In this document: positions 1 to 64,000 of the stretch, piece by piece
How the letters are laid out: each line of letters begins with the position of its first letter
Numbering within the stretch: position 1 is the stretch's first letter
Assembly (NCBI GenBank): GCA_016125185.1
Contig: WGMG01000005.1
Span: 62,001-126,000, forward strand
Source: Armatimonadota bacterium
Lineage (GTDB): Bacteria; Armatimonadota; Fimbriimonadia; Fimbriimonadales; Fimbriimonadaceae
Length of the DNA: 64,000 bases
Direction of reading: 5' to 3'
The notes under the pieces: generated by a model
The model's input: the letters and a program-made list of their open reading frames with translations, nothing else
What the model was told of the DNA's origin: nothing
Databases searched by the model: none
Made by a program: the position numbers and the translations under genes

Positions 1-1
1 G

Positions 2-673
2 ACCGACGTCGATGGCGTTGTTCCCAGCGCCTACCAAGACTCGAATACCGGCATCTATTACGATGTCTGGAACCATATCATGCCTTACACCAAGAATCAG
101 GACTTGTTCTATTGCCCCGATCGAACTCAGACGGGATGCAACGGCGATCCTGGCAACGGCGACACGTCTCGGTGTATCGGCTATGGATTCAACTGGGGGC
201 CGCTTCAGATGTTTCGAAATGGAGATTTTGAGGGCGGGCTCATGGATCGCTACCAGGTGGATAACGATTGGCAGGGCGCTATCGGCAGAAACGAGAGCGT
301 GGTGGTGGCACCAGCCAGCATGTTTGCATTCTCGGACACCCACGACCGCACCTGGTACACCAACTCGATGAATACCGGACTGACGACATGGGCGGGCACG
401 ACCAACCATGAATTGGTCCACGGCGGCCGCTTCAACAACGTCTTTTTCGATGGCCACGCCAAGATGGTCCAGTTCAAAGTCGGCTACGCTCGGCTCGTTA
501 CATTCATCCCTGTTCACCTTCTGTTTCCTGCGAACCCAGCCAACGACGGAGATTGGTGTTCGGACCCCGATGAGATGATCAACATTCCCAGCGGCCTGTT
601 TAACGCGACGATGCCGTGCGGCGAAGTGGTCGGAAACTTTCGCGGACGAGTGACCAAATGGGCCCAGGATTAG
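2..673 (+). CDS. Type II secretion-like pseudopilin, H-X9-DG family (5' partial)
   Basis: The reading frame is open at the left window edge, so the start and the N-terminal prepilin segment are missing. The visible 223 residues contain NHIMPYTKNQDLFYCPD, the usual 'L-Pro-Tyr-x-K-x-x-x-x-F-x-CP' block of DUF1559-like pseudopilins. They also contain the H-X9-DG signature: His, nine residues GGRFNNVFF, then Asp-Gly. Family members are exported prepilin-like proteins processed at a type IV/II signal and found in large numbers in Armatimonadota, Planctomycetota and Verrucomicrobiota. The individual substrate or role is not known. The C-terminal 50 residues after the signature (Cys-rich, MPCGEV) are longer than in many members. 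The gene reads away from the defence locus to its right and looks like ordinary host chromosome. Confidence 0.8.
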   Translation, partial: TDVDGVVPSAYQDSNTGIYYDVWNHIMPYTKNQDLFYCPDRTQTGCNGDPGNGDTSRCIGYGFNWGPLQMFRNGDFEGGLMDRYQVDNDWQGAIGRNESVVVAPASMFAFSDTHDRTWYTNSMNTGLTTWAGTTNHELVHGGRFNNVFFDGHAKMVQFKVGYARLVTFIPVHLLFPANPANDGDWCSDPDEMINIPSGLFNATMPCGEVVGNFRGRVTKWAQD

Positions 674-1041
674 CCGGGGCCTTTGGGACTGCGCGAATTT
701 ATTCGCGCGGAACAGGTCGCATCACGAGCGGTGATGCGGGCATTCGAGGGGTCCACACCGGACGTTGAAGTGTGGCGTTGGATTGCCCCTTTGCTCGATG
801 ATCGTTATACGTTAGGAGCCTGCGGGCCACGGAAAAACGAGAGTTGGAGATTCATTGCCTAAGAAGATGCCTAGCAACTGCATTCGGTTTGCTGGCCCAG
901 GGAGTCATTCTCGCGTGATTTGAACAGAATGGACGGCTCACAGCCGTTTGGCTGGGGGTTCAATTCCCCCCGACACAAATCGGGATCATTTTTGAGTGTT
1001 GCTGTACCAAGTGACGCTGGAAAACACCCGTCCGACAGGGA
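674..1041. other. Intergenic region with two perfect hairpins
   Basis: No convincing gene lies here. There are two inverted repeats: GCGCGAA-TTTA-TTCGCGC at 691-708 and CGCATCAC-GAGCG-GTGATGCG at 718-738. Neither is followed by a T-run, so they are only weak terminator candidates for the pseudopilin gene. A tRNA-half-like fold follows at 932-978 and is listed separately. The region also contains the last bases upstream of the convergent SIR2-like gene. Confidence 0.4.
932..978 (+). other. tRNA 3'-half-like fold (possible att remnant)
   Basis: This stretch folds like tRNA positions 27-73. It has a 5-bp stem GACGG/CCGTT with a 7-nt loop CTCACAG (T33 present, anticodon CAC), a 5-nt variable region, a perfect T-stem GGGGG/CCCCC with loop TTCAATT, and 7+1 nt for an acceptor 3' strand. 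No matching D-arm or 5' acceptor strand (TGTGTCG expected) is visible upstream. It is therefore not a functional tRNA as seen. A 3' tRNA fragment is what an integration event leaves behind, but coincidence cannot be excluded and no second copy is found in the window. Confidence 0.25.
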
Positions 1042-1998
1042 TCATTCGATCAATGCACTTGTTTCAATCAAAAAGTTAAGACAATCAAGGCTTCTCAAAT
1101 TGACCCCTTCGGGAAGATCTCGAATCGGCCATACATTTGAAAAGTTTCGACTCTTATCTCGAAGAACGGACATTAGTTTGTTAAGCCGAGACGCGGGTTC
1201 ATTGAAAGCGCTAAAATACCGCGCTGGTACGCCTCCATGGACTGAGCCGGTGAGTCCCAGCAAGTCAAGATTCTCACGGTGATATCCGAACCCGAGAATT
1301 ACTAGCCGTTCGGCAGAGTTCAATTTCTCTTGGATCCTTGAGAGATGGCCAGAATCCACTCTTTTTGCCTCACTAATCGTCAGCAAACTCTCGGAGGTGG
1401 CAAATATATCCCTTGATTGGCCAACATAAGGGCCCTCACCGAATAATCTACCCCCCGCAATAGGATGCCCGCCGGTCGTACCGAACACGTGCAGGACCGG
1501 AATTTGATCAAGCAATAAATTGGCATCTGTTGGCTTACACGATTCATATGCATGGAGATATCTTGAATATAGGAAGTTTTCTAGAGACGTATCGTAGTTG
1601 AAGGTTATCACCGCAAGGTCGTTTTCGAGCACGTCGGGATGGGAAGCTGCACCTTCCGTCATCCTAGACCAAAGGTACTGATACCAATTGCTCTCCCCAC
1701 TCTCAAATCTGCGGACGCTCTCTTCTTCGCAGCGAGTGATAGCGACCACAATTGCGATCTTTGCGATTTCGGCAAAAGTTGGATTCTTCTCTATGAAGAG
1801 GTCTATTGAGTCACTTCCAGATTTTCGTAATCGAGACTGAAGATTCTGCAATCCTTTGGTGTCGGTGTCTACGCCCCTGTTGATGTATGTGTAAGGATCT
1901 AATTCAAGGATATGCTCTACGAGGCTCTTTCCAGATGGGAATCCATACGGGATGCTCGCTCCTGCCCCTAGCACCAAAACAGTCTTGGTCTTAATCAC
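1042..1998 (-). CDS. SIR2-like NADase domain protein (candidate defence effector)
   Basis: Begins at a GTG whose bases overlap the stop of the upstream gene (GTGA), giving 318 aa; a longer reading would overlap that gene by 260 bp. The N-terminus TVLVLGAGASIPYGFPSG (residues 6-23) is the Rossmann nucleotide-binding loop of SIR2_2-type proteins. ITFNYDTSLE (131-140) carries the Asn/Asp pair and VLHVFG (His170) the catalytic-type His. A further Rossmann-like block LVILGFGYH lies nearer the end. Bacterial SIR2-like proteins of this type (Thoeris ThsA, DSR, SIR2-APAZ) deplete NAD+ during phage infection. Here the coupling to a membrane protein, rather than to HerA, TIR or Argonaute, suggests a different sensor. 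The function is inferred from motifs only. Confidence 0.72.
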   Translation of the reverse strand: MIKTKTVLVLGAGASIPYGFPSGKSLVEHILELDPYTYINRGVDTDTKGLQNLQSRLRKSGSDSIDLFIEKNPTFAEIAKIAIVVAITRCEEESVRRFESGESNWYQYLWSRMTEGAASHPDVLENDLAVITFNYDTSLENFLYSRYLHAYESCKPTDANLLLDQIPVLHVFGTTGGHPIAGGRLFGEGPYVGQSRDIFATSESLLTISEAKRVDSGHLSRIQEKLNSAERLVILGFGYHRENLDLLGLTGSVHGGVPARYFSAFNEPASRLNKLMSVLRDKSRNFSNVWPIRDLPEGVNLRSLDCLNFLIETSALIE

Positions 1999-3080
1999 GG
2001 CTTGGAGGGTTCCATTTCCTCTTGCGCCAATGCTAAGTTCTCGCCTACTTCGACCACTGCTCGGGTATCGTCGCGTGCCTGCTTGACATAAACCTGATTT
2101 GCTTGCCAGAAGAAATGCGTCAACACGATCAGCCAGCCCACCAGCATGAACAGAACGTAGGGCGGCTTGGGATAGCTCATGATCTGGTAGACGTCGAAGA
2201 TCGTGACCATCCCGCCAAACCAAGCAATCGGCGCATACCCTGCAACGGCCATCCAAACTGTGTTGGAAATCAGAGTCCGCTTAGTGGCCAGGGCAAAGAA
2301 CTCGTAGCCCAGCCCGAGAACAGACATAAGGACCAGGGCAACCTGGCCCGCAATCGGGACCACGTTTTCGGGACTGCTTAATACGGTGGGTGCGATAGCA
2401 TTGTACGAGATTAGCCAGTTTGGACTTTGAGGTAATGAGCTTGGCACCAAACTCCAACTATTAGGCACCTGTCGTCGCGGTGGATCGTAGATACGACTAT
2501 CTATATCTACTCCAGTCTCGGTCCACTGATCATAAAGCCGATTATTGTCGCTCCATATGATATAGATAGGAACTTTTGAGACATCAAAATAAGTAATACT
2601 TCCCTCGACATAGGCCCCACTTCCGCCAGATCCTTCATCCCTGGATGTACGGTAGATAAGCCAGTTATTTGGTGTCATTTGATGTGAATTTGCACCGTCC
2701 CCGGCGTATGCGCCAGCGTTTACACCTAAAGGCGATTCACCTGTATTCTTTTTGTCGCCGACTAGTGAGACAACAATATCACGGGTTGTCTTTTGGTCGG
2801 AATTTGCGTTGCCTCCGAGATTTACTTTCTTACTTGCCTCGGATCCCTTTAACGGAGCTGATGGTTTAGTATCGTTCGAACTCAAAGGCTTCGAACTAAT
2901 CGGACGCGAGTCGGATTTTTCTGGCACAGCCTTTTCTTGCTCTGGCACCGAATGGCTCTGTAGTTCTTCCTTGATCGACTCGTAAGCCTGCTTAGCGTAT
3001 GGCCATCCGTGCACTCCAACCAGAAATGTCAAAGCGCCTAAAGCACCATAAACAAACGGCGAAAAACGCGGTCTACCCAT
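1995..3080 (-). CDS. Multi-span membrane protein coupled to SIR2-like gene
   Basis: 361 aa. One N-terminal membrane helix (about residues 8-25) is followed by a Ser/Lys/Asn-rich spacer (40-120) and a folded segment of about 100 residues (about 125-225). Three further hydrophobic helices lie near 235-257, 265-290 and 300-322, then a polar C-tail. The stop overlaps the GTG start of the SIR2-like gene by 4 nt, which indicates translational coupling and roughly equal expression. I do not recognise a named family. The topology suggests a membrane sensor or anchor for the NADase. In known defence pairs the membrane partner either senses infection or is the pore. Here the SIR2 domain already supplies a likely effector activity, so a sensing role is the simpler inference. 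Confidence 0.7.
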   Translation of the reverse strand: MGRPRFSPFVYGALGALTFLVGVHGWPYAKQAYESIKEELQSHSVPEQEKAVPEKSDSRPISSKPLSSNDTKPSAPLKGSEASKKVNLGGNANSDQKTTRDIVVSLVGDKKNTGESPLGVNAGAYAGDGANSHQMTPNNWLIYRTSRDEGSGGSGAYVEGSITYFDVSKVPIYIIWSDNNRLYDQWTETGVDIDSRIYDPPRRQVPNSWSLVPSSLPQSPNWLISYNAIAPTVLSSPENVVPIAGQVALVLMSVLGLGYEFFALATKRTLISNTVWMAVAGYAPIAWFGGMVTIFDVYQIMSYPKPPYVLFMLVGWLIVLTHFFWQANQVYVKQARDDTRAVVEVGENLALAQEEMEPSKP

Positions 3081-3316
3081 CTCAATTCCTACAAATCGAA
3101 TTCAAATCCACGACAGGATGTCGCCTAGACTATTCTATCAGGTTTCAAATTTGAGTGTGCCGGATTTGGTAACAGCGAAGTGTAGGATAGTTTCCACTGA
3201 CCGTGACGAACAACAGGGCCTAAAATCTTAGGTTCTCATGGGTAGGACCGTGACGGCCATGCCAAATTCCTCGTGCCAAGCAGGGAGGTACATCGATTGG
3301 AACGGGATAACGAACC
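3081..3316. other. Divergent intergenic region
   Basis: Separates the leftward membrane/SIR2-like pair from the rightward AlbA_2 gene. I see no open frame of note and no strong minus-strand promoter. The rightward promoter lies at its right end and is listed separately. Confidence 0.4.
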
Positions 3317-3345
3317 TTGACAAGAGAAGTGTCGTAAGCTGATAG
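3317..3345 (+). promoter_or_regulatory. Promoter for AlbA_2 gene
   Basis: TTGACA at 3317-3322, 17-nt spacer, TGATAG at 3340-3345. The ATG begins 7 nt after the -10 box, which implies a leaderless or nearly leaderless mRNA. An AGGAG at 3344-3348 overlaps the -10 and would lie upstream of the transcript start. Confidence 0.5.
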
Positions 3346-3352
3346 GAGAATA

Positions 3353-4393
3353 ATGATTGCGGACCTGTCTGAACTTCGACGGCGATTCATGGGACCTGAT
3401 GCGGCAAGTGAGATCATGAAGGCGGTCGCCAACAACATTGGCGAATCGGCGAATCTGGAGTTCAAGCAACTCAACGACAAGGGGATGACTGTGCAAGATG
3501 GTTCCTTCCCAAAGGACCTTCGAGTTCATCTCGCGGAGAATGTCAGCGCTTTCGCCAATCAAGCTGGCGGCATTATTGTTTGGGGTGTAGAGTGCAGGAA
3601 GAACCAGCCGATGGCCGCTTGGCCGTTTCCTCACTGTGAGAAAGTTCGGGACGTAATCAATGACGTTTCTCTCAACATCGTCGAACCAGCAACCGAAATC
3701 GAAACCACTGCGGTTCCGTTGGAAAACGGGGTCGGATTTGCAGTTACGTATGTGCCTCCCGCCAAGGTTAAACCGGTTATGTGCACGTTTAATGGCGATA
3801 AACGTTACTACTGGCGCAACGGGGAGAGTGCGATCGCAATGGATCATGGCTTGGTCAGAGCCCTGATGTTGGCCACCGCCCGACCAGAGCTTGAACTTCG
3901 AACCACAAAAACCGACGTCATCTTTGAAGGCCTTAGCACAAAGAGCCCCGATCCATCTTATCGAGTCACCATCGAATATACGATCCTCAATGTCGGTCAA
4001 GTGCTCGTATCCGAATTTGCGGTCGTGCTAACTTCGTGCCCGAATGGTACTCGGTTCTCGACAGATGGCAACCTTGCCAGGAAGACTGGACAGACTTCTT
4101 TGGATGATGACAACATGATGATCGATGGCTCGGTGATCGTGCATTCGAGTCCCGATCTTAAGCTCTTTCCAAAGTCTGGGATTCGCTTTGTCTCTATCAA
4201 GTTTCACACAAACAATCTCGAGGGTAAACACGAATTTCGCGGCTTGATCGTTGCCAAGGACGCTTCGGTGCCATTTGAATTTTCCGTTGATATGTCGAGC
4301 ATCAGTGGACGCGAACAGGCTCTACAGAAGTACCGCGAAGCGTTAAGTCAAAGACAGCTTGGGAGTCCTCCTAGGACCTCGCGATTTATTTAG
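3353..4393 (+). CDS. AlbA_2 (Schlafen-like) DNA/RNA-binding domain protein
   Basis: 346 aa. Residues about 30-75 read ES-x-x-LEFKQL ... LAENVSAFANQAGGIIVWGVE, the hallmark of the AlbA_2/Schlafen-AlbA fold (formerly called divergent AAA). The block near 150 (YYWRNGESAIAMDHG) matches the family's 'Y-R-x-G-x-S' segment. The remaining half is a beta-rich domain of unknown role with no HTH-ATPase tail. AlbA_2 proteins bind nucleic acid and occur both as regulators and as parts of phage-defence loci. Here the gene is divergent from the SIR2-like pair, so it could be its regulator or a separate defence gene. It ends just before the convergent terminator that closes the prophage transcript. Confidence 0.72.
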   Translation: MIADLSELRRRFMGPDAASEIMKAVANNIGESANLEFKQLNDKGMTVQDGSFPKDLRVHLAENVSAFANQAGGIIVWGVECRKNQPMAAWPFPHCEKVRDVINDVSLNIVEPATEIETTAVPLENGVGFAVTYVPPAKVKPVMCTFNGDKRYYWRNGESAIAMDHGLVRALMLATARPELELRTTKTDVIFEGLSTKSPDPSYRVTIEYTILNVGQVLVSEFAVVLTSCPNGTRFSTDGNLARKTGQTSLDDDNMMIDGSVIVHSSPDLKLFPKSGIRFVSIKFHTNNLEGKHEFRGLIVAKDASVPFEFSVDMSSISGREQALQKYREALSQRQLGSPPRTSRFI

Positions 4394-4404
4394 GGCGCAG
4401 GCAC

Positions 4405-4432
4405 AAAAAAGCCGCCCCTCCAGAGAGGGGCG
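4405..4432 (-). terminator. Rho-independent terminator at left end of prophage transcript
   Basis: Stem CGCCCCTC/GAGGGGCG (4413-4420 and 4425-4432) with loop CAGA. Read on the minus strand it is followed by six T (4405-4410 as A on the plus strand). It lies 33 bp after the stop of the leftmost prophage gene and marks the end of the long leftward transcript. Confidence 0.8.
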
Positions 4433-4465
4433 AGTTGTAGTTGGTCCTTAGCAAGCGTCAAAAAA

Positions 4466-5557
4466 TCACTTCGCTACGCGATTCTCGATGGCCATGATCG
4501 ATGGGCCCCAGGGACCAAACCGCGATCCGGGGTCGGTGATGCTCGGCGAGTCGGGCAAAAGTCCCCACACGCAGATGCGCCACCGCTTTGATCGCATCAG
4601 GTCGACCGTCAAGCGTCGGTACGGCGTGAGGTCGGCATCGAGCGGAAGGCGACCACATCCGTACGGCGTGACGTACACCTCGGAGGCGAGAACCGGCTTG
4701 CCCGCATAGCCCGGCATGTGCGACACCAGGAAATCGATGCGGTCGAGGCACGACGAGAAGCCAGTCTTTGCCTGGTCGAAACTGGTCGCATACGACGCGG
4801 TGAAGAGGGCGTGAATCTGGACCACGCCGCAGTCCGACAGCCAATCCGATTCCTTCGGCGGGATAGCCGAAAGCAGGGCTGGCGCCTCGCGAGATTCCCG
4901 AAAAGCGGACAGCGCGGGGGTGGCAATCCGGCTCGTCGGGATACCTAGCGAGCGGAGCATCGTCGTCTCGAGCTTTAGGAGCTTATGCAGCCGAGGGTCC
5001 CATTCGCCGAACTGCGTCGAGCTCGACCCACCCGGCTTGACTGGCATCGGAGGATTGAGCGCCAGGCCGTCCGGCTCGTTCCAAATCTCCCACGTCGGCA
5101 ACTCGCAACCGCTCGATCGCAGGGCGTCCTCGACGTGCTGGACATACTGCTTTTCGACCTCGATCAGCTTTGGCCAGACGGATGCGTCCGGCATCCACCA
5201 GTCCGCCCCGGCATGCCACAGCGACGAAGGATGCGGGCACAGCGCCACCGGCCAGATGGACCGGAACTTGTGCGTCCGGATAACCGAAACGAAGGCATCG
5301 ACGCTTCGATAATCGAACGGCTGCGCAGGGTCCCAGTCGCATTCGTGCAACGCCGGATTCACGCGTACCTCGCCGCCGGAGGCGATGAACGATGCCGCAT
5401 CGACAACGGCAGGAAAATCTTGGGCGACGTGAGCGGGCCGGATAACGCCGAGGTTCCCCCCGACCGGAGCTCGCAAGCTAGAAACAGAACTCGGCGTTTG
5501 GGATGCCGATCCCACCGCAGCAAGGACGAGGACGAGGAGAAAGGTGAAGCGTTTCAT
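4466..5557 (-). CDS. Secreted clan-A glycoside hydrolase-like protein (GH39/GH5-like)
   Basis: The ATG at 5557 is chosen because it starts a classical signal peptide (MKRFTFLLVLVLAAVGSAS), giving 363 aa; an in-frame ATG 60 bp upstream would bury it. WEIWNEPDG near residue 180 carries the Asn-Glu acid/base pair typical of clan GH-A (beta/alpha)8 glycosidases. VLASEVYVTPYG, about 130 residues later, can supply the nucleophile Glu. The enzyme probably cleaves an extracellular or surface polysaccharide. It is the last gene of the prophage tail-fibre segment. A decayed second copy of its 5' end lies at 7715-7895, so it belongs to a duplicated fibre cassette. The exact family and substrate are unknown. 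Confidence 0.6.
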   Translation of the reverse strand: MKRFTFLLVLVLAAVGSASQTPSSVSSLRAPVGGNLGVIRPAHVAQDFPAVVDAASFIASGGEVRVNPALHECDWDPAQPFDYRSVDAFVSVIRTHKFRSIWPVALCPHPSSLWHAGADWWMPDASVWPKLIEVEKQYVQHVEDALRSSGCELPTWEIWNEPDGLALNPPMPVKPGGSSSTQFGEWDPRLHKLLKLETTMLRSLGIPTSRIATPALSAFRESREAPALLSAIPPKESDWLSDCGVVQIHALFTASYATSFDQAKTGFSSCLDRIDFLVSHMPGYAGKPVLASEVYVTPYGCGRLPLDADLTPYRRLTVDLMRSKRWRICVWGLLPDSPSITDPGSRFGPWGPSIMAIENRVAK

Positions 5558-5695
5558 GGATAGAGCGTTTGGATTTGTTGGTGAAACCCGTCCCCAAATG
5601 CTTGGAATGTTGCTCATTTTCGGCTCATTGGTCGCAGTTATTGCGTTTCTTGGTTGGGTTCCTTTTCTCGTTATCCTAAGTCACTGGGTTCTTAG

Positions 5696-7351
5696 TCACT
5701 GGGTCCTTGTGAAGTAGGGAATGGACTCGGTAGCGTCGATCCTCTGCTTCAGTAAGGCGCCAAGATAGGCTTGGCCTACGGTGTTGGGGTGCAACTGATC
5801 GCCGCTCGTGTTCCCTTCAATCGAATAGGCTGTACCCGACAGGACAGAAGAGGCAAACGTGGCGAAGGTGAGCTGCGTACGAGTATTGGATGAAATCAGC
5901 TTCTTGGTACCGCCGATGTTGACGAAAGAGTTGGTCCATTGATTTCGTTGCCACGTGGCCCCCGAATCGTTGAGGGTCGTCATGCTTCCGCTGCTGGTTG
6001 TGGTTCCGCTGTATTGGGTTCCCAGGTCTGGGAAAACCTTGGTTCCCTCTTGAAGGTCCCAAATACCGTGGATCCAACCATTGGACAGAGCGGTGTCCAT
6101 GTCTGCATACTTCGCATCGAGGCCGCCCGAGCTGTAGGCGGTTGTCGTCCCATCCTCCTTCACGCCGCCGTTCGGCACCTTGATTCCGTAGACCTTGATC
6201 TTAGGATTCGACGCCCGCGCCGTGGAAGAAAAGTTGTAGTAGCAGCCGATCAGCGTCGATTCAGTATCGTTATTCGGGTCATAGACGGTCGTGATGTCGA
6301 ACCACTTCAGGAGCTTCGAGATCGTCGCCTTTTGGAGCGCCACATCCTCGGTGTTGGTAATCCAGTCGGGACTCGTTCCGGACATCGCCCAAAGGTTCAT
6401 TGCGGCCGACGCACCCACTCCGAAGTTGAGGACCGCCACCTGCGTGGTCAGAGATTGAGCATAGGCGGACGGGAAGCCAAGTTGGTCGTAGTTCGCTGGG
6501 GAATTGTTGGCAGGGTTTACGCCGCCCCATTGCTTGCTGACCGCCCCATCGCCGTCGAGGATCGACGTTCCAAAGAACACCATCGCTTTTTGACCATCCA
6601 TCGGGATACCGATGAATCCAAGACAGGACGGGAGCGACGTATCGCCCGACCCCCAGTGGTCAACGCCGCTGTTATAGCTCGAAATACCGCTCGTGGCGAT
6701 AAGCGTTTTTGCCGCCGAGTAGCTCGACGCTTCGGCGTACTGATTGTTCCACGGATAGTTGTATTCGGATATCGTTACAACCCCCAACGAATCCGTTGCA
6801 GAGCCCTTACTGTAGGCCGTACGAATCCAGGGCCACAAGGCGCGGTCGGTCCACTCGAAGTAGTCGAGGCCGAACGCAGAAGCGTAGATGAAGTCACCAA
6901 CGAGCAAGTCTCCGGGACGTAAAATCCCGTCCGTCGTCCCGCCAAATGTTCCCGTTTGAACGCTTCCGCCAGTATTTGGACACGTATAATCTGCCGGGCT
7001 CAAGGTTCCATTCGCAAGTTCTAAAGCAAAGGCAATGGTGCATTTTGGCGTGCTGTTCCCTACTGGGCTTCTGGTCGCGTACTGCTTGCCACCAAAGTAG
7101 ACGGGCGCAAGCGCAAGCCACCGTCCGCCAGCAATTCGGGCCTTGACTCGAGTCGAAAAATACTGCTTTGTGGTCGTAGCTCCGGTGTCGTCAGCGAGGT
7201 ATTCACCCTGAGAAGCCCAAATGCAACGAGGCGATGTATCGAAGGCATTCAGGAAAGCCGGATAAGCGAAACCAGCGGGATATTCGGAACCCTTGCGCGT
7301 GGGCCCGCTGACGCTCCCGGACGTTTGGTTTGGCCCGGATACGCGGCTCAT
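5696..7351 (-). CDS. Phage tail fibre/receptor-binding protein with SGNH hydrolase domain
   Basis: 551 aa from the ATG at 7351, which overlaps the upstream stop by one base (TGATG). The N-terminus MSRVSGPNQTSGSVSGPT is nearly the same as that of the paralogue at 7899-9377 and is probably a virion attachment peptide. SGNH features: block I FFGTSILDG, block II NFGVGASAAM, and a C-terminal DQLHPNTVGQAYLG (Asp-x-x-His, block V). Such esterase domains in phage fibres deacetylate host surface glycans during adsorption. Block I has Thr in place of Asp before the nucleophile Ser (GTS rather than GDS), a substitution found in some family members. It lies between the glycosidase and a small paired protein, in the duplicated cassette order. 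Confidence 0.65.
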   Translation of the reverse strand: MSRVSGPNQTSGSVSGPTRKGSEYPAGFAYPAFLNAFDTSPRCIWASQGEYLADDTGATTTKQYFSTRVKARIAGGRWLALAPVYFGGKQYATRSPVGNSTPKCTIAFALELANGTLSPADYTCPNTGGSVQTGTFGGTTDGILRPGDLLVGDFIYASAFGLDYFEWTDRALWPWIRTAYSKGSATDSLGVVTISEYNYPWNNQYAEASSYSAAKTLIATSGISSYNSGVDHWGSGDTSLPSCLGFIGIPMDGQKAMVFFGTSILDGDGAVSKQWGGVNPANNSPANYDQLGFPSAYAQSLTTQVAVLNFGVGASAAMNLWAMSGTSPDWITNTEDVALQKATISKLLKWFDITTVYDPNNDTESTLIGCYYNFSSTARASNPKIKVYGIKVPNGGVKEDGTTTAYSSGGLDAKYADMDTALSNGWIHGIWDLQEGTKVFPDLGTQYSGTTTSSGSMTTLNDSGATWQRNQWTNSFVNIGGTKKLISSNTRTQLTFATFASSVLSGTAYSIEGNTSGDQLHPNTVGQAYLGALLKQRIDATESIPYFTRTQ

Positions 7352-7647
7352 CAGTTCTGAATTTCCTTGGCGTCGCCGACGCCGGTTCCCGACGACATCC
7401 ACCAGTACACGTCGTAGGAGGTATTCCATCGGGCGTCGCCCTCGAAGGTTTGACTGGCCGAAAGCTCGGTGTCCGGTCGAATCGGCGCGGTGGTGCCAAC
7501 TGGCACACGGGCAAGGCAGAGGATTCCAGCATTGGAACTGTCGGCGTGGACTTCGATACCGACCCTGGCTGAAGATGACGCCCAAATCTTGGTCGGAGTC
7601 GTCGTCAGCGAGACGTTTGAGACTTTTGTTGCTTCGATGGTTGTCAT
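7351..7647 (-). CDS. Small beta-rich fibre-cassette protein (paralogue 1)
   Basis: 98 aa, Thr/Ser-rich and free of charged clusters. It is clearly a paralogue of the protein at 9377-9685: both share 'TKxWASxSxRVGIxxHA', 'VPxGxxAP' and a C-terminal 'EIQN/EVQN'. Each copy is fused by a TGATG overlap to a downstream SGNH protein, so the two are translated together. The length and composition suit a small virion-decoration or fibre-chaperone subunit. No named family is recognised. Confidence 0.6.
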   Translation of the reverse strand: MTTIEATKVSNVSLTTTPTKIWASSSARVGIEVHADSSNAGILCLARVPVGTTAPIRPDTELSASQTFEGDARWNTSYDVYWWMSSGTGVGDAKEIQN

Positions 7648-7714
7648 GTTGAATGGCCTATTTGAAAGTTAGCTCCCTGGACGATGCCGTGAGGGTGATG
7701 CTGGAGCGAGGATG

Positions 7715-7895
7715 GGTGGGACGCAAGGTCGTCGCATCGACGACGGCTGGGAAATATTGGGCGACCTTGGAGGGGAGGACGACGCGGGCAAACGCTATAA
7801 ATCCGGGCTAGAGAGTCGAATTGAGGCATGGTCAAGGTGCGGGCCCAACCAAGCGCTCTAAGGACGACAAAAAGAACAAATGGAAGTCGTTTCAC
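7715..7895 (-). pseudogene. Decayed 5' fragment of the secreted glycosidase gene
   Basis: Starts MKRLPFVLFVVLRALGWA, resembling the signal peptide of the gene at 4466-5557. Downstream the DNA tracks that gene (for example GCATCGACGACGG then TTGGGCGAC against GCATCGACAACGG then TTGGGCGAC) but in shifted frames, and similarity is lost after about 180 bp. The fragment sits between the two SGNH cassettes in the position the glycosidase holds in the other copy. It is therefore a remnant of a tandem duplication. Confidence 0.6.
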
Positions 7896-7898
7896 GAC

Positions 7899-9377
7899 TT
7901 ATCCTTGGTACGTGAGACAGAACGCGAAGAAACGGCCTAACGCCTGCGTTTCCTGAGCTGAAGCGTGGAGGTCGGAAGTGTCGGCGGAAACAACGCGGGC
8001 CGAAGACAGGTATTTCTTGTAGCCGGTCCGTGTCCTCATCGTCGCAACGGAGACACCGTATTGGTCGGCAAGAAACGTCGGATAGCTGGCCCAAACGCCG
8101 TTTGGCTCGGCTTCGATCATCGCTTTCATCGCCTCCATATAGTCGTTGTAGGCCGAGTATTCCGTGATCGGCGTAAGCTCGAAGAACACGAACGGAACAC
8201 CCTCGGTGGCCGCCTGTTGAACGAGCGATTGAACTCTCCCGACCGCCGCCGCAATTTCTCCCGAATCTGGGTGAGTGGACGACCACCCGAAGGTATCCAC
8301 CGTTGAGCCCACATTTGTATATTCACTATAGGTAACGATGGCATTGTCGCCAGCCATGTTCCGTCCAAGATCGACCGTTGTAGGGCTAGACGGGTTCCGT
8401 TGCCATGGTTGGTACTTTTTGAGCCATCGAAGCGCGTTGTTCCAGAACCGGAATAGCCCGTAAGTGTTGCCATAGTACGTCGAGGTCGGTGACGAGGTAC
8501 CGTCAACATACATGTCCCGAGCCTCGCCGTAGTGACCTTCATTCACACAGACTGCATATTTATCGTTGAAGGTTGTTCCGCCAACCTTGCCGACGAACCG
8601 ACCACATCCTACCGGCGTATTTCCGGCATAGAAGACGACCGTACAGCCGGCTCCGGAAGAAACGCCAGCACTCATAGCCTCAAAGCCCGAAGGAACAAAG
8701 AAGATATTATTCGCCTTCCCGAACTGCACGCCATTTGCGTCCATCGTAATATTGGCGGTTTGCCCCCACCCCCCGTCCCACGAGTAAGAACTCGCGTATT
8801 TCGTCGGGTCAGTTGCAAGGTGCGCGACCCGGTTGGTGGTCGTGCCATAGGTAGGAATTGTACTGGTCACGTCGCCCGTGTAAACGGAGCACCCGAACGA
8901 ACCCGACACACCAGGAGCTGAGCAAAGAGTGAAACCTAGATGGTCTAGACCGGTCGGGAAGTAATAGGCCAGTGAACCGCCCGAGGAAATCACGCGCTGT
9001 CGCATTGTATCGGTGCCAACATTTCCAGGGCTGTCCGTTCCGGTCTTGGTCATTGAGGGCATTAGCGCGACGCCACCACCGCTGTTATAGCTGAAGGGAA
9101 CATCAAAAACCTGATGCCCAGTGTAAGTGGATAGTTCTTCGTTAACAATTGCCGTCCATGCCATGCGAGACGGGGCAATCGTAGCATTAGGGTTCGCCGT
9201 CTCGGTCTTCGAGTCACCAAGCGCCACAATGACGACCGACTCAGCTCCGGCCTTCGCGTTTTTCATGATGCCACGAATCATTGAAAGTCCGGCCCCACTG
9301 AGCCCTGATGGAGGCGTGTAAAGAGTCGGCCCGCTGACGTTCCCGGATGTCTGATCCGGCCCGGATACGCGGCTCAT
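7899..9377 (-). CDS. Phage tail fibre protein with SGNH-like hydrolase domain (paralogue 2)
   Basis: 492 aa. The N-terminal MSRVSGPDQTSGNVSGPT peptide matches the 5696-7351 protein. The body differs: VIVALGDSKTETAN is a canonical GDS block I, and a C-terminal SADTSDLHASAQETQALG is a candidate His block, although the Asp-x-x-His spacing is not perfect. The start ATG overlaps the stop of the small upstream paralogue by one base. Sharing only the attachment peptide with a divergent catalytic body is the usual pattern of fibre genes that swap receptor-specific domains. Confidence 0.6.
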   Translation of the reverse strand: MSRVSGPDQTSGNVSGPTLYTPPSGLSGAGLSMIRGIMKNAKAGAESVVIVALGDSKTETANPNATIAPSRMAWTAIVNEELSTYTGHQVFDVPFSYNSGGGVALMPSMTKTGTDSPGNVGTDTMRQRVISSGGSLAYYFPTGLDHLGFTLCSAPGVSGSFGCSVYTGDVTSTIPTYGTTTNRVAHLATDPTKYASSYSWDGGWGQTANITMDANGVQFGKANNIFFVPSGFEAMSAGVSSGAGCTVVFYAGNTPVGCGRFVGKVGGTTFNDKYAVCVNEGHYGEARDMYVDGTSSPTSTYYGNTYGLFRFWNNALRWLKKYQPWQRNPSSPTTVDLGRNMAGDNAIVTYSEYTNVGSTVDTFGWSSTHPDSGEIAAAVGRVQSLVQQAATEGVPFVFFELTPITEYSAYNDYMEAMKAMIEAEPNGVWASYPTFLADQYGVSVATMRTRTGYKKYLSSARVVSADTSDLHASAQETQALGRFFAFCLTYQG

Positions 9378-9685
9378 CAGTTCTGGACCTCGTACGCGTT
9401 GTACGCCCCAGAGCCAGTCGTCATCGCGACGTACAAGTCGACGCTACCGTTAAATTCATTGCCGCCATCGAGCGTTTGGCCCGGCGAGAGTTCGTACATG
9501 GCGGTCGCGACAGAGAGCGTCGGTGCTGAAGCCCCAGCCGGTACTGCGGTCACAAGGAGATTGGCAGAATTGCCGGACGAAGCATGGATGCGGATTCCAA
9601 CGCGAGAGCTATTGGATGCCCACACTTTTGTCGCCGACGTGCCGAGAGACGAAGATTCAGTTTTGGTCGAAGAGATCAGGTTCAT
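9377..9685 (-). CDS. Small beta-rich fibre-cassette protein (paralogue 2)
   Basis: 102 aa, a paralogue of the 7351-7647 product with shared 'TKVWAS-S-RVGI-IHA' and C-terminal 'YEVQN'. It has the same one-base coupling to a downstream SGNH protein. Together with 7351-7647 it shows that the unit [small protein, SGNH protein, glycosidase] exists twice. The function is unknown; it is probably structural. Confidence 0.6.
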   Translation of the reverse strand: MNLISSTKTESSSLGTSATKVWASNSSRVGIRIHASSGNSANLLVTAVPAGASAPTLSVATAMYELSPGQTLDGGNEFNGSVDLYVAMTTGSGAYNAYEVQN

Positions 9686-9687
9686 GT

Positions 9688-10644
9688 CTAATAGCCTTTT
9701 TGGAAATTGGTCACGATCCAGCCGGATACGAACGACGAATATCGCGCCTCGAGCAGGTCGATAGCCGACGCCGCGGTCGAAAGCGTCACCGTGATGCCGG
9801 TCGGCACCTTAAAGGCCGCATCGAGCGTGAGCGTGCGAGAGCCCGTCGCGTCCTGCTGGAACAGCCACGCGCACCGCTGACCCTCTCGGGGATTGAGCGG
9901 CAGATTGAGGGTTCGATTTCCGCCAAGCGTCACCGTGAAAATGTCGCCCAGGCTGACATTCGTGTCGATCGTCGCGCCGTCGGTCAGGGTAACCGTCGCC
10001 TTTCGGTCCTCCAAATGCAGGTACTTCGAGCCATCCCATAGCCACCTTGCCGAGAGAGTTTTGGCCACGAACATGAACTCACTGGTGGGCGAATCCGACG
10101 GTTTGAACGGATCGCTCGATGCCCGCCAAGGCAGGCCGCCGTCTAGGTATAGAACGCCGGTGAAGTCGATAGCGGTGATCCCCGTTCCATCGGTCGTCAC
10201 CGAGCCGAGATAGATTGCATAAGTTACCGGAGTATAGGGCGTCGCCCCGCTAGAGACCGTGCCATTGGCGAGGAGCCAGACGTCGGCCGTCTCGCTCAAG
10301 CTCATCGTCTTGGTCTGAGCGATGGATTCGACGAGGTCGGGGGCAAACGCCTGGCCGGCCGCAATCGTCAGGGTCAGGCTGGTGGTGTCGCCAGAAAGAT
10401 CGAAGCCCTTCACGATGCCCGCCGGGGCTCCGCCACGGCTCTGGATGCACAGCCGCGCCGCGTGGTCATTAAAATAAGCGGCAAGGTAGTTGCCCAATAG
10501 CCCGGAGCTGATCGTCTTGGCTCGGGTCGTCGTCGATGTGCCGTCGACCGCGACAGTCGCGATGTCCGGCGTTGCGCTCGGCGTCATAGGGACAGGCACG
10601 GCAGAAAAGAGCTGCGCGGCAGCGGTCGGAGTTACTGCGGACAT
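9688..10644 (-). CDS. Putative tail/baseplate fibre protein
   Basis: 318 aa, rich in Thr, Ser, Ala and Gly and almost free of Cys and coiled-coil. Residues about 225-315 ('GDIFTVTLGGNRTLNLPLNPREGQ ... GSRTLTLDAAF') resemble the repeated 'N-x-T-L-x-L-P-x-x-x-x-x-G-Q' beta domain seen at the end of many phage fibre proteins. The gene lies between the Asp-box protein and the duplicated SGNH cassette, in the usual late-tail position. The exact place in the virion is not determinable from sequence. Confidence 0.55.
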   Translation of the reverse strand: MSAVTPTAAAQLFSAVPVPMTPSATPDIATVAVDGTSTTTRAKTISSGLLGNYLAAYFNDHAARLCIQSRGGAPAGIVKGFDLSGDTTSLTLTIAAGQAFAPDLVESIAQTKTMSLSETADVWLLANGTVSSGATPYTPVTYAIYLGSVTTDGTGITAIDFTGVLYLDGGLPWRASSDPFKPSDSPTSEFMFVAKTLSARWLWDGSKYLHLEDRKATVTLTDGATIDTNVSLGDIFTVTLGGNRTLNLPLNPREGQRCAWLFQQDATGSRTLTLDAAFKVPTGITVTLSTAASAIDLLEARYSSFVSGWIVTNFQKGY

Positions 10645-10648
10645 AGAT

Positions 10649-12418
10649 TTAGCTGAAGCGGGTGAAGGTCATGCCCCCGCTAAGGGCATCGGTTGAGAAC
10701 CAGGACGATGGCGAGGTCTCGCCATGGATGAGAGCGGACAAGATGATGCGCTGCGCCGTATCTTGGCCAAAGTGGATATGAAACGAAGTATCGTCGAAGC
10801 TGAGATTGGCTCCAGAGCTGTCTTTACAGGTAGCCGGACCACTGAACGAGGTATCGCCCGCCGAGCGGTACAAAACCTTGATCGTCCCTGGCCCCGATGT
10901 GCCCGAATCGTAGACGAAAGCCGCCTCTAGCCTGTCGCCAAGAGGGCTGCTGCTCCCTGTGGGGAAGCGTCCATTCGTGATTCCCATATCTTCTAAATCC
11001 GCCCAGGTCTTGCCGCCATCGTCCGACCAAGACCGGTAGCAATGAAGCGTTCCCGATGAGTTCTTGCCAATGACCGCATAAATGCGCAGGCGGTTGTCAT
11101 CGTAAACACGGCACTGCTCGCATTGCGCATCAGCCGAAACCGTCGCGAGCCCAGTATCCCCTCGTGGCAAAGTGTAGGTCCACCATCGCACCTTTGCCCC
11201 TTCGCCATCCACGAAACTGATAAGGAACCGATGATCCCGAGTTGACAGGTTCCAGACGCCATGAAGCGTCGGAGCCTCGCAAGGTGGCTTGGTCGTATAG
11301 CTGACCGCGCGTGTCCCCAGATAGGTGCAGTGATAGCTGGTGCCCGTCGGGTAACAGCTTGGGTCCACGAAACCAAAGATGCAAGGGTTTCCGCCAATGA
11401 CATGAACGCAAAAAACATTGTCGCTGACAACTTCGACTGACCGCGTGGACTTGCACTCCCACACCGACGGAGTCGTATATTCTGTGTCCGAGCTACTAAC
11501 AATACCGTCAGTATCGGAACACCTCCAAGATGTTCCGACCTGCTCCTGCCCCAGATTGATCCGCTTGTCTTTGATGTAGATCGGGCCGGCCGACTCATAT
11601 CTTCCCTCTCGATGCCGACGGTAAGTCGTGCCGTGCATGCTGGCCGGACTGTCCAAACAAGGGCAGTCAAACGTCGAGACCGCTTCGTCGTAGGTTCGCC
11701 ACCTAAGTTTGATGGCCGCGTCAACGGTATAGGACCATTGATCGACGGTCGCGCCGATAGAAGGAAGATCATAGTAGCAATCACAACTGCTACCACCTGC
11801 AGTTCCGGTGTCGAAGGTGACCGGATCGTACACCCAGCTACCCAACGCGTCTTTGTACCGATAGCCGCCTTGATTGAACCTCGCTTCCACGTCGGTGTCT
11901 GGCACTAAAGCTGACGAACAATCCCAAGTTGGCGACCACGTCGGCTCGGCAAAGATCGGCTGGGCGATGGTGGCGTTCTCGCGCTCGTCGTAGGCTCCCG
12001 CACCCTCGGAATGCGAATAGCTGCCCCAGCTCACCACGTGGCTCTCGCCGCCTCCGTTCACGCTCAGGTAAGCATCGATCGCCGACCAACTGACCGTATA
12101 CGAGCAATCCGAACCGACGACGAGTTGGTAATCCGTGATGTAAATTCGCAGATAGGCCGACGAAAGCAGCCCCGCCACCGACCCGCTAGCGTAGGATCCA
12201 ACCGGACTATCGAGCGTAACGTTGTGCGACGAGCTGCCTAAATTGCTGACAATCTCGCCCGCAATATTGAGCCCGGTCCCGGTGTCGCCCCACTGCTCGG
12301 TCAACAGCGTCCGAAGATAAGGTGTGTAGGTCAGACCCGCCGTGGCTAGGCCAGTTTCGCTTCCCGAGAACGGCAAAAGCAGCTCGTAATCGGTCGCCGG
12401 TTCGTTCTTATGGATCAT
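10649..12418 (-). CDS. Putative tail-tip protein with Asp-box (BNR-like) beta-propeller segment
   Basis: 589 aa from the ATG at 12418, which overlaps the stop of the preceding small gene (ATGA). The C-terminal half contains SDDGGKTW, a perfect S-x-D-x-G-x-T-W Asp box as in sialidase/BNR propellers. The flanking blades look similar (FVYDSGTSGPG, HFGQDTAQR). Many Cys pairs lie in the middle third (for example SSCDCYYD and FDCPCLD), unusual for a cytoplasmically assembled virion protein. It probably recognises a surface glycan. No catalytic sialidase Arg triad can be asserted. Confidence 0.5.
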   Translation of the reverse strand: MIHKNEPATDYELLLPFSGSETGLATAGLTYTPYLRTLLTEQWGDTGTGLNIAGEIVSNLGSSSHNVTLDSPVGSYASGSVAGLLSSAYLRIYITDYQLVVGSDCSYTVSWSAIDAYLSVNGGGESHVVSWGSYSHSEGAGAYDERENATIAQPIFAEPTWSPTWDCSSALVPDTDVEARFNQGGYRYKDALGSWVYDPVTFDTGTAGGSSCDCYYDLPSIGATVDQWSYTVDAAIKLRWRTYDEAVSTFDCPCLDSPASMHGTTYRRHREGRYESAGPIYIKDKRINLGQEQVGTSWRCSDTDGIVSSSDTEYTTPSVWECKSTRSVEVVSDNVFCVHVIGGNPCIFGFVDPSCYPTGTSYHCTYLGTRAVSYTTKPPCEAPTLHGVWNLSTRDHRFLISFVDGEGAKVRWWTYTLPRGDTGLATVSADAQCEQCRVYDDNRLRIYAVIGKNSSGTLHCYRSWSDDGGKTWADLEDMGITNGRFPTGSSSPLGDRLEAAFVYDSGTSGPGTIKVLYRSAGDTSFSGPATCKDSSGANLSFDDTSFHIHFGQDTAQRIILSALIHGETSPSSWFSTDALSGGMTFTRFS

Positions 12419-12615
12419 TCGCCGCCACACCCGCAGGGCTTCTTTTTGGGGGCTTCCCCCCGCTCTCTCGCCTTCGCGTCCTCAAAAATCCGGCGGATCA
12501 GCGGAAAAACCTTGGTCTTCAGTTCCTCGACCATCTGGGCATCGCCCCGGATGCGCAAGATCACCACGCCGGGGTTGTTGGACCGAAAGTCCAACCGATG
12601 TCGCAGGAATCGCAT
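12415..12615 (-). CDS. Small Cys/Lys-tailed phage protein
   Basis: 66 aa, starting MRFLRHRLDFRS and ending KKKPCGCGGE. The first 15 codons and the upstream 40 bp are repeated at 13930-14018. A duplicated segment with two inserted plus-strand genes therefore separates it from its original neighbour at 13994-14212. The CGCGG tail may bind metal or form disulphides. The function is unknown; it sits among tail genes. Confidence 0.5.
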   Translation of the reverse strand: MRFLRHRLDFRSNNPGVVILRIRGDAQMVEELKTKVFPLIRRIFEDAKARERGEAPKKKPCGCGGE

Positions 12616-12654
12616 AAAAGCTCAATTGATTAGTCGTATCCGACCGTGAAGAAA
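12568..12654. repeat. Direct repeat, copy A (flanks moron insertion)
   Basis: About 85 bp nearly identical to 13930-14018. Shared blocks include TGGACCGAAAGTCC, CGATGTCGCAGGAATCGCAT and GCTCAATTG. It holds the 5' end of the 66-aa gene and its upstream spacer. GGAC-CGAAA-GTCC within it is itself a small hairpin. Confidence 0.8.
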
Positions 12655-12738
12655 CGTTGGCGAGGTCGTATGAATGGCTCGTCGCGAACCATCGAAGATC
12701 TATCGATTCCCCCAGGATTTGGTCCTGGGCAATCCTGC

Positions 12739-12744
12739 TAGAAT
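12739..12744 (+). promoter_or_regulatory. -10 box of leaderless moron gene
   Basis: TAGAAT six bases before the GTG start. The 14 bases ending here (AATCCTGCTAGAAT) are identical to those ending at 17160, upstream of another moron. No SD can fit. Confidence 0.6.
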
Positions 12745-12750
12745 CCAAAC

Positions 12751-13164
12751 GTGGATCAGGGCAAGCGGCATTCGATCGTGATTTGGATTTCCGGCATGAT
12801 CTTATTAGTAGGGGGCCTATTTCTGGCCTATGCCCTTACAAGGCCCCAAATCGTTGGAGAAATCGAATGCAAGTCAGGTTCAACAGATGGGTACGACGGG
12901 GTCAATCCAGACTGCTATTTCAAGAATACATCCACTATTGAACTAACGAATATCTACCTTGGCGACCTACTGGATTGCGCCGACAGCCCTGACTATGAAT
13001 CGGTGCAACATGGAGAGAAGGCATTCTCGCTGAATACTGGGAGCAGCTTCCCCATTGACCCCGCCATCATACGAGATGGATGCCGTCATTTACAGGTTGT
13101 TGGCATCTCGGATCAAGGCAAAATCGAGATTACGCAAACTTCAAACAACATGAGTTTCCACTAA
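12751..13164 (+). CDS. Moron: single-pass membrane protein with exported domain
   Basis: 137 aa, GTG start. A short basic N-terminus is followed by a membrane helix at about residues 9-27 (IVIWISGMILLVGGLFLAYAL). Then comes an approximately 105-residue domain with four Cys (IECKSG, DCYF, DCADS, DGCRH) likely outside the membrane. It reads against the surrounding tail operon, has its own -10 box and lies within a segment bounded by direct repeats, all typical of a lysogenic-conversion (moron) gene. Superinfection exclusion or envelope modification is plausible, but nothing identifies it. Confidence 0.6.
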   Translation: MDQGKRHSIVIWISGMILLVGGLFLAYALTRPQIVGEIECKSGSTDGYDGVNPDCYFKNTSTIELTNIYLGDLLDCADSPDYESVQHGEKAFSLNTGSSFPIDPAIIRDGCRHLQVVGISDQGKIEITQTSNNMSFH

Positions 13165-13354
13165 ACGGAAAACGCTCCCAACATCGTCGGGTGCATTGCC
13201 ACTACCTGTTTTTGGTACGGTTCGTCTTCGTCCGATCCCTTGACGGGTTTGGTGACAGGATTCTCGATTTCTAGGATTGGCTCAAGACGAAAGCACGTCG
13301 AAAAGAACGAAAACGCTCGGTGAGTTGGCGCCGTTTTTTTACGAGGGTTAGAAC

Positions 13355-13385
13355 TTGGAGGTTTTGGGCGGAATCCGGTTAAAAT
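13355..13385 (+). promoter_or_regulatory. Promoter of second moron gene
   Basis: TTGGAG (13355-13360), 19-nt spacer, TAAAAT (13380-13385), then ATG 8 nt later at 13394. Again there is no room for a leader. Confidence 0.45.
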
Positions 13386-13393
13386 CGAATGCA

Positions 13394-13909
13394 ATGGATT
13401 TTAAGACCTGGATGCGTATGGTGGAACGCGCCGGAACTTCGGTCGGCGCTATCGACCGCGCGTGGTTGCATTCTCAGTTTTTAGATGGAGCTTCCCCTGC
13501 AGTCGTTGCGCAAATAGTGAAGAGCGGGCAAGCGCCTAAACTACAGCCACAGGTCAGGCCCATTTCTGCAATCGACCCTTCGGATCCGCGGGCAATGAAG
13601 TTCCCTTCCGATCGTTCTGAATGGAAAATCGCCATGAGCGTTTTAGCGATCGCCATCATTGCACCTTGTGGGTACTTAGGCTGGGAGCTACACGTTCTGA
13701 GTGTCTGGTCAAGGGTTTACCCCTCTCGGCAAGGTGAAGGATTTGGCTATTTTCTTGGTGACACGTGGTGGTGCTACCTTGTCGTACTCGCCGCCATCTT
13801 CTTTGCGCGCAGATTTTTTAAGTATTCACCCTATGTTAGTTGGCAACGAGACAACTACGTGGTGACCGTCACTGTTTTGTCTCTCATTGCGGCATTCTTC
13901 TGCGGCTAA
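13394..13909 (+). CDS. Moron: three-helix membrane protein
   Basis: 171 aa from the ATG at 13394; an upstream in-frame TTG (13355) would lie inside the promoter. Residues 1-45 form a soluble helical segment (DFKTWMRMVERAG ... SPAVVAQIVKSG). Hydrophobic helices lie near 80-100, 120-138 and 152-170, and the protein ends at FFCG. It is co-directional with the moron at 12751 and lies inside the same repeat-bounded insert. A membrane-acting phage exclusion role is possible; I do not recognise the family. Confidence 0.55.
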   Translation: MDFKTWMRMVERAGTSVGAIDRAWLHSQFLDGASPAVVAQIVKSGQAPKLQPQVRPISAIDPSDPRAMKFPSDRSEWKIAMSVLAIAIIAPCGYLGWELHVLSVWSRVYPSRQGEGFGYFLGDTWWCYLVVLAAIFFARRFFKYSPYVSWQRDNYVVTVTVLSLIAAFFCG

Positions 13910-13929
13910 ACCGAATCGTCGGTTGGTTT

Positions 13930-14018
13930 GCCGGGGTGAAAATGGACCGAAAGTCCACCCGATGTCGCAGGAATCGCATAGAGGCTCAATTGGCTAGTCG
14001 TAACCGACCATGAAGAAG
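13930..14018. repeat. Direct repeat, copy B, with truncated gene start
   Basis: Second copy of the repeat at 12568-12654. On the minus strand it contains ATGCGATTCCTGCGACATCG at 13979 downward, the start of the 66-aa gene, which here runs into unrelated sequence. In this copy the end of the 72-aa gene (13994-14212) is preserved, so copy B marks the original junction of the two neighbouring phage genes. Confidence 0.75.
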
Positions 14019-14212
14019 AATTCTCCGAAGGTCGGCGAAGTGGGGTCGTTGTCTTGGATTGGAGCATTTAAGCCCGATCCGCCCTGCGCCCGTTTCTGGA
14101 CGCTCATTTCAACCGATTGGCTTAAGAAGATTTTCCGAAATCCAGGAGGGAGCGCCAATTGCTGGTTGGTCACGTCTCTAACGGCATTTCGTCTAGTGAA
14201 TAGGCTTTTCAT
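13994..14212 (-). CDS. Small phage tail-region protein
   Basis: 72 aa, start overlapping the stop of the large tail protein by 4 nt (ATGA), so it is translationally coupled. The sequence is polar with a basic N-terminus (MKSLFTRRNAVRD) and ends FFFMVGYD. It would have been directly followed by the 66-aa gene before the moron insertion. The role is unknown. Confidence 0.55.
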   Translation of the reverse strand: MKSLFTRRNAVRDVTNQQLALPPGFRKIFLSQSVEMSVQKRAQGGSGLNAPIQDNDPTSPTFGEFFFMVGYD

Positions 14213-16974
14213 TGAATCGTTCCTCCTGTTTTCCAGTGGTCAAGGTCTGTTGGCAAAAAGGCTTCATAATTGGCAAGCATGTTTCGTGTGCCGCCCCTAG
14301 TGGCTGTCCAATCTGGATTCACGTTGGCGATGATGTGCTGGACTCCGTTAATGAGTACCGGATCACCATACCGAAGCGGCCTCGGTTGCCTTTGGTACCC
14401 GGCGTCCGTATCCGCTTTGTCCGTGATTAGGAGCATGGGTGCCGTAAACTTAACCCGCTGCTGGGCCTGGCAAGCAAGATCAAAGATGCGGCGAGTGTAG
14501 AAATTGACCGCTTCTTGGCTCCAGAGCTCGTTATCCCCGTAATAAATCCAAACCGGTCGTCCGTTCGTGTAAACCGGGTTCGTTGGGTCTGGCGTGATAG
14601 GCTGGTCCGGGTAGAACTCGGCCGCCTTAAATTGCATGGCGACTTGTTGAAGTTCCTGGAATGCGATTGCCAAAGGCACGGTACTTGCATTCACCCCGGT
14701 ACCTGAAACCCAAACTGCATTTGCTTCCGGCGGCACGACATAGCTTAGATAGCTCCCTTTTTGAATCCAGCAAGTTTGAATCTCCTGGCCGCCAATCCCG
14801 GTTTCAACTTCTTGGTAAGGCAACCCCATTCGAAGCCTCACTCCCGTGCTAGAAGCAAGTGATGGGGTTGATTTGAAGTGAGCAAGATTCACCCATGCTC
14901 CATCCACTGGTCTTGGTGGAACTAAGAGTCTCCATGCCCCCATTTTATAGGGCGTACCCGTCGCGTTCGATGCGTTTCCATCCCAAACAAGCCACCCACC
15001 CAAATAAAGCATGGCGAGCTTGGCGATGACTGGGTAAATCGGAGTAAACATCTCAACGACAAGAAGTTGGGTGTCGTTGCTGGGCCCGAAGAGACGAACA
15101 GGGTAGGCCGGTTCCGGAATGATGATGTTCTCATCGAGGTAAGAGTCACCAAGAAGAATACGAATGATATCGGTGATCTTCCAAGGCAAACGCTTACTAT
15201 CCGAAGTAGTGCTGGCGTCGATGGTGAAGTCCCATCGCTGGCTCGCCGTCGCCTGCATGAGTCTCTGCCATTCCCCCGTACAGGTGATGGAGTATTGAGA
15301 CCAGTTGTCAACCGGCCAATCCGCTCCGGTCGTTCCTCCCTTAATGGTTCTGTTGGCTTGGACGACGTAGCCGTTAAAGAGGCTCGAAACCTTGGTGTCG
15401 TCCGCTGGGTCGTATTTAACCTCGACCTTAATTGCCATTCCTGAACGCGTATCGAGCGTAGAAAGCTCGCCCTTAAAATCAGTGCATTGAATTAGGCCCG
15501 TCTCGTGTGTCGGGTCTGAATCCTGCCCCGTAAGCGATATACTGTTGACCGTCGAAAGCTCGAATGGCGTCGTAGTTGTCTGGCTAAGAACTGGTGCCCG
15601 GTAAAACCTCACCCGAGAAATCGTGGGGGTCTTGAGGTTGTCGGATGACGTGAGATAAATGATCGCGTAGTATTTTCGCCGAGTGTACTTCTTAGAGGAA
15701 GTATCCGCCACCCGCCCATTGGTGGGGTCAAATGTTCGGTACCCATAACTGGAATAGTTGGTCTGTGGGAACGTAGGATTCAGTTCAGTATTAGTCTCTG
15801 CATCGTAGCAGGTAATCGTTACATCGGTACCTTCGGGCTTGTCGCCAAACCATTCAACAACGAGCGAATTGGTAGACGAAATCGGGTAACCAACATCAAC
15901 GACATGCGTAATCAGAAAAGCCGACGAATAGTACATCGGCCTTTCTACAAACCAAAGAGATCGGACATCAATGCGCTCATCGAGCCGGAACTTCTCGGGC
16001 ATAGCCTCGTATGCTCCAGCGTTCGGCACCCAATAGGTAGGGAATCTTGCGTTGTTTGTCGGATCGATCTCAGTTTTCGTTTGCCAGTTCGCCCAGTCGG
16101 TATTAGCCCCAGTGTTTAGACATTGAAAAATGATCTTTGAGCCCGCATACACCCCGTCAGCATAAACGGCATCCGACCATATGACGAACGTGTGATGAAT
16201 TCCGAAAGGGAACGGCTCAATGAAGAAATCAAACTTGAATCGGTTTGTCCAAGAGTAAGTCCCAGTGGCGGGGTCTAGAAGCCTTTCATGCAGGAGAGCG
16301 AACCCATTTCCGAACAGAGTAAGCGCATATTGGCCCGTGCCGCGTTTCGTTCCGTCCGTTTCAGTGCTGCCAGGAACGTTAGTGAAGTAGATGCGGGAAA
16401 TTGCCGACATCTTGTCAACACCTTTTGCCTCCAAGCTGTAGATGATTGTATCGGTCGGGAATAAGTCGTTGGCACTGACCGCTCGCCTCCTAAGAGGTTG
16501 AACACTATTAATCCCAGGAGGTGGGAAAGCTGCTTCGTCTGCATCGAGCCCGACATCAAACGAATCACCAGCCGCAACCTCCATTTGGTAGCGAATGCGC
16601 CCGGTACTGGCCTGATTGGTGCCCGTTGAAACGCCCGGTAGATCGTTATTGGACCGGTAAGTTTTACGGGCCTGAATTGTTATGTAAAGCGAAGCGAGTT
16701 CGATAGCAGCCGAACCCCAGCTTGAATATTCGACCCCCCGATCCCCAACTTGCGCCTGACTTGCAATCTGCCACCCTTTGCCGGGGAGAAAGGAGATATT
16801 TGAAGCAACGTTTGAAAGTACGTCAAGAAAGTTTGCGCCAAAGTAATTGTGCGATGGCATCGATGCGATCTTGTCGTGCGCAAGCTCAATGAAGATACTC
16901 GGCTCCTTCACGAACACGTCTGGCGCGTCGAGAGTGACGACCGTGGTCCGATCTGGCGTGATTCCGTTACTCAT
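14209..16974 (-). CDS. Large tail/baseplate hub protein
   Basis: 921 aa, the first large gene after the tape measure, a position held by distal-tail and tail-associated (Dit/Tal, gp18-type) proteins. No lysozyme or peptidase motif is visible. The sequence is beta-rich with many Thr/Asn/Gly. The segment near 495-560 (LTGQDSDPTHETGLIQCTDF ... VEVKYDPADDTKVSSLFNGYVVQ) has the look of a baseplate-hub beta-barrel that mentions its own frame of reference, as in phage 'tail protein' hubs. The C-terminal YGDPVLINGVQHIIANV likewise fits hub domains. The assignment rests on order, size and composition rather than on a diagnostic motif. Confidence 0.5.
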   Translation of the reverse strand: MSNGITPDRTTVVTLDAPDVFVKEPSIFIELAHDKIASMPSHNYFGANFLDVLSNVASNISFLPGKGWQIASQAQVGDRGVEYSSWGSAAIELASLYITIQARKTYRSNNDLPGVSTGTNQASTGRIRYQMEVAAGDSFDVGLDADEAAFPPPGINSVQPLRRRAVSANDLFPTDTIIYSLEAKGVDKMSAISRIYFTNVPGSTETDGTKRGTGQYALTLFGNGFALLHERLLDPATGTYSWTNRFKFDFFIEPFPFGIHHTFVIWSDAVYADGVYAGSKIIFQCLNTGANTDWANWQTKTEIDPTNNARFPTYWVPNAGAYEAMPEKFRLDERIDVRSLWFVERPMYYSSAFLITHVVDVGYPISSTNSLVVEWFGDKPEGTDVTITCYDAETNTELNPTFPQTNYSSYGYRTFDPTNGRVADTSSKKYTRRKYYAIIYLTSSDNLKTPTISRVRFYRAPVLSQTTTTPFELSTVNSISLTGQDSDPTHETGLIQCTDFKGELSTLDTRSGMAIKVEVKYDPADDTKVSSLFNGYVVQANRTIKGGTTGADWPVDNWSQYSITCTGEWQRLMQATASQRWDFTIDASTTSDSKRLPWKITDIIRILLGDSYLDENIIIPEPAYPVRLFGPSNDTQLLVVEMFTPIYPVIAKLAMLYLGGWLVWDGNASNATGTPYKMGAWRLLVPPRPVDGAWVNLAHFKSTPSLASSTGVRLRMGLPYQEVETGIGGQEIQTCWIQKGSYLSYVVPPEANAVWVSGTGVNASTVPLAIAFQELQQVAMQFKAAEFYPDQPITPDPTNPVYTNGRPVWIYYGDNELWSQEAVNFYTRRIFDLACQAQQRVKFTAPMLLITDKADTDAGYQRQPRPLRYGDPVLINGVQHIIANVNPDWTATRGGTRNMLANYEAFLPTDLDHWKTGGTIQ

Positions 16975-17166
16975 GGTGTGCTAAGGTGGTTCTGTGCGTG
17001 GTAAAGACTAGTACCGACTATCCACGCGGTTTCTGGACTGGTTGAGGGACAGGTTTTTCGGCCGTGGCACTGGCTAAAGAAAGAACGCCTCGGAAATACC
17101 TGGGCCTGGATAAGACCAAATGCCAGGTTTTTTAATAAATTCTCAAAATCCTGCTAGAATCGGGCT
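16975..17166. other. Intergenic region upstream of third moron
   Basis: Contains CCTGG...CCAGG followed by six T (17125-17132), a weak rightward terminator-like structure, then the moron promoter. No gene is seen. Confidence 0.35.
17155..17160 (+). promoter_or_regulatory. -10 box of third moron gene
   Basis: TAGAAT exactly 6 nt before the ATG, within the same 14-base block AATCCTGCTAGAAT found before the gene at 12751. Confidence 0.6.
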
Positions 17167-17475
17167 ATGAATACCAAAACCTTCCTATTACGACTCTCTA
17201 TAGCTGTCGCCGTGTTTGGCAGTTTGCTAGTGTCATTTTGGTTCTGGCATGATGCCAAACGCATGAATGAAGAGACTAAACTCTCAGCCGAAGACCGAAA
17301 GGATTTGGCCGCGGCGCATGTCGTTCGTCAAGAAATGGAACAAGCGCAACTTTCCGAGCAACTTCGCCAGAAAATGAGAGAATCCGCCGGGGATGAATTC
17401 AATAAAATCAAATCCGGCGAAGTTAAGGTTACGGTTGATAAGAGCGGGGCCGCATGGGTCGATAAGGGGGGTTAG
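17167..17475 (+). CDS. Moron: small membrane-anchored coiled-coil protein
   Basis: 102 aa. An N-terminal membrane helix (residues 6-27, FLLRLSIAVAVFGSLLVSFWFW) is followed by a charged helical region rich in Glu, Lys and Gln (30-80). The protein ends with a short beta segment. It is antisense to the tail operon and its last 4 bases overlap the 3' end of the tape-measure gene. The promoter is shared in sequence with another moron. The small single-pass plus coiled-coil layout resembles phage exclusion proteins, but no family is identified. Confidence 0.55.
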   Translation: MNTKTFLLRLSIAVAVFGSLLVSFWFWHDAKRMNEETKLSAEDRKDLAAAHVVRQEMEQAQLSEQLRQKMRESAGDEFNKIKSGEVKVTVDKSGAAWVDKGG

Positions 17476-18803
17476 AACTTAAACGCTCCAATCGACTGAG
17501 CATATCCCTGGCTGAGTTCATCGAACTGCATTCCCTTGAGGGCGAGCATGGTTGCCTTTCTTGCTCCGGTTGCGCCGCCCTGCAGGTCCATGCCCTCCTT
17601 AATCGTGCGGGTATTTGCAACGATGGCGTCGGTATTCTCGTCGATTGCCTTCTTGACATCCTTGTTTTTCCCGGTTCCAACCGACTCATTCATCATTTTG
17701 GCGGCGCCTGCGTAGTCGCCAAAGTATCCCCTGATCGACGCTCCGATCGGCCTGAAGTCACCCGTCAACATCGACGATATCGCGAACCCCACGGAGGTCT
17801 TCATCGCGTCCCAACCATTCCCAAGCTGAGCCATGTTTGCCTGTTGCTTGGCTCCCATCGCCTGCATAAACTCGGATGACTGAACCATCGTCGATTTCTT
17901 CATCGCGTCGTATTGATCGTCATTGAGGTACCGAATGCTCATCCAATCCGAAAGGCCAAGCTGGCGCGCCACGGTCGCCGCCGTCGCCTCGTCTTTTTCG
18001 GCACGTAGCAGATCGAGCGCCTTCACAAGGTTCGGAAACTTGTCCGGCGTGCGAAGGTCGCCCATGTCGATCACACCGCGTTGGCGCATCCATGCCGCCC
18101 CATATCCGCCCTTCTGGAGGGCCTGCGAAAGCGAATTCGCTGCGTCCGCCGTCTGTCCGGGGTTCATACCGGCAAAGCTCCCGAGACCGGTAGCCGGTCC
18201 AAGCGAGCCAAATCCTCCCGCACGCCACGCCGCATTCCCATAACTGCGGGTGTTCTCCATAAACGTATTGTAAGAAGACACGGCAAAGCTCCCGGCCGCC
18301 GCAGCCGCGGCGCCGACGACCGGAATGGCCATCGCAAGTCGGGTGACGGTCGCCATCATCGCCGGGTTTTGCCCCAGCTTCGAGATGAAGCCGTCCACTT
18401 TGCCCTCGTTGATCAGTCCGCTCTTGACCAGGTCGCCGACCTTCGGTTGCCAGGACCCAATTTTGAGTTGGGTCTGCATGATCATTTTCTTCAGCGGGTC
18501 CTCGGGACCGGCAAGGTCCTTATCGGCCCGAGAGGCCGCCCTCTGGGCGCGCACCTGCTCCAGCCGAAAGACCCGAAGTTCGTCCTCGCTTGATCCTTGC
18601 GCCCGCATTTGACTCAGCGAGTCGTTCGCCGCATCCAGACGGGCCCACGGGTTCGCAGGCGTCTTCGCCTGAATGCCCGCGATGGCCGAAGCGGCTCGCC
18701 GCGCCACATCCTCGATCTTGGCCGCAACACTCTCGAGTGCGGCCAAAGTCTCTTTTTCTCCGGGCATCGAGATGGAAATTTGATAGCCTTTATTGGTGCT
18801 CAT
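17472..18803 (-). CDS. Tail tape-measure protein (short)
   Basis: 443 aa from the ATG at 18803, which lies 14 bp inside the end of the frameshifted GT chaperone frame. Its position directly after the G/GT pair, high Ala/Gln/Lys helical content, and a central hydrophobic stretch (about 155-185, MMATVTRLAMAIPVVGAAAAAAG) are the marks of a tape measure. Using the usual 1.5 angstrom per residue, the tail would be only about 65 nm long. There is no lysozyme or peptidase domain inside it. Confidence 0.7.
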   Translation of the reverse strand: MSTNKGYQISISMPGEKETLAALESVAAKIEDVARRAASAIAGIQAKTPANPWARLDAANDSLSQMRAQGSSEDELRVFRLEQVRAQRAASRADKDLAGPEDPLKKMIMQTQLKIGSWQPKVGDLVKSGLINEGKVDGFISKLGQNPAMMATVTRLAMAIPVVGAAAAAAGSFAVSSYNTFMENTRSYGNAAWRAGGFGSLGPATGLGSFAGMNPGQTADAANSLSQALQKGGYGAAWMRQRGVIDMGDLRTPDKFPNLVKALDLLRAEKDEATAATVARQLGLSDWMSIRYLNDDQYDAMKKSTMVQSSEFMQAMGAKQQANMAQLGNGWDAMKTSVGFAISSMLTGDFRPIGASIRGYFGDYAGAAKMMNESVGTGKNKDVKKAIDENTDAIVANTRTIKEGMDLQGGATGARKATMLALKGMQFDELSQGYAQSIGAFKF

Positions 18804-19083
18804 TGACAACGGTTCCAAAGTCTTCGAGGAAGTACGTCGGCACGTCGACCTCTGGTTCAGGGTCGTCTTCCTCAACCTCACCTCGCCGGTCGATCATGTC
18901 GAGAAGCCATTTCTCGGCAATGGGCTTGGGGGGTTCGTCGAGTGGCTTGCCATTCGACATTCGCCAAAGCGATTCGGCGATGTAGGACAGGCAGTTAGCC
19001 GTATGCTGGATGGGGACCGGATGATTCCCGGCCCCATCGTTCAGGCAGAGGTTTACGAGGGCGCGGTACTGGGAGTTCCGTCT
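18790..19083 (-). CDS. Tail assembly chaperone, T extension (made by -1 frameshift)
   Basis: An open frame without a start of its own runs from the slippery site at 19083 through ...YRALVNLCLNDGAG... to a TAA at 18790-18792. It codes 97 residues ending PTYFLEDFGTVVNEHQ and overlaps the tape-measure start. Acidic and helical, it matches the T domain of the siphovirus GT protein that binds the tape measure. With the first 140 codons of the G gene it would give a GT fusion of about 237 aa. Confidence 0.7.
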   Translation of the reverse strand, partial: RRNSQYRALVNLCLNDGAGNHPVPIQHTANCLSYIAESLWRMSNGKPLDEPPKPIAEKWLLDMIDRRGEVEEDDPEPEVDVPTYFLEDFGTVVNEHQ

Positions 19084-19502
19084 TTTGGGGAGTTCAAAAG
19101 ATCCACAAACACATTCCTAATCTCCGTCATCGCGGTCGGATAGTACGGAATCATGCCCGCGATCTGCTCGGGCGTGTAGGCGTCGCTTGGGTTATCGACA
19201 TCTTGCATGACGTAGAGTCGGCAAGAAAACCAAATAACCTCCTTCGACAAGGTGCGCTCAACGCCGCAGACGTCCTTAAAGACGTCGCGGTCTTTCCACA
19301 GACGTCCTCGGTCGTCGGTCCAACCTCCGGTGACGAATCTCGCCGTCATTTCCTGCTCGATGTCGGATGCCGCGCCCAGTTCGAGATCGTCGGGAGAGCG
19401 AAGAAACATCACCCACGGCTGGGACTGCTTCGGGTCGATGAATTCGTACCGTTCAGACTTGTATTCGATAGGGCTGAGTAGGCTTGGGTTGATAATCGGC
19501 AT
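19053..19502 (-). CDS. Tail assembly chaperone G
   Basis: 149 aa from the ATG at 19502, 5 bp after the tail-tube stop. It lies between tail tube and tape measure, the fixed place of the G/GT chaperones. The sequence is mixed alpha with a conserved-looking WFSCRLYVMQDVDNPSDAYTPEQ... segment. Near its end the codons TCC CCA AAA form a C-CCA-AAA slippery heptamer that would pass about a few percent of ribosomes into the GT frame. It is assigned by position and recoding signal. Confidence 0.68.
   Translation of the reverse strand: MPIINPSLLSPIEYKSERYEFIDPKQSQPWVMFLRSPDDLELGAASDIEQEMTARFVTGGWTDDRGRLWKDRDVFKDVCGVERTLSKEVIWFSCRLYVMQDVDNPSDAYTPEQIAGMIPYYPTAMTEIRNVFVDLLNSPKDGTPSTAPS
19083..19089 (-). 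promoter_or_regulatory. Programmed -1 frameshift site
   Basis: The heptamer CCCAAAA lies in phase as C-CCA-AAA (X-XXY-YYZ). A one-base backward slip joins the G frame to an otherwise start-less frame of 97 codons that ends at the tape-measure start. Location, phase and product all match the lambda-type G/GT recoding. Confidence 0.75.
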
Positions 19503-19507
19503 ATAGA

Positions 19508-20032
19508 TTATTGGTAATTCACGTAAAGGGAGGTACCGTCGAAGTTCGGGTTCACCGGCTTGAGCGTCATCGTGACGACCTGCTTTCCTTGTCCAGAAAC
19601 CCCGTCCGTGATGCTGTCCTTGACTCCGTAGACGGTATAAGTCTTCCCACCCTTGGTGATCGTGATCTTGAAGTAGGTATAGGTCGAAGTGCCAGAAGGG
19701 GCCTTCCAAAAGAGGTAAGGCAGAAGCGGTTCGTAGTTTGCGGCATCGCCCAACGCGATGCCGCCCGTTCCTGTCTTCTGGGTCAGGATTTCCGAGACTT
19801 CGATGTTGAACGACGTGTAGAGCGGAACGTTGTTTTCAACCGTGTCGTCCACCGCCATGATCATGTCGGTGACGTTGTGCCCACCAATTCGGCAACCGTC
19901 GAGACGACCGCCGATGAGAGAGCCGCTGCCTCCCACAGTGTCGGACAGCACACCGGCGACAGACACATCCTGCGCGGTAATGGTGAGGACCGTTGTGTCG
20001 CGGCCACGAAGGTATCTGAGTACGCTTGCCAT
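19508..20032 (-). CDS. Major tail tube protein
   Basis: 174 aa, strongly beta-rich. It contains the DNVT-type loop (GHNVTDMIMAVDDTVENNVPLYTSFNIEVSE) and a C-terminal beta run ending LYVNYQ. It lies upstream of the G/GT chaperones and downstream of the neck genes, the standard place of the tube protein. No tail-sheath gene is present anywhere in the prophage, so the tail is non-contractile. Confidence 0.65.
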   Translation of the reverse strand: MASVLRYLRGRDTTVLTITAQDVSVAGVLSDTVGGSGSLIGGRLDGCRIGGHNVTDMIMAVDDTVENNVPLYTSFNIEVSEILTQKTGTGGIALGDAANYEPLLPYLFWKAPSGTSTYTYFKITITKGGKTYTVYGVKDSITDGVSGQGKQVVTMTLKPVNPNFDGTSLYVNYQ

Positions 20033-20182
20033 TTAAGAGTCTTCCTTGTTAGGTTCTGCCTGGTCGTTGCCTTCCCCCGCCTCGGTAGTCTTTGGCTGAT
20101 TTTCAGGAAGGGCATGGAGGAACGATTTTCCAATGAACCCGCCGGTTTCCGGCACAGGTTCAATAACTTTGATGTCTGCCAT
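20033..20182 (-). CDS. Very small phage protein (49 aa)
   Basis: Starts at ATG 20182 with an AGAGG SD 6 nt upstream and abuts the tail-tube start. The sequence MADIKVIEPVPETGGFIGKS is followed by an acidic Glu/Asn/Lys tail. Similar 50-residue proteins occur between neck and tube genes in some siphoviruses, but no function can be assigned. Confidence 0.5.
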   Translation of the reverse strand: MADIKVIEPVPETGGFIGKSFLHALPENQPKTTEAGEGNDQAEPNKEDS

Positions 20183-20306
20183 AGTTACCTCTTGATTGCT
20201 CTCTGGACCGAACGGTCCAAACTGTTGATTCCGACCTTCGCCATCGCGGCAAAGATTCGGGGTTCGACGGGTCTTACGCCGCCGCAAAAATGGTCTGACT
20301 CGACGT

Positions 20307-20783
20307 CTACACACTGGATCCGCACAGCAGACCCGGCTTCCACGTCAGCGTTGCCGCCACCGTATCGAGCTGGCCTTGCACCAGCGCCATCAGGTTGTCG
20401 TCCGTCACGCCGCTCGTGATCAGCCCGAACTCCACGGACTGAAAGCTGGTCGTCGAGGCCCCCGGGGCGTCGATCGCCTGCCGAACCGCCTCCAGGTTCG
20501 TCTGCGCGACGGCCTGAGCGTCGGCCACCTTGGATGAGATGACAGCAATGATCTGAACCGGGCATCGGTACGATTGCGAATCGGCCCCCCACTCGTCGTC
20601 AGGATTGAACTCGCCCGCCTCGACGATGTAGATCGGCAGCGCAATGCCGCCCGATTTGATCTTCTTCAGCAGGTTCAGCCGCGCGGCCGTAATCGAGTTG
20701 TAAATCGTGCTCTCATCGACGGAGAGGGTGCTGGCCACCAGAGCCGCGATTTCGTCGCGCACGTCGGTCTGAAAAACGCTCAC
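20307..20783 (-). CDS. Neck / tail-terminator-like protein
   Basis: 158 aa. The start overlaps the stop of the upstream neck gene by 4 nt. It has alpha/beta character with SITAARLNLLKKIKSGGIALPIYIVEAGE, a pattern compatible with tail-completion or tail-terminator proteins, which lie just before the tube gene. The 124 bp between it and the 49-aa gene hold no clear gene. Confidence 0.5.
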   Translation of the reverse strand: MSVFQTDVRDEIAALVASTLSVDESTIYNSITAARLNLLKKIKSGGIALPIYIVEAGEFNPDDEWGADSQSYRCPVQIIAVISSKVADAQAVAQTNLEAVRQAIDAPGASTTSFQSVEFGLITSGVTDDNLMALVQGQLDTVAATLTWKPGLLCGSSV

Positions 20784-21196
20784 GGAAGCACCCCGCTCGT
20801 GATCTGCGAAGGATCGATATCGAGCGCCGGCGCGGTGTAAACCTGCTGAGTCAACGCCCGTCGAGCCAGAGGCTTAGCCGCCCCGCTCATGGTATGAAAC
20901 GATCCCGTCGGGGCCCGAACGCCCGTCTGAACGTAGATCACGTTATCCGACTTGATGTTCGTCTGCGAGGAGTGCGCATGCCACCGGTCGGAGGTGAAAA
21001 TATTCGTTTCCTTCAACTGCGTCGCGTCCTGGTGGGTGTCGAAGTTATCGGTCGGCCAGTACATCATCCGGATGTCCGTCTCGACCACCGAATACGTCTT
21101 GCCCGTGTACGAAATTCCTCCGCCTTCGTTCGGTTCCAAAATGCTGACCAGCTCCGTAAACATCGAAACCTGGCGTGGCGATAGCGTGTAGCTCAT
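20780..21196 (-). CDS. Head-closure (stopper)-like protein
   Basis: 138 aa, beta-rich, with 'FTELVSILEPNEGGGISYTGKTYSVVETDIRMMYWP', the shape of the small beta-barrel head-closure proteins (HK97 gp10 / SPP1 gp16 type). It lies between the adaptor and the tail-terminator candidate, with a 4-nt overlap to the latter. Assigned by order and length. Confidence 0.48.
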   Translation of the reverse strand: MSYTLSPRQVSMFTELVSILEPNEGGGISYTGKTYSVVETDIRMMYWPTDNFDTHQDATQLKETNIFTSDRWHAHSSQTNIKSDNVIYVQTGVRAPTGSFHTMSGAAKPLARRALTQQVYTAPALDIDPSQITSGVLP

Positions 21197-21198
21197 GG

Positions 21199-21828
21199 TC
21201 AGACGTTCCGTCGATAAGCCTTACAGGCCATCGTCAATTGCTTCAGCTTGGATTCCAAAAGGTCCACCGTGTCCTTCTTGCCATAGTTCTCTTTGATGTC
21301 CGCCTCGGTCCAGCTATCCAGCGGGCTCGCCAGGGTGGACGCCTGCAGGTTCGAGAGCGCATGGTACGCCGCGTAGTCCCGCACTGCGGTCCAAAGATCG
21401 TCGGGCACGGTGGCCGAATAGCCCCACTTCCCGGTGATCGCCAGCGACTGCGGCGGCGCAATATACGTGGTCCGAAACTTGATCCAGCTCCACGGCAGGC
21501 GGTAGCTCGGCTCTAGCCAGAAGTCTTGGTTTTGCACCAGCGGCGTCGAATCGACCACCACCGACGTGACCGACAGCAAGCCCGCTCGGAGCGGCACCAT
21601 CAGGCCGTTGTTGGGACTGGCAAAGCCCTGGACCGACAGCATCGGCGGATCGAACGTCCGTGTGACGTCGGCCGCGTCCATCAGGAACGGCAGCCAGCCG
21701 GTTTCGCGCTCGACGATTCCGATGGCCGCCGCAAGGTCCCCACTGCAGTCGTACGACCCAAACGACGCGCTAACACTGGTCAGAAATGCCTCGACTTCGG
21801 CCTGGGTAGGAAATGCAGAGTGGGACAT
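21199..21828 (-). CDS. Head-tail adaptor-like protein
   Basis: 209 aa. The N-terminal QAEVEAFLTSVSASF ... AAAIGIVERETGWLPFL is the helical segment of HK97 gp6-like connector proteins. The C-terminal helices (DLWTAVRDYAAYHALSNL ... DLLESKLKQLTMACKAYRR) continue the pattern. It lies downstream of the capsid gene and upstream of the head-closure candidate. It would sit under the portal ring. Confidence 0.55.
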   Translation of the reverse strand: MSHSAFPTQAEVEAFLTSVSASFGSYDCSGDLAAAIGIVERETGWLPFLMDAADVTRTFDPPMLSVQGFASPNNGLMVPLRAGLLSVTSVVVDSTPLVQNQDFWLEPSYRLPWSWIKFRTTYIAPPQSLAITGKWGYSATVPDDLWTAVRDYAAYHALSNLQASTLASPLDSWTEADIKENYGKKDTVDLLESKLKQLTMACKAYRRNV

Positions 21829-21835
21829 GGTCGTC

Positions 21836-22330
21836 TTAGCCTAAGGCTCCCTTGGCCGCTTTGGCTTGGTCCAGCGCAAGCTGGGCGCTTGCCCGCTCGG
21901 CGTCGGTCTTGGCGTCCGCCAGGGCCTTCTCGGCTGCCGTCACGGCTCGTGTGGCCGCCGCGCGCTGACCCGATGTCACGGGCGAAGCGTCGTCGAAGTC
22001 GCCATCGATATAGATGTCGGCGCCGTCCTGCCAAATGCCGTCGTGCGAGACCTTCGATCGCAGAAGGATCGGGACGCCGTCCGACCCGATGGCATATTTC
22101 CACAGGGGAATCTCGGTCACCGAGGTCTGGGTGCCGCCGGGGTCGGTCAGCACGGTGTCGTGCCGAAATTCGGGAACCTCTTGGGTGCCCACAAAAACGC
22201 GATTGACCTTTTGCACGCCCGGAATGCGGACGAAAGGCTGGCCGTCGCCCTTAAACTTCCGCAGCCCCTCTTCAAACTGGCGCTTCGATTCGGACGTTTC
22301 GACGTCGTGAAAAAATTGATCTTGTTCCAT
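21836..22330 (-). CDS. Capsid-adjacent phage protein (possible decoration protein)
   Basis: 164 aa from the ATG at 22330; upstream in-frame codons lie within the capsid 3' region and a hairpin. The N-terminal domain has VRIPGVQKVNRVFVGTQ and IPLWKYAIGSDG. The last 40 residues are an Ala/Lys helix (AAATRAVTAAEKALADAKTD) of coiled-coil type. Its position right after the capsid gene suits a decoration or head-assembly protein; no motif proves it. Confidence 0.45.
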   Translation of the reverse strand: MEQDQFFHDVETSESKRQFEEGLRKFKGDGQPFVRIPGVQKVNRVFVGTQEVPEFRHDTVLTDPGGTQTSVTEIPLWKYAIGSDGVPILLRSKVSHDGIWQDGADIYIDGDFDDASPVTSGQRAAATRAVTAAEKALADAKTDAERASAQLALDQAKAAKGALG

Positions 22331-22343
22331 AGCTTTTGGGTTT

Positions 22344-22359
22344 CCCTCCCGAAGGAGGG
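22344..22359 (-). terminator. Hairpin between capsid and next gene
   Basis: CCCTCC/GGAGGG stem with a UUCG tetraloop on the minus-strand RNA, followed by GAAACCC rather than a T-run. It could be an RNA-stabilising hairpin that protects the abundant capsid mRNA, or it could partially attenuate downstream genes. Confidence 0.5.
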
Positions 22360-22365
22360 ATGGTC

Positions 22366-23619
22366 TTAGACGGCGGTTACTCCCGTCGATTTGCACACGC
22401 AGGTCGCGATCTTCAGCTTCAGAACGCTCATCACGAAGATGATGAAGCCGTACACGAGCGGCGACGCGGCCGTCGGCATGATCTCCTGCGCGACGTAACC
22501 CTGGATCGGGTCGTTCATCGAGTACTCCGGCAGTTGAACCGTCGGCAAAACGTCGACCTGAAGAACCGGGTCGTACTGGGGGCCGCTGTCGGCCAGGAAC
22601 AGCATGGTTCCCGCCGGCACAAATCGCGAAGCGAAGATCGGAACGATTTCGCCCGTGATCGGATGGGTGTAGCCCTGAACCCGAATGCCGACCGTGGCGC
22701 TACCCTGATCGCTGAGGATCACGCGGTGGACCGAGGTCGACGCCATCGCCAGGTTCTTGATGCTCTGGACTTCCTGCGCGTTGAGGAGCATGTACATGCC
22801 CTTCGCGCCCTGCTTCCACTGCCGCGTCAACTGCGCGTCGATGTGAGCAAGCGTCAAAGCTCCGACCGAGGTCTGGATGTTCGCGCTCGGCGTTCCGTTG
22901 GCGGTCGCGATCAGGTTGATCACGCCGTCGTAGGCGTAGGCGTTGGTGCCGTCGCCGAACGGGACGGCCGTGGCCGTCGAGTCGCCGTTGATCAGCGCGA
23001 ATTCTTCCTTCAGCATCATGTTTCGGATGCCGTTGGTTCGCTCGGTGGCAAAGTTGTCCTGGAAGGTCATGCCTGCCGCCTGAGCGAGGCCGGTCACCGA
23101 CCGAATCTCACCCGCCAGCTTGTAAGAAGCCGACCGAGAGGCGTAGGCCGTGGTTTCGTTGGCCGGAGCGCCGGTCTCGGCAAAGAACATCTGCGCCGCG
23201 CTGCCGCCACCGGGCTGGTCGTAGGAGCTTCCCCAACCGCCGCCAAGCGAAGTGACCACGCGCCACGAGGCCGCCGTACCCGCGCCGGGCACTCGCGGAA
23301 GTCGATTTCGGAACGGAGTTTCAACCGGAACCAGGACCTTCGCTTCGGCCTCGAGGTTTTCTCGAATCGGAAGCGAACTGGTGCCGACGGTGATACCGCG
23401 CTGAAGGTCGCCGAGCGCCTTCGAAAAGGAGAGCATCAGTTGGTTCGTGTCTCCGGCAAAATCGCCGCGCAGGAATGCGTCGACGTTCTTTTGGAGATCG
23501 GGGTTGACACCCTCGAACCGAGACATCAGAGATGTGGAGACGGGCAAGTTTCCACCAAATCCCATCCCAAAACCGATTTGGGACGGGTCCATAAGGCCCG
23601 TATGTGGAAGAGTTAACAT
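22366..23619 (-). CDS. Major capsid protein (HK97 fold)
   Basis: 417 aa, directly downstream of the prohead protease. The N-terminal 90 residues are helical (DLQKNVDAFLRGDF ... LMLSFSKALGDLQRG), as in a delta/scaffold arm. The remainder is beta/alpha with 'LVPVETPFRNRLPRVPG', 'FATERTNGIRNMMLKEEFALINGDS' and 'IDAQLTRQWKQGAKGMYMLLN', which fit the E-loop, spine helix and P-domain order of HK97-type capsids. The C-terminus is Cys-containing (IATCVCKSTG). It should be the most abundant virion protein. Confidence 0.75.
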   Translation of the reverse strand: MLTLPHTGLMDPSQIGFGMGFGGNLPVSTSLMSRFEGVNPDLQKNVDAFLRGDFAGDTNQLMLSFSKALGDLQRGITVGTSSLPIRENLEAEAKVLVPVETPFRNRLPRVPGAGTAASWRVVTSLGGGWGSSYDQPGGGSAAQMFFAETGAPANETTAYASRSASYKLAGEIRSVTGLAQAAGMTFQDNFATERTNGIRNMMLKEEFALINGDSTATAVPFGDGTNAYAYDGVINLIATANGTPSANIQTSVGALTLAHIDAQLTRQWKQGAKGMYMLLNAQEVQSIKNLAMASTSVHRVILSDQGSATVGIRVQGYTHPITGEIVPIFASRFVPAGTMLFLADSGPQYDPVLQVDVLPTVQLPEYSMNDPIQGYVAQEIMPTAASPLVYGFIIFVMSVLKLKIATCVCKSTGVTAV

Positions 23620-23625
23620 AGTGCT

Positions 23626-24663
23626 TTAGAGTCGCTGGAGTTCCAGCTTGAGCGTTGAGATTTCTTTCGATCGCCGCATGCCTTCCGGGTCGTCGGCCTC
23701 GAGCGGAGCGGTGCGAAGTCGCTGCAGCTCCTTCTCTTTTTCCTCAAAGACTGCCTCGTGGTCCGACCGAAATTGGCTGGCGAACTGCTTATCCACAGCC
23801 ACAAAACCGCCCCGAAAGACCGGCTTTTGCGGTGGAGTCTGCTTCAGCTTTTCGACCTCAGCCCTTAGAACGGCGTTCTCGCCTTCTACTCGCTCGATCG
23901 TCTCGGCTATTTCTCCCGCCTCTTGCGTCAGACGGGAAATCGTTTGGTCCTTGTCGTCGAGCCGCGCCATGTGCGGGTCCGAGAACTCGCCCCGGTCGAT
24001 GATCGGACAAAGATAGTTGGCCAGCTCCGAACATGCCTCCTGGACCAGTTGGCTCTTCTTGGCCGCCTGGCTGTTTTGGATGTCCCAAAGAACCGACTGC
24101 AGGGCGTCAATGGCGAAAGATTGCAGGCGCGAGCCCTCGTATTCCTGAACGTAATCGGCAAAGGCGCCGCGAACCAATTCGGCTCCGTCGTCCTCCTCGA
24201 TCTCGCAGTCTTCATCCTCGACGCCGTCGGCCCGCAGGGCCAAAAACTTGGTGCCGGGATCCTTGGGCCGGTCCACGAGCGACGTCTCGAACCATACGCA
24301 AGACTCCACGTCCTTGCCGCGCATCATCGTCGGGCGAACCCCTACGCTTAGTCCCTTGTAGACACCGGCCTTCACCTTGCTCCAGGCGTCGTCGTCCTCG
24401 ACTCGCACCACCATCAGAGCGCCCTTTTGGTCCCAATCCACGCTCGTCGCCACCGCAACGGCGTCGGGCTGGTGCATGCGGCGGACGTTCGCCCACAGCA
24501 TGTAGTCGGGCGTTGCCGCTTCCATCGCCGACCGCTTCAGGCGCTTACCACCCTCGCCGTCGACCACTTCTTGCGTGAACGCATAGGCCGTGATTTCTCG
24601 CTTGTCGTCGTCTACCCGCTCGATCGGGCAATACAGGTACAGCGGGTTGACTTTCGTTTTCAT
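23626..24663 (-). CDS. Prohead maturation protease fused to scaffold-like coiled coil
   Basis: 345 aa from ATG 24663 (MKTKVNPLY). The first 160 residues follow the XkdF/prohead-protease plan. They contain ITAYAFTQEVVDGEGGKRLK, then ANVRRMHQPDAVAVATSVDW (candidate catalytic His), DDDAWSKVKAGVYKGLSVGV (candidate Ser) and ETSLVDRPKDPGT. Residues 230-320 form a heptad-rich coiled coil (RLTQEAGEIAETIERVEGENAVLRAEVEKLKQ region), as expected for a self-cleaved scaffold. A protease and scaffold in one chain upstream of the capsid gene is common. Confidence 0.7.
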   Translation of the reverse strand: MKTKVNPLYLYCPIERVDDDKREITAYAFTQEVVDGEGGKRLKRSAMEAATPDYMLWANVRRMHQPDAVAVATSVDWDQKGALMVVRVEDDDAWSKVKAGVYKGLSVGVRPTMMRGKDVESCVWFETSLVDRPKDPGTKFLALRADGVEDEDCEIEEDDGAELVRGAFADYVQEYEGSRLQSFAIDALQSVLWDIQNSQAAKKSQLVQEACSELANYLCPIIDRGEFSDPHMARLDDKDQTISRLTQEAGEIAETIERVEGENAVLRAEVEKLKQTPPQKPVFRGGFVAVDKQFASQFRSDHEAVFEEKEKELQRLRTAPLEADDPEGMRRSKEISTLKLELQRL

Positions 24664-24750
24664 GGTTTTCCTATTGTTGAGGTTCAAATTGTTGTGTTGC
24701 ATGTGGAGTGGCTGAACGCAGTGAAGCCGTGGGGAGGATTCGTCGATGAT

Positions 24751-24926
24751 CAAAGGAGGTCAGCCCCTTTGGGAGTGCTCAAGCCTGCTTGAGCTTTCAG
24801 CAATCGAAGCCTGCTTCGATGAAAGGGGATCGCGATTTCCCTCTCCGACTTCTCGCGAAGTGAAAGTCGGGGAGGGTGTCTCCTGACTTGTGTCAGGAGA
24901 CGGGAGGGGAAAATCCGCTGTTTCTA
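24751..24926. repeat. Palindromic repeat family A, copy 1
   Basis: Unit of about 180 bp with nested hairpins: TCAAGC-CT-GCTTGA, ATCGAAGC-CT-GCTTCGAT (24803-24820), CTCCGACTT...AAGTCGGGGAG, and TCTCCTGAC-TTGT-GTCAGGAGA. It starts with AAAGGAGGT, a perfect complement of a 16S rRNA 3' tail. It interrupts the portal-protease junction of the phage operon. Confidence 0.85.
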
Positions 24927-24930
24927 CCCA

Positions 24931-25013
24931 TCAAAGGAGGTCTGCCCCTTTGGGAGTGCTCAAGCCTGCTTGAGCTTTCGACAATCGAAGCCTGCTTCGC
25001 TGACGAGGAGGAC
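24931..25013. repeat. Palindromic repeat family A, copy 2 (short)
   Basis: Tandem partial copy of the preceding unit: AAAGGAGGT, TCAAGC-CT-GCTTGA and a one-mismatch ATCGAAGC-CT-GCTTCGCT. It stops before the longer hairpins. Confidence 0.8.
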
Positions 25014-25024
25014 ATGTGTTCAGC

Positions 25025-25127
25025 CTCCTCCCCTCCGGTTTGCTTCGCGCACCGACTCCACATGAATCCTGCCTTTGTGGCAGGCTCCATTGCGGACCCT
25101 CCCTAGGGAGCAGCGTAGTTACTAGGC
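25025..25127. repeat. Palindromic repeat family C, inverted copy
   Basis: Contains CCTGCC-TTTGT-GGCAGG and ACTCCACATGAATCC. It is the reverse complement of the copies near 34.0 and 34.5 kb. Confidence 0.75.
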
Positions 25128-25278
25128 TCGAATTGAGTTCATACCAATTCGCCATTTTGTAAAGGTCCCAATTTTGAAAGCTGAAATGTTCATCACCCCA
25201 CCCCCGATTTCCGAATAGCCATGCTACTCCCTAGGGGGAGTCGCTGAGCCAAGACATGGCGAAGCGGTGGGGAGGATT

Positions 25279-25335
25279 CGTCGATGGTCAAAGGAGTTCG
25301 GCCGTCATCGAAGCCTGCTTCGATAACGGGGAGGA
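25279..25335. repeat. Palindromic repeat family A, copy 3 (core only)
   Basis: AAAGGAGTTCGGCC followed by the perfect 18-bp palindrome ATCGAAGCCTGCTTCGAT at 25307-25324. The rest of 25128-25449 holds more mosaic fragments (GAATTG...CAATTC hairpin near 25130) and no gene. Confidence 0.75.
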
Positions 25336-25449
25336 CCCAGCCCCCCAGACTCAAAATATCGTATAATTGAACCAAGATAGCTGGGCCGGTCAGTCGTTTC
25401 GGACGTATGCCCAAGGGGAGATTTTCTCAGCACGAGGCGGGCTGGACAG

Positions 25450-27468
25450 CTATCTCATATAGATCGTTTTGATCGCAACCGACCGTCGGCCGATGCTCGT
25501 CACACTCACCGACACCAACTCCTTCGCCGACAGCTTTTTGTGGATGTGCAGCAAGTTCGGCGCCCCTTCTTTCTCCCCCGGCTCCATCCTCGAATCGTCC
25601 GGGTGATTGATCGCCCGAATCGCGTCGATGAACGTCGACTGACTAATCGGCACCTGGCCGTTCTTGGCCATTATCGAGTTCGGGCCGTGCCTCTTCAGCG
25701 AGTGCCGAATGTCGTCGGCGCTGAGAGAGACCTTCCAGCCGAGCAAATTGACCCCCGATTGAGCCTCGATGCGCTTCGCCGCGAGCCTCCCAATCGTGGT
25801 CACCTGCAGATACTTGGTCGTGTTCTTGTGCTTCGCCGAGTCCTCGATGAACTGGACCACCGGCCCCATCGGAATCCAGCGGCCATCGGGCCCCCTTAGC
25901 TGATCTTCGTAGCCGCGAAAGACCGCCACGACTTCGTCAGTCGTAGCGCACCTCCCGAGCGATTCAAAGATGGCGGCATTTTCGGATTCCTCGATGAAGA
26001 GGGATTGAAATTCGCACTGCGCCGGACGGTCGCCCTTCAGCCTCGCAATCGCCTTCGCTTGCCACTTGCGAAGGTCTTCCAGCCGCCGAGAATCGTCCTG
26101 GTCGTCTTCAAACTCGAACGGATCGGACGAGGGCGACGCACCTCCGGGTGCCTCGCGCAGTTCGTCGCCATCCTCCATCGGAAGCAGGCCGATTTCGCTT
26201 CGCGCCTCGTTGATGGTCTTATACGGCCCGCCGCATTCCTTGGTCAGGCGCTCCGCCTTGGCGTCCGCCCGCTCCTCCATGTTTGGCCGGTTCGCCATTT
26301 CCAAGTCGGCAAACCCGAGCATCTCCAAAAGGTCGTCGAACAGCTCCTTCCGCAGAGCCAAAATCGAGCCGACGCCGAACATCGACGTGGCGTCCATCAT
26401 CGCTTCCTGCGAATACTTGTACTGCTCGCTGGCGTACCCAATCGACGCCGGATGAACCCCCATCATCGAGCACGTCCTGGCCATCAGCCACCGCTCGAAT
26501 TCCTGAAAATCGGCGTCCTTACGCGACTGATCCAGCAGCTTCGAAGTGCCGCTCGGCACGATTCGAGCCTTCTGACGCTCCTGTGTGTTCCCCGCCAAAA
26601 TCGAATCGAAATAGGCTTGGTACCGCTCGATTTGCTCCGGTGTCCACGTCTCCGGCGCGCCGATCAGCATGTTCGGATGGTTGCCCTCCGTCAGCCAAGA
26701 GCGGTTCCACTCGTCCGCCTTCAGCGCCGACATCACCACACTCAGCAGGTATTCGACCGGCGACTTGAAATAAGGCGAGTTGGTGACCGGCCACAAGCCG
26801 TCCCACAGCAGTTCCTTCGCGCTGAAGGTCCGCACCGGAACGCCCATCACTTGCTGTTCGAAGGCGTTATCCGAATCCTGCCACCCGTAGCTGTTGACCT
26901 TGGGACGAATCGTCGCCGCGTCGATCGCCAACGTCGTGTACGGCGTGCCGCCGCGGGTGAACTCGATGTAAACCGCGTAGTTGCCGATGACCAAGGCGTC
27001 TTCGAAAATCTCGTTTTGAAAGTGCCGCGGGCGTTTTCCAAACCCGCCGAGTCCGCCGTGACGGCCAAAAAATGCCGCCGCCTCCGCGCATCGGTTTCGG
27101 GTTTCCGCGCTGTGGTCATTCACGTCTTTCGGAATCACCTCGAACGGAACCGCCGCCGCCTCCCGCTTCAGATGGTTGATGCACGAGCGCAAAACGTCGT
27201 ACCGATCGGCAAAATTTCTCAAGAGTTCCAGGGACGCGACCGCCATCGGGCGTCGCTTGGTGGAGTGGGGCGTCGCCCACGTCCACATATTGTCCCATCG
27301 GTAGGCCTGCGGCTGATCGGTCAGCTTTTGGACGAGATCGTACATTCCCTGAAGCTGGCCATTGATCTGCCCATTGGTCGCTTCGAGAGCCTCGATTCGG
27401 CCAACATCGGCCCGTCGAAGTCTCTCCTGTTCTTCTAGGTATCGTCGGGAAACAAGGGGCATTTTCAT
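25450..27468 (-). CDS. Portal protein with C-terminal PBECR-type nuclease domain
   Basis: 672 aa from ATG 27468 (MKMPLVSRRY); a 23-residue longer start is possible. Residues 1-470 are a typical portal: N-terminal helix, then NHLKREAAAVPFEVIPKD, NEIFEDALVIGNYAVYIEF, 'LLWDGLWPVTNSPYFKSPVEYLL', and the stem region FEEFERWLMARTCSMMGVHPASIGY. The last 115 residues form a separate domain: WKVSLSADDIRHSLKRHG, NGQVPISQSTFIDAIRAINHPDDS and IGRRSVAIKTIYM. This matches the phage barnase-EndoU-ColicinE5/D-RelE (PBECR) nuclease layout (His in 'R-H-x-x-x-x-H'). Such domains fused to portal or MuF proteins are thought to be delivered with the DNA and act as RNases in the new host. Confidence 0.72.
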   Translation of the reverse strand: MKMPLVSRRYLEEQERLRRADVGRIEALEATNGQINGQLQGMYDLVQKLTDQPQAYRWDNMWTWATPHSTKRRPMAVASLELLRNFADRYDVLRSCINHLKREAAAVPFEVIPKDVNDHSAETRNRCAEAAAFFGRHGGLGGFGKRPRHFQNEIFEDALVIGNYAVYIEFTRGGTPYTTLAIDAATIRPKVNSYGWQDSDNAFEQQVMGVPVRTFSAKELLWDGLWPVTNSPYFKSPVEYLLSVVMSALKADEWNRSWLTEGNHPNMLIGAPETWTPEQIERYQAYFDSILAGNTQERQKARIVPSGTSKLLDQSRKDADFQEFERWLMARTCSMMGVHPASIGYASEQYKYSQEAMMDATSMFGVGSILALRKELFDDLLEMLGFADLEMANRPNMEERADAKAERLTKECGGPYKTINEARSEIGLLPMEDGDELREAPGGASPSSDPFEFEDDQDDSRRLEDLRKWQAKAIARLKGDRPAQCEFQSLFIEESENAAIFESLGRCATTDEVVAVFRGYEDQLRGPDGRWIPMGPVVQFIEDSAKHKNTTKYLQVTTIGRLAAKRIEAQSGVNLLGWKVSLSADDIRHSLKRHGPNSIMAKNGQVPISQSTFIDAIRAINHPDDSRMEPGEKEGAPNLLHIHKKLSAKELVSVSVTSIGRRSVAIKTIYMR

Positions 27469-27537
27469 GGCTTTTTGGATGGTGGGTAAGTTTGAGTTAC
27501 AGAAGAGCTTCAACCCTCTCCTCGGAAACGCGGACAT

Positions 27538-27769
27538 GGTCTCTGATATTCGCGCCTTCCTACAATCGGTACACAGTGACAGGCCTTACCTTCGCTCAGG
27601 TGCGCTGTAATCGTGTTCCTTGATGCTCCAGCCATTCAGGCCATTGCCTAAATAGAAGACATCTTTAGCGGGGTGACGAGCGATCTAAGCTAGACTAAAA
27701 CTAAATTTTGATTCGGGTTAACCGGCCAGCAAAATAGCTAGTTAATCATCGGGCGCCTTGTCAACCTAT
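27538..27769. other. Intergenic region
   Basis: AT-richer sequence between the portal and the moron pair. I see no gene and no strong terminator; the base composition change begins near 27.6 kb. Confidence 0.35.
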
Positions 27770-28342
27770 TCAAGAATTTTCATTCTTTAGTGATTCGTAC
27801 ACAGACCTTACGATAAACAGGAGCATTATTAGCAGAAATACAAAGAAGTAGATTGACAAGCATTCCATTATGCGAAAGGCAGCTGTTGGAGGTGAGGCAA
27901 CTGTACCCATACTCGGCTGCTTAGGCACCATGCACAGGCAGCCAACCCACAATGCAACGTCAAAAAGAGATACGAGAATACAGAAACAAATACAAACTAG
28001 GTTCCCGTGAGAAGATTTCTTTTGATCCGTGAGGTACCGTATCTCAACTTTCGCATCGGTAGTCTCGGTACCATTTTGAGTTAGTCTCGTAATTTCATCT
28101 CTAATCCTGCGTTCCTGATCACTAGCAGGTACGAGCATTCCAAGCATAAGGGCAGAGTAAATTGAGACGGCCGTAATGATTGTCGATATCTGGGTTTCAG
28201 ACAGATTGAAGCCCCATAAAAGTGGTGCCAGCGCAACAAGTGGCATGAAATGCGCCGTGAATGTCACGTACAGCTCCATGGAACGGTACTGATCTCTTAG
28301 CAGACGCAAGATGACATTATCCAGAAATCGAAGTGCTTTCAT
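27770..28342 (-). CDS. Moron: four-helix membrane protein of a two-gene pair
   Basis: 190 aa, start overlapping the upstream stop by 4 nt. Hydrophobic helices lie near 28-45, 52-72, 113-135 and 162-183. A cytoplasmic loop of about 35 polar residues sits between helices 2 and 3. It is paired with the soluble 295-aa protein upstream. Both are more AT-rich than the phage genes and separate the terminase and portal genes, which are normally adjacent. The architecture 'soluble sensor plus multi-pass membrane protein' is common in abortive-infection systems; no known family is recognised. Confidence 0.55.
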   Translation of the reverse strand: MKALRFLDNVILRLLRDQYRSMELYVTFTAHFMPLVALAPLLWGFNLSETQISTIITAVSIYSALMLGMLVPASDQERRIRDEITRLTQNGTETTDAKVEIRYLTDQKKSSHGNLVCICFCILVSLFDVALWVGCLCMVPKQPSMGTVASPPTAAFRIMECLSIYFFVFLLIMLLFIVRSVYESLKNENS

Positions 28343-29226
28343 AAACTCAAGGTAGCTTCAGAGATCGTCTTCGCATAATCGAGCAACGATTGCAGTTTGA
28401 AGCCGTTGTCGTCCATCTCTATCTGGCCCTCAAATGTTGGTTTTCCAACCGCTTCAATGTCACTCAGCACGGTCACTTGCTTACCATTCATGTCCATTGT
28501 GAACCTAGCTGTATCCGGCACAAATTCCGAAACAGATGAAAAAGACACTCCTTCTTTCTTACTCTTTAACATCCCTAGAAAGCTATTGAGCGTACCCTTA
28601 GCATGTGGCTCGACACTAACCGTAATCCTTGAAATCTCTTTCATGCTTCCAAGTTCAGCAAGATTCCCAAAACCAAAACCGTCGCGAATTCGCTTTGTGA
28701 AGGTTATCTTTTTAAGGTTAGATTGCTTAATTTTATCGGGTAGATCAAGTGGGGCAACTCGCAACGGCCTGAATATCAAACCATCCTTAAGCAATGGCTT
28801 TTTAACTCTTCCTAGAATGAAACTTGTATTGCAGACGATCCCACGTTGCTGGAGCATCATTGCCCCCTGCGTGCCCTTCTTTGGAATATAGAAACTAAAG
28901 AAGTAAGAATCTAGCGCTGACTCATTCCTCTCAATGTTCTTGTTGTTAGCGTGGCTATCGATATTAACCACACGCCGACGTTCCCCGTGAAAACCATGCT
29001 CAATGAACCCGTAGATATATCTATCGTTGGGAATAGTAGCTACTTCAACTAGATCCGTAAACGTTCGATCTCCAGCCACCGACCCAATACTGCTTCGAAG
29101 AATATCGGAAAGCGTGACAAAGAAGTCCTTCCCATTGACCGTTGATAATTCGTCGTCTTTCCTATGTGCGGGCCCGGCCGTAAAGGTGTAGACGGCAAAT
29201 ACCGCTGGTTGAACAAGTCCACTCAC
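28339..29226 (-). CDS. Moron: soluble protein coupled to four-helix membrane partner
   Basis: 295 aa with a GTG start 6 nt after a TATAAT box. No signal or membrane segment. A hydrophobic first strand (VQPAVFAVYTFTAG) is followed by alternating alpha/beta sequence (RYIYGFIEHGFHGERRRVVNI; ALDSYFFSFYIPKKGTQGAMMLQQRGI). The layout recalls unnamed 'toxin/abortive-infection' proteins of 250-300 aa, but I cannot assign one. The gene interrupts the terminase-portal order, has its own promoter and has low GC, all signs of recent gain. Confidence 0.55.
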   Translation of the reverse strand: MSGLVQPAVFAVYTFTAGPAHRKDDELSTVNGKDFFVTLSDILRSSIGSVAGDRTFTDLVEVATIPNDRYIYGFIEHGFHGERRRVVNIDSHANNKNIERNESALDSYFFSFYIPKKGTQGAMMLQQRGIVCNTSFILGRVKKPLLKDGLIFRPLRVAPLDLPDKIKQSNLKKITFTKRIRDGFGFGNLAELGSMKEISRITVSVEPHAKGTLNSFLGMLKSKKEGVSFSSVSEFVPDTARFTMDMNGKQVTVLSDIEAVGKPTFEGQIEMDDNGFKLQSLLDYAKTISEATLSL

Positions 29227-29232
29227 TAGGCA

Positions 29233-29238
29233 ATTATA
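29233..29238 (-). promoter_or_regulatory. -10 box of two-gene moron
   Basis: Perfect TATAAT on the minus strand, ending 6 nt before the GTG at 29226, the same spacing as the plus-strand morons. The region 29239-29475 upstream holds no gene. Confidence 0.6.
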
Positions 29239-29475
29239 TCACTGAGATCTTTCTTCGTGTCCCATCTTTCCTTCGCTACCGAACTAACTATCTCAGAACA
29301 CCCTTAGCTGCGTAGGGGCGAGGCCCGAGCTTTGCCGTCCTAGAAATGGCCAAGTCTGCCGAACGCAGCCGAAACAGGACTCATTTCACCTATTCCCGGC
29401 CTTCAGCAACCTTTTGACATGATCAGCAACAACAAGAGAGCACTCCATTGCTTATATGGCAATCAAATTGACCAA

Positions 29476-30930
29476 CTACCCCTTTTTGGTCAATCTATCG
29501 AGCAGGTTGGCGTCGTCCATCCAACTATTGGGGAAGATCATGGTATTAATGGCGTCGCTGGCCGCATCGACTTGGTCGTCGTGGCGATGGCTTTCGTCTT
29601 CGCGGAAGTCTTGGTGTTCGTCTCGAAATGGGGCATTCCAGGCTCCTTTCACCATTCGGGCGTTGCCCTCGTTCATCAGTCGTTGCCACGTTCTGGCGCG
29701 GACCGATTTCTTTTTGGTCAACTGATAGGCTTCGACATCGGTCAATCCGTTCACACGGATTCGCTTGACCATGTCGTCGGCCCACAGCTTTCCCGCCGCA
29801 CCCGGGTCCTGAGGAATCCGGATTCGCAGACGGTTTGTCCGAAACCCCGGATGATCCCTCACCGCGAGGCAAAATTGGATAATTCGCGGGTCGTAATTGT
29901 CCGATCCCCACTGACCTCGGATGAGATCGAGGACCGTCACGACGCCGTTTCGTTCCCGGCCGATGGCCACCCCGACCGTGTAGTCGCCGCCGCCCTCCGT
30001 CGCGCCGATGTCGAACGCCACGACGATTTCTTCGAAGGTCGGTAACCCGAATTCGTCGACCGTCACCAACTGTGACGGCTTGAAGAAGACGCCGTCCGCC
30101 CCCGCGACCTCGTGCTGAGACTCGCGCAGAAACGCCCGAAGCCCGATCTTATTGATCAGCTCTTCGCACGACTGCAGGTCTTGGCCCGCCCAGGTCGGCT
30201 CGCCGCTGACGATCCGGTGGACGTTTCGCCCGTCCTCGCGCTCGAAGGTCTCGACCACCAGGTTGCGCACCGCCGGTTCCGGCTGACCCACGATTCGATC
30301 GAGCAGAAAGTCGGCTCGGCCATCGACGAGTTGGGACATGATCCCGTTCTCGATGATCAGGTTCTGGAGGAACAAGATGCAGCAGTCTCGAGAGCCCGCC
30401 GGGATGATCGAAGTCGTGATCGCTCGAATCTTTTTCCGCGTCGTCCGCGCGTTGTCTTCCTGGTTGTCGATGTCGTCGAAAATGATGAGGTCGGGCCGAA
30501 ACTCGTCGAGCTTGATACCGCGCGCCGCAGTGTCGAGCCCTAGACTCTCGACGTTGAAGCCCGCCGCCGTCCGAAGCTGGTTTCGCTTCCAACCCTTCGA
30601 GTGTCCGTAGATCGAAAGCGAGCGCTGCTGGCCAATGGCCTCGAACAGCGTGGCGATCGCGGCGACATGCTTGTCCGCCTGGTCCTGCGTCTCGCTGACA
30701 TAGAGGACAAAGCGCCGCGGCAACTCGGCCTTGCAACCGATGTAGACGATGCCGAGCTCGCTGGTGGTCGACTTTGCCCCGCCCCGCGGCCACGGCTCGA
30801 CCTGCGCCGGCTGGTACGCACCCAACTTGAGGCTGTCGAACCATTCCCACAATCGGTGATGCCTGGCCGACATCGGGTAGCTCACGATTCGCGGAAAGTT
30901 GGTCGCTAGCCACGACTCATAATCACTCAT
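29476..30930 (-). CDS. Terminase large subunit
   Basis: 484 aa. Walker A-like PWPRGGAKST (residues 46-55), Walker B DLIIFDDID (147-155), motif III-like ILFLQNLI, and nuclease motif I VVAFDIGATEGGGDYT with a later ESHRHDDQVDAASDAI (Asp-x-x-Asp-A, nuclease motif III). The full-length ATPase-nuclease packages phage DNA through the portal. The expected small terminase upstream is missing; the next 600 bp hold repeats only. Confidence 0.85.
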   Translation of the reverse strand: MSDYESWLATNFPRIVSYPMSARHHRLWEWFDSLKLGAYQPAQVEPWPRGGAKSTTSELGIVYIGCKAELPRRFVLYVSETQDQADKHVAAIATLFEAIGQQRSLSIYGHSKGWKRNQLRTAAGFNVESLGLDTAARGIKLDEFRPDLIIFDDIDNQEDNARTTRKKIRAITTSIIPAGSRDCCILFLQNLIIENGIMSQLVDGRADFLLDRIVGQPEPAVRNLVVETFEREDGRNVHRIVSGEPTWAGQDLQSCEELINKIGLRAFLRESQHEVAGADGVFFKPSQLVTVDEFGLPTFEEIVVAFDIGATEGGGDYTVGVAIGRERNGVVTVLDLIRGQWGSDNYDPRIIQFCLAVRDHPGFRTNRLRIRIPQDPGAAGKLWADDMVKRIRVNGLTDVEAYQLTKKKSVRARTWQRLMNEGNARMVKGAWNAPFRDEHQDFREDESHRHDDQVDAASDAINTMIFPNSWMDDANLLDRLTKKG

Positions 30931-31056
30931 CGCACTAGATTGGATGGGCTCGCGTTGCGGGGGCCTTCTGCTTTCTGCCTTCTGCTTATTGAGTTAAGAA
31001 GGCAAAGGGCTCGCCATGCTAGGGCGAGGGCTTTGCACTCTGCACTCTGCTCTCTC

Positions 31057-31229
31057 TTTGGGAGTGCTCAAGCCTGCTTGAGCTTTAGACAATCGAAGCC
31101 TGCTTCGATGACTGGGATCGCGAATTCCCTCTCCGACTTCTCGCGAAGTGAAAGTCGGGGAGGGTGTCTCCTGACTCGTGTCAGGAGACGGGAGGGGAAA
31201 ATCCGCTGTCAATACCGATCAAAGGAGGT
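31057..31229. repeat. Palindromic repeat family A, copy 4
   Basis: Full unit with ATCGAAGCCTGCTTCGAT at 31092-31109 and TCTCCTGAC-TCGT-GTCAGGAGA. It is preceded by a low-complexity run of TGCACTCTGC-type repeats (31030-31055). Part of the gene-free stretch 30931-31547. Confidence 0.85.
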
Positions 31230-31241
31230 CAGCCCACTGGG

Positions 31242-31395
31242 AAGGTGGGCATCTTGCCCACCAAGAAACCAAAGCTAGTCGTAGCACTGGCAAGCGCTTG
31301 CCCCAAAGACGAAGCTATCATCTATCCCCCGGTTCAATCCTCATACCTCGGATTTCACCGGCCCCTTTCCTAAGGGGCATCTTAGAGTTGTCGTC
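31242..31395. repeat. Palindromic repeat family B, copy 1
   Basis: GGTGGGCA-TCT-TGCCCACC hairpin (31244-31262) followed by a conserved block (GCACTGGCAAGCGCTTG ... ATCTATCCCCCGGTTC) and CCCCTT...AAGGGG. Other copies begin at 33337 and 33786. Confidence 0.8.
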
Positions 31396-31547
31396 AAAAT
31401 GAAAACCGACCCACCCTCGACTTCCGACTAACCACGCTACTTCACGATGGGGTAGGCGGACTCCGTCAACGGACCAACCCAGATACCCCTTGTAGAAGGG
31501 GTCGGTGAGCTAGCGAACCGGGGGATAGGCGACCAAACCCACAACCC

Positions 31548-31943
31548 CTACTTCAGCGTAAAACCCGCGAACAGCGTCAATCCGCCCTTGTGACCCTGCT
31601 TGATCTCAAACGCCGGAGACACGTAAAACGTCAACTGGTCCGCCACCGTCACCGGAATCTTGCCCGTGAACGCCCCGACCGGAACGCCGGCCTTATCCAC
31701 CCCGCCAAACCAGAACACATCGATCGAGCGCTTCTTCGGCCCGACGCCCGAAAACGTCTTCCAAAACGCCGACACCCCGACCGCGGCCGAGCGAGTCTCC
31801 CGGTCATAAATCGCCTCAAAATTGTAGGTCTGCGGCAACACCGGCTGAACCGAAACCGGTCGAAAAGCAAGGTCGAGCCCGCCTTTCGCAAACGTCGACG
31901 CGGTCGCCAAGACCGCCATCACGATCATCAAAATTCGCTTCAT
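31548..31943 (-). CDS. Exported beta-rich protein of the lysis cassette
   Basis: 131 aa from ATG 31943, the start of a signal peptide (MKRILMIVMAVLATASTFA). The mature part is about 110 residues, beta-rich (FEAIYDRETRSAAVGVSAFWKTF; ADQLTFYVSPAFEIKQGHKGGLTLFAGFTLK) and ends in an aromatic-rich strand like outer-membrane proteins. The start overlaps the holin-candidate stop by 4 nt, so it belongs to the lysis operon. An outer-membrane-disrupting (spanin-like) role is possible, but no lipobox is present. Confidence 0.5.
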   Translation of the reverse strand: MKRILMIVMAVLATASTFAKGGLDLAFRPVSVQPVLPQTYNFEAIYDRETRSAAVGVSAFWKTFSGVGPKKRSIDVFWFGGVDKAGVPVGAFTGKIPVTVADQLTFYVSPAFEIKQGHKGGLTLFAGFTLK

Positions 31944-32134
31944 AACAGTTGAGTGAGCCCTCCGGCGGTCACGGCGCCGATCACCGCGCCCTGGAACCAT
32001 CGCCACGAGGCCAGGCCCCAATCATAGGCGTAGGCGTCCTTGAAGGACTTCCACGTCTTGAACGACGAGTAGTCGACGCGGGCCGCGGTGAGCGCACCGC
32101 CCAGCGCGCCGACGCCGAGGATTTTCCAATTCAC
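31940..32134 (-). CDS. Small membrane protein, holin candidate
   Basis: 64 aa, GTG start inside the stop of the upstream gene (GTGA). Two hydrophobic Gly/Ala-rich segments (ILGVGALGGALTAA at 4-17 and GAVIGAVTAGGLTQLL at the C-end) flank an aromatic amphipathic middle (FKTWKSFKDAYAYDWGLASWRWF). Short length, two membrane segments and the position next to endolysin fit a holin or pinholin. Confidence 0.5.
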   Translation of the reverse strand: MNWKILGVGALGGALTAARVDYSSFKTWKSFKDAYAYDWGLASWRWFQGAVIGAVTAGGLTQLL

Positions 32135-32343
32135 TTGAGCTTTTCCTTGATCCAGCCGAGATCGGATTTGATCACGGCGATGTCCTCGTGAACCGATTCG
32201 AGCCGGTCCACCTTTTCCTCCACCTGGCGAAACTTCTGCGACGTGACGCCGACATGGAAAATGCCCGCCACCAGCGCCGAAACCCACGCCCAAATGGAGT
32301 TGAAAAAGTCGTATGACGGCTGATGCTCCGGCGGATTAGGCAT
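32131..32343 (-). CDS. XhlA-like holin-associated protein
   Basis: 70 aa from ATG 32343, overlapping the endolysin stop by 8 bp. One membrane helix (residues 12-33, FFNSIWAWVSALVAGIFHVG) is followed by a C-terminal coiled coil (VEEKVDRLESVHEDIAVIKSDLGWIKEKLK). This is the XhlA / hemolysin-type lysis protein plan, although with the helix at the N-side. Confidence 0.5.
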   Translation of the reverse strand: MPNPPEHQPSYDFFNSIWAWVSALVAGIFHVGVTSQKFRQVEEKVDRLESVHEDIAVIKSDLGWIKEKLK

Positions 32344-32998
32344 GGTTAACCCCCGGAAAACTGTGCTTATCCACAAACAGCGGAATATCGGCCGGGTCGC
32401 CCACCCAAACCGAGAGGTCGGCGTCGTTGTCGCACCCCGAAATCCGATGCGGCTCCAGACCCTCGCCGTCGCCCGTGTACTGCCACATATTCAGGTCGTG
32501 GCCGCGGATCACGCGCGGCTCTTGGTCGCCATAACGCGACACCCACGCCGGGCATTTTCGCAGCGGCGAACTCGGCCCGATCAGGCATTTATCCTCCATC
32601 TCCAACAGCCATTCGCCGTAGTACAAAACCGGCGTCCGCCCGGTCTGCGCCAGCACGGTTCGCACGAAATCTTCGGCCTGCGCCACCGTCATCTGCGACT
32701 TCGGATACCGTTCGATGTCCAGCACCATCAGCCAACCCGGCTTTAGCAAAGCCAGGTAGTTTTTGGCCTGGATTACGCCGCTCCCGGCACCGCCAAAATG
32801 GTATCCGCCGACCCGCATTCCGGTGCTCGCCGCCCGATCGGGATAAGCGTCCATCCCCTGAATCGGAGCGAACAGGCGGTCGATGTAACCCAGCCCCTGC
32901 GAGGCCTTGAAGATGGCAAGCTGGATGCCCGCCCGCTTCATGTCCCAAAAAGAGCGCACGTGGTCGCCGCGGTAACCGTCGAAAATGAGTGGTTTCAT
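32336..32998 (-). CDS. GH25-type lysozyme (endolysin)
   Basis: 220 aa. IFDGYRGD (Asp7) at the start, AIFKASQGLGYIDR, GYHFGGAGS, and WLMVLDIERYPKS carrying the catalytic Asp94-x-Glu96 pair are the conserved beta-strand ends of GH25 muramidases. TPVLYYGEWLL, PAWVSRYG and LNMWQYTGDG complete the barrel. It hydrolyses the MurNAc-GlcNAc bond for host lysis. No signal peptide, so release depends on the holin genes just downstream. It heads the lysis cassette. Confidence 0.82.
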   Translation of the reverse strand: MKPLIFDGYRGDHVRSFWDMKRAGIQLAIFKASQGLGYIDRLFAPIQGMDAYPDRAASTGMRVGGYHFGGAGSGVIQAKNYLALLKPGWLMVLDIERYPKSQMTVAQAEDFVRTVLAQTGRTPVLYYGEWLLEMEDKCLIGPSSPLRKCPAWVSRYGDQEPRVIRGHDLNMWQYTGDGEGLEPHRISGCDNDADLSVWVGDPADIPLFVDKHSFPGVNHA

Positions 32999-32999
32999 G

Positions 33000-33079
33000 A
33001 TGAAAAGGGCAAAGGGCTCGCTTCGCTAGGGCGCGCTTTGCTAGGGCAAGGGCTCTGCACTGTGCACTGTGCACTCTGG
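33000..33079. other. Low-complexity AGGGC/TGCAC-repeat stretch
   Basis: Contains GGGCAAAGGGCTCGC, GCTAGGGC repeats and TGCACTGTGCACTGTGCACTC. Near-copies lie before the family A units at 31.0 and 35.5 kb. No gene. Confidence 0.5.
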
Positions 33080-33260
33080 AGTTCAGCCCCTTTGGGAGTG
33101 CTCAAGCCTGCTTGAGCTTTCGACAATCGAAGCCTGCTTCGATAACTGGGATCGTGATTCCCTCTCCAGATTCTCCGAAGGAAATCTGGGGAGGGTGTCT
33201 CCTGACTCGTGTCAGGAGACGGGAGGGGAAAATCCGCTGTCAATAACGATCAAAGGAGGT
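33080..33260. repeat. Palindromic repeat family A, copy 5
   Basis: Full unit, core palindrome at 33126-33143. The third hairpin differs (CCAGATTCTCCGAAGGAAATCTGG), showing compensatory change relative to copies 1 and 4. The stem is therefore probably under selection as a structure. Confidence 0.85.
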
Positions 33261-33336
33261 CGGCTCAATGGGAGCGGTGAGCGTCACGAAGTTCCCGCCG
33301 AGCATGGCGAGGGAAATGAGCGAAGCGAATCGGGAC

Positions 33337-33449
33337 CGCCCACCAAATCTAAGTCGTGGCACTGGTAAGCGCTTGGCCCAAAGACGAAGCCGTCATCTAT
33401 CCCCCGGTTCATTTCATTCACCGGCCCCTTTGCTAAGGGGCATCTTAGA
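33337..33449. repeat. Palindromic repeat family B, copy 2
   Basis: Shares CACTGGTAAGCGCTTGGCCCAAAGACG and the CCCCGGTTC block with 31242 and 33786, but lacks the GGTGGGCA hairpin at its left. Confidence 0.7.
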
Positions 33450-33595
33450 GTTAGTCGGCCAGCTGAGAGCGCGATTTCCCTCTCCGATTTCTTGCGAAGC
33501 GAAAGCGGGAGGGGCCGCAGTGAAGCCGTGGGGAGGATTCATGTGGAGTCGTTGAGCAGAGCGAAACGGTGGGGAGGATTCTGGGACGCCCAAAA

Positions 33596-33777
33596 GAGTT
33601 CAGCCCCTTTGGGAGTGCTCAAGCCTGCTTGAGCTTTCGACAATCGAAGCCTGCTTCGATAACTGGGATCGTGATTCCCTCTCCAGATTCTCCGAAGGAA
33701 ATCTGGGGAGGGTGTCTCCTGACTTGTGTCAGGAGACGGGAGGGGAAAATCCGCTGTCAATAACGATCAAAGGAGTT
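33596..33777. repeat. Palindromic repeat family A, copy 6
   Basis: Almost identical to copy 5 (same variant third hairpin), core palindrome at 33643-33660. This suggests recent local duplication. Confidence 0.85.
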
Positions 33778-33785
33778 CAGCCCAC

Positions 33786-33928
33786 TGGGAGGGTGGGCAT
33801 CCTGCCCACCAAATCTAAGTCGTGGCACTGGTAAGCGCTTGGCCCAAAGACGAAGCCGTCATCTATCCCCCGGTTCAATCCTCGCACCTCGGATTTCACC
33901 GGCCCCTTCCTCAAGGGGCATCTTAAGG
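33786..33928. repeat. Palindromic repeat family B, copy 3
   Basis: GGTGGGCA-TCC-TGCCCACC hairpin, conserved block, and a terminal CCCCTTCCTCAAGGGG hairpin. Confidence 0.8.
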
Positions 33929-33980
33929 TCGTCATCAGAATCAAAGGCTGCCGTAATGCACCGCATCAACCCTGAATTCC

Positions 33981-34063
33981 GAATAACCGCGCTACTCCAC
34001 GGGGAGGGTCCGCAATGGAGCCTGCCACAAAGGCAGGATTCATGTGGAGTAGCGTGGCTAGTC
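33981..34063. repeat. Palindromic repeat family C, copy 1
   Basis: Large inverted repeat: GCTACTCCAC (34001-34010) pairs with GTGGAGTAGC (34054-34063), enclosing CCTGCC-ACAAA-GGCAGG. Confidence 0.8.
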
Positions 34064-34096
34064 CGAAATCGAAATCAAGCCAACCAACTCGGGATA

Positions 34097-34212
34097 TTCC
34101 TTGGCGCAGGGACGTCGCATGACCGCGAAGCGGTCACAGACCTTAGCCCCGGGTGCAAGCACCCGGGGCGGACAACCATTCATTTTTCGACCCCGAAGCG
34201 GGTCGCAGCGAG
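34097..34212. repeat. Palindromic repeat family D, copy 1
   Basis: GACCGC-GAA-GCGGTC and an 11-bp perfect stem GCCCCGGGTGC-AA-GCACCCGGGGC (34146-34169). Confidence 0.85.
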
Positions 34213-34516
34213 GAGCAGAGCGCCATCGAGACGGGGGATAGGTGACAGCCTCACTTTCAACGGAGCCGACACATCATTCGCCAACACCCAAACCACTTTG
34301 CCCCATGAGAAGAGATCCGAAAATCCAACTCTTGCCCAACAATGAATCCTCCCCACCGCTTCACTACGTTCAGCGACTCCCCCCAGGGAGTAGCGTGGCT
34401 AGTCCGAAATCGAAATCAAGCCAACCAATCCAGATGCCTCTCGGCGACGGGAGGTTCCAAGCAATGGAGGGTGACGAAGTCGGGACGAAGATAGACGACA
34501 ACCTTTATCCAAGCCG

Positions 34517-34613
34517 AATAACCACGCTACTCCACGGAGAGGGTCCGCAATGGAGCCTGCCACAAAGGCAGGATTCATGTGGAGTCGGTGCGCGAAGCAA
34601 ACCGGTGGGGAGG
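34517..34613. repeat. Palindromic repeat family C, copy 2
   Basis: CTACTCCAC ... GTGGAG arms around CCTGCC-ACAAA-GGCAGG, followed by GTGCGCGAAGCAAACCGG as in the inverted copy at 25 kb. Confidence 0.8.
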
Positions 34614-34633
34614 GCCGACTCCGCCGACCAACC

Positions 34634-34751
34634 ATTCCTTGGCGAAGGGACGTCGCATGACCGCGAAGCGGTCACAGACCTTAGCCCCGGGTGCTTGCAC
34701 CCGGGGTGGACAACCATTCATTTTTCGACCCCGAAGCGGGTCGCAGCGAAG
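34634..34751. repeat. Palindromic repeat family D, copy 2
   Basis: Near-identical to copy 1, but the loop of the 11-bp stem is TT instead of AA. No gene is seen from 32999 to 34970 apart from these repeats; open frames across them follow the repeats and look non-coding. Confidence 0.85.
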
Positions 34752-34970
34752 ATTGCCACAAGCCCCAAAGATAGCCAACCAAACCATGGCCACACACGCC
34801 CCCCCACGAGCACCGACCAGCGCAGGGCTGAAGGCCCGTTCTTACTCAGCCCAGCCCAGCTGGCTGGGTAAAAGACCGACCCAACAGAAGTCCGAGGAGT
34901 CCCGAGCATCGGGACGACCCCGCCATTATGGCGGCCCCACAAAAAGCATGCACCACAAAGAGGTAACAAC

Positions 34971-35273
34971 ATGACTGTAGACACGATCGAGGAAGCCAAG
35001 GCGATCCGCCTCGACCTCATCAAAAAGCTGTCCGACGACAAGCTCGAATCCCTCCGCGCCGACCTCGACCGCCGCGAAAAAGCCGCCTACCGCCAATTCC
35101 TCGCAACCCGCCCAACCATCGACGACGAATTCGAATCGGCCGACGAGGTCGATAACCAAGAGCGCCGCACCTGGGCCGAGCTCTCGCGCCAGCTCCGATC
35201 CGTCAATATCGAAATCGCCAGCCGTGCCCACGAAGAGGCGATCGCCAATCTGCACGAGGTCCGAGGCTACTGA
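34971..35273 (+). CDS. Small helical acidic protein (prophage right end)
   Basis: 100 aa, ATG with AGAGG 6 nt upstream. All-helical and charged: TIEEAKAIRLDLIKKLSDDKLESLRADLDRREKAAYRQFL, then a mid spacer and a second helix. GC-rich codon use matches the phage structural genes. Rightward, coupled by TGATG to the next small gene. A small-terminase or regulatory role cannot be shown. Confidence 0.5.
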   Translation: MTVDTIEEAKAIRLDLIKKLSDDKLESLRADLDRREKAAYRQFLATRPTIDDEFESADEVDNQERRTWAELSRQLRSVNIEIASRAHEEAIANLHEVRGY

Positions 35274-35458
35274 TGTCCGGCCCCTTCGCCGTCGCCTTCT
35301 CGGCCATCTACGCCTTCCGCGACGGCCGCAACAAATACCGAATCCTGTACTGCGACGAAACCTACCTCGACAACCTCACGTGCGAAGAAGCCTGCGCCCA
35401 CACCCGGATGCTCAACACCTCCTGCGGCATGGACGACGAAGAAGAGGTCTTCGTTTGA
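35273..35458 (+). CDS. Small Cys-containing protein
   Basis: 61 aa, start overlapping the previous stop by one base. MSGPFAVAFSAIYAFRDGRN is followed by ILYCDETYLDNLTCEEACAHTRMLN and an acidic end. Three clustered Cys might bind metal. It forms a two-gene unit with 34971-35273; the function is unknown. Confidence 0.45.
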   Translation: MSGPFAVAFSAIYAFRDGRNKYRILYCDETYLDNLTCEEACAHTRMLNTSCGMDDEEEVFV

Positions 35459-35511
35459 GCTCGCCTTCAGGGAGGAAGATTAGCCGAGAGCCGAAAGCCT
35501 CTAGCATTTAG

Positions 35512-35660
35512 CTTTCTGCACTTCGCACTTTCCACTCCGCACTCCGTACTTTCCACTCTGCATTTTGCACTTTCCACTCCGCACTCTGGAGTTCAGCCCT
35601 TTGGGAGTGCTCAAGCCTGCTTGAGCTTTCGACAATCGAAGCCTGCTTCGATGACTGGGT
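35512..35660. repeat. CACTTTCCACTCCG-type tandem run plus family A, copy 7
   Basis: Irregular tandem of CACTTTCCACTCCGCACTC-like units (35520-35590) leads into AGTGCTCAAGCCTGCTTGAG and the core palindrome at 35635-35652. It is the rightmost repeat of the prophage region; 35661-35846 has no gene. Confidence 0.75.
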
Positions 35661-35825
35661 AGCTGAGTCCAGCTCAACTCACCTCCGCACGAAAGACACC
35701 ACAAGACAGGAGTCATGGGGAAGCTGAACGCAATAAAGCCGCAAGGAGGATAAGTCGACAGAAGCCAATCGAAGCCAACCCAGAATCAAACCCTAACAAC
35801 ATAGCAGAAACCGCAAAAACCATGA

Positions 35826-35831
35826 TAGAAT
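35826..35831 (+). promoter_or_regulatory. -10 box upstream of KAP gene
   Basis: TAGAAT 15 nt before the ATG, giving a very short leader with AAGG as SD. Confidence 0.35.
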
Positions 35832-35846
35832 TTATCCCTTAAGGCC

Positions 35847-37712
35847 ATGCCAGAAGAACCAGTACTCCTCGACGAAGACGGCAGGGTGAGCCCCATAAAA
35901 CTGATCAGCGATGAGGCCATTAGCCAGCAAGAGGGTCTGGGGTTAGGCATGGACGTGTGGGCGCACGTCGTCGCCGGAGTCGCGACCGGCACCAAGGGGC
36001 CCTTCACTATTGGCGTGTTTGCGCCGTGGGGCCGCGGCAAAACCTCCGTCCTCCAAGGGGCCTGCGCCCTCGCGGCCGAGATAGCCAACACGCACGCCTT
36101 CATCGTCAATGCGTGGGAGCACGAGCGGCACCCCGACCCGCTTCAGCCCATCATCGCCGACATCCTCCGCGCCATCGACCGCAGGCTCGACTCCACCGAG
36201 TCTTCCGACAAGCATAAACGCCTCAACAGCCTTAAAAAAATCCTCACGATGGTGACGATCGGAGCCGGCGCGATCGCCCTTGGCGCACCAGCCCTGGCGA
36301 TCGCGGCACCTGGCATTGCCGATACCGTCACGCAGGTGGGGAAAACCGCCAAAGAAAGTCTGGACCAGGCGAGCGCGGCCAAAAAGGTCCTCGATGACGA
36401 AGTCAAAGCCGCGCCAGATTCGGGCGGTACCGGCCTTCGCGCAATCCTCACCGACGCAAAGAAGGCGTACATGCCCGATGACCAAATCATCGTCTTCATC
36501 GACGACCTGGACCGATGCCATCCCGACAAGGCCGTCCTCATTTTGGAAAGCATCAAGCACCTGCTGTGGGTCCCCGGCTTCGTCTTTGTGCTCGCCCTCG
36601 ACAACGTCATTCTCGAGAAGTATCTGCAGAAGCGGTACGAAAAGGATTGCGGCCTCGACGACGACCCAAAAATCGGCAAGAAGTACCTCGAAAAGCTGGT
36701 GCAACTAACGCTTTACCTCCCCGAGAGCCCGACGAAATTCGAAGAGTTCGTTCGAAGTGTGATCAACACCAGCGAGGACGAATGGCTGTTGCCGGAAAGC
36801 CTCATTCCCCTCCTCGTAAAGAGTGCGGAGACGAGCCCGCGGCAAGCCAAACGGCGAATCAACGACCTCATCGTCGACACCAAAATCTTTGCTGCTTTAC
36901 CAGACACCGAGGGTAAGAAGGGCAACTATAGTCCGGAGGAGGTCGCCGCGTGCATGGCCGTCAACCGGTTGTTGAAAGACCTGCTTTCACTGGAGCAGAT
37001 CAAGGCACTGACGGTGCGTGGGGACTTACGACGCCAAATTCTCTCCATCATCGACGAAACCTGGTACGAAGCTCCTGAGCTTGAGCTGGAACCCTCGATA
37101 GCGGCCATCATATCTGAGATATTGTTGATGTTTCGAGCGGGAGACTATCTGGATCTATTCGAAAAGAGGGCTATCGGGCGGACGTGGTTTGAGAACGATG
37201 AGCTCCGACAGGCTTCCCGCGAATTCCTGATCGAGAGCCGGGGAATAGGAATCGATGAACGGCGATATCAGGAGGCGATTGTCGACAAGGCAATCCGTCG
37301 GAGCCTAGGTCTAAAGGATGGAGAAGCGATTTCGAAGGAGCATCGAGCCAAGGTCGAACAGTTATCGTTTGAATATTCACACTTGGACAACAGTGGCTTG
37401 TGTCTCCTGACGGACTTGTCTTCCCTCAGCGAACTGTACCTGAAGTCTACACAAATCTCGGACCTCACTCCATTAGTGGGTCTGACCTCTCTCACGAGTC
37501 TCGGCCTGGCGAACACACAAGTCTTTGATCTCTCTCCCTTGGCTGGACTGCCCAACCTAACTGCACTTTACTTATACAATACGCAAGTCTCAAACTTCTC
37601 TGTCTTGGCTAGCCTTCCTTCTCTCCGATACTTAACTCTTCCTGAATCGATACCGGAAGCACAGCGAGAACAACTTCGAAAATCGCTACCTTATTTGTCA
37701 AGCAAGATTTAG
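35847..37712 (+). CDS. KAP-family P-loop NTPase with C-terminal leucine-rich repeats
   Basis: 621 aa. Walker A GVFAPWGRGKTS (56-67), a hydrophobic insert that can span the membrane (131-157), and Walker B IIVFIDDLDRCHP (214-226) followed by AVLILESIKHLL are the KAP signature. Residues 530-605 hold three 22-residue repeats of the type 'L-x-x-L-x-L-x-x-T-Q-V-x-D-L-x-P-L-x-x-L', an internalin-like LRR. KAP NTPases are membrane-associated and occur in antiphage systems. The LRR would be a ligand-sensing or partner-binding tail. The last third is visibly richer in A/T than the first two thirds, which suggests a fused module. It stands alone, just right of the prophage. Confidence 0.78.
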   Translation: MPEEPVLLDEDGRVSPIKLISDEAISQQEGLGLGMDVWAHVVAGVATGTKGPFTIGVFAPWGRGKTSVLQGACALAAEIANTHAFIVNAWEHERHPDPLQPIIADILRAIDRRLDSTESSDKHKRLNSLKKILTMVTIGAGAIALGAPALAIAAPGIADTVTQVGKTAKESLDQASAAKKVLDDEVKAAPDSGGTGLRAILTDAKKAYMPDDQIIVFIDDLDRCHPDKAVLILESIKHLLWVPGFVFVLALDNVILEKYLQKRYEKDCGLDDDPKIGKKYLEKLVQLTLYLPESPTKFEEFVRSVINTSEDEWLLPESLIPLLVKSAETSPRQAKRRINDLIVDTKIFAALPDTEGKKGNYSPEEVAACMAVNRLLKDLLSLEQIKALTVRGDLRRQILSIIDETWYEAPELELEPSIAAIISEILLMFRAGDYLDLFEKRAIGRTWFENDELRQASREFLIESRGIGIDERRYQEAIVDKAIRRSLGLKDGEAISKEHRAKVEQLSFEYSHLDNSGLCLLTDLSSLSELYLKSTQISDLTPLVGLTSLTSLGLANTQVFDLSPLAGLPNLTALYLYNTQVSNFSVLASLPSLRYLTLPESIPEAQREQLRKSLPYLSSKI

Positions 37713-37925
37713 GCAAGCAAACCGCCCCTATCGGCATGAATGACGACGAGCGGCTGGAACGGATACCGCGTCACATCCTTCTCCAGGTCCGCCGAGCATG
37801 AAGCTGAATCCAAGACCTTCGATCGTCATGCCTGCATCAAATATTCGACGGAAAACATAGCCACTTTGTGGAACTTACTGCACCCTCCTTTCTTGAGTGC
37901 AGTGCGCTGATAATTGTGTTAGTAA

Positions 37926-38357
37926 ATGGGGGCTTTGAAGGTTGACATAATTGTTTCGAATCGATACACTTCCCGAATGCTTGCGAAGTTTGTCGAATTC
38001 CTCATAATAAAATACAAAGCCATCATCGAAAGATTTCGAACTAAAGGCGTTAGTCGTGAGACATTAAACTCGAAAGCTCTTTTTGAAGCCTTGGAGACCG
38101 TCGATCCGTTCGAGCGAAAACTTATCGATGCCTTGCTGCGAAAGGGACTCGAAGAATTTGCAAAATATGTCAAACAGAGGACGCTTTCGAATGAGGTCAT
38201 TCATTGCATGGAATTTGAGTTCTTCCGACAAGTATTCGGTGTGCTCATGAAGAGCGAAGCCTCTTGCCAAGCGATGATGGAAAATCCAGAAGAAGGTTTT
38301 CGTGCAATCATCCGAAAGAGCTTTGCCGAATGTTCAAAGAAGCATCGGGTTTCTTAG
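37926..38357 (+). CDS. Uncharacterised helical protein
   Basis: 143 aa, all-helical and basic (AKFVEFLIIKYKAIIERFRTKGVSRETLN; FERKLIDALLRKGLEEFAKYVKQR). GATAAT lies 11 nt before the ATG. No signal, no recognised motif. A clear hairpin follows. It could be a small regulator or a toxin/antitoxin component; nothing decides. Confidence 0.45.
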   Translation: MGALKVDIIVSNRYTSRMLAKFVEFLIIKYKAIIERFRTKGVSRETLNSKALFEALETVDPFERKLIDALLRKGLEEFAKYVKQRTLSNEVIHCMEFEFFRQVFGVLMKSEASCQAMMENPEEGFRAIIRKSFAECSKKHRVS

Positions 38358-38362
38358 ATTTA

Positions 38363-38384
38363 TTCCCCGGCCAAAGCCGGGGAA
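38363..38384. terminator. Convergent hairpin
   Basis: TTCCCCGGC-CAAA-GCCGGGGAA, a 9-bp stem exactly between two converging genes. It has no T-run on either strand, so its termination strength is uncertain. Confidence 0.5.
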
Positions 38385-38391
38385 CAACGAT

Positions 38392-38733
38392 TCACAGATG
38401 TGAAATAAAGCGACGAATTTCACTTGCGTCCTCGGCGTCGAGCTCTGCAAATCCAAATCGATTCTCTCTTTCGAGCAAAGCCAATTTGTTCTCGAAACTT
38501 GCCCTAAATATGGGCTCCGTCTGAATACGATCCAGTAAGGCATTCGCCTTTTCGGTTAGTGTCGCATTAAGGCGGACCTTCGCCAGGATCGCCGTACAAA
38601 GCCAAGCCAATTCTTCCTCCACCCCTTCGCCGGAGAGACTTACCCCGTTAGGTAATTCTCTAAATTTGAGTGCTTGAGAGTCCAGCTCTTGCTGCTGGAG
38701 ACTTTCAGTAGTGGTCGCTGTTGTAGGCTTCAT
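38392..38733 (-). CDS. Uncharacterised small protein
   Basis: 113 aa from ATG 38733 with GAGG upstream; a GTG 12 bp earlier is possible. Acidic and helical (GEGVEEELAWLCTAILAKVRLNATLTEKANALLDRI), ending DASEIRRFISHL. Downstream of the sigma-like gene and co-directional with it. The role is unknown. Confidence 0.45.
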   Translation of the reverse strand: MKPTTATTTESLQQQELDSQALKFRELPNGVSLSGEGVEEELAWLCTAILAKVRLNATLTEKANALLDRIQTEPIFRASFENKLALLERENRFGFAELDAEDASEIRRFISHL

Positions 38734-38841
38734 ATCGTTCCTCACACTCTATATATCAACCCGAAGCGCCGCCAAATTTAACATTTCAGAAAGTTTTCCA
38801 AGTTTTTTGCCGTTTCGCCGAGTTTTAGACCCGACTTGGAC

Positions 38842-39372
38842 TCACGAGGCAAGCCGCTCTCGGATGATTTTCAGCAGTTCACGCTTGAGTTGGCTGAAGC
38901 GGCTCGGCTTAAAACCACGCTTTTCCGCCCAATACTTTTCGGGTCTACCCGTCATCGCCGAGTTCAGCATGACCTCAAAGACATCTTGGTATTTCGCGTC
39001 TAGCTTCCGAACAATTTCTTGAATTGCGACCGTAAGATCGCTCTCCCCCAGCAGGACAAGCCCATGTTGATCGGGGATGTCACTGAGAATATCTTCCATC
39101 GATACAATGTCTGCTAATTCTTTGCGACGATAACGAGCCCTCAAAAAACTGTTCACGCGGTTTCGAAGCCAACCTTGCCGAAGTCCCTGCTCTAACGCGA
39201 TTCGCTCGGCCAACTGAAGATGGGCCGGATTTCCCGAAGTCGAATACTTGTAGTATTCAAGGAGGCAGGCAGAGGCTAAGTCTTCGAGGTCTTCTTTACT
39301 AAGAGAAACGAGTCGGCCTAACTCCTTACTAATCGTTGCTCGGATGCTCTCGTAACGGCCGTCATTCGCCAT
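38842..39372 (-). CDS. Divergent sigma-70-like / HTH protein
   Basis: 176 aa. The C-terminal 60 residues (AIQEIVRKLDAKYQDVFEVMLNSAMTGRPEKYWAEKRGFKPSRFSQLKRELLKIIRERL) match a sigma region 4 helix-turn-helix pattern. The N-terminal helices ending SFLRARYRRKELADIVSMEDILSDIPD resemble region 2. The usual region-2 core residues are not obvious, so this may be a sigma-derived DNA-binding regulator rather than an active sigma factor. It begins 15 bp after the PIN-like gene ends, so both are probably co-transcribed. Confidence 0.45.
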   Translation of the reverse strand: MANDGRYESIRATISKELGRLVSLSKEDLEDLASACLLEYYKYSTSGNPAHLQLAERIALEQGLRQGWLRNRVNSFLRARYRRKELADIVSMEDILSDIPDQHGLVLLGESDLTVAIQEIVRKLDAKYQDVFEVMLNSAMTGRPEKYWAEKRGFKPSRFSQLKRELLKIIRERLAS

Positions 39373-39387
39373 ATTCTTTTCAACGCG

Positions 39388-39846
39388 CTAGGCAAGGTCT
39401 TGATCGCCATCGTCGAACATGGACAAGTAAATACAGTCCTTTGGATCAACGACTAGGATTTTCATCCCCGTGTTCAGAGCCACGGCAGCGTTCGCGATTT
39501 CGTGCGGCTTTGCGACGAGGTTTCTTCGATGGAGCCGATCGATCAGCGAGGCCGACCGCTTAAAATCGAAGTAGCTAAACTTGACAATCGTGAAATTGAG
39601 CCTCAGAATCATCTCTAAGCACTCTTCGGCAGTTTTCTCTTGAGAAGAAACTATTCCAAGAAAGAAGAGAAGAGTCTCAAGCGTCAACGCCCGCTTGCCA
39701 GTACGCGATCGATCGCGAAATTCCTGGTAAGTATCGTCTTTGCGAAAAAAACACAAGAGGCATTTTAAGTCCCAAAGGTACAACTTGCCAATTTTGCCAT
39801 CCTCAACGTCGACCTCTTCTTCGAAATCGTATCCGTCCATCCCCAC
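39388..39846 (-). CDS. PIN-like protein (weak)
   Basis: 152 aa from a GTG at 39846 placed 8 nt after TAAAAT. Starts acidic (DGYDFEEEVDVEDGKIGKLYLWDLKCLLCFF). The C-terminal KPHEIANAAVALNTGMKILVVDPKDCIYL recalls the last helix and strand of PIN-domain nucleases ('D-A-x-x-A-x-A-x-x-x-x-x-x-L-V-T-x-D'). The N-terminal Asp quartet cannot be confirmed. Confidence 0.4.
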   Translation of the reverse strand: MGMDGYDFEEEVDVEDGKIGKLYLWDLKCLLCFFRKDDTYQEFRDRSRTGKRALTLETLLFFLGIVSSQEKTAEECLEMILRLNFTIVKFSYFDFKRSASLIDRLHRRNLVAKPHEIANAAVALNTGMKILVVDPKDCIYLSMFDDGDQDLA

Positions 39847-39854
39847 AGAAAGGG

Positions 39855-39860
39855 ATTTTA
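39855..39860 (-). promoter_or_regulatory. -10 box, PIN-like gene
   Basis: TAAAAT on the minus strand, 8 nt before the GTG, consistent with the leaderless pattern elsewhere in the window. Confidence 0.4.
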
Positions 39861-40394
39861 CTCACTTAAGCAAAATTTATTATAGGCTTCCATCGCTTTA
39901 TCTACATCCGGCACTTTTGCACGAACATAGGCGACAAAATCATCGTCGGGCTCAGGGTGGGTAAATTCGGTAGCTCGATACAAGAATCGATCGTCCTCAT
40001 CAACTTCGATCTCGTCCAGTTTCTCTGGCAGAGCCGCCACATTCAACGGATAAACCGGCAGTTCCTCCGCAGGATTGCCCTTTGGCTGCTTAAACTTAAA
40101 TTTCTGCTGAGTCAGAGCCGATTCTGACGAAAATGGATTTGCCAACGCGTTGTCGCCCAAAGCATTTTCAGGCTGGCTACCCGCCTTCGTGTTGCGCCCA
40201 AAAAGCTTGCGTCGATTCTTTGCCACATCCGGGGCATTCCGCCCTTCGATCGCGGCGCCATCTGGAGAACTACCGGGAATCATGAATCTTGCTTCAGCGC
40301 ATAGCGTCGAAACAATCATAAGGGCAGAGGCCAGAAGCTTCGAAAACTTCGAACCCTTCGATAGCTTATGGGCAAAACCTTCAATACGCCTCAT
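39858..40394 (-). CDS. Exported protein of unknown function
   Basis: 178 aa from ATG 40394. An extended basic n-region is followed by SKLLASALMIVSTLCAEA, a signal peptide with a possible AEA cleavage site. The mature part is polar and disordered-looking (NAPDVAKNRRKLFGRNTK ... ENALGDNALANPFSSESALTQQKFKFKQPKG), then an acidic C-terminal domain. No family is recognised. Confidence 0.5.
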   Translation of the reverse strand: MRRIEGFAHKLSKGSKFSKLLASALMIVSTLCAEARFMIPGSSPDGAAIEGRNAPDVAKNRRKLFGRNTKAGSQPENALGDNALANPFSSESALTQQKFKFKQPKGNPAEELPVYPLNVAALPEKLDEIEVDEDDRFLYRATEFTHPEPDDDFVAYVRAKVPDVDKAMEAYNKFCLSE

Positions 40395-40412
40395 TATCTG
40401 TCCACGTTCCAA

Positions 40413-40866
40413 CTATATTATCAGATTATGCCAAATATGTCCAAATTCCTCACCGAACCATTAGGAGCCTCCTCCAATATCTTTGACGTCTTATCACGCG
40501 GGATAGTTCAGCCGAATGAACAAATGTACAGGACCTGAAAGCAAGCCTCAACTGAATGTCCACTCCGAACACCAAAAGGCCGACTCCACTCCAAATCGGA
40601 AAATTACTTCCATAGTCTTGATTGAATAGACCAAAAGGCTTTTCCCGAAGAAAGACCAGACGAGTGGGCGACTGCTTTCGCGAGCAAACCTTCGATTGCC
40701 ACCGGCTTTGCCTTCTGGAAAGGTGGGCATTAATGAGGACAAAGGCAGAAAGCCTTTAGCTGTTAGCCCTCAGCTTTCTGACGGCATAAGGTCCCTCTCC
40801 GGTCTCTTGCAAAGCGAAATCGCGGTTTCACCCATTCAAATTCGCGCAAACCTTCTCCCAACTGCC
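40413..40866. other. Gene-free gap
   Basis: No convincing gene. Contains a degenerate piece of family A (CCCTCTCCGGTCTCTTGCAAAGCGAAATCG, near 40795) and an AGAAAGC...GCTTTCT inverted repeat near 40750 that resembles sequence at 35.5 kb. Confidence 0.4.
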
Positions 40867-42270
40867 TCACGCCGTTGCGTTGATCCAGTGAGCTAAGCTC
40901 TCCAGCGTTTCCGGGTCGTCGTCAAAATCACCGTGCGATCTCGAGGCCGACTGTTGCCCGGCGGCGGCCGTACCCCCCGTCACGGACCATACCTTCCAGT
41001 AAGGCGCCAGCCGTTCGCGCACACTCATCACCGCCGGGTCATGCTTATAAGCCGTCGACTGGTGGAAACGCTGCATACCTAGCAACGGCATATCTCGCTC
41101 CGGCTCCAAAATTCCGCTCACCAAATAGAGCAACGACCGCGTGTAAATGGGCGGCACGACGCGGTCGGCGCATTCGACTTCGTCCGACATACCAAAGATT
41201 CCCAAGCTCCGGATGCGGCCACCCGCGACCGAGAACGTCTCGTCCATGAGCCGAAACGTGCACGCCGGCGCCAAAAAGAGGATATCGAACTGAATCGAGT
41301 CGGGAATAGCCCCCTGACAAGCCTGGAGAAGTCGGCAGATATAGACCGCACCGGTGCTGTGGCCAACCAGAATAACCCGTCGCTTTTGGGTCATGCCAAC
41401 ATCCTTGATCGCCTGCAGCAGCGCCGTTCCCGGGTAGCTTGCCGCCTCCGGGCCAAACGCGTCGGCCGCGTCCTGCTTCATCAAATCCCACTCCAGAATC
41501 TGCCCAATTTTCGCCACGCCCAATTCCACCAGCGTCTCTTCCAGAACGGTGAGATACAGGCCATGATCTCGCTCCTGAACAAACCGCTTGATGGTTCGAT
41601 ACACGATCTTGGCAATGGCGACCGCCGCCTTCAAGCTTAGGGCAAACCCCAAGGTCCCATCGTCTTCGAGCGCCGCTACTTCTGGGTCGGCCTCGAGTTC
41701 TTGCTGGAGCCTGGCGACAAAGTCCTCATCTACATCCGCCTTGCGGTCGGCCATTTTCGATGCTTCTTCAAAAGGTTCGTGGCTCGGAACCTCCACTGCA
41801 AACCCCAAAGGACCATCCTCCAAAGCCGCAAATCGGGCGTCGATCTCTGAATCGATTTCGGAGTCCGAAACTTTTTCTTGGTAATAGCCTAGTATGCCAT
41901 CGGGTACATAGATTCCTAAGTGGTCGGCCGCCACTTTGAGCCCTTTCTTCAGGACACCCTTGACCGTGTCGGTTCCAATCTCGGAAATCAGGGACCTAAT
42001 CGCTTCGTCTAAATTGTATTTGATCGCTTCATCCCAGCCGGATTGCCACACAAAAAAGAGCGATGACGCCCCTTTTTCTCCATAAATAGGCGCTAACTTT
42101 TTGGCAATGCCTTCTCCCGCCGACCTATTCACCAATCCACCGTGAAAATGCACTACTAAAGGAGCCTCGCTACCCTTTGCCCAATCAGAAATAGCCTGAT
42201 TGAGACCAGAATAACCCTCCTGAAATTTTTCGAATTTTCCACCCCGAACATAAACGTTATGCGTCGCCAC
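40867..42270 (-). CDS. Alpha/beta-hydrolase-like protein, divergent partner of the protease-NTPase operon
   Basis: 467 aa, GTG start 7 nt after TAGAAT. PLVVHFHGGLVNR (37-49) is an HGG oxyanion-type motif and RRVILVGHSTGAVY (297-310) the nucleophile elbow with Ser305. A His near HQST (C-terminal) may complete the triad. Between them (residues 130-215) is an acidic linker that contains the same motif twice, AALED-G-x-LGFA at 148-158 and 199-210. The middle (215-260) is an amphipathic helical segment. No signal peptide. It could act on lipids or peptides as an effector. The duplicated linker motif is a candidate cleavage or docking site for the neighbouring proteases; that is my inference. Confidence 0.6.
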   Translation of the reverse strand: MATHNVYVRGGKFEKFQEGYSGLNQAISDWAKGSEAPLVVHFHGGLVNRSAGEGIAKKLAPIYGEKGASSLFFVWQSGWDEAIKYNLDEAIRSLISEIGTDTVKGVLKKGLKVAADHLGIYVPDGILGYYQEKVSDSEIDSEIDARFAALEDGPLGFAVEVPSHEPFEEASKMADRKADVDEDFVARLQQELEADPEVAALEDDGTLGFALSLKAAVAIAKIVYRTIKRFVQERDHGLYLTVLEETLVELGVAKIGQILEWDLMKQDAADAFGPEAASYPGTALLQAIKDVGMTQKRRVILVGHSTGAVYICRLLQACQGAIPDSIQFDILFLAPACTFRLMDETFSVAGGRIRSLGIFGMSDEVECADRVVPPIYTRSLLYLVSGILEPERDMPLLGMQRFHQSTAYKHDPAVMSVRERLAPYWKVWSVTGGTAAAGQQSASRSHGDFDDDPETLESLAHWINATA

Positions 42271-42277
42271 GTGCCCG

Positions 42278-42307
42278 ATTCTATATCAAGAAGGCTGATA
42301 ATGTCGA
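42278..42307 (-). promoter_or_regulatory. Leftward promoter of hydrolase gene
   Basis: TCGACA (42307-42302), 18-nt spacer, TAGAAT (42283-42278), GTG start 7 nt later. It lies back to back with the operon promoter in a 93-bp region. Confidence 0.5.
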
Positions 42308-42325
42308 GATCATTTTTGCTGATTG

Positions 42326-42355
42326 TTGACGGGGAAGGCCAAAACTATCTATCAT
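42326..42355 (+). promoter_or_regulatory. Rightward promoter of protease-NTPase operon
   Basis: TTGACG (42326-42331), 18-nt spacer, TATCAT (42350-42355), ATG 8 nt later. No SD fits, so leaderless translation is likely. Confidence 0.6.
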
Positions 42356-42363
42356 GAATTCCT

Positions 42364-43683
42364 ATGGGTGGAACTGACTCAGCAAGCGTGGCCGCACAAA
42401 GGCACCGCGAACTGCTTCGTCAGGTGAAGGCGCTGAAAGACGAGATCCAATCTTGGCTCGAGTCGGCCATGGTGAGCGACGTCCGCCAGCAATACCAAAC
42501 CCAACTGGCCGCCTTAGGTCGTTCGCTTGAGGTCGCCGTCGATCAAATTCAGGAGCGGATAGTAGCGGACAAGCCCGCCGGGCAAGTCTTCAAGGCCGCC
42601 GTAGCCGAGGAGCGATATCTACTGTGGATTCGGGCCATTTGGGACCCCTTCCGCGTGGCCTTCGAGCAGCGAACGTCGGGCGACGCCTCGACAACCCTCA
42701 AATTGGCCGATGAACTGGTGTGGGCCTGCTTCTATCCCTTTGCCGAACGGGCCGGGACCAGACGCTCTGCCCCGCTCGCCACCATCGCCAATGTGGCTCC
42801 GTGCATTCGCCCGAGCGACATGACTCGCAATTTCGTCAACGCCAGTCTGCCCGCCGAGTTGCAAGATCGCGTCAACCAGGTTCTCAAGAGCCTGCCCATG
42901 GCCATCCTGTACCTTCCGCCAACGGTAGTCGCCTCCCCCTGGCAATTGTGCCTCGTCGCCCACGAGGTCGGCCACGAAATCCAGCACATTTGGGCGGATG
43001 AGAACGGCCAGTCCATGGTGCAAACGTTCCAGGCCGAGCTGACGGATCTCGCCGGCGCCGACTGGAACAACCGAGGCCAAGAAGTGTTCGCCGACCTGTA
43101 TTCGGTGCATTGCATCGGACCCGCCGCGGCCTATACGCTCTTCGACTTCGTCTTTGGCGAAGCCGACGATATGCAAAAAGGTGACGCCAAATATCCACCC
43201 GCCATCGTTCGAATCCAATTGGCCAACCGTCTCAGCACGAAGTTGGGCCTCGGAACGGCGAAATTGCCCCTCATGGACGAACCTGAATACTGCCCTGCCG
43301 CCCTCGGTGAGCAGCTAGATGGAGCCGACAAAATCGTCGACTATGTCGTCGGTCAGCAGAACCCGTGCCTGAAGCACTTCGGCCTGGACCGAGCCGAGTT
43401 TTCCAGCCACGCACTCGCCAAGCCCCTTTGGGACGACAAGCAGCCTCTCTCCAAGCCGTCGGTTGCAACCATTCGCCAACTGTTTCACCAAGCCAGAGTA
43501 GCCGTCGAAGACGTCACCAAAGACGACGACGCGGAAACCCTCCGAAGGAATCTTGAGCGGCGAGTGATGGATAATGTTCCATCAGGGGTCCGCGCCGTGG
43601 TAAAGGTCGACATGGACGCGTTTAGCCCGATCGAAAAGGCGTTTGATGAGATTCCAAACGACCTGTGGAGTCGAGACGCATGA
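42364..43683 (+). CDS. HExxH zinc metallopeptidase-like protein
   Basis: 439 aa, soluble. LCLVAHEVGHEIQHIW gives HExxH at residues 200-204. RGQEVFADLYSVH gives a Glu240-x-x-x-Asp244 third-ligand helix, together a gluzincin-like active site. The N-terminal 150 residues are helical and could be a sensing or pro-region. The first gene of a three-gene operon whose members overlap by 4 nt (ATGA). It probably cleaves a specific protein when the NTPase partners are activated. The family is not one I can name, and a metallopeptidase paired with a CHAT protease in one operon is unusual. Confidence 0.68.
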   Translation: MGGTDSASVAAQRHRELLRQVKALKDEIQSWLESAMVSDVRQQYQTQLAALGRSLEVAVDQIQERIVADKPAGQVFKAAVAEERYLLWIRAIWDPFRVAFEQRTSGDASTTLKLADELVWACFYPFAERAGTRRSAPLATIANVAPCIRPSDMTRNFVNASLPAELQDRVNQVLKSLPMAILYLPPTVVASPWQLCLVAHEVGHEIQHIWADENGQSMVQTFQAELTDLAGADWNNRGQEVFADLYSVHCIGPAAAYTLFDFVFGEADDMQKGDAKYPPAIVRIQLANRLSTKLGLGTAKLPLMDEPEYCPAALGEQLDGADKIVDYVVGQQNPCLKHFGLDRAEFSSHALAKPLWDDKQPLSKPSVATIRQLFHQARVAVEDVTKDDDAETLRRNLERRVMDNVPSGVRAVVKVDMDAFSPIEKAFDEIPNDLWSRDA

Positions 43684-45800
43684 AACGTATCAAGATCGAG
43701 GTCCACCACGTCGAGAACAATATCGAGCTGAAGGTCGCGGGCGGGGCCATTGCCCCCCGTACCATTCAGGAGGAGTGGTCCAAGGGCGAAATGCTTCCTT
43801 CGGTCGAAGCCCTTACGAGTGACGCCAAGGACTCTCTGTTCGAATTACTGAAGTCCGGCTCGGGTGACCGTTCCGATCTCGCCCAGCACCTGCTGAACGT
43901 CCTGATCGATCCCGGCCAGCAAGCGGACGTATTTGGCACCGGCCCTGGACCTCGTGTCGATCTCGCCATCGAAATGGATTTCGACGATCCCCTCGCCGCC
44001 ATCCCGTGGGAATTGGTCTTGAGTGCCAAGGTCGGAAGCAAGACCCTGGCTCAGCTTGGCGCAACCGTGACTCGGCTGGTTCGTAGCGAGGCTCCGGCCC
44101 CCGTTCCCTTCGAGCGGCCGATCAAAGTCCTCTTCGTTTCCGGAACGCCCATCGACGATCCCGCCGTGAAGGCGGGCACCGAGTTTTATTGCATCGCCCG
44201 TAACTTCACCCTGGGCAAGCGCCCCTTTCGAACCAGGTTGGTGGTGCACGCCAGCCTGGACGAACTCGTGGCCGCCGCCAAGGAACTCGAGCCCCACGTC
44301 ATCCATTTCGCCGGACACGGCGAATTCGGCGCGGCTGGAGCGTCGATCCAACTACGCGACCCAACCCCGGGGAGCGACTTCATGAGGGTTACGCCCGAAC
44401 AACTCATCGCCGAGCTGAAGGGCATTCTGCCCACGATGATGATCCTCAGCGCGTGCCAAACTGGAAATACCCAGCCATTTGGCGCGGGGGAAACCGCCTC
44501 GTTTGCGGCTCAGTTGGTAAAGGGTGGCATCCCCATCGTGGCGGCGATGGCGGGAAAGATCACGGATTTGGCCACCCGCACCTTCACCCGAAGCCTCATG
44601 ACCGCACTGGTGAACGGAGAACCGATCGTCGAGGTGACGGGCATGGCCAGACAGAAAGTTTTCAATGAAGTCAACGCATCGGGCGAGTGGATCTACCCCG
44701 GCCTCTTTTGCGCCCCATCCGTTCCGGTGAACTTCACGATCGGCTCCGCCCAAGTCACCGAGGAGGAAGAACGGTTGCAAAAGAGAATCGACCGTTTTGT
44801 CGAAACAGATCGTTTCGAACCTCACCTTTGCCTAAGAGAAAATGTTTGGGCCGCCTATGCCAACGTGCTGAATGGGAAAGCGTTGCCTAGCCTCCACATC
44901 TTTGGAGGCACTAATATGGGTAAGTCACGTATCTTGCGCGAGCTTGCCCGACAAGCTGTTCGAGAAGGACACTTAGCCATTGGAATTTCGCCAGACTTTG
45001 TGACCGGGGCGTCCGATACCACATCGCTGCGCATTGCAGGGGCATTTCTACAGGCACTAAACTTTGCCGTCGCTGACTTGGGAATAGGAGAGGAAGTCGA
45101 ACTCGAATATATGGTACAAGCCAGCAGACAGAACATTAACGAGATACCGCCACCGCCCGGAACGAAAAGCGTGTTTCGCAACCGCGGTCAGGAGATCCGC
45201 AAGGTAGCTGCCGTCTTTGAATTTGAATTGCAGCGGATATTAGAACTAGCCATTGAAAAGGGACTGTTGCCACCGACATCCAAGCCTATTGTCTTCATCG
45301 ACGATCTCCACAAGATGCCGGAGGAATTTCTTCAGACACTTTTCCTGGAGAATGGCACTGTCCATCTCAACGGTTGGGCCATAATCGGCACCAATCCGAT
45401 TCCTTTCTTTTCGACATCGGATATGAGTGAACTCGCCAAGGTTTACCGTGCTGCGTTTGGGGAAAAGTGTGATTTCGTGGAAATTGGACCCTTCGCAATG
45501 GCCGATGATGCAGACATCTTGGCGTACGAACGCATCTTGATGAACCCATTTCATCGACCCAGTTGCAAATTCAAGGACGCAGACAAGGTTTTCGCATTGA
45601 CTGAGAAGTTCTTTACAGATACTAGTGGAGATGCGGATGATGTCCGCGATAACTTTCGCGTACATATCCGTCACGATTTGATAAATCTCAAACTTCCGGG
45701 ACTTTACGCCGCCGCCCGCGTTGCTCGGGCGGCCGAGTATATGACCAGTTCGACAGAGAACGCATTACTACAGGCTCTTGGCATGTGGGAGGCGAAATGA
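43680..45800 (+). CDS. CHAT protease - STAND/AAA NTPase fusion
   Basis: 706 aa from the ATG overlapping the metallopeptidase stop. The CHAT caspase-like domain occupies residues about 90-345: DLAIEMDFDDPLAAIPWELVL, then HVIHFAGHGEFG with catalytic His213, and MMILSACQTGN with catalytic Cys259. A P-loop domain follows: Walker A HIFGGTNMGKS (406-416) and Walker B KPIVFIDDLHKM (535-546). CHAT proteases in defence (for example Craspase TPR-CHAT) are activated by a partner and cleave a host or system protein. Here the NTPase is built in, so NTP-dependent oligomerisation may switch on the protease. All catalytic residues are present. Confidence 0.82.
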   Translation: MKRIKIEVHHVENNIELKVAGGAIAPRTIQEEWSKGEMLPSVEALTSDAKDSLFELLKSGSGDRSDLAQHLLNVLIDPGQQADVFGTGPGPRVDLAIEMDFDDPLAAIPWELVLSAKVGSKTLAQLGATVTRLVRSEAPAPVPFERPIKVLFVSGTPIDDPAVKAGTEFYCIARNFTLGKRPFRTRLVVHASLDELVAAAKELEPHVIHFAGHGEFGAAGASIQLRDPTPGSDFMRVTPEQLIAELKGILPTMMILSACQTGNTQPFGAGETASFAAQLVKGGIPIVAAMAGKITDLATRTFTRSLMTALVNGEPIVEVTGMARQKVFNEVNASGEWIYPGLFCAPSVPVNFTIGSAQVTEEEERLQKRIDRFVETDRFEPHLCLRENVWAAYANVLNGKALPSLHIFGGTNMGKSRILRELARQAVREGHLAIGISPDFVTGASDTTSLRIAGAFLQALNFAVADLGIGEEVELEYMVQASRQNINEIPPPPGTKSVFRNRGQEIRKVAAVFEFELQRILELAIEKGLLPPTSKPIVFIDDLHKMPEEFLQTLFLENGTVHLNGWAIIGTNPIPFFSTSDMSELAKVYRAAFGEKCDFVEIGPFAMADDADILAYERILMNPFHRPSCKFKDADKVFALTEKFFTDTSGDADDVRDNFRVHIRHDLINLKLPGLYAAARVARAAEYMTSSTENALLQALGMWEAK

Positions 45801-48800
45801 GTACATCGCTGAGTTTGCAGTTTAAGGAAGAGCTGGAGAAAACCTATGCAGATATCAGATCGGGTCTGTTCGAAGTTTATGGTCCGGATATCCTTCACCG
45901 ACTTCTCATTCCCCCTTATTGGACTTTGGAGACCCTGGGCACACTGTTTCCTCGCATAGACTGCGAGACATTCTTTGCTCAAGCCCACTACCTTGGACTG
46001 GGAAAGATCGAGAAAGACGGTCAATGGCTCAGTATTGACACCGTGGGACGCCACGAGGCAATTCGGATCATAGGCGGCGACGCGGTACAACGGCTAGCCG
46101 CATACTTGCTGCAAGACACAGCGAGCAAAATCAATGGTGCCATCAAGGCGTCAAGCAACCCCAACAACATCCCTGAAGTTTTGGCCGACTGGGCTACTCT
46201 CGCCCAATTGGCCCCGTCCAATGTGGTGTCTCGTCTCATAACCAATTCGGATGACGAATCACTGGATGACAGGCTTATTGCGGCAGCCAGCCCTATCGCC
46301 GAACTGATGGGGGGAGAATGTGCAGCCGCAGTCGCCCAACTCAAGCGAAGACAGCTCCGCCGAGTGGTCGACTTTCGGGAACGACGGGCTCTGGCATGCT
46401 TCCTACCCCGGGCTCAGCAGATCGACGCTGTCAATTCGCTCCTGGCCCCAGGTACCAGGGAGTGGGCTCTGCACGTTATCGGCCATGGTGGATTTGGCAA
46501 GACGATGCTGGTTCGCCACGTCGTCACCGAGCTGGCGCCCGCGCGAGGGTACGCGGCCGCGAGAATCGACTTTGATCTCCTCAGCCCCGATTTTCCCGTC
46601 ATTGAGCCCGGACAGTTGCTGTTGGCCCTCGCCCGAGACCTGCAAGACCGATACGGCTTGGTCAGTACCGACAGCTCTTACTCTCGCGTGGCTTACGAGT
46701 CGGCCTCCACCCAAGAGATTTCTGGGCTCGAACACTGGGATGTTAGTCCCCGGGGCCGCGAAGAGGCGACCAAGGACCCGCTCGGTTTTGTCCGCTCGGA
46801 CCAATTCCGCCGCTTGCTCTACGCTTTTCAAGACTTCCTCGAGAGCTTGCAAATGCCAGTCCTCTTGGTGTTGGATACGTGCGAAGAACTGGCCCGCTTG
46901 CGCTTGGGCGCCGAGAAGCTGCCGCAGGTAGAAGCCATGTTGGCGATTCTGGAGGCAGTGCAAAGGATGGTCCCTTCCGTTCGCGTCCTCTTTGCCGGAC
47001 GGCGGTATCTGGCGCAAGGGGGCGCTCGCTGGACGGCGAATACTCCCGATCGAAAGGCTCTTCCCGAGGTGCGACCCTACCTGTGCCTCCACGAAGTCAA
47101 ACCGTTTGATCAGGTCGAGGCCATGAACTACCTGTTCGACAAGCGCCACTTGGACAAATTCAAAGTTGGGAAGAATTCAGCCATCTGCAAGCGACTTTTA
47201 GAGGTGTGTCGTGACCCCAAAACCAATGGATACAATCCGTTCGATCTTAATTTGTATACGTCCTGGCTAACCGACGATCCTAAGGCGGCCGCGCAAATCC
47301 TCGATCGAAGCGACATCGACCCCTACGTCAACACCCGCATTCTGGGGCGAATCGACGACCCTGACGTCAAGAAGGCCGTTTACGCGTTGATCGTCCTCGG
47401 TCAAGCCAACCGTGCATTTTTGATCGGATCGTTGGCCTTGCCCGAAGCCCGTGCTCATGTCGTCGAAGCCGAGCTTGTGAATTTGGAATGGGTGGACACC
47501 AGTCCCGAAGCTGGCACCCTCTCCATCTCTCCGCGTCTGGCAACAAGACTGAAACATTACTTCAGGCAATTCATGGTGACGGAGCGGAACCAAACCGAAA
47601 GGCGCCTTCGCAGTCATCTCCAATCGCTCATGGACGACGACGGATTCCAGGATGCCGACAAATTCACCATCGGAGCCGCCGCTCAACTGCTCGAAGCCCC
47701 TACGTTCGGACGGCTCTGGGACCAACTCTGCGAGCAATTCACCCGCGAGGGTAACCGAGAAGGTTTACAGAACATCGCCGCCTACCTCTTGGACGACGAT
47801 GGGGGAACGCCCCTGGTGGGTCCCCACCATCGTTGCCGATCCGGCGTCCTGGCCGATTACGCGGCCGTGATCGATCCTTCGTCGCCTGAATACGAATCGG
47901 CTTGGACCGAAGTACACGACCTTGCCGACAAATACCCCACCGACCGCCGTCAGTCTCTACGCCTTACGGCCGTCAACGCGCTAAGCGTTTTAGGAGAAGG
48001 GGTCCTCACAGCTGATATTTTGATCGATCCGCTCGCTGAACTTACAGCCGAAGGAGATGACCATCTGATGTCCAGTCAAGTCAACGCGGTCGAAGCCTTA
48101 CTCGATAAGCGCTTGCGAATGGGAACGCTCGCGCGAAAGCAAGCAAAGAGGATTGCGGCGTGGGCTAATCGGATAGAAGATTCACATCCGCTGAAGCTTC
48201 CTGCCCTGTTGTGCTCCGTCCGCGCATTGATGCTTTCCAATCAAATCGACGAAGCCAAGCATGAATCGGACCGCCTTCTGGATCGAATATCGAGAGCTAA
48301 GCCAATTTCAAGCCTCTCCTTGTGGACGGCACCGCAAGACTTTATGTCCTTAACGCTTTTACATCTCGCACTGGGGATTCCGGACTTTCTACTACTGTCC
48401 AATTCTTCTTCTAGTCCGAAGAGTCATAAGGCCGTGTCGAATGCGATACTCCGCAGCTCCGACTCTATGGAAGGAGACCGATTGGCTTCCCTATGGATCG
48501 CGATGAGATCAAATCGGGCCATTTATGCGACCATGCTATCCGACAGTGAGCGCTTCTCAAAGACGACGTTTTGGGGTCTGCACGACTCAAAATTACCGGT
48601 CGCCTCGCTCGTACCTCCCCTTTACGTATCGATCGGCAGAGACATTTGTCGTCATGGTGGGATCGTTGAAGCCATGCAATACTGCGATTCCATCGATCGG
48701 ATCTTAGGTCACGCCGAAACGGATGAACGGCTTTGGATCACGAAGTTGCAGTTTGAATTCATTGGATCGTGTCGGTCTAGGCGATATCTGGAAGTCCTTC

Positions 48801-50440
48801 AACAAAATCTATCGAGAAGAGAATCGCACTCCACAAAAAACCTGCGGTGGCTCTCGATTCTCACCGGCGAGCCAATCGACGGTGACCTTCTACCGCGCGA
48901 TTCGTGGCACGAGCGATTCTCCACCGAATTTGCCCCGGTGCCAGAAGCCTACCATGGCCACTACCAGCCCTCCAATCGCCGGAAGGAAGCTCCAGCCATT
49001 CGCCATGAAGAGCTCGACCAGTTCGAAATCGATCTGCTAAACCCAAAGGCGAAGGATATAAGGGTCCCTAAACCGTGGAATTCCCGCGCCTATGTGGAAA
49101 AGCATCTCTATCGGGCCGACGAAGTTGCGAACGTGGTGTGGAGACGCTTTGGCTTAGGGGTCGGTGACGAGGATTTAGACTATTGGCAAGACTTGGTCGG
49201 TTATGTTCGCTTTGCCGAGATCGGATGTGAGGAAGCCCTCCTTGTGGCCCGAAGGCTGCCACAGGTGGCACATCGCATTCTCCGCCAAGTCTTCGAACAC
49301 TTGGGCAATGTAAATGAGTATCCGTCAGTTCTGCGCATGCTGGGCAAGAATGCGCATGCGAATCCGTCTCGGTTTCTGGCCGATCTTGCTCGAGTGGACA
49401 ATCCCTACCGCGCGATGCAGATACTGGGCTACGCCGTGGAGGATCCCGCGACCCAACCCAAACCAACCAGGAAAGCTCTGACGAAGAGCGCATCGGCCCG
49501 TGCCCCCGACATCTTCATCACGAGCACCTCCCAAGCTGAATTTACGGAGTCCTGGGGATCGACCATTGTAGTCGGCGGCGAGCAACATAACATGATCATT
49601 CCCAGTATCATGGAGATAGCCCCACAAAATCTGCGTTCGACAAAGAACCTCCGAAAGCAGATAAGGACCGCTCTTTCGGGCCCAGGGAATTCTGAGGAAG
49701 GATTGCCGATCGTGGCAAACGCCCTCCATTCGGCTTGGCCGTGGGAAGCGATTTTTCCTCAATTGGTCAGAGTCAGGTCATCTCGCTTGACCCATCGCAT
49801 CGTTCGCGAAGTGGTGGGAAGTTCAATACCGGGGCCCATACTCGTGGGCGCCGCAGACGCGAGATTTGCTTCTCAACAATGGGCTCCAGAGCTCAACCTG
49901 GCGCTGGGCAAGGCACCAAGGACCCCATTTGTGAGTGTTTTGCCATCCAAGATGCCAAGTTTCTCTTTGTCCTATCGAATCTTGCACTTAGTTGGCCGCG
50001 GCGATCAGACCTTTAAGGAGTTTCGTCTCCTTTTCCCCGACGAGTCCCCTTCCAAAGCCGACATTGGCCAAACGAATTCTCTGGGCCTTCGTTCGAGAGA
50101 CATCCCCGCGAGCGCCTGCCAATTAATCATCGTTCAGGGCGAACCGTCCTTGGACTTTCGACGAGGCAATTCTAACCTGATTGATACCGCTTCTCTCCGG
50201 GGGTTTGCCGCCGAACTCAGCGCCGCCGGTGCTAGATTCGTCCTCATGATCCCAAGCATGCCGAAATTGGCCTCGGCGTTAGTGGTAGCTCGGATATCCC
50301 ATGAGTTTGGTGCCCGTCGCGCAAGCATCACGAGAATCAGCCTGCTGAACCTCATTCAAGATCTTCAATCTCAGATACCCGATCACGACTGGACCCAAGA
50401 AGCCCTGCGCGAGATTACGCTCTTCGTGAATGAAAACTAG
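45797..50440 (+). CDS. Giant STAND NTPase with C-terminal degenerate CHAT-like domain
   Basis: 1547 aa, ATG overlapping the previous stop (ATGA). The N-terminal 200 residues form an effector/adaptor region containing a winged-helix-like block. Walker A is ALHVIGHGGFGKT (224-236), Walker B MPVLLVLDTCEEL (353-365), and a sensor-like VRVLFAGRR follows. Next come about 900 residues of helical repeats of TPR type. The final 180 residues read like a CHAT fold: YRILHLVGRGDQTF (about 1393) at the His position, CQLIIVQGEPS (about 1442) at the Cys strand, then GFAAELSAAGARFVLMIPSMP as in 'A-x-x-F-x-x-A-G-A-R-x-V-x-x-S-L'. Both catalytic residues are replaced. It is likely the sensor/scaffold of the operon. 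Confidence 0.75.
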   Translation: MSTSLSLQFKEELEKTYADIRSGLFEVYGPDILHRLLIPPYWTLETLGTLFPRIDCETFFAQAHYLGLGKIEKDGQWLSIDTVGRHEAIRIIGGDAVQRLAAYLLQDTASKINGAIKASSNPNNIPEVLADWATLAQLAPSNVVSRLITNSDDESLDDRLIAAASPIAELMGGECAAAVAQLKRRQLRRVVDFRERRALACFLPRAQQIDAVNSLLAPGTREWALHVIGHGGFGKTMLVRHVVTELAPARGYAAARIDFDLLSPDFPVIEPGQLLLALARDLQDRYGLVSTDSSYSRVAYESASTQEISGLEHWDVSPRGREEATKDPLGFVRSDQFRRLLYAFQDFLESLQMPVLLVLDTCEELARLRLGAEKLPQVEAMLAILEAVQRMVPSVRVLFAGRRYLAQGGARWTANTPDRKALPEVRPYLCLHEVKPFDQVEAMNYLFDKRHLDKFKVGKNSAICKRLLEVCRDPKTNGYNPFDLNLYTSWLTDDPKAAAQILDRSDIDPYVNTRILGRIDDPDVKKAVYALIVLGQANRAFLIGSLALPEARAHVVEAELVNLEWVDTSPEAGTLSISPRLATRLKHYFRQFMVTERNQTERRLRSHLQSLMDDDGFQDADKFTIGAAAQLLEAPTFGRLWDQLCEQFTREGNREGLQNIAAYLLDDDGGTPLVGPHHRCRSGVLADYAAVIDPSSPEYESAWTEVHDLADKYPTDRRQSLRLTAVNALSVLGEGVLTADILIDPLAELTAEGDDHLMSSQVNAVEALLDKRLRMGTLARKQAKRIAAWANRIEDSHPLKLPALLCSVRALMLSNQIDEAKHESDRLLDRISRAKPISSLSLWTAPQDFMSLTLLHLALGIPDFLLLSNSSSSPKSHKAVSNAILRSSDSMEGDRLASLWIAMRSNRAIYATMLSDSERFSKTTFWGLHDSKLPVASLVPPLYVSIGRDICRHGGIVEAMQYCDSIDRILGHAETDERLWITKLQFEFIGSCRSRRYLEVLQQNLSRRESHSTKNLRWLSILTGEPIDGDLLPRDSWHERFSTEFAPVPEAYHGHYQPSNRRKEAPAIRHEELDQFEIDLLNPKAKDIRVPKPWNSRAYVEKHLYRADEVANVVWRRFGLGVGDEDLDYWQDLVGYVRFAEIGCEEALLVARRLPQVAHRILRQVFEHLGNVNEYPSVLRMLGKNAHANPSRFLADLARVDNPYRAMQILGYAVEDPATQPKPTRKALTKSASARAPDIFITSTSQAEFTESWGSTIVVGGEQHNMIIPSIMEIAPQNLRSTKNLRKQIRTALSGPGNSEEGLPIVANALHSAWPWEAIFPQLVRVRSSRLTHRIVREVVGSSIPGPILVGAADARFASQQWAPELNLALGKAPRTPFVSVLPSKMPSFSLSYRILHLVGRGDQTFKEFRLLFPDESPSKADIGQTNSLGLRSRDIPASACQLIIVQGEPSLDFRRGNSNLIDTASLRGFAAELSAAGARFVLMIPSMPKLASALVVARISHEFGARRASITRISLLNLIQDLQSQIPDHDWTQEALREITLFVNEN

Positions 50441-50641
50441 GACTGCTCAATCCTTGCATGCCCGTTACGACGTCTGGCACCCACAGATTGGGTGTGAGAG
50501 GAACTTCGTCCCGTTGAGAATCGCCCCTCTGTCGCGAGCAGAAAACGTGTAAAATAGGTTCACTAAATCCGCATCATTATCAGGATTACCGTTGCAAATA
50601 TCTTGATTGCATCGCCACCCCTAAACGCCGTTGATAAGGTC
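50441..50641. other. Intergenic region after the operon
   Basis: No clear terminator. TAAAAT near 50550 is a possible -10 for the next gene. A TTG at 50603 is an alternative start for it. Confidence 0.3.
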
Positions 50642-52129
50642 ATGAGAATAGACATTCCACCTTCGTACTTTGAAGTAGCCGATGAACGACTTGCGGCACA
50701 CGTTCCAAGCTCGGCACAGCGCATTTTAGACGTTGACTGCGCCTCTGGTGCCTTGGCCATGCGGTTAAAAGAGGGTCGCCCGGATCGTGAAATCTGGGGG
50801 ATCGAACGATCGGAAGAGATGGCCTCGGAAGCCCGTCGTAATGGTGTCGATAGAGTCATCGTGGGAGATGTTGAGCGCATGGCTTCCTTCCCTCTTCCAA
50901 AGGACTATTTCGACTGTATTATCTGCAGTGATATTCTTGAGGCCCTAAGGCATCCGAGCCGCTGCTTAGAAAGCCTTCACGATCACTTGAGGCCCTCGGG
51001 ATCCTTATTGTGCCGCGTTAGTAACAAGTGTCACTGGTCTTTCGTGGTCGGATTGCTATCTGGCGGCCATGGGCACGAGAGTGACCTGGGCCCACACGGG
51101 TTTGCGCCGCCCACAGTTCTCAACCTGCTTTTTGCCTCCGGCTATGGAATTGTCGCCGAGGACCGATTGGCGATTACCAATCCAGAAGTCATTGCTGTCC
51201 TCACCAGCGCAGCCGAGGCGCTGGGGGCCGATGCCGAAAGCTCTCGCCGAAATCTCAACACATATCAACTGATTTATGAGGCCAAAAAAGTTCTTCCGAG
51301 AATAGACTTTGCCACGTCCGGCGTTCTAGGAGAAGGTGTGCAGGGCCTTTCTTCCATCATCGTTGTGGCCTACAATTCGGCCAGCACCATTGCGCCTTGC
51401 TTGGCTTCTTTGCTGGCCACGATTGGAGACCAGGACGAAATCATCGTGGTTGACAATGCGTCGGGCGACGACACCTGTGGGATAGTCTTGAATTTCGCAA
51501 ATCGGGACCCTCGCGTGCAACTCATCAGGAGCCCATCGAATTTAGGCTTCGCCAAGGGCAGCAATCTCGGGTTGTCGAAGAGCAAAGGCGAATACCTCGC
51601 CCTCGTCAATCCGGATGTTGTCGTTACCGATGGCTGGCTGGGGGCATTGCAAAAGCGACTCGATCTCGATGGAGTGGGTTTGGCGGGACCCTTATCCGAC
51701 AATATTGCCGGCGATCAGTTCGTAGGGCACTATGTACGGGGAACAAATCTGACGACGGCATCCCTTAGCGACATTTGCCGAGAGAATCTTGCCGGATCGA
51801 CGCTCTGGACGAAGCTTCTGATAGGGCTCTGCGTGATGGCAAAACGATCCTTACTCGACCAGATAGGCTTATTGGACGAAGACCTCTTTCTTGGCAGTGA
51901 CGATCTCGAACTTTCATGGCGAATACGGACTCACGGATTGCGGTTGGCCGTCGCGATGGACGCATTCGTTCACCACAAAGGCGGCGTTAGCTTTGCAAGT
52001 CAACCAAAAGATCTAACCAAGCAGCTCGTCTTTGAAAGCACAGAGTGCCTGCTGAGCAAAATTCGAGAAACCTACGGATGGGTCCCATCCTCGGTCGACA
52101 TTTGGGGAGTGGACATCATCCACAAGTAA
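50642..52129 (+). CDS. Methyltransferase - family 2 glycosyltransferase fusion
   Basis: 495 aa from ATG 50642 (MRIDIPPSYFEVADERL). Residues 20-190 form a class I methyltransferase: RILDVDCASGALAMRL (motif I with Asp and Ser replacing the usual Gly-Cys-Gly), EIWGIERSEEM, and YFDCIICSDILEAL. From about 235 a GT2 (rhamnosyltransferase-like) domain begins: SSIIVVAYNSASTIAPCL, EIIVVDNASGDDT, SNLGFAKGSNLGL, LALVNPDVVV (DxD-equivalent) and the acceptor motif EDLFLGSDDLELSWR. It probably builds and methylates a surface or protein-linked glycan in the cytoplasm. It converges on the RHS-locus operon, 16 bp from its last gene. Confidence 0.78.
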   Translation: MRIDIPPSYFEVADERLAAHVPSSAQRILDVDCASGALAMRLKEGRPDREIWGIERSEEMASEARRNGVDRVIVGDVERMASFPLPKDYFDCIICSDILEALRHPSRCLESLHDHLRPSGSLLCRVSNKCHWSFVVGLLSGGHGHESDLGPHGFAPPTVLNLLFASGYGIVAEDRLAITNPEVIAVLTSAAEALGADAESSRRNLNTYQLIYEAKKVLPRIDFATSGVLGEGVQGLSSIIVVAYNSASTIAPCLASLLATIGDQDEIIVVDNASGDDTCGIVLNFANRDPRVQLIRSPSNLGFAKGSNLGLSKSKGEYLALVNPDVVVTDGWLGALQKRLDLDGVGLAGPLSDNIAGDQFVGHYVRGTNLTTASLSDICRENLAGSTLWTKLLIGLCVMAKRSLLDQIGLLDEDLFLGSDDLELSWRIRTHGLRLAVAMDAFVHHKGGVSFASQPKDLTKQLVFESTECLLSKIRETYGWVPSSVDIWGVDIIHK

Positions 52130-52145
52130 TCCCAAACACCGGCCG

Positions 52146-52895
52146 TCATATTAACTGCTCGCCGCTCGGCTCGATAACCAGGATTTTGCCCGTCACTTCG
52201 GAAGAATCGAGGCGCACGATCGCCTCGGCCACTCTGCTTGTCGCAATCCTCGAGGGAAATGCATCGGGAGCAATCGCATTGACCTTGATCCCAAAGGCAC
52301 GAAATTCGTCCGCAAGGTGCATTGTCAGGAAGTTAAGTCCGGCCTTGCTCGCGCTATACGAAGATTGTCCCATGTTGGGAAACACCTGCATCCCCGATAT
52401 GCTGGAAATGTTGATGACTCCTCGCCCTAAGGCACTGTTTTCGAGGTCTCTCGCACGCCAGAACATCTTTGCCGTCAATAAAGCCAACCGAAGCGGCGCT
52501 TCGATGTTGACGGCGGCTTGACGCTTGAGGGCATCGACCGACTTGCCTGACTCAACCAAAAATCGATGGTCCATATCCGCTGCCGCGTTGACAACAAGAT
52601 CGATTCGTCCGAATCGCGCCAGCGATGCCTCAACCACCCTCTCAAGATCGCTGTCCGAGTTTAGGTCAGCCCGCACTTCGTAGACTTTAGAGCTGTTCTC
52701 GGCCACGTCCTCCATGGGGCGAAGAGGGTCCACAAAAGCCTGCTTCTGGGTTGAAACGTACGGCACCCTATTTCGACAAACCGCAACGATGTTGTAGTGC
52801 TCTGCAAAGAGACTACAAAACGTGTTTCCGAGTTCTCCGCCCGCGCCGGTCAGGATACAAACCCTACGGAGCGAAGGATCGACGGTCCCTACCAT
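52146..52895 (-). CDS. Short-chain dehydrogenase/reductase
   Basis: 249 aa. CILTGAGGELGNTF is the Gly-rich NAD(P) loop, DLVVNAAAD the NAG-like motif, and INISSISG...YSASKAG supplies catalytic Ser, Tyr and Lys. The active SDR set is complete. A carbohydrate or small-molecule substrate is likely, given neighbouring glycosyltransferases; it may make a nucleotide-sugar or modify the glycan. The start overlaps the oxygenase gene by 7 bp, so both are translated together. Confidence 0.78.
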   Translation of the reverse strand: MVGTVDPSLRRVCILTGAGGELGNTFCSLFAEHYNIVAVCRNRVPYVSTQKQAFVDPLRPMEDVAENSSKVYEVRADLNSDSDLERVVEASLARFGRIDLVVNAAADMDHRFLVESGKSVDALKRQAAVNIEAPLRLALLTAKMFWRARDLENSALGRGVINISSISGMQVFPNMGQSSYSASKAGLNFLTMHLADEFRAFGIKVNAIAPDAFPSRIATSRVAEAIVRLDSSEVTGKILVIEPSGEQLI

Positions 52896-53704
52896 GGCAC
52901 AACCTTATTCCAACCCCACCTGGAAATCGTTTCTTCCTTGGTGCGGTGGACCCACATGACGATACAGTTTCGCGCCAGTCTTCTATTAGACAGGAAGGTG
53001 TGAAAGGAGTAGGGTGTGCATTCGAAAGCCAGCAAGGAGTTATTGATCGGAGGCACGACGCCGATCGGCGATTCGATGGGATCATCCTCATTCATGTAAA
53101 GCCCGGTCTCCCCTCCATCGCCCGGCCTCCACCCGTCGTTGCATAAATAGAACAAGACCGCTACCGCGCGAGCCGTCTCTCGGGAAGTGAACCCGGGTGC
53201 GGTCTTCCCGGAAGTGTAAGAACAAATCTTGGGGTCGGTCACGTTCACTCCCCCATGGGGAGGCTGGGAAATAAACCACCCAGGATTGAGGTCGTTATGA
53301 ATCCTTCCGTTTCGGCCACCAATTGCATGATGATGCAGAGCGCCATCGACATCGCCCGTCGCATCGATTTGGAAGAGACCGGCAACCATGTCGTGCCACG
53401 CTCTGGATGTAAAGAGTGAGAGCGGACCCTCTTGGCCAGGCTCGAAGCGCATCAGATAGGCGTCGTAATTTCCGTTGAGTCGAGAGAACCTTCCCTCCTG
53501 CGGACTTTCTGATAGTCCCCTACCCAGTAACTCCATGTACTGTCTTGCTACTTCGCCGTAAAACTCAGCCGTAAAAACGTTGGCGGCGGTGTAATGACCG
53601 TAAGGCTCGGACCGATAAAGCCATCGACGATTCTGAAGGATGCCTTCTAATGAATCTATCCTTGTTGCACCGGAAGACGCTGTTGTTGTTTGACCGATAA
53701 TCAT
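52889..53704 (-). CDS. 2OG-Fe(II) oxygenase, prolyl-4-hydroxylase-like
   Basis: 271 aa. The facial triad reads RIHNDLNPGW (His-x-Asp) and, about 95 residues later, SFHTF (His), with RNCIVMWVHR providing the 2-oxoglutarate Arg. GGRNGRIHND and DGGETGLYMNE are typical of the 2OG-FeII_Oxy_3 / P4H group. In bacteria such enzymes hydroxylate Pro or small molecules. Here it lies in the operon of a protein with a long Pro-Gly tract, an obvious candidate substrate, though this is inference. Confidence 0.75.
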   Translation of the reverse strand: MIIGQTTTASSGATRIDSLEGILQNRRWLYRSEPYGHYTAANVFTAEFYGEVARQYMELLGRGLSESPQEGRFSRLNGNYDAYLMRFEPGQEGPLSLFTSRAWHDMVAGLFQIDATGDVDGALHHHAIGGRNGRIHNDLNPGWFISQPPHGGVNVTDPKICSYTSGKTAPGFTSRETARAVAVLFYLCNDGWRPGDGGETGLYMNEDDPIESPIGVVPPINNSLLAFECTPYSFHTFLSNRRLARNCIVMWVHRTKEETISRWGWNKVVPW

Positions 53705-53713
53705 AAACCTACC

Positions 53714-54661
53714 TTAATACCCCTTTGGCCACGGAACAATCCGTTCTCCGCTCGGAGTGACGATGAGCACGCCGTCTTTCGTGGCACCAATTTGCTCGGT
53801 CCCGCTAATCGGCATCTTGATGACCTTGCGTTGCGTCAACGCTTTTGCATCCAAAAATAGTAATCCCTCCGCTTTCAGGGCCACAATCAAGGACTTTGAA
53901 GGGGCATAGCAAAATGTCTTTACCTGAGGACCAACCTTGGTCTTTAACATCGAAGCGGTGGAATCCATCCGTAACAATCGACGACTAGCGTTAACCCCAA
54001 ACATGACGTCTCCTCCTTGCGTAAGAATTGGGGAGCTAACGAACTGAAATTTGGCCGATTTCACCCTGCGTCCATCTTTCACATTATACGTTTCCAAAAG
54101 ATAATCCTGGTTAAGAAACCCGATCGAAGCATTCTCTGGAAAATAGTAAGGTCGAGCCTTGGAATTGTTTCGTTGGGGAATACCAAAATGAACCCTATTG
54201 TCTTCAAAGCTCCAAAATACTTCGTCGGGCGACTCGTGAGCCGATTCTTTGACCGGAGGTGTGCCTAAGCGGATCGTCGGAAGCTTAAAAAATATTGCGT
54301 ATTTCTCGTCGGGAGAGATCCAGCTCATGCCGTACCTGGTATTCGCTCCCACCTTTTTTTGGAGTTCCCCATTAACCGAATACACTAATGATTTCAGGTT
54401 ACGAATTTGGCCCGTTTTGGCGCTAATCTCGTAATGAAAACCCTGGCTGGCCACGAGACATAGACCCTGAGACGATAGCACGGCGTGATCGACGGGGCTA
54501 TCTAGTTTGAACGTCTTGCTGCTTTTCGCATGAAGAGTCACTTGGTCATCACGCCATGTGTAGTATTCCGAAAGCAAGTCCGAACTTGAGAAACCAACAG
54601 GGGTGACCGCCCCTTGGGAAACAGGGGGCGGTATGGATAGTAAGAGGACGTTGAGGAACAT
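53714..54661 (-). CDS. Exported beta-propeller-like protein
   Basis: 315 aa from ATG 54661; a longer reading starts inside the upstream gene. MFLNVLLLSIPPPVSQGA works as a short signal peptide. The mature protein has repeated beta-strand runs of 'x-L-x-x-Y-x-x-x-x-G' type (VLSSQGLCLVASQGFHYEISAKTGQIRNL; SILTQGGDVMFGVN; LIVALKAEGLLFLDAKALTQRKVIKM), suggesting a seven-bladed propeller. Nothing catalytic. It lies between the RHS pieces and the oxygenase and may be a periplasmic partner of the RHS protein. Confidence 0.55.
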   Translation of the reverse strand: MFLNVLLLSIPPPVSQGAVTPVGFSSSDLLSEYYTWRDDQVTLHAKSSKTFKLDSPVDHAVLSSQGLCLVASQGFHYEISAKTGQIRNLKSLVYSVNGELQKKVGANTRYGMSWISPDEKYAIFFKLPTIRLGTPPVKESAHESPDEVFWSFEDNRVHFGIPQRNNSKARPYYFPENASIGFLNQDYLLETYNVKDGRRVKSAKFQFVSSPILTQGGDVMFGVNASRRLLRMDSTASMLKTKVGPQVKTFCYAPSKSLIVALKAEGLLFLDAKALTQRKVIKMPISGTEQIGATKDGVLIVTPSGERIVPWPKGY

Positions 54662-54671
54662 CACGTCTTTC

Positions 54672-55781
54672 TTACGGACAGTTTCCAGTCGGGGCGCTAA
54701 ACTGCAAGAATACACCTCGGGTTAGGACAAACTCTTTGTCCAGACCTGTACCTGGAGTCTCCGCGAGGTTGTACTGCCCCCAAAGACTTTGCTTCGGACT
54801 TAGCAGCAGAGCTTCATACGCTGGGTACCACTCAACTTTGCTGTTGTAAGACCAGTCCAGACCATCGGCCTGGCCCGGGAAGATGACCGTCACCTTGTCC
54901 TTTTCAGTTGCCGCAAACTTGACCAGCACGTCGTAGTTGATGCAAAACGCTGGCTGTTGGAAGTTGTAGGGCAAGAAGGACGTACAAGCTTGAATGACGA
55001 ACCTTACGTACTGCGAGCAACACTCTTCGTTGCGGTTAAATGGGAACAGATACCGAACAGGAGGTGGATTCGGTTGCCCGTAAGATCCAACCTTAGACGT
55101 ACAATTCCACTTGGGTCCTTGCTGAGTCGCCTGGATCGAAATTCCCATCTTGTCGCTGGTTGTAATTGCCACGTTGGCATCGGCAGCCCGAAGTTTCGTG
55201 CTTTCCGCAGTTGCCCAGGAAATATGCTTCGCCGTTCCGGGGTCGAATAGATCGCGATCATCGGTGTTGCCATGAACGTTGAGCCCGAATGGAAAAGTTT
55301 CTCCAAACCAGTACTTCGCCGGGCAAGCCGGGTTGTGCATGTCGATGCGGAATCCAGCCCGTTTAGGAATGAACGCATCGAACTGGAAGCGGATCGGAAT
55401 CAGGCCAGAAGGGTCAGCGTTCGACGTCGGACTGCCGTCGGCGTAACCATGAGAGGACTGAACCGGCCAAAGTGGATCCCTCGTGGTCCACATTGCCTGA
55501 TTCGTACCATAGTGCCTTGCTCTCACGTAAATGTTGTCACAGATCCTCGTGAACTCGTAACGGTATCCAAATGATCCTAGCCAACCAAATTTGGGTTGAC
55601 TCTTCGCCCCGGCCGAAAACGGGGTGCCATAGGGTTTGAAGCTGAGAGTCAAGTTTTCTGCGGCGGTCATCCTCATCGCCACTGAGCCCAGTGCGTCGAC
55701 CAAATATTCAGTTTTCGCACCCGCCGAGCTTGTCTCACCAATCATTTGGCCCATCACCGTGTGATATTTTGTCGTTGCCAT
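54672..55781 (-). CDS. RHS core end and C-terminal domain (detached piece)
   Basis: 369 aa, starting 1 base after the stop of the giant RHS gene. Residues 1-130 complete the RHS shell: KTEYLVDALGSVAMRM, IYVRARHYGTNQAMWTTRDPL, and the core end SNADPSGLIP. The following 240 residues are a unique domain with paired Cys (NEECCSQYVRF) and ending APTGNCP. It has no nuclease or deaminase motif I know. Normally the core and this tail are one chain, so this is either a frameshifted gene or a genuinely split RHS protein. The tail holds the place of a toxin. Confidence 0.65.
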   Translation of the reverse strand: MATTKYHTVMGQMIGETSSAGAKTEYLVDALGSVAMRMTAAENLTLSFKPYGTPFSAGAKSQPKFGWLGSFGYRYEFTRICDNIYVRARHYGTNQAMWTTRDPLWPVQSSHGYADGSPTSNADPSGLIPIRFQFDAFIPKRAGFRIDMHNPACPAKYWFGETFPFGLNVHGNTDDRDLFDPGTAKHISWATAESTKLRAADANVAITTSDKMGISIQATQQGPKWNCTSKVGSYGQPNPPPVRYLFPFNRNEECCSQYVRFVIQACTSFLPYNFQQPAFCINYDVLVKFAATEKDKVTVIFPGQADGLDWSYNSKVEWYPAYEALLLSPKQSLWGQYNLAETPGTGLDKEFVLTRGVFLQFSAPTGNCP

Positions 55782-55782
55782 C

Positions 55783-58700
55783 TTAGATCATCTCCTGCAA
55801 GTAGTCGGTTCCGTCCCAAACAATGGTCGTGCGTCTTCCGCTCGACGGTGTGATTTCCACCCGTTTTAGGCCATCGCCATCATAGACAAAATTCGCGTCG
55901 GACCGTAAATCTTGCCGGTGAGTCGCAAGCCTGTTCTCACAATCGTAAGTCATGGTCGAAAGAGCTGTCCCGATCGCACCCGTGAGCAGATTGCCGTTCG
56001 CATCGTACGTAAAGGCCGAACCGTCTGTCGCGCTGACCAAGCGATCGGCCACGTCGAAGAAGTTCTGTACAGGCGTACCCGATTCAGATGTCCACTTCAA
56101 GTTGCTATTGGCGTCGAAGGCATAGGTGTAGACATGTGCGAACACGCCAGACCCATTGTCTTGGACCAGATGATCCAAGGCGTCGTAAGAGTAGGTACTA
56201 AGGCGTCCGGCCAAATTGCCAAACGAAGCCCGGTTCCCAACCTGGTCATAGGTGTAGGTGATTTGCTCAAAAGTTACACCAGCCGATGACTTGGCGATGA
56301 TCGAATTATTGTTTCCAATAGGATCATAGGAATTGACAACGACTTTGCCCGACGGGTGAGTGATCGTCGTAACCCGACTCATACCATCGTAGGCAAACGT
56401 ATTGACTTGACCAGCTCCATCCGTGTACGAAGCGAGCCTGGCCTCGATATCGTATCCGTAATGGCGGACGGTGCCGTCTGGCTCATGAAGTTCAGTTCGT
56501 TGCCCGGCCGCGTCGTAGACATAAGCCTGAACGAGGTTGCCCTGATCAGTCTTGCCGGAGAGTTTGCCGGTTGGATCATACGAATAGGTTGTGACACCCG
56601 CCGCGTCCTCCATCCTGTTCCGCTGACCGAGTGAATCGTAAGCGAAGGTGACGAATGTCGCATCGGAATAGGCCTTGATCGTCAGCGCGCCTCTTGCGTC
56701 ATACGTCAATGTCGTGACGGTGCCGTTTGCCGCGTTTTGCTGAACGAGCCAACGGTTCGCGTTGTACTGATAGGAGGTGGTGTTTCCAAGGGCATCGACC
56801 CGCGAAGCAACCGTCGATCGAACTCCGTATGTCGTTGTGACGATTCCTCCCAAAGGTTTCTGTATGGAAACGTTACGACCTTCAGAATCAAATCCGTATG
56901 TCGTGACGTGTCCCAAGGCATCTTGATGGGCGACGACTCGCTGAAGGTTGTCGTACGTCATGCTCGTCGTCCAACCTCGAGCATTTGTGATGGCAACCTG
57001 GTTACCTAACGCATCGAGCGTGTAACTGGTGATCTGACTGTTGGCGTCTTGGACGGCAATCGTTCTTCCGGTGGCATCGTAGGTCGTCGTCTGGATGGCG
57101 CCCGTAGGTGTCGTAAGCACGACGACTCTTCCAACGGAATCGTAGGTTTGACTCCACAAGTAGCCACTGGCGCTGATTCTGGCAATCACCTGACCCGCAG
57201 AATCGTAGACGTTCGATATAACTCTTCCGAGAGCGTCGATCGAACTGATGTGCCGACCCGCCGCATCGAATTGATAGGTGACCGTATTACCCAACGCATC
57301 GGTCCTAGAAATGGCATGTCCGACCCGATCAAATGAGTTGGTCGTTACAAATCCCTTCGCATTAACGCTGGAAATCTGTTGCCCAAGACTATCGTAATTG
57401 AAAGTCGTTCGGTTTCCAAGAGAATCCTGGGTTGCCCAAACTAGCCCGTTGTCAGTTCGGTATATGGCCGTACTGATATTGCCCAAGGCATCGATATTTC
57501 CAACCACCGCCCCGTCGACGTCATAGGAATAGGACGTTCGGAAGCCAGACTCATCGATTTTGGCCGTCGTTCTGCCTGCCAAGTCAGAGAGGATGGTGGT
57601 CATATTGCCGCTGGGCGAAATCGATCCAATGACGCGGTCAACCGAGTCGTGTATCTGCGTGAAGGTATAGCCGGCCGCATTTTGAGTGGCTAGCGGAACA
57701 CCCTTCGCGTTATAAGACATCGTGGTTCGTTGACCAAGAGCATTGACCATGACAACTGGCTGCCCGACCGCGTCGTAAACCGTTGACATGCGCTGTCCGA
57801 GTTGATCGATCTGCCCGACCACACGACCGTTGGCATCGTAGACGTAAGTGGTACGCGTTCCATCGGCCGCTAGCGACGCGGTTCGATGTCCCAAACTGTC
57901 GTAAAGATAGGTCGTAATGAGTCCAAGAGGGTTTGTTTCCGACGACACTTTAGACTCGGCATCGTATTTCCAACTGGTGGTATTTCCGAGAGGATCCATG
58001 GAGGACACAACTCGACCCGCAGCATCGAACACTTGCGAAGTACGGTGGCCTTCGGCGTCCACCGAGGCTTTCACCATTCTCATCGAATTGTAAACGTTCG
58101 TCGTAATTCGACCGAGCGGTTTCTCTTCTCTGATGACATTCCCTATGTTGTCGTAAACAAAGGTGGTTGCCGTTCCATCCATTTGATTTTGGCTAACCAG
58201 ATAGCCGCCGGCGTTATAGACTTGCGTCGTTACACGGCCAGATGGGGCTTGTGAAGCCACGAGCTGCAGATTCGCATCGTACGAGTAACTGACCGTATTC
58301 CCCAACGGGTTGGTGCGAGCAAGCACTTCATTTCGAGATCCGTAGACCGTGGTAAAGGTGCCGCCCTGAGCGTTGACTGTACTAATTCGTCTTCGCCTCG
58401 AATCATAGCTATAAGTCGTACTATTTCCGAGGGCGTCAACGGAAGCGGCCTTCAGTCCAAGCGAATTGTAGACTTCGGTTCGAACGTAGCCGAGCGCATC
58501 ACACATTGCGACACGATTACCGCGTCCATCGTACGTGAACGTGGTCCGATCGCCTAAGGCGTTAATTCGAGCAATCAATCGACCCGACGTGTCGAAAACA
58601 TTGGAATAGATGTTGCCTTGTGGATTGATGACGCTTTGCCGTCTACCGTTTGCCGAATAGATATAGGTGACCGCATGCCCTTCGGCAGTAACTTTGGACT

Positions 58701-61700
58701 GGAGCCGACCGACACCGTCATAGGCGTACGTCATGGCTCCGATTCCGGGCAATTCACGATTCGTCAGCATGCCCCGGTTATCGTGCGTCAAAGACACGAC
58801 TGAGCCATTCGGTATTTGGACCACAGAAACGGCTCCCCTCGCGTCATAGGAGAAGGTTGTCGAATCGCCAATGGCATTGGTGCGAACTTTGATCCTGCCG
58901 AGCGAATCGTAGGTCAACGTATTTCGGTTGCCAACCTGATCCATCAGGCCAGCAAGCAACTTCGACTGTTGCTCGTAGATCGCCGTCATCGCCGAGCCAC
59001 TTGGACTGAGGACCGAGAGTGGCATACCACTTGGGTCATAAGAAATTGAGGTGCGCGCACCGACTTCGTCGACCGTCGCAACGACCTGACCTACCTGATC
59101 ATAGACGTAAGTGGTGGAGGTTCCATCGGGTCTTTGGATGCTTGAGACTCCGCCCGTCCATTGATAGTGTCGAGCTGTATAGGTATACCAACAGCAGCCG
59201 GGACCAGGACCAGGACCAGGACCAGGACCAGGACCAGGACCAGGACCAGGACCAGGACCAGGACCAGGACCAGGACCAGGACCAGGGCCGGGACCAGGAC
59301 CGGGGCCAGGGCCAGGACCGGGGCCAGGGCCAGGACCGGGGCCGGGGCCAGGACCGGGGCAGCCGGGACCAGGACCAGGGCCGCCAGGGCCGCAGTCGTC
59401 TGTCGCCTGCGGAACTGCAGTGCTGCTGTCATCCGGGCAACATGTTGGCGGATCATCTCCCTCGTCTGGAGTCAAGAGATCCATTAAGGTGTTATTTGAG
59501 CCGTTGTCGTTGTTGCAACATTGATCGCTACCGTCGCCGCCAGGTTGTGGGATGGGCGGGAGTCCCAGACTGTCAAGGAGAATGGGTAGGGAGGCTCCCA
59601 ACGGGGGAGGTGGCTGTTTGTCACAGCATTTCTTTCCGTTTCCATCCGTTCCCGTCGGTTGCTCCTTGTCGCATTTGCACGGATCGGGAGCGAGATCGTC
59701 GCGGTTCAAAATGTATCGAGAATTGCCGTCGCAACGAACTGACTTAGCCACCGAATTCGGAAGGAGGGGCGGGACCGGGACGGAAGTGGGCCAGTCCGGT
59801 GCCAAGAACCGAACGCTGGGCCGAAGTACTTTCGGCAGAGGATCGTCGACAATCGTAACCTTACAAATCGGAAGGTACATCGCATTCGCCGGGGAAGGAG
59901 AATAGACGCGCGGCAGATCGAGGACCGCGGTACAGACTTGAATAGGCAACGCAGCAGGCACCATCATCGGCTTAGATGCGAAGTAACCATAGGTGGTTCG
60001 AACTCCGGTTGGGGCGACGGTGCCAACGATATCGCCTCTCGCGTTGTAAACGAAAGTCTTCGTAAATCCGTCTTTGTCCGTAACTTTGTTCATGCGGCCG
60101 GAAGAGTCGTACCCATAGGTCACTCGCAAACCCATCGCATCCTCATGTCCAATCTTCCTGGCGGCCGCGTCGTAACTCGCCGTCGAGACAGCCCCAGTAG
60201 GTGCCGTGACGGAGCGAAGCAATCCGCTTGAGTCGTAAGTAAAGGTCTTGACTTCGCCTAAGGGGTTCACCGCGCTCGTCACGGTCCTGAAACGGCCATA
60301 GGTCTGCGTATAGCGATATCCCGCCGGATCAACTTGGGCAACGGGCAAGCAATTGTCGTAAATGTAAGTGTAAACAGACCCGTCTGCCAATTGGCGGCTC
60401 ACAAGATTTCCAGCGGGATCATACGCAAAGGTGGTGATGTTGCCTAAAGCATCGGTTTCACTTTGCAAGCGGTCCAGCACATCGTACGATCTCTGCGTAA
60501 TGGCACCTGTCGAGGCAATAATGGATACGAGGTTGCCGTAGGTATCGTAGCTAAACGTCGTCGCGAGGCCTCGTGGGTCAACAACGCTCGCCACCTCCCC
60601 GGCCGCGGTGTAGGAATACGTCGTGACTCTTCCTAGCGCATCCATAGCCGAGGTTCTCTGTCGAGAACTGCCATCGCCCGCATACGTAAAGGTGGACAAA
60701 TCTCCGGTTGGACTAGTCAGTCCCGTTAAGTTGCCAATCGAGTCATACGTAAAAGAGGTTCGGTTACCCAGCGCATCTTCAGTGACGCCTATAACGATGT
60801 GGGACGGATCGAAGGTCACACTGAACGTAGCACCGGCTGGCGTCACCTCCTGCGTCATGAGCCCCATGCCGTTGTAAACATAAGTTGTCCGGAAGCCTTC
60901 GGGCCGATCAACACTTACGACCGACCCATTGAGGTCGAAATTAAATGTCGTGATGGCACCCAAAGGGGTCTGCATCGAATTTGCACTCGTCGCGTAGGCA
61001 AGAGTGAATGTGCCACTCCCCGCCACGACTTGACCAGGTTGCCCAATGATTGGCGAACCGGGCAGCCCGGGCGGAAGCGCCCCATAGACGTATGAAGAAA
61101 GATATCCCCGAGGGTCTTCTATACCAACAATGTTGTGCGTCACCCCGTCGTACATGTACTTGGTCGTACATCCGCTCGGGGCAATGAAGGTCGTGGGCAC
61201 TCCACTTGCAGCGTATTGGAAAGTCCATCGGCGCCCTCCCCAATCCAAGAGGTTGGAAAATCTTGTCACGCCGGCAACCGACGCATAACTAAAGGTAGCC
61301 CTTCGGCCTCCAGGAACTATGACTTCCTGAAGGAGCCCTGCTTCCGCCCCCGAGCCATATACAAATGTCTGCCTAACATCGCTCGGATCGACCTTTGCCA
61401 GTAGTTGGTGGGTGACAGGATTACCAGTGGCGGATTGTGCTTCGTAGAGCAACCTCAGCCCATCCGGGTAATACTCCGTGAAGCGCGTGCCATCAAAACT
61501 GAGTGTTGTGATCGGGGCTCCAACCGATGCGTAGGTCGTGACACCGCCAGACGATCCAACCGCAGTAAAGGCATACTGACTGAAATCTCCTCGAACGATG
61601 GTAACAGCCACCCCGCTTGTGGAGGATTGAATGTATTGCCGGGATTGAGAGCTCCAATTGACACCAAACTCGGTTGAGCCGACACCCGATCGATAAAGAA

Positions 61701-61878
61701 AATCAAGTTCAAGATTGAATTTCCGAGCTTTTAGACTCACGTACTGGGCAACCCGCAACTCGCCAAGCTTCAAATCCGGAAGCGGCACTGCGGCAGACCC
61801 AGCCATCGGTGTCGTAGCTAAGCCACCGGCGGTTGGCTCTATCGCGGTTTGACTTGAATTTGTAGGGTCTGGTTGCAT
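55783..61878 (-). CDS. Giant RHS/YD-repeat protein with Cys-rich and Pro-Gly insert
   Basis: 2031 aa. About 80 copies of the YD repeat ('G-N-x-x-x-x-x-Y-D-x-x-G-R-x-x') span most of the chain. They form the hollow beta-shell that encloses RHS C-terminal domains. There is no signal peptide at the N-terminus (MQPDPTNSSQTAIEP). At residues 726-828 the repeat pattern is broken by a Cys-rich segment with several CC pairs, and at 828-893 by a Pro-Gly dipeptide tract encoded by a hexanucleotide repeat. The conserved core end is missing and lies in the next gene. The exporter is not visible. The cargo or toxin function is uncertain. Confidence 0.85.
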   Translation of the reverse strand: MQPDPTNSSQTAIEPTAGGLATTPMAGSAAVPLPDLKLGELRVAQYVSLKARKFNLELDFLYRSGVGSTEFGVNWSSQSRQYIQSSTSGVAVTIVRGDFSQYAFTAVGSSGGVTTYASVGAPITTLSFDGTRFTEYYPDGLRLLYEAQSATGNPVTHQLLAKVDPSDVRQTFVYGSGAEAGLLQEVIVPGGRRATFSYASVAGVTRFSNLLDWGGRRWTFQYAASGVPTTFIAPSGCTTKYMYDGVTHNIVGIEDPRGYLSSYVYGALPPGLPGSPIIGQPGQVVAGSGTFTLAYATSANSMQTPLGAITTFNFDLNGSVVSVDRPEGFRTTYVYNGMGLMTQEVTPAGATFSVTFDPSHIVIGVTEDALGNRTSFTYDSIGNLTGLTSPTGDLSTFTYAGDGSSRQRTSAMDALGRVTTYSYTAAGEVASVVDPRGLATTFSYDTYGNLVSIIASTGAITQRSYDVLDRLQSETDALGNITTFAYDPAGNLVSRQLADGSVYTYIYDNCLPVAQVDPAGYRYTQTYGRFRTVTSAVNPLGEVKTFTYDSSGLLRSVTAPTGAVSTASYDAAARKIGHEDAMGLRVTYGYDSSGRMNKVTDKDGFTKTFVYNARGDIVGTVAPTGVRTTYGYFASKPMMVPAALPIQVCTAVLDLPRVYSPSPANAMYLPICKVTIVDDPLPKVLRPSVRFLAPDWPTSVPVPPLLPNSVAKSVRCDGNSRYILNRDDLAPDPCKCDKEQPTGTDGNGKKCCDKQPPPPLGASLPILLDSLGLPPIPQPGGDGSDQCCNNDNGSNNTLMDLLTPDEGDDPPTCCPDDSSTAVPQATDDCGPGGPGPGPGCPGPGPGPGPGPGPGPGPGPGPGPGPGPGPGPGPGPGPGPGPGPGPGPGPGPGPGCCWYTYTARHYQWTGGVSSIQRPDGTSTTYVYDQVGQVVATVDEVGARTSISYDPSGMPLSVLSPSGSAMTAIYEQQSKLLAGLMDQVGNRNTLTYDSLGRIKVRTNAIGDSTTFSYDARGAVSVVQIPNGSVVSLTHDNRGMLTNRELPGIGAMTYAYDGVGRLQSKVTAEGHAVTYIYSANGRRQSVINPQGNIYSNVFDTSGRLIARINALGDRTTFTYDGRGNRVAMCDALGYVRTEVYNSLGLKAASVDALGNSTTYSYDSRRRRISTVNAQGGTFTTVYGSRNEVLARTNPLGNTVSYSYDANLQLVASQAPSGRVTTQVYNAGGYLVSQNQMDGTATTFVYDNIGNVIREEKPLGRITTNVYNSMRMVKASVDAEGHRTSQVFDAAGRVVSSMDPLGNTTSWKYDAESKVSSETNPLGLITTYLYDSLGHRTASLAADGTRTTYVYDANGRVVGQIDQLGQRMSTVYDAVGQPVVMVNALGQRTTMSYNAKGVPLATQNAAGYTFTQIHDSVDRVIGSISPSGNMTTILSDLAGRTTAKIDESGFRTSYSYDVDGAVVGNIDALGNISTAIYRTDNGLVWATQDSLGNRTTFNYDSLGQQISSVNAKGFVTTNSFDRVGHAISRTDALGNTVTYQFDAAGRHISSIDALGRVISNVYDSAGQVIARISASGYLWSQTYDSVGRVVVLTTPTGAIQTTTYDATGRTIAVQDANSQITSYTLDALGNQVAITNARGWTTSMTYDNLQRVVAHQDALGHVTTYGFDSEGRNVSIQKPLGGIVTTTYGVRSTVASRVDALGNTTSYQYNANRWLVQQNAANGTVTTLTYDARGALTIKAYSDATFVTFAYDSLGQRNRMEDAAGVTTYSYDPTGKLSGKTDQGNLVQAYVYDAAGQRTELHEPDGTVRHYGYDIEARLASYTDGAGQVNTFAYDGMSRVTTITHPSGKVVVNSYDPIGNNNSIIAKSSAGVTFEQITYTYDQVGNRASFGNLAGRLSTYSYDALDHLVQDNGSGVFAHVYTYAFDANSNLKWTSESGTPVQNFFDVADRLVSATDGSAFTYDANGNLLTGAIGTALSTMTYDCENRLATHRQDLRSDANFVYDGDGLKRVEITPSSGRRTTIVWDGTDYLQEMI
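59200..59392. repeat. GGACCA-type hexanucleotide tandem repeat coding Pro-Gly
   Basis: About 30 units of a 6-bp repeat, perfect for the first 80 bases then with G/A variation. In the RHS gene it encodes alternating Pro and Gly. A length change in units of six keeps the frame, so the tract can expand or contract safely. Confidence 0.9.
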
Positions 61879-61890
61879 GAGAATCCTTTA

Positions 61891-62238
61891 CTAACCTGCG
61901 TGGTTACTTTCATAAAAATTGCGGTAAATGAGAGCGGATTTAAGCGCTTCAATCGCCAAATCCGCATAATGGCCCTTCCCTTCGGGCAAACCGCCCAAAA
62001 GTAAGGCTAGGTCATCTCCGGAAAGCAGGCTAATTTGCTCGCATGTTCGACCGCGAATAAATGCCATCAAACCCATCGCTGTTCGCTGGGCTACCGGACA
62101 ACCATTCGTGTCGTAGTCTCCGTCAATAACTCGACCGTTGCACACATCTAGCCACAAAAGAACGTAGGGCCCGTCTCCGGGTGTACCAGATTTACCCTCT
62201 ATTCGGGTACTTTCCAATCTTTGTTTGGTAGTTTCCAC
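61891..62238 (-). CDS. NifU/IscU-like N-terminal domain protein lacking cluster ligands
   Basis: 115 aa, GTG start. DGDYDTNGCPVAQRTAMGLMAFIRGRTCEQI and LLGGLPEGKGHYADLAIEALKSALI match the IscU/NifU-N fold ('Y-x-x-x-G-C-x-x-x', 'L-P-x-x-K-x-H-C'). Only one of the three cluster Cys is kept: the Cys after Lys-x-His is Tyr (GHYADLA), and the first ACGD-type site is absent. It is probably not an Fe-S scaffold; the fold may serve a structural or binding role. The first complete gene upstream of RHS in the operon. Confidence 0.68.
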   Translation of the reverse strand: METTKQRLESTRIEGKSGTPGDGPYVLLWLDVCNGRVIDGDYDTNGCPVAQRTAMGLMAFIRGRTCEQISLLSGDDLALLLGGLPEGKGHYADLAIEALKSALIYRNFYESNHAG

Positions 62239-62346
62239 ACCGTCACTTCTGATAGCGATCTGCGTAATAGCGATAAAACATTTACTGGTATTTTTACGCG
62301 TATTACACTATATCATGATATCCAGGAGATTGATCAAAAAACTTTT

Positions 62347-64000
62347 CTATATTAAGGTCATATTAGAGTCGTCTAAGGCTCGACGCAGATTTTCAATCTG
62401 CACAACCGTTTCATCATGATGAGGGTCCAGGCGGTGGGCGCGCTCCATCCAGTTGATGGCTTCCTCGTATCGTCCGTTTCTGGTTGCCGATACACCTAAA
62501 TAAAACGCAGCTTCCGCACAACCAAGATCCTCCAGAATTTGAAGATGTTCTCTGGCTTCTTCTTCCCGAAAATCGGACAATAGCTGACGAGCTAACACCA
62601 ATCGGGGACCAATTGATAAATACTCGGATTCGACGCAGCGCCGAAGGGCTAATTCACCTTCCGCAATTCCGCCAAGGGCTTGGGCATACTTAAACGACAG
62701 TGTTGCCCACAATTCCGAAGAGCCTTGTCGCCGTCGAACAAGATCGCGGGTCCACTGCGCAGTGGCAAAGTCTTCTTTCTCTAAGGCGGCGGCAAACAAG
62801 TCTAAGGCAGACGGAATAAACAATTGGTCTTGCAACGCCATTTTCCAAGAGCCTCGTGCCGCTTTGTAGTCCCCAAGGTGCAGTTGCACGACAGCTAAGT
62901 TATGCCATCGCTTGTGACCGAGGATGCCGATGTCGAACGACGAGAAGTGCTCGCCCGTTCCCTGATGGATGGACAGATAATGGTCGCGGGCTTCCTCGTA
63001 TCGACCGAGGTCTGTCAACACCATGCCCGCCTGAAAATGCAATTCAGGGTCGTCCGGGAAAGATGACAATCCTTGATTGAGGACATCGAGGCACTCCTGG
63101 GGTTGATGGAGAGATTTGTGAGCCGAGGCCATCAGCGAATAGACTTTGCGAACGTGCGAGTCTCCTTCCGCTGACGCATGAAGGCACTGTTGGAGCCAAT
63201 CGATCGCGGACAGGTGTTTGCCCGTATAGTAATCGGTCATGCCAAGGTTAAACAGAACAAACGGATGCCCTGGCCTTTCTAAAAGATCGAGTTCAAGAAG
63301 TCGGTAATCCCGCTCCTTCTTTTTAAGTTGGCCTGCTTCGGACGTGTCGTACCCTGAGTGCAAAACGACTGCATTGCTTCTGGCCACTTGCCCTCCAAGC
63401 GACCGAATACTTGGCAATATCTGCTCGTGAATCCGTCCCTCGAAGTGAATTCCTGGAATGTTTCGAAAAAGCTTGACGTGATCCACTCGTGTACCCGCGC
63501 CAGGCCCCTCCTCGACAAACTGTACGGGGACCACAAAAGCCATGATGTCCGGTGAAGCGGTCAGAGCGGCTTCCAGTAGGTCTTCTCCTGCGCCAGGCGG
63601 AAGCGTGTCATCGGCGTCTAACCAGAAAATCCAACTACCTCGAGCATGGGCGAGCGACTGATTCCTTGCCTCCGCAAAGCTCTCGGTCCATGGAAACTCA
63701 AACAGCTCGGCACCGAGTTCTTTGGCTATATTGGGCGTCTGGTCGGTGGAACCTGTATCCACGACGATTATTTGCGAGAAGTAAGGCTTGGCACTTTGAA
63801 GGCAATTAGCCAAGACTCTCTCTTCATTACGCACAATCATGCAAAGGGATATATCGGCCGCCCGTGCTCTTTCGGCCGTTGCCAGGGCCACTAACTCTGG
63901 CTTCAGAGAATGGTCGAAGCGAATCGGATGGGGTGCATCGCCGGAAAGATGCGAAGCAAATCCACTGTGAAGGTCCTGAGACCACTTGCTTCGATATATT
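62347..64000 (-). CDS. Family 2 glycosyltransferase with TPR tail (5' partial)
   Basis: The frame is open to the right window edge without a stop, with protein-like sequence (WSQDLHSGFASHLSGDAPHPIRF) before the GT2 domain, so the protein continues upstream. The domain reads ISLCMIVRNEERVLANCL, IIVVDTGSTDQT, EARNQSLAHARGSWIFWLDADDTL (DxD), and HEGRIHEQILP. From about 200 residues after the domain start a run of TPR-like helices follows (FQAGMVLTDLGRYEEARDHY; AFYLGVSATRNGRYEEAINWMERAHRLDP). GT2-TPR proteins glycosylate proteins or surface polymers. A preceding second domain may exist outside the window. Confidence 0.8.
   Translation of the reverse strand, partial: IYRSKWSQDLHSGFASHLSGDAPHPIRFDHSLKPELVALATAERARAADISLCMIVRNEERVLANCLQSAKPYFSQIIVVDTGSTDQTPNIAKELGAELFEFPWTESFAEARNQSLAHARGSWIFWLDADDTLPPGAGEDLLEAALTASPDIMAFVVPVQFVEEGPGAGTRVDHVKLFRNIPGIHFEGRIHEQILPSIRSLGGQVARSNAVVLHSGYDTSEAGQLKKKERDYRLLELDLLERPGHPFVLFNLGMTDYYTGKHLSAIDWLQQCLHASAEGDSHVRKVYSLMASAHKSLHQPQECLDVLNQGLSSFPDDPELHFQAGMVLTDLGRYEEARDHYLSIHQGTGEHFSSFDIGILGHKRWHNLAVVQLHLGDYKAARGSWKMALQDQLFIPSALDLFAAALEKEDFATAQWTRDLVRRRQGSSELWATLSFKYAQALGGIAEGELALRRCVESEYLSIGPRLVLARQLLSDFREEEAREHLQILEDLGCAEAAFYLGVSATRNGRYEEAINWMERAHRLDPHHDETVVQIENLRRALDDSNMTLI

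Follow-up and report, generated by a model that had tools for sequence, protein, structure and literature searches.

A two-gene moron-like insert between diverged copies of a gene junction in an Armatimonadota prophage tail operon

How do extra genes enter a phage operon while the genes on either side stay whole? What is known of moron entry into phage operons has mostly been inferred by comparing genes, and insertions that keep duplicated junctions are of use here since the crossover points stay recorded in them. We analyzed a candidate case in a prophage of an Armatimonadota bacterium (genome of 4.5 Mb), where a direct repeat flanks a 1.28-kb insert holding two membrane-protein genes on the strand opposite to the tail operon. 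The window, i.e., the whole 64-kb stretch of DNA analyzed, is part of a 139.7-kb contig. The prophage lies on the leftward strand, with terminase, portal, a protease-like head gene and tail genes in that order, and around the insert the minus-strand tail genes follow each other as 921 aa, 72 aa, insert, 66 aa and 593 aa (Table 1).

Table 1. Coordinates of the insert, its flanks and the prophage landmarks (positions in the window)
Feature	Position	Strand	Description
Terminase	29476-30930	-	
Portal	25450-27537	-	
921-aa gene	14209-16974	-	phage tail-region gene; query for finding relatives
72-aa gene	13994-14212	-	phage gene; upstream flank of the insert
Right repeat copy (J_R)	13930-14017	-	3' end of the 72-aa gene in functional form (FFMVGYD, stop), then spacer and a frameshifted, dead 66-aa start
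Gene 2	13394-13909	+	171 aa from the ATG at 13394; predicted 50-aa helical N-terminal domain and 2-3 TM helices
TAAAAT element	13380-13385	+	promoter-like, 8 nt ahead of the gene 2 ATG
Gene 1	12751-13164	+	137 aa, one N-terminal TM helix, GTG start
TAGAAT element	12739-12744	+	promoter-like, 6 nt ahead of the gene 1 GTG
Inverted repeat	12711-12729	+	perfect, 7-bp stem and 5-nt loop; immediately precedes gene 1 and may be an operator
Left repeat copy (J_L)	12568-12653	-	remnant of the 72-aa gene, its end codons (FFTVGYD, stop), then spacer and the functional 66-aa start
66-aa gene	12415-12615	-	phage gene, PCGCG motif at its end; downstream flank of the insert
593-aa gene	10649-12430	-	phage tail-region gene

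Other features of the window were recorded alongside. Two genes between terminase and portal (27770-29226, minus strand) have a GC3 of 0.46 versus 0.77-0.78 in those neighbors and are possibly a recent acquisition. A repeat family of about 40-400 bp, with direct and inverted copies at 75-100% identity, surrounds the head genes (24700-25300, 31000-31450, 33000-34750 and 35500-35660). The plus-strand gene at 35847-37712 encodes a KAP-family P-loop NTPase with leucine-rich repeats, whose NTPase part matches the PADLOC models PDC-S20, QatA and PifA.

A repeated gene junction around the insert

The core of the repeat pairs 12579-12653 with 13943-14017 (75 bp ungapped, 91% identity), and when a small indel is allowed it extends to 12568-12653 and 13930-14017 (86 versus 88 bp). 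Its local-alignment score of 118 compares with a best score of 31 in 300 dinucleotide shuffles of stretches of about 400 bases, and with a best of 24 in 500 dinucleotide shuffles of the repeat itself. Thus, the proposal of the first-pass annotation that a direct repeat bounds two rightward membrane-protein genes is confirmed, whereas its description of the copies as near-identical does not hold at 91%. The edges of the repeat are sharp: 100-bp stretches beyond both sides score at shuffle level, and a longer duplication that has since decayed was rejected on this basis. Higher-scoring repeats exist in the window, all of them elsewhere (24.7-35.7 kb), and a search of the bacterium's own genome returned the two copies and no further ones. 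The copies differ at 7 of 75 positions and by an indel. Placement of the seven mismatches shows no significant skew (Fisher p 0.11); their pattern neither dates nor polarizes the copies, nor does it separate decay from parental divergence. The folding of the repeat DNA is not notable (z -0.9 to -1.8). Seven database stretches from viral and genome contigs share a 20-mer of the junction. None is similar beyond 20-22 bp there, and none encodes a relative of a window protein; the junction was therefore rejected as a widespread mobile end.

Read on the operon strand, each copy comprises the last codons of the 72-aa gene, its stop, a 14-nt spacer, and the beginning of the 66-aa gene (start and first 12 codons). 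The repeats had previously been described as containing the 5' end of a phage gene; they do contain the start of the 66-aa gene, together with the 3' end of the 72-aa gene, so that a whole stop-spacer-start junction is repeated. Both tail genes are intact because the right copy has the true 72-aa end and the left copy the true 66-aa start. In the right copy, a frameshift leaves the 66-aa start dead (31 codons).

The same operon holds a second repeated stop-start junction (7299-7359 versus 9325-9385, minus strand; 61 bp, 88.5%), which consists of the end of a 102-aa gene and the start of a tail-fiber gene and joins paralogous tail-fiber modules. This 102-aa gene has a 98-aa paralog (at about 7351-7650) ending at the left copy, with a score of 202 versus a shuffle maximum of 54, and a fragment resembling the 383-aa gene lies near 7733. 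The two tail-fiber proteins at this junction are alike in their first 18 residues and in nothing more. As judged from these sequences, a three-gene tail-fiber module appears to have been tandemly duplicated and to have diverged. Placed at random within 4.5-20 kb, a segment of this length would cover a tight junction with a probability of 2-3%. Since the second duplicated junction joins tail-fiber modules, no moron is needed in this phage for junction repeats to form around unlike DNA. Together, the full stop-spacer-start unit and the second duplicated junction make it worthwhile to look for repeated gene junctions as a possible general sign that modules have been exchanged.

The insertion site in related genomes

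Of 113 genomes searched, 10 besides the bacterium's own have a relative of the 921-aa protein, and the downstream genes could be read in all 10. Both flanking genes are kept in two of these (G007 and G036) and are adjacent in both, so the inserted genes are extra genes between genes that are contiguous in relatives. G007 carries a 72-like gene (score 87) and a 66-like gene (score 47), each score unmatched in 1000 shuffles, with the stop of the former and the start of the latter one base apart. In G036, the 72-like end is fused to the large gene (score 40, with 6 of 1000 shuffles as high) and overlaps by 4 bp with the 66-like gene (score 45, 1 of 1000). An opposite-strand gene is absent from the site in nine of the ten relatives, and seven (G009, G001, G017, G059, G060, G045 and G046) have neither a recognized 66-like gene nor an opposite-strand gene there. 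In the tenth, G006, an opposite-strand ORF (locus L013, contig G006:C9, 2-340, plus strand) comes right after the 72-like gene. It is tRNA_anti-like (OB-fold), with a match to PF12869 just above the cut-off, and is possibly a different occupant of the same site, a status that is ambiguous because the contig ends there.

The first-pass annotation had predicted that an empty site would show the 72-aa and 66-aa genes adjacent and one copy of the repeat. G007 and G036 bear out the adjacency but not the single copy, as no other genome of the 112 carries the repeat DNA. Relatives with the repeat and no insert, which it had named as the refuting pattern, were not seen. Protein identity in the large gene is about 25-35% at the empty sites, and because of this distance the junction DNA is not recognizable there. 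A search of viral and genome contigs with the 921-aa protein gave no confirmed relatives, and phage records gave two partial matches, to Microcystis phages, covering 10% of the query.

Transcription signals and relatives of the inserted genes

Of the 12 genes compared, all opposite-strand or members of the family, 10 have a TARAAT element that precedes the start by exactly 6 nt, and in gene 2 the distance is 8 nt. The single gene of the 12 without it is a 181-aa gene at a second locus of the genome (C1, see below). Among 14 prophage operon genes, none has TARAAT within 16 nt of its start. The pattern was first noticed in the genes of the window and C1 and was then checked in five family members outside both (C6, C4, G024 and two of G011), all of which fit. 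The extended motif GYTARAATN6RTG has two matches in the 64 kb versus 0.14 expected, and both belong to opposite-strand prophage genes (gene 1 and the gene at 17167). A scan with the sigma-70 consensus found no promoter. The 71-nt stretch that includes the inverted repeat upstream of gene 1 folds with a z of -4.2. One terminator-like site lies between the insert genes (13318) and the region has two, versus 3.0 expected by chance. The promoter-like elements point to leaderless, independent transcription, and in silico the inserted genes have putative promoters of their own, with TARAAT 6 and 8 nt ahead of the starts. Overall, a genuine insertion is supported, with moron-like genes that lie on the opposite strand, carry their own promoter-like element and are flanked by genes that touch in relatives.

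A further opposite-strand gene amid the tail genes (17167-17475, plus strand) codes for 102 aa with one TM helix. It has TAGAAT 6 nt ahead of its ATG and a weak Rz-like spanin match (PHROG, E 5e-4), and its relatives were not found in 40 other genomes.

Relatives of gene 1 were found in none of the 84 other genomes of the family (own genome only, 1 of 85), and its predicted structure is of low confidence except for the TM helix. Gene 2 would code for 184 aa if the TTG at 13355 were used (13355-13909), and homologs favor the start at 13394. Its family, with members in 5 of 85 genomes, has the 50-aa helical N-terminal domain (pLDDT 91-96 in the gene 2 model) and varied C-termini. A fold search with gene 2 gave no PDB match better than E 1.5. 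No family of Pfam, PHROG or PADLOC matches either insert protein; in agreement with the earlier reading, no transposase or recombinase was seen in the insert. Kinship of gene 1 with the C-terminal domain of the gene 2 family was rejected (hhalign, 14 columns only, probability 0.7%).

One member of the gene 2 family sits near a gene that we take from its sequence to be leuB, in the bacterium's own genome (C6), G024 and G011, and therefore looks like an ordinary chromosomal gene. At C1, four members lie on the plus strand amid related tail-operon fragments, which include a 66-like gene (score 103), tail-fiber genes, the N-terminal 34 residues of a 921-like gene and a part that by eye looks like the beginning of the 593-aa gene. 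Directly next to the 66-aa-gene homolog there, as in the window, stand the closest relative of gene 2 (31%) and a 249-aa member (plus strand); going by its gene order, this arrangement is donor-like. The stretch examined (L016, G000:C1:70500-90000) has the form of a scrambled tail-operon remnant at 7785-14984, with the four plus-strand members between minus-strand tail fragments and a NACHT-LRR protein nearby (3988-7041). The cargo also connects prophage tail operons to a family of chromosomal membrane proteins that has a promoter type of its own. Based on position, promoters and TM helices, the insert membrane proteins probably act on the lysogen envelope, e.g., against superinfecting phages; among the PADLOC defense families, no match to them was found.

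Routes of arrival and known counterparts

Our assessment, held with moderate confidence, is that out-of-register recombination between two related phages or prophages brought the two-gene moron. In this scenario, 921-72 and one 72/66 junction would come from one parent, 66-593 and a second junction copy from the other, with the moron located between the crossover points. Surviving products would be those keeping whole copies of both tail genes, which would place a junction on both sides and leave the unused halves free to decay. The moron genes would be expressible from a silent prophage because they run against the operon and have leaderless-type promoter elements. Out-of-register recombination is preferred over its rivals because junction repeats arise here without a moron. 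The 9% divergence, a step in composition and the second junction repeat fit two parents at least as well as they fit a target duplication. The step (GC3 of 0.54-0.60 in the moron, 72-aa and 921-aa genes versus 0.66-0.76 in the 66-, 593- and 318-aa genes) is weak because GC3 varies elsewhere in the prophage too (0.46-0.78). A donor phage with this junction was found in none of the 113 genomes, and the seven matches to the 20-mer in viral and genome contigs showed no further similarity.

The first-pass annotation had held that the insertion duplicated its target. The adjacent flanks in G007 and G036 uphold the insertion; the duplication is not established, because among the 113 genomes no relative has the repeat in which the ancestral single junction copy would be visible. 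Under such a duplication, widely staggered nicks would have been filled in around a captured fragment, with no transposase, copying 86 bp of target. We consider this unlikely: 86 bp is far above the usual length of target duplications (about 2-14 bp), the 9% divergence demands an old event, and in a scan of 13 loci no further opposite-strand gene had such a repeat around it, even though one sharp-edged copy per side, both tail genes intact, a frameshift and a missense change in the unneeded half-copies, and no terminal inverted repeats or recombinase seen are what it would leave. Somewhat less probable still is a Campbell-type homologous integration of a circle already carrying the moron and the junction, in which the repeats would resemble attL and attR and exact excision would be possible. 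Its geometry fits the observed pair, which shares a longest exact run of about 22 bp in a total of 75 bp at 91%, but for RecA such an exact run is short, and neither a circular donor nor a free junction copy was found in the own genome and 112 others. The operon's tandem modules, with shared junctions and unlike bodies, lend some plausibility to the junction having been duplicated in tandem first, as in the tail-fiber modules, with the moron later replacing the DNA between the copies; yet no phage-gene remnant lies beside the copies and similarity past them is at shuffle level, which makes this the least probable of the routes. Our ranking, i.e., recombination, then duplication at insertion, circular integration and prior tandem duplication, is a judgment.

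Two enzyme-driven routes were rejected. Against a transposon or IS element, there is no transposase family match in Pfam, PHROG or PADLOC, no inverted repeat at the insert ends, and the insert DNA is single-copy in the genome; against an integrase-driven island with attL and attR, there is no integrase inside, the two membrane-protein genes being the sole content.

A broader and rather doubtful reading would make the gene junctions of this prophage lineage landing pads, at which junction-flanked cargo might enter or leave tail operons by homologous recombination, enzyme-free and with the neighbors whole; the moron and the tail-fiber module would then be two outcomes of one process. To see in the locus a clear footprint of moron entry into tail operons, as had been suggested, goes too far with a single case.

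Among known systems, the accessible text of one study describes in genes 43-46 of mycobacteriophage LRRHood a 1.35-kb extra segment between 29-bp direct repeats, of which relatives have one copy; its authors favor acquisition by recombination with another phage, and no recombinase is named in that text (PMC3029335). Both cases have an extra segment between direct repeats, with no recombinase named there or seen here. They differ in that our repeat is 86-88 bp at 91%, the relatives are distant and the cargo encodes membrane proteins, whereas LRRHood has 29 bp, very close empty relatives and a repressor in the cargo. The same text describes MPME1 as a 439-bp element with inverted repeats, found at several sites (PMC3029335); the present insert is likewise small and in a phage genome but is single-copy and without terminal inverted repeats.

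The ant moron of P22-like phages places variable genes at one fixed place of the late operon; in P22 these include one for superinfection exclusion, and the main text, as far as accessible, contains neither "direct repeat" nor "duplication" (PMC2629481). Extra genes at one operon place are common to both, and the ant moron is far better sampled. P22 SieA, as described in the accessible text, is an inner-membrane protein of 162-164 aa with three predicted TM domains that is encoded in the moron region of the late operon and excludes phages (PMC10883804). The insert also carries small membrane proteins in a late-operon moron, a likeness by description, and unlike SieA gene 2 has the extra 50-aa helical N-terminal domain. 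HK97 gp15 is mentioned in this literature as well.

No comparable moron case was found in the accessible part of the SPP1 text (PMC6316719), and the literature on break repair with duplication, as far as its accessible parts go, is mainly eukaryote and transposon work. Within the accessible moron literature on direct repeats, duplication and boundary sequences, LRRHood was the sole close precedent noticed. The present case is real but largely familiar: a trace of phages acquiring extra genes, for which LRRHood is a precedent, here with a longer, diverged repeat.
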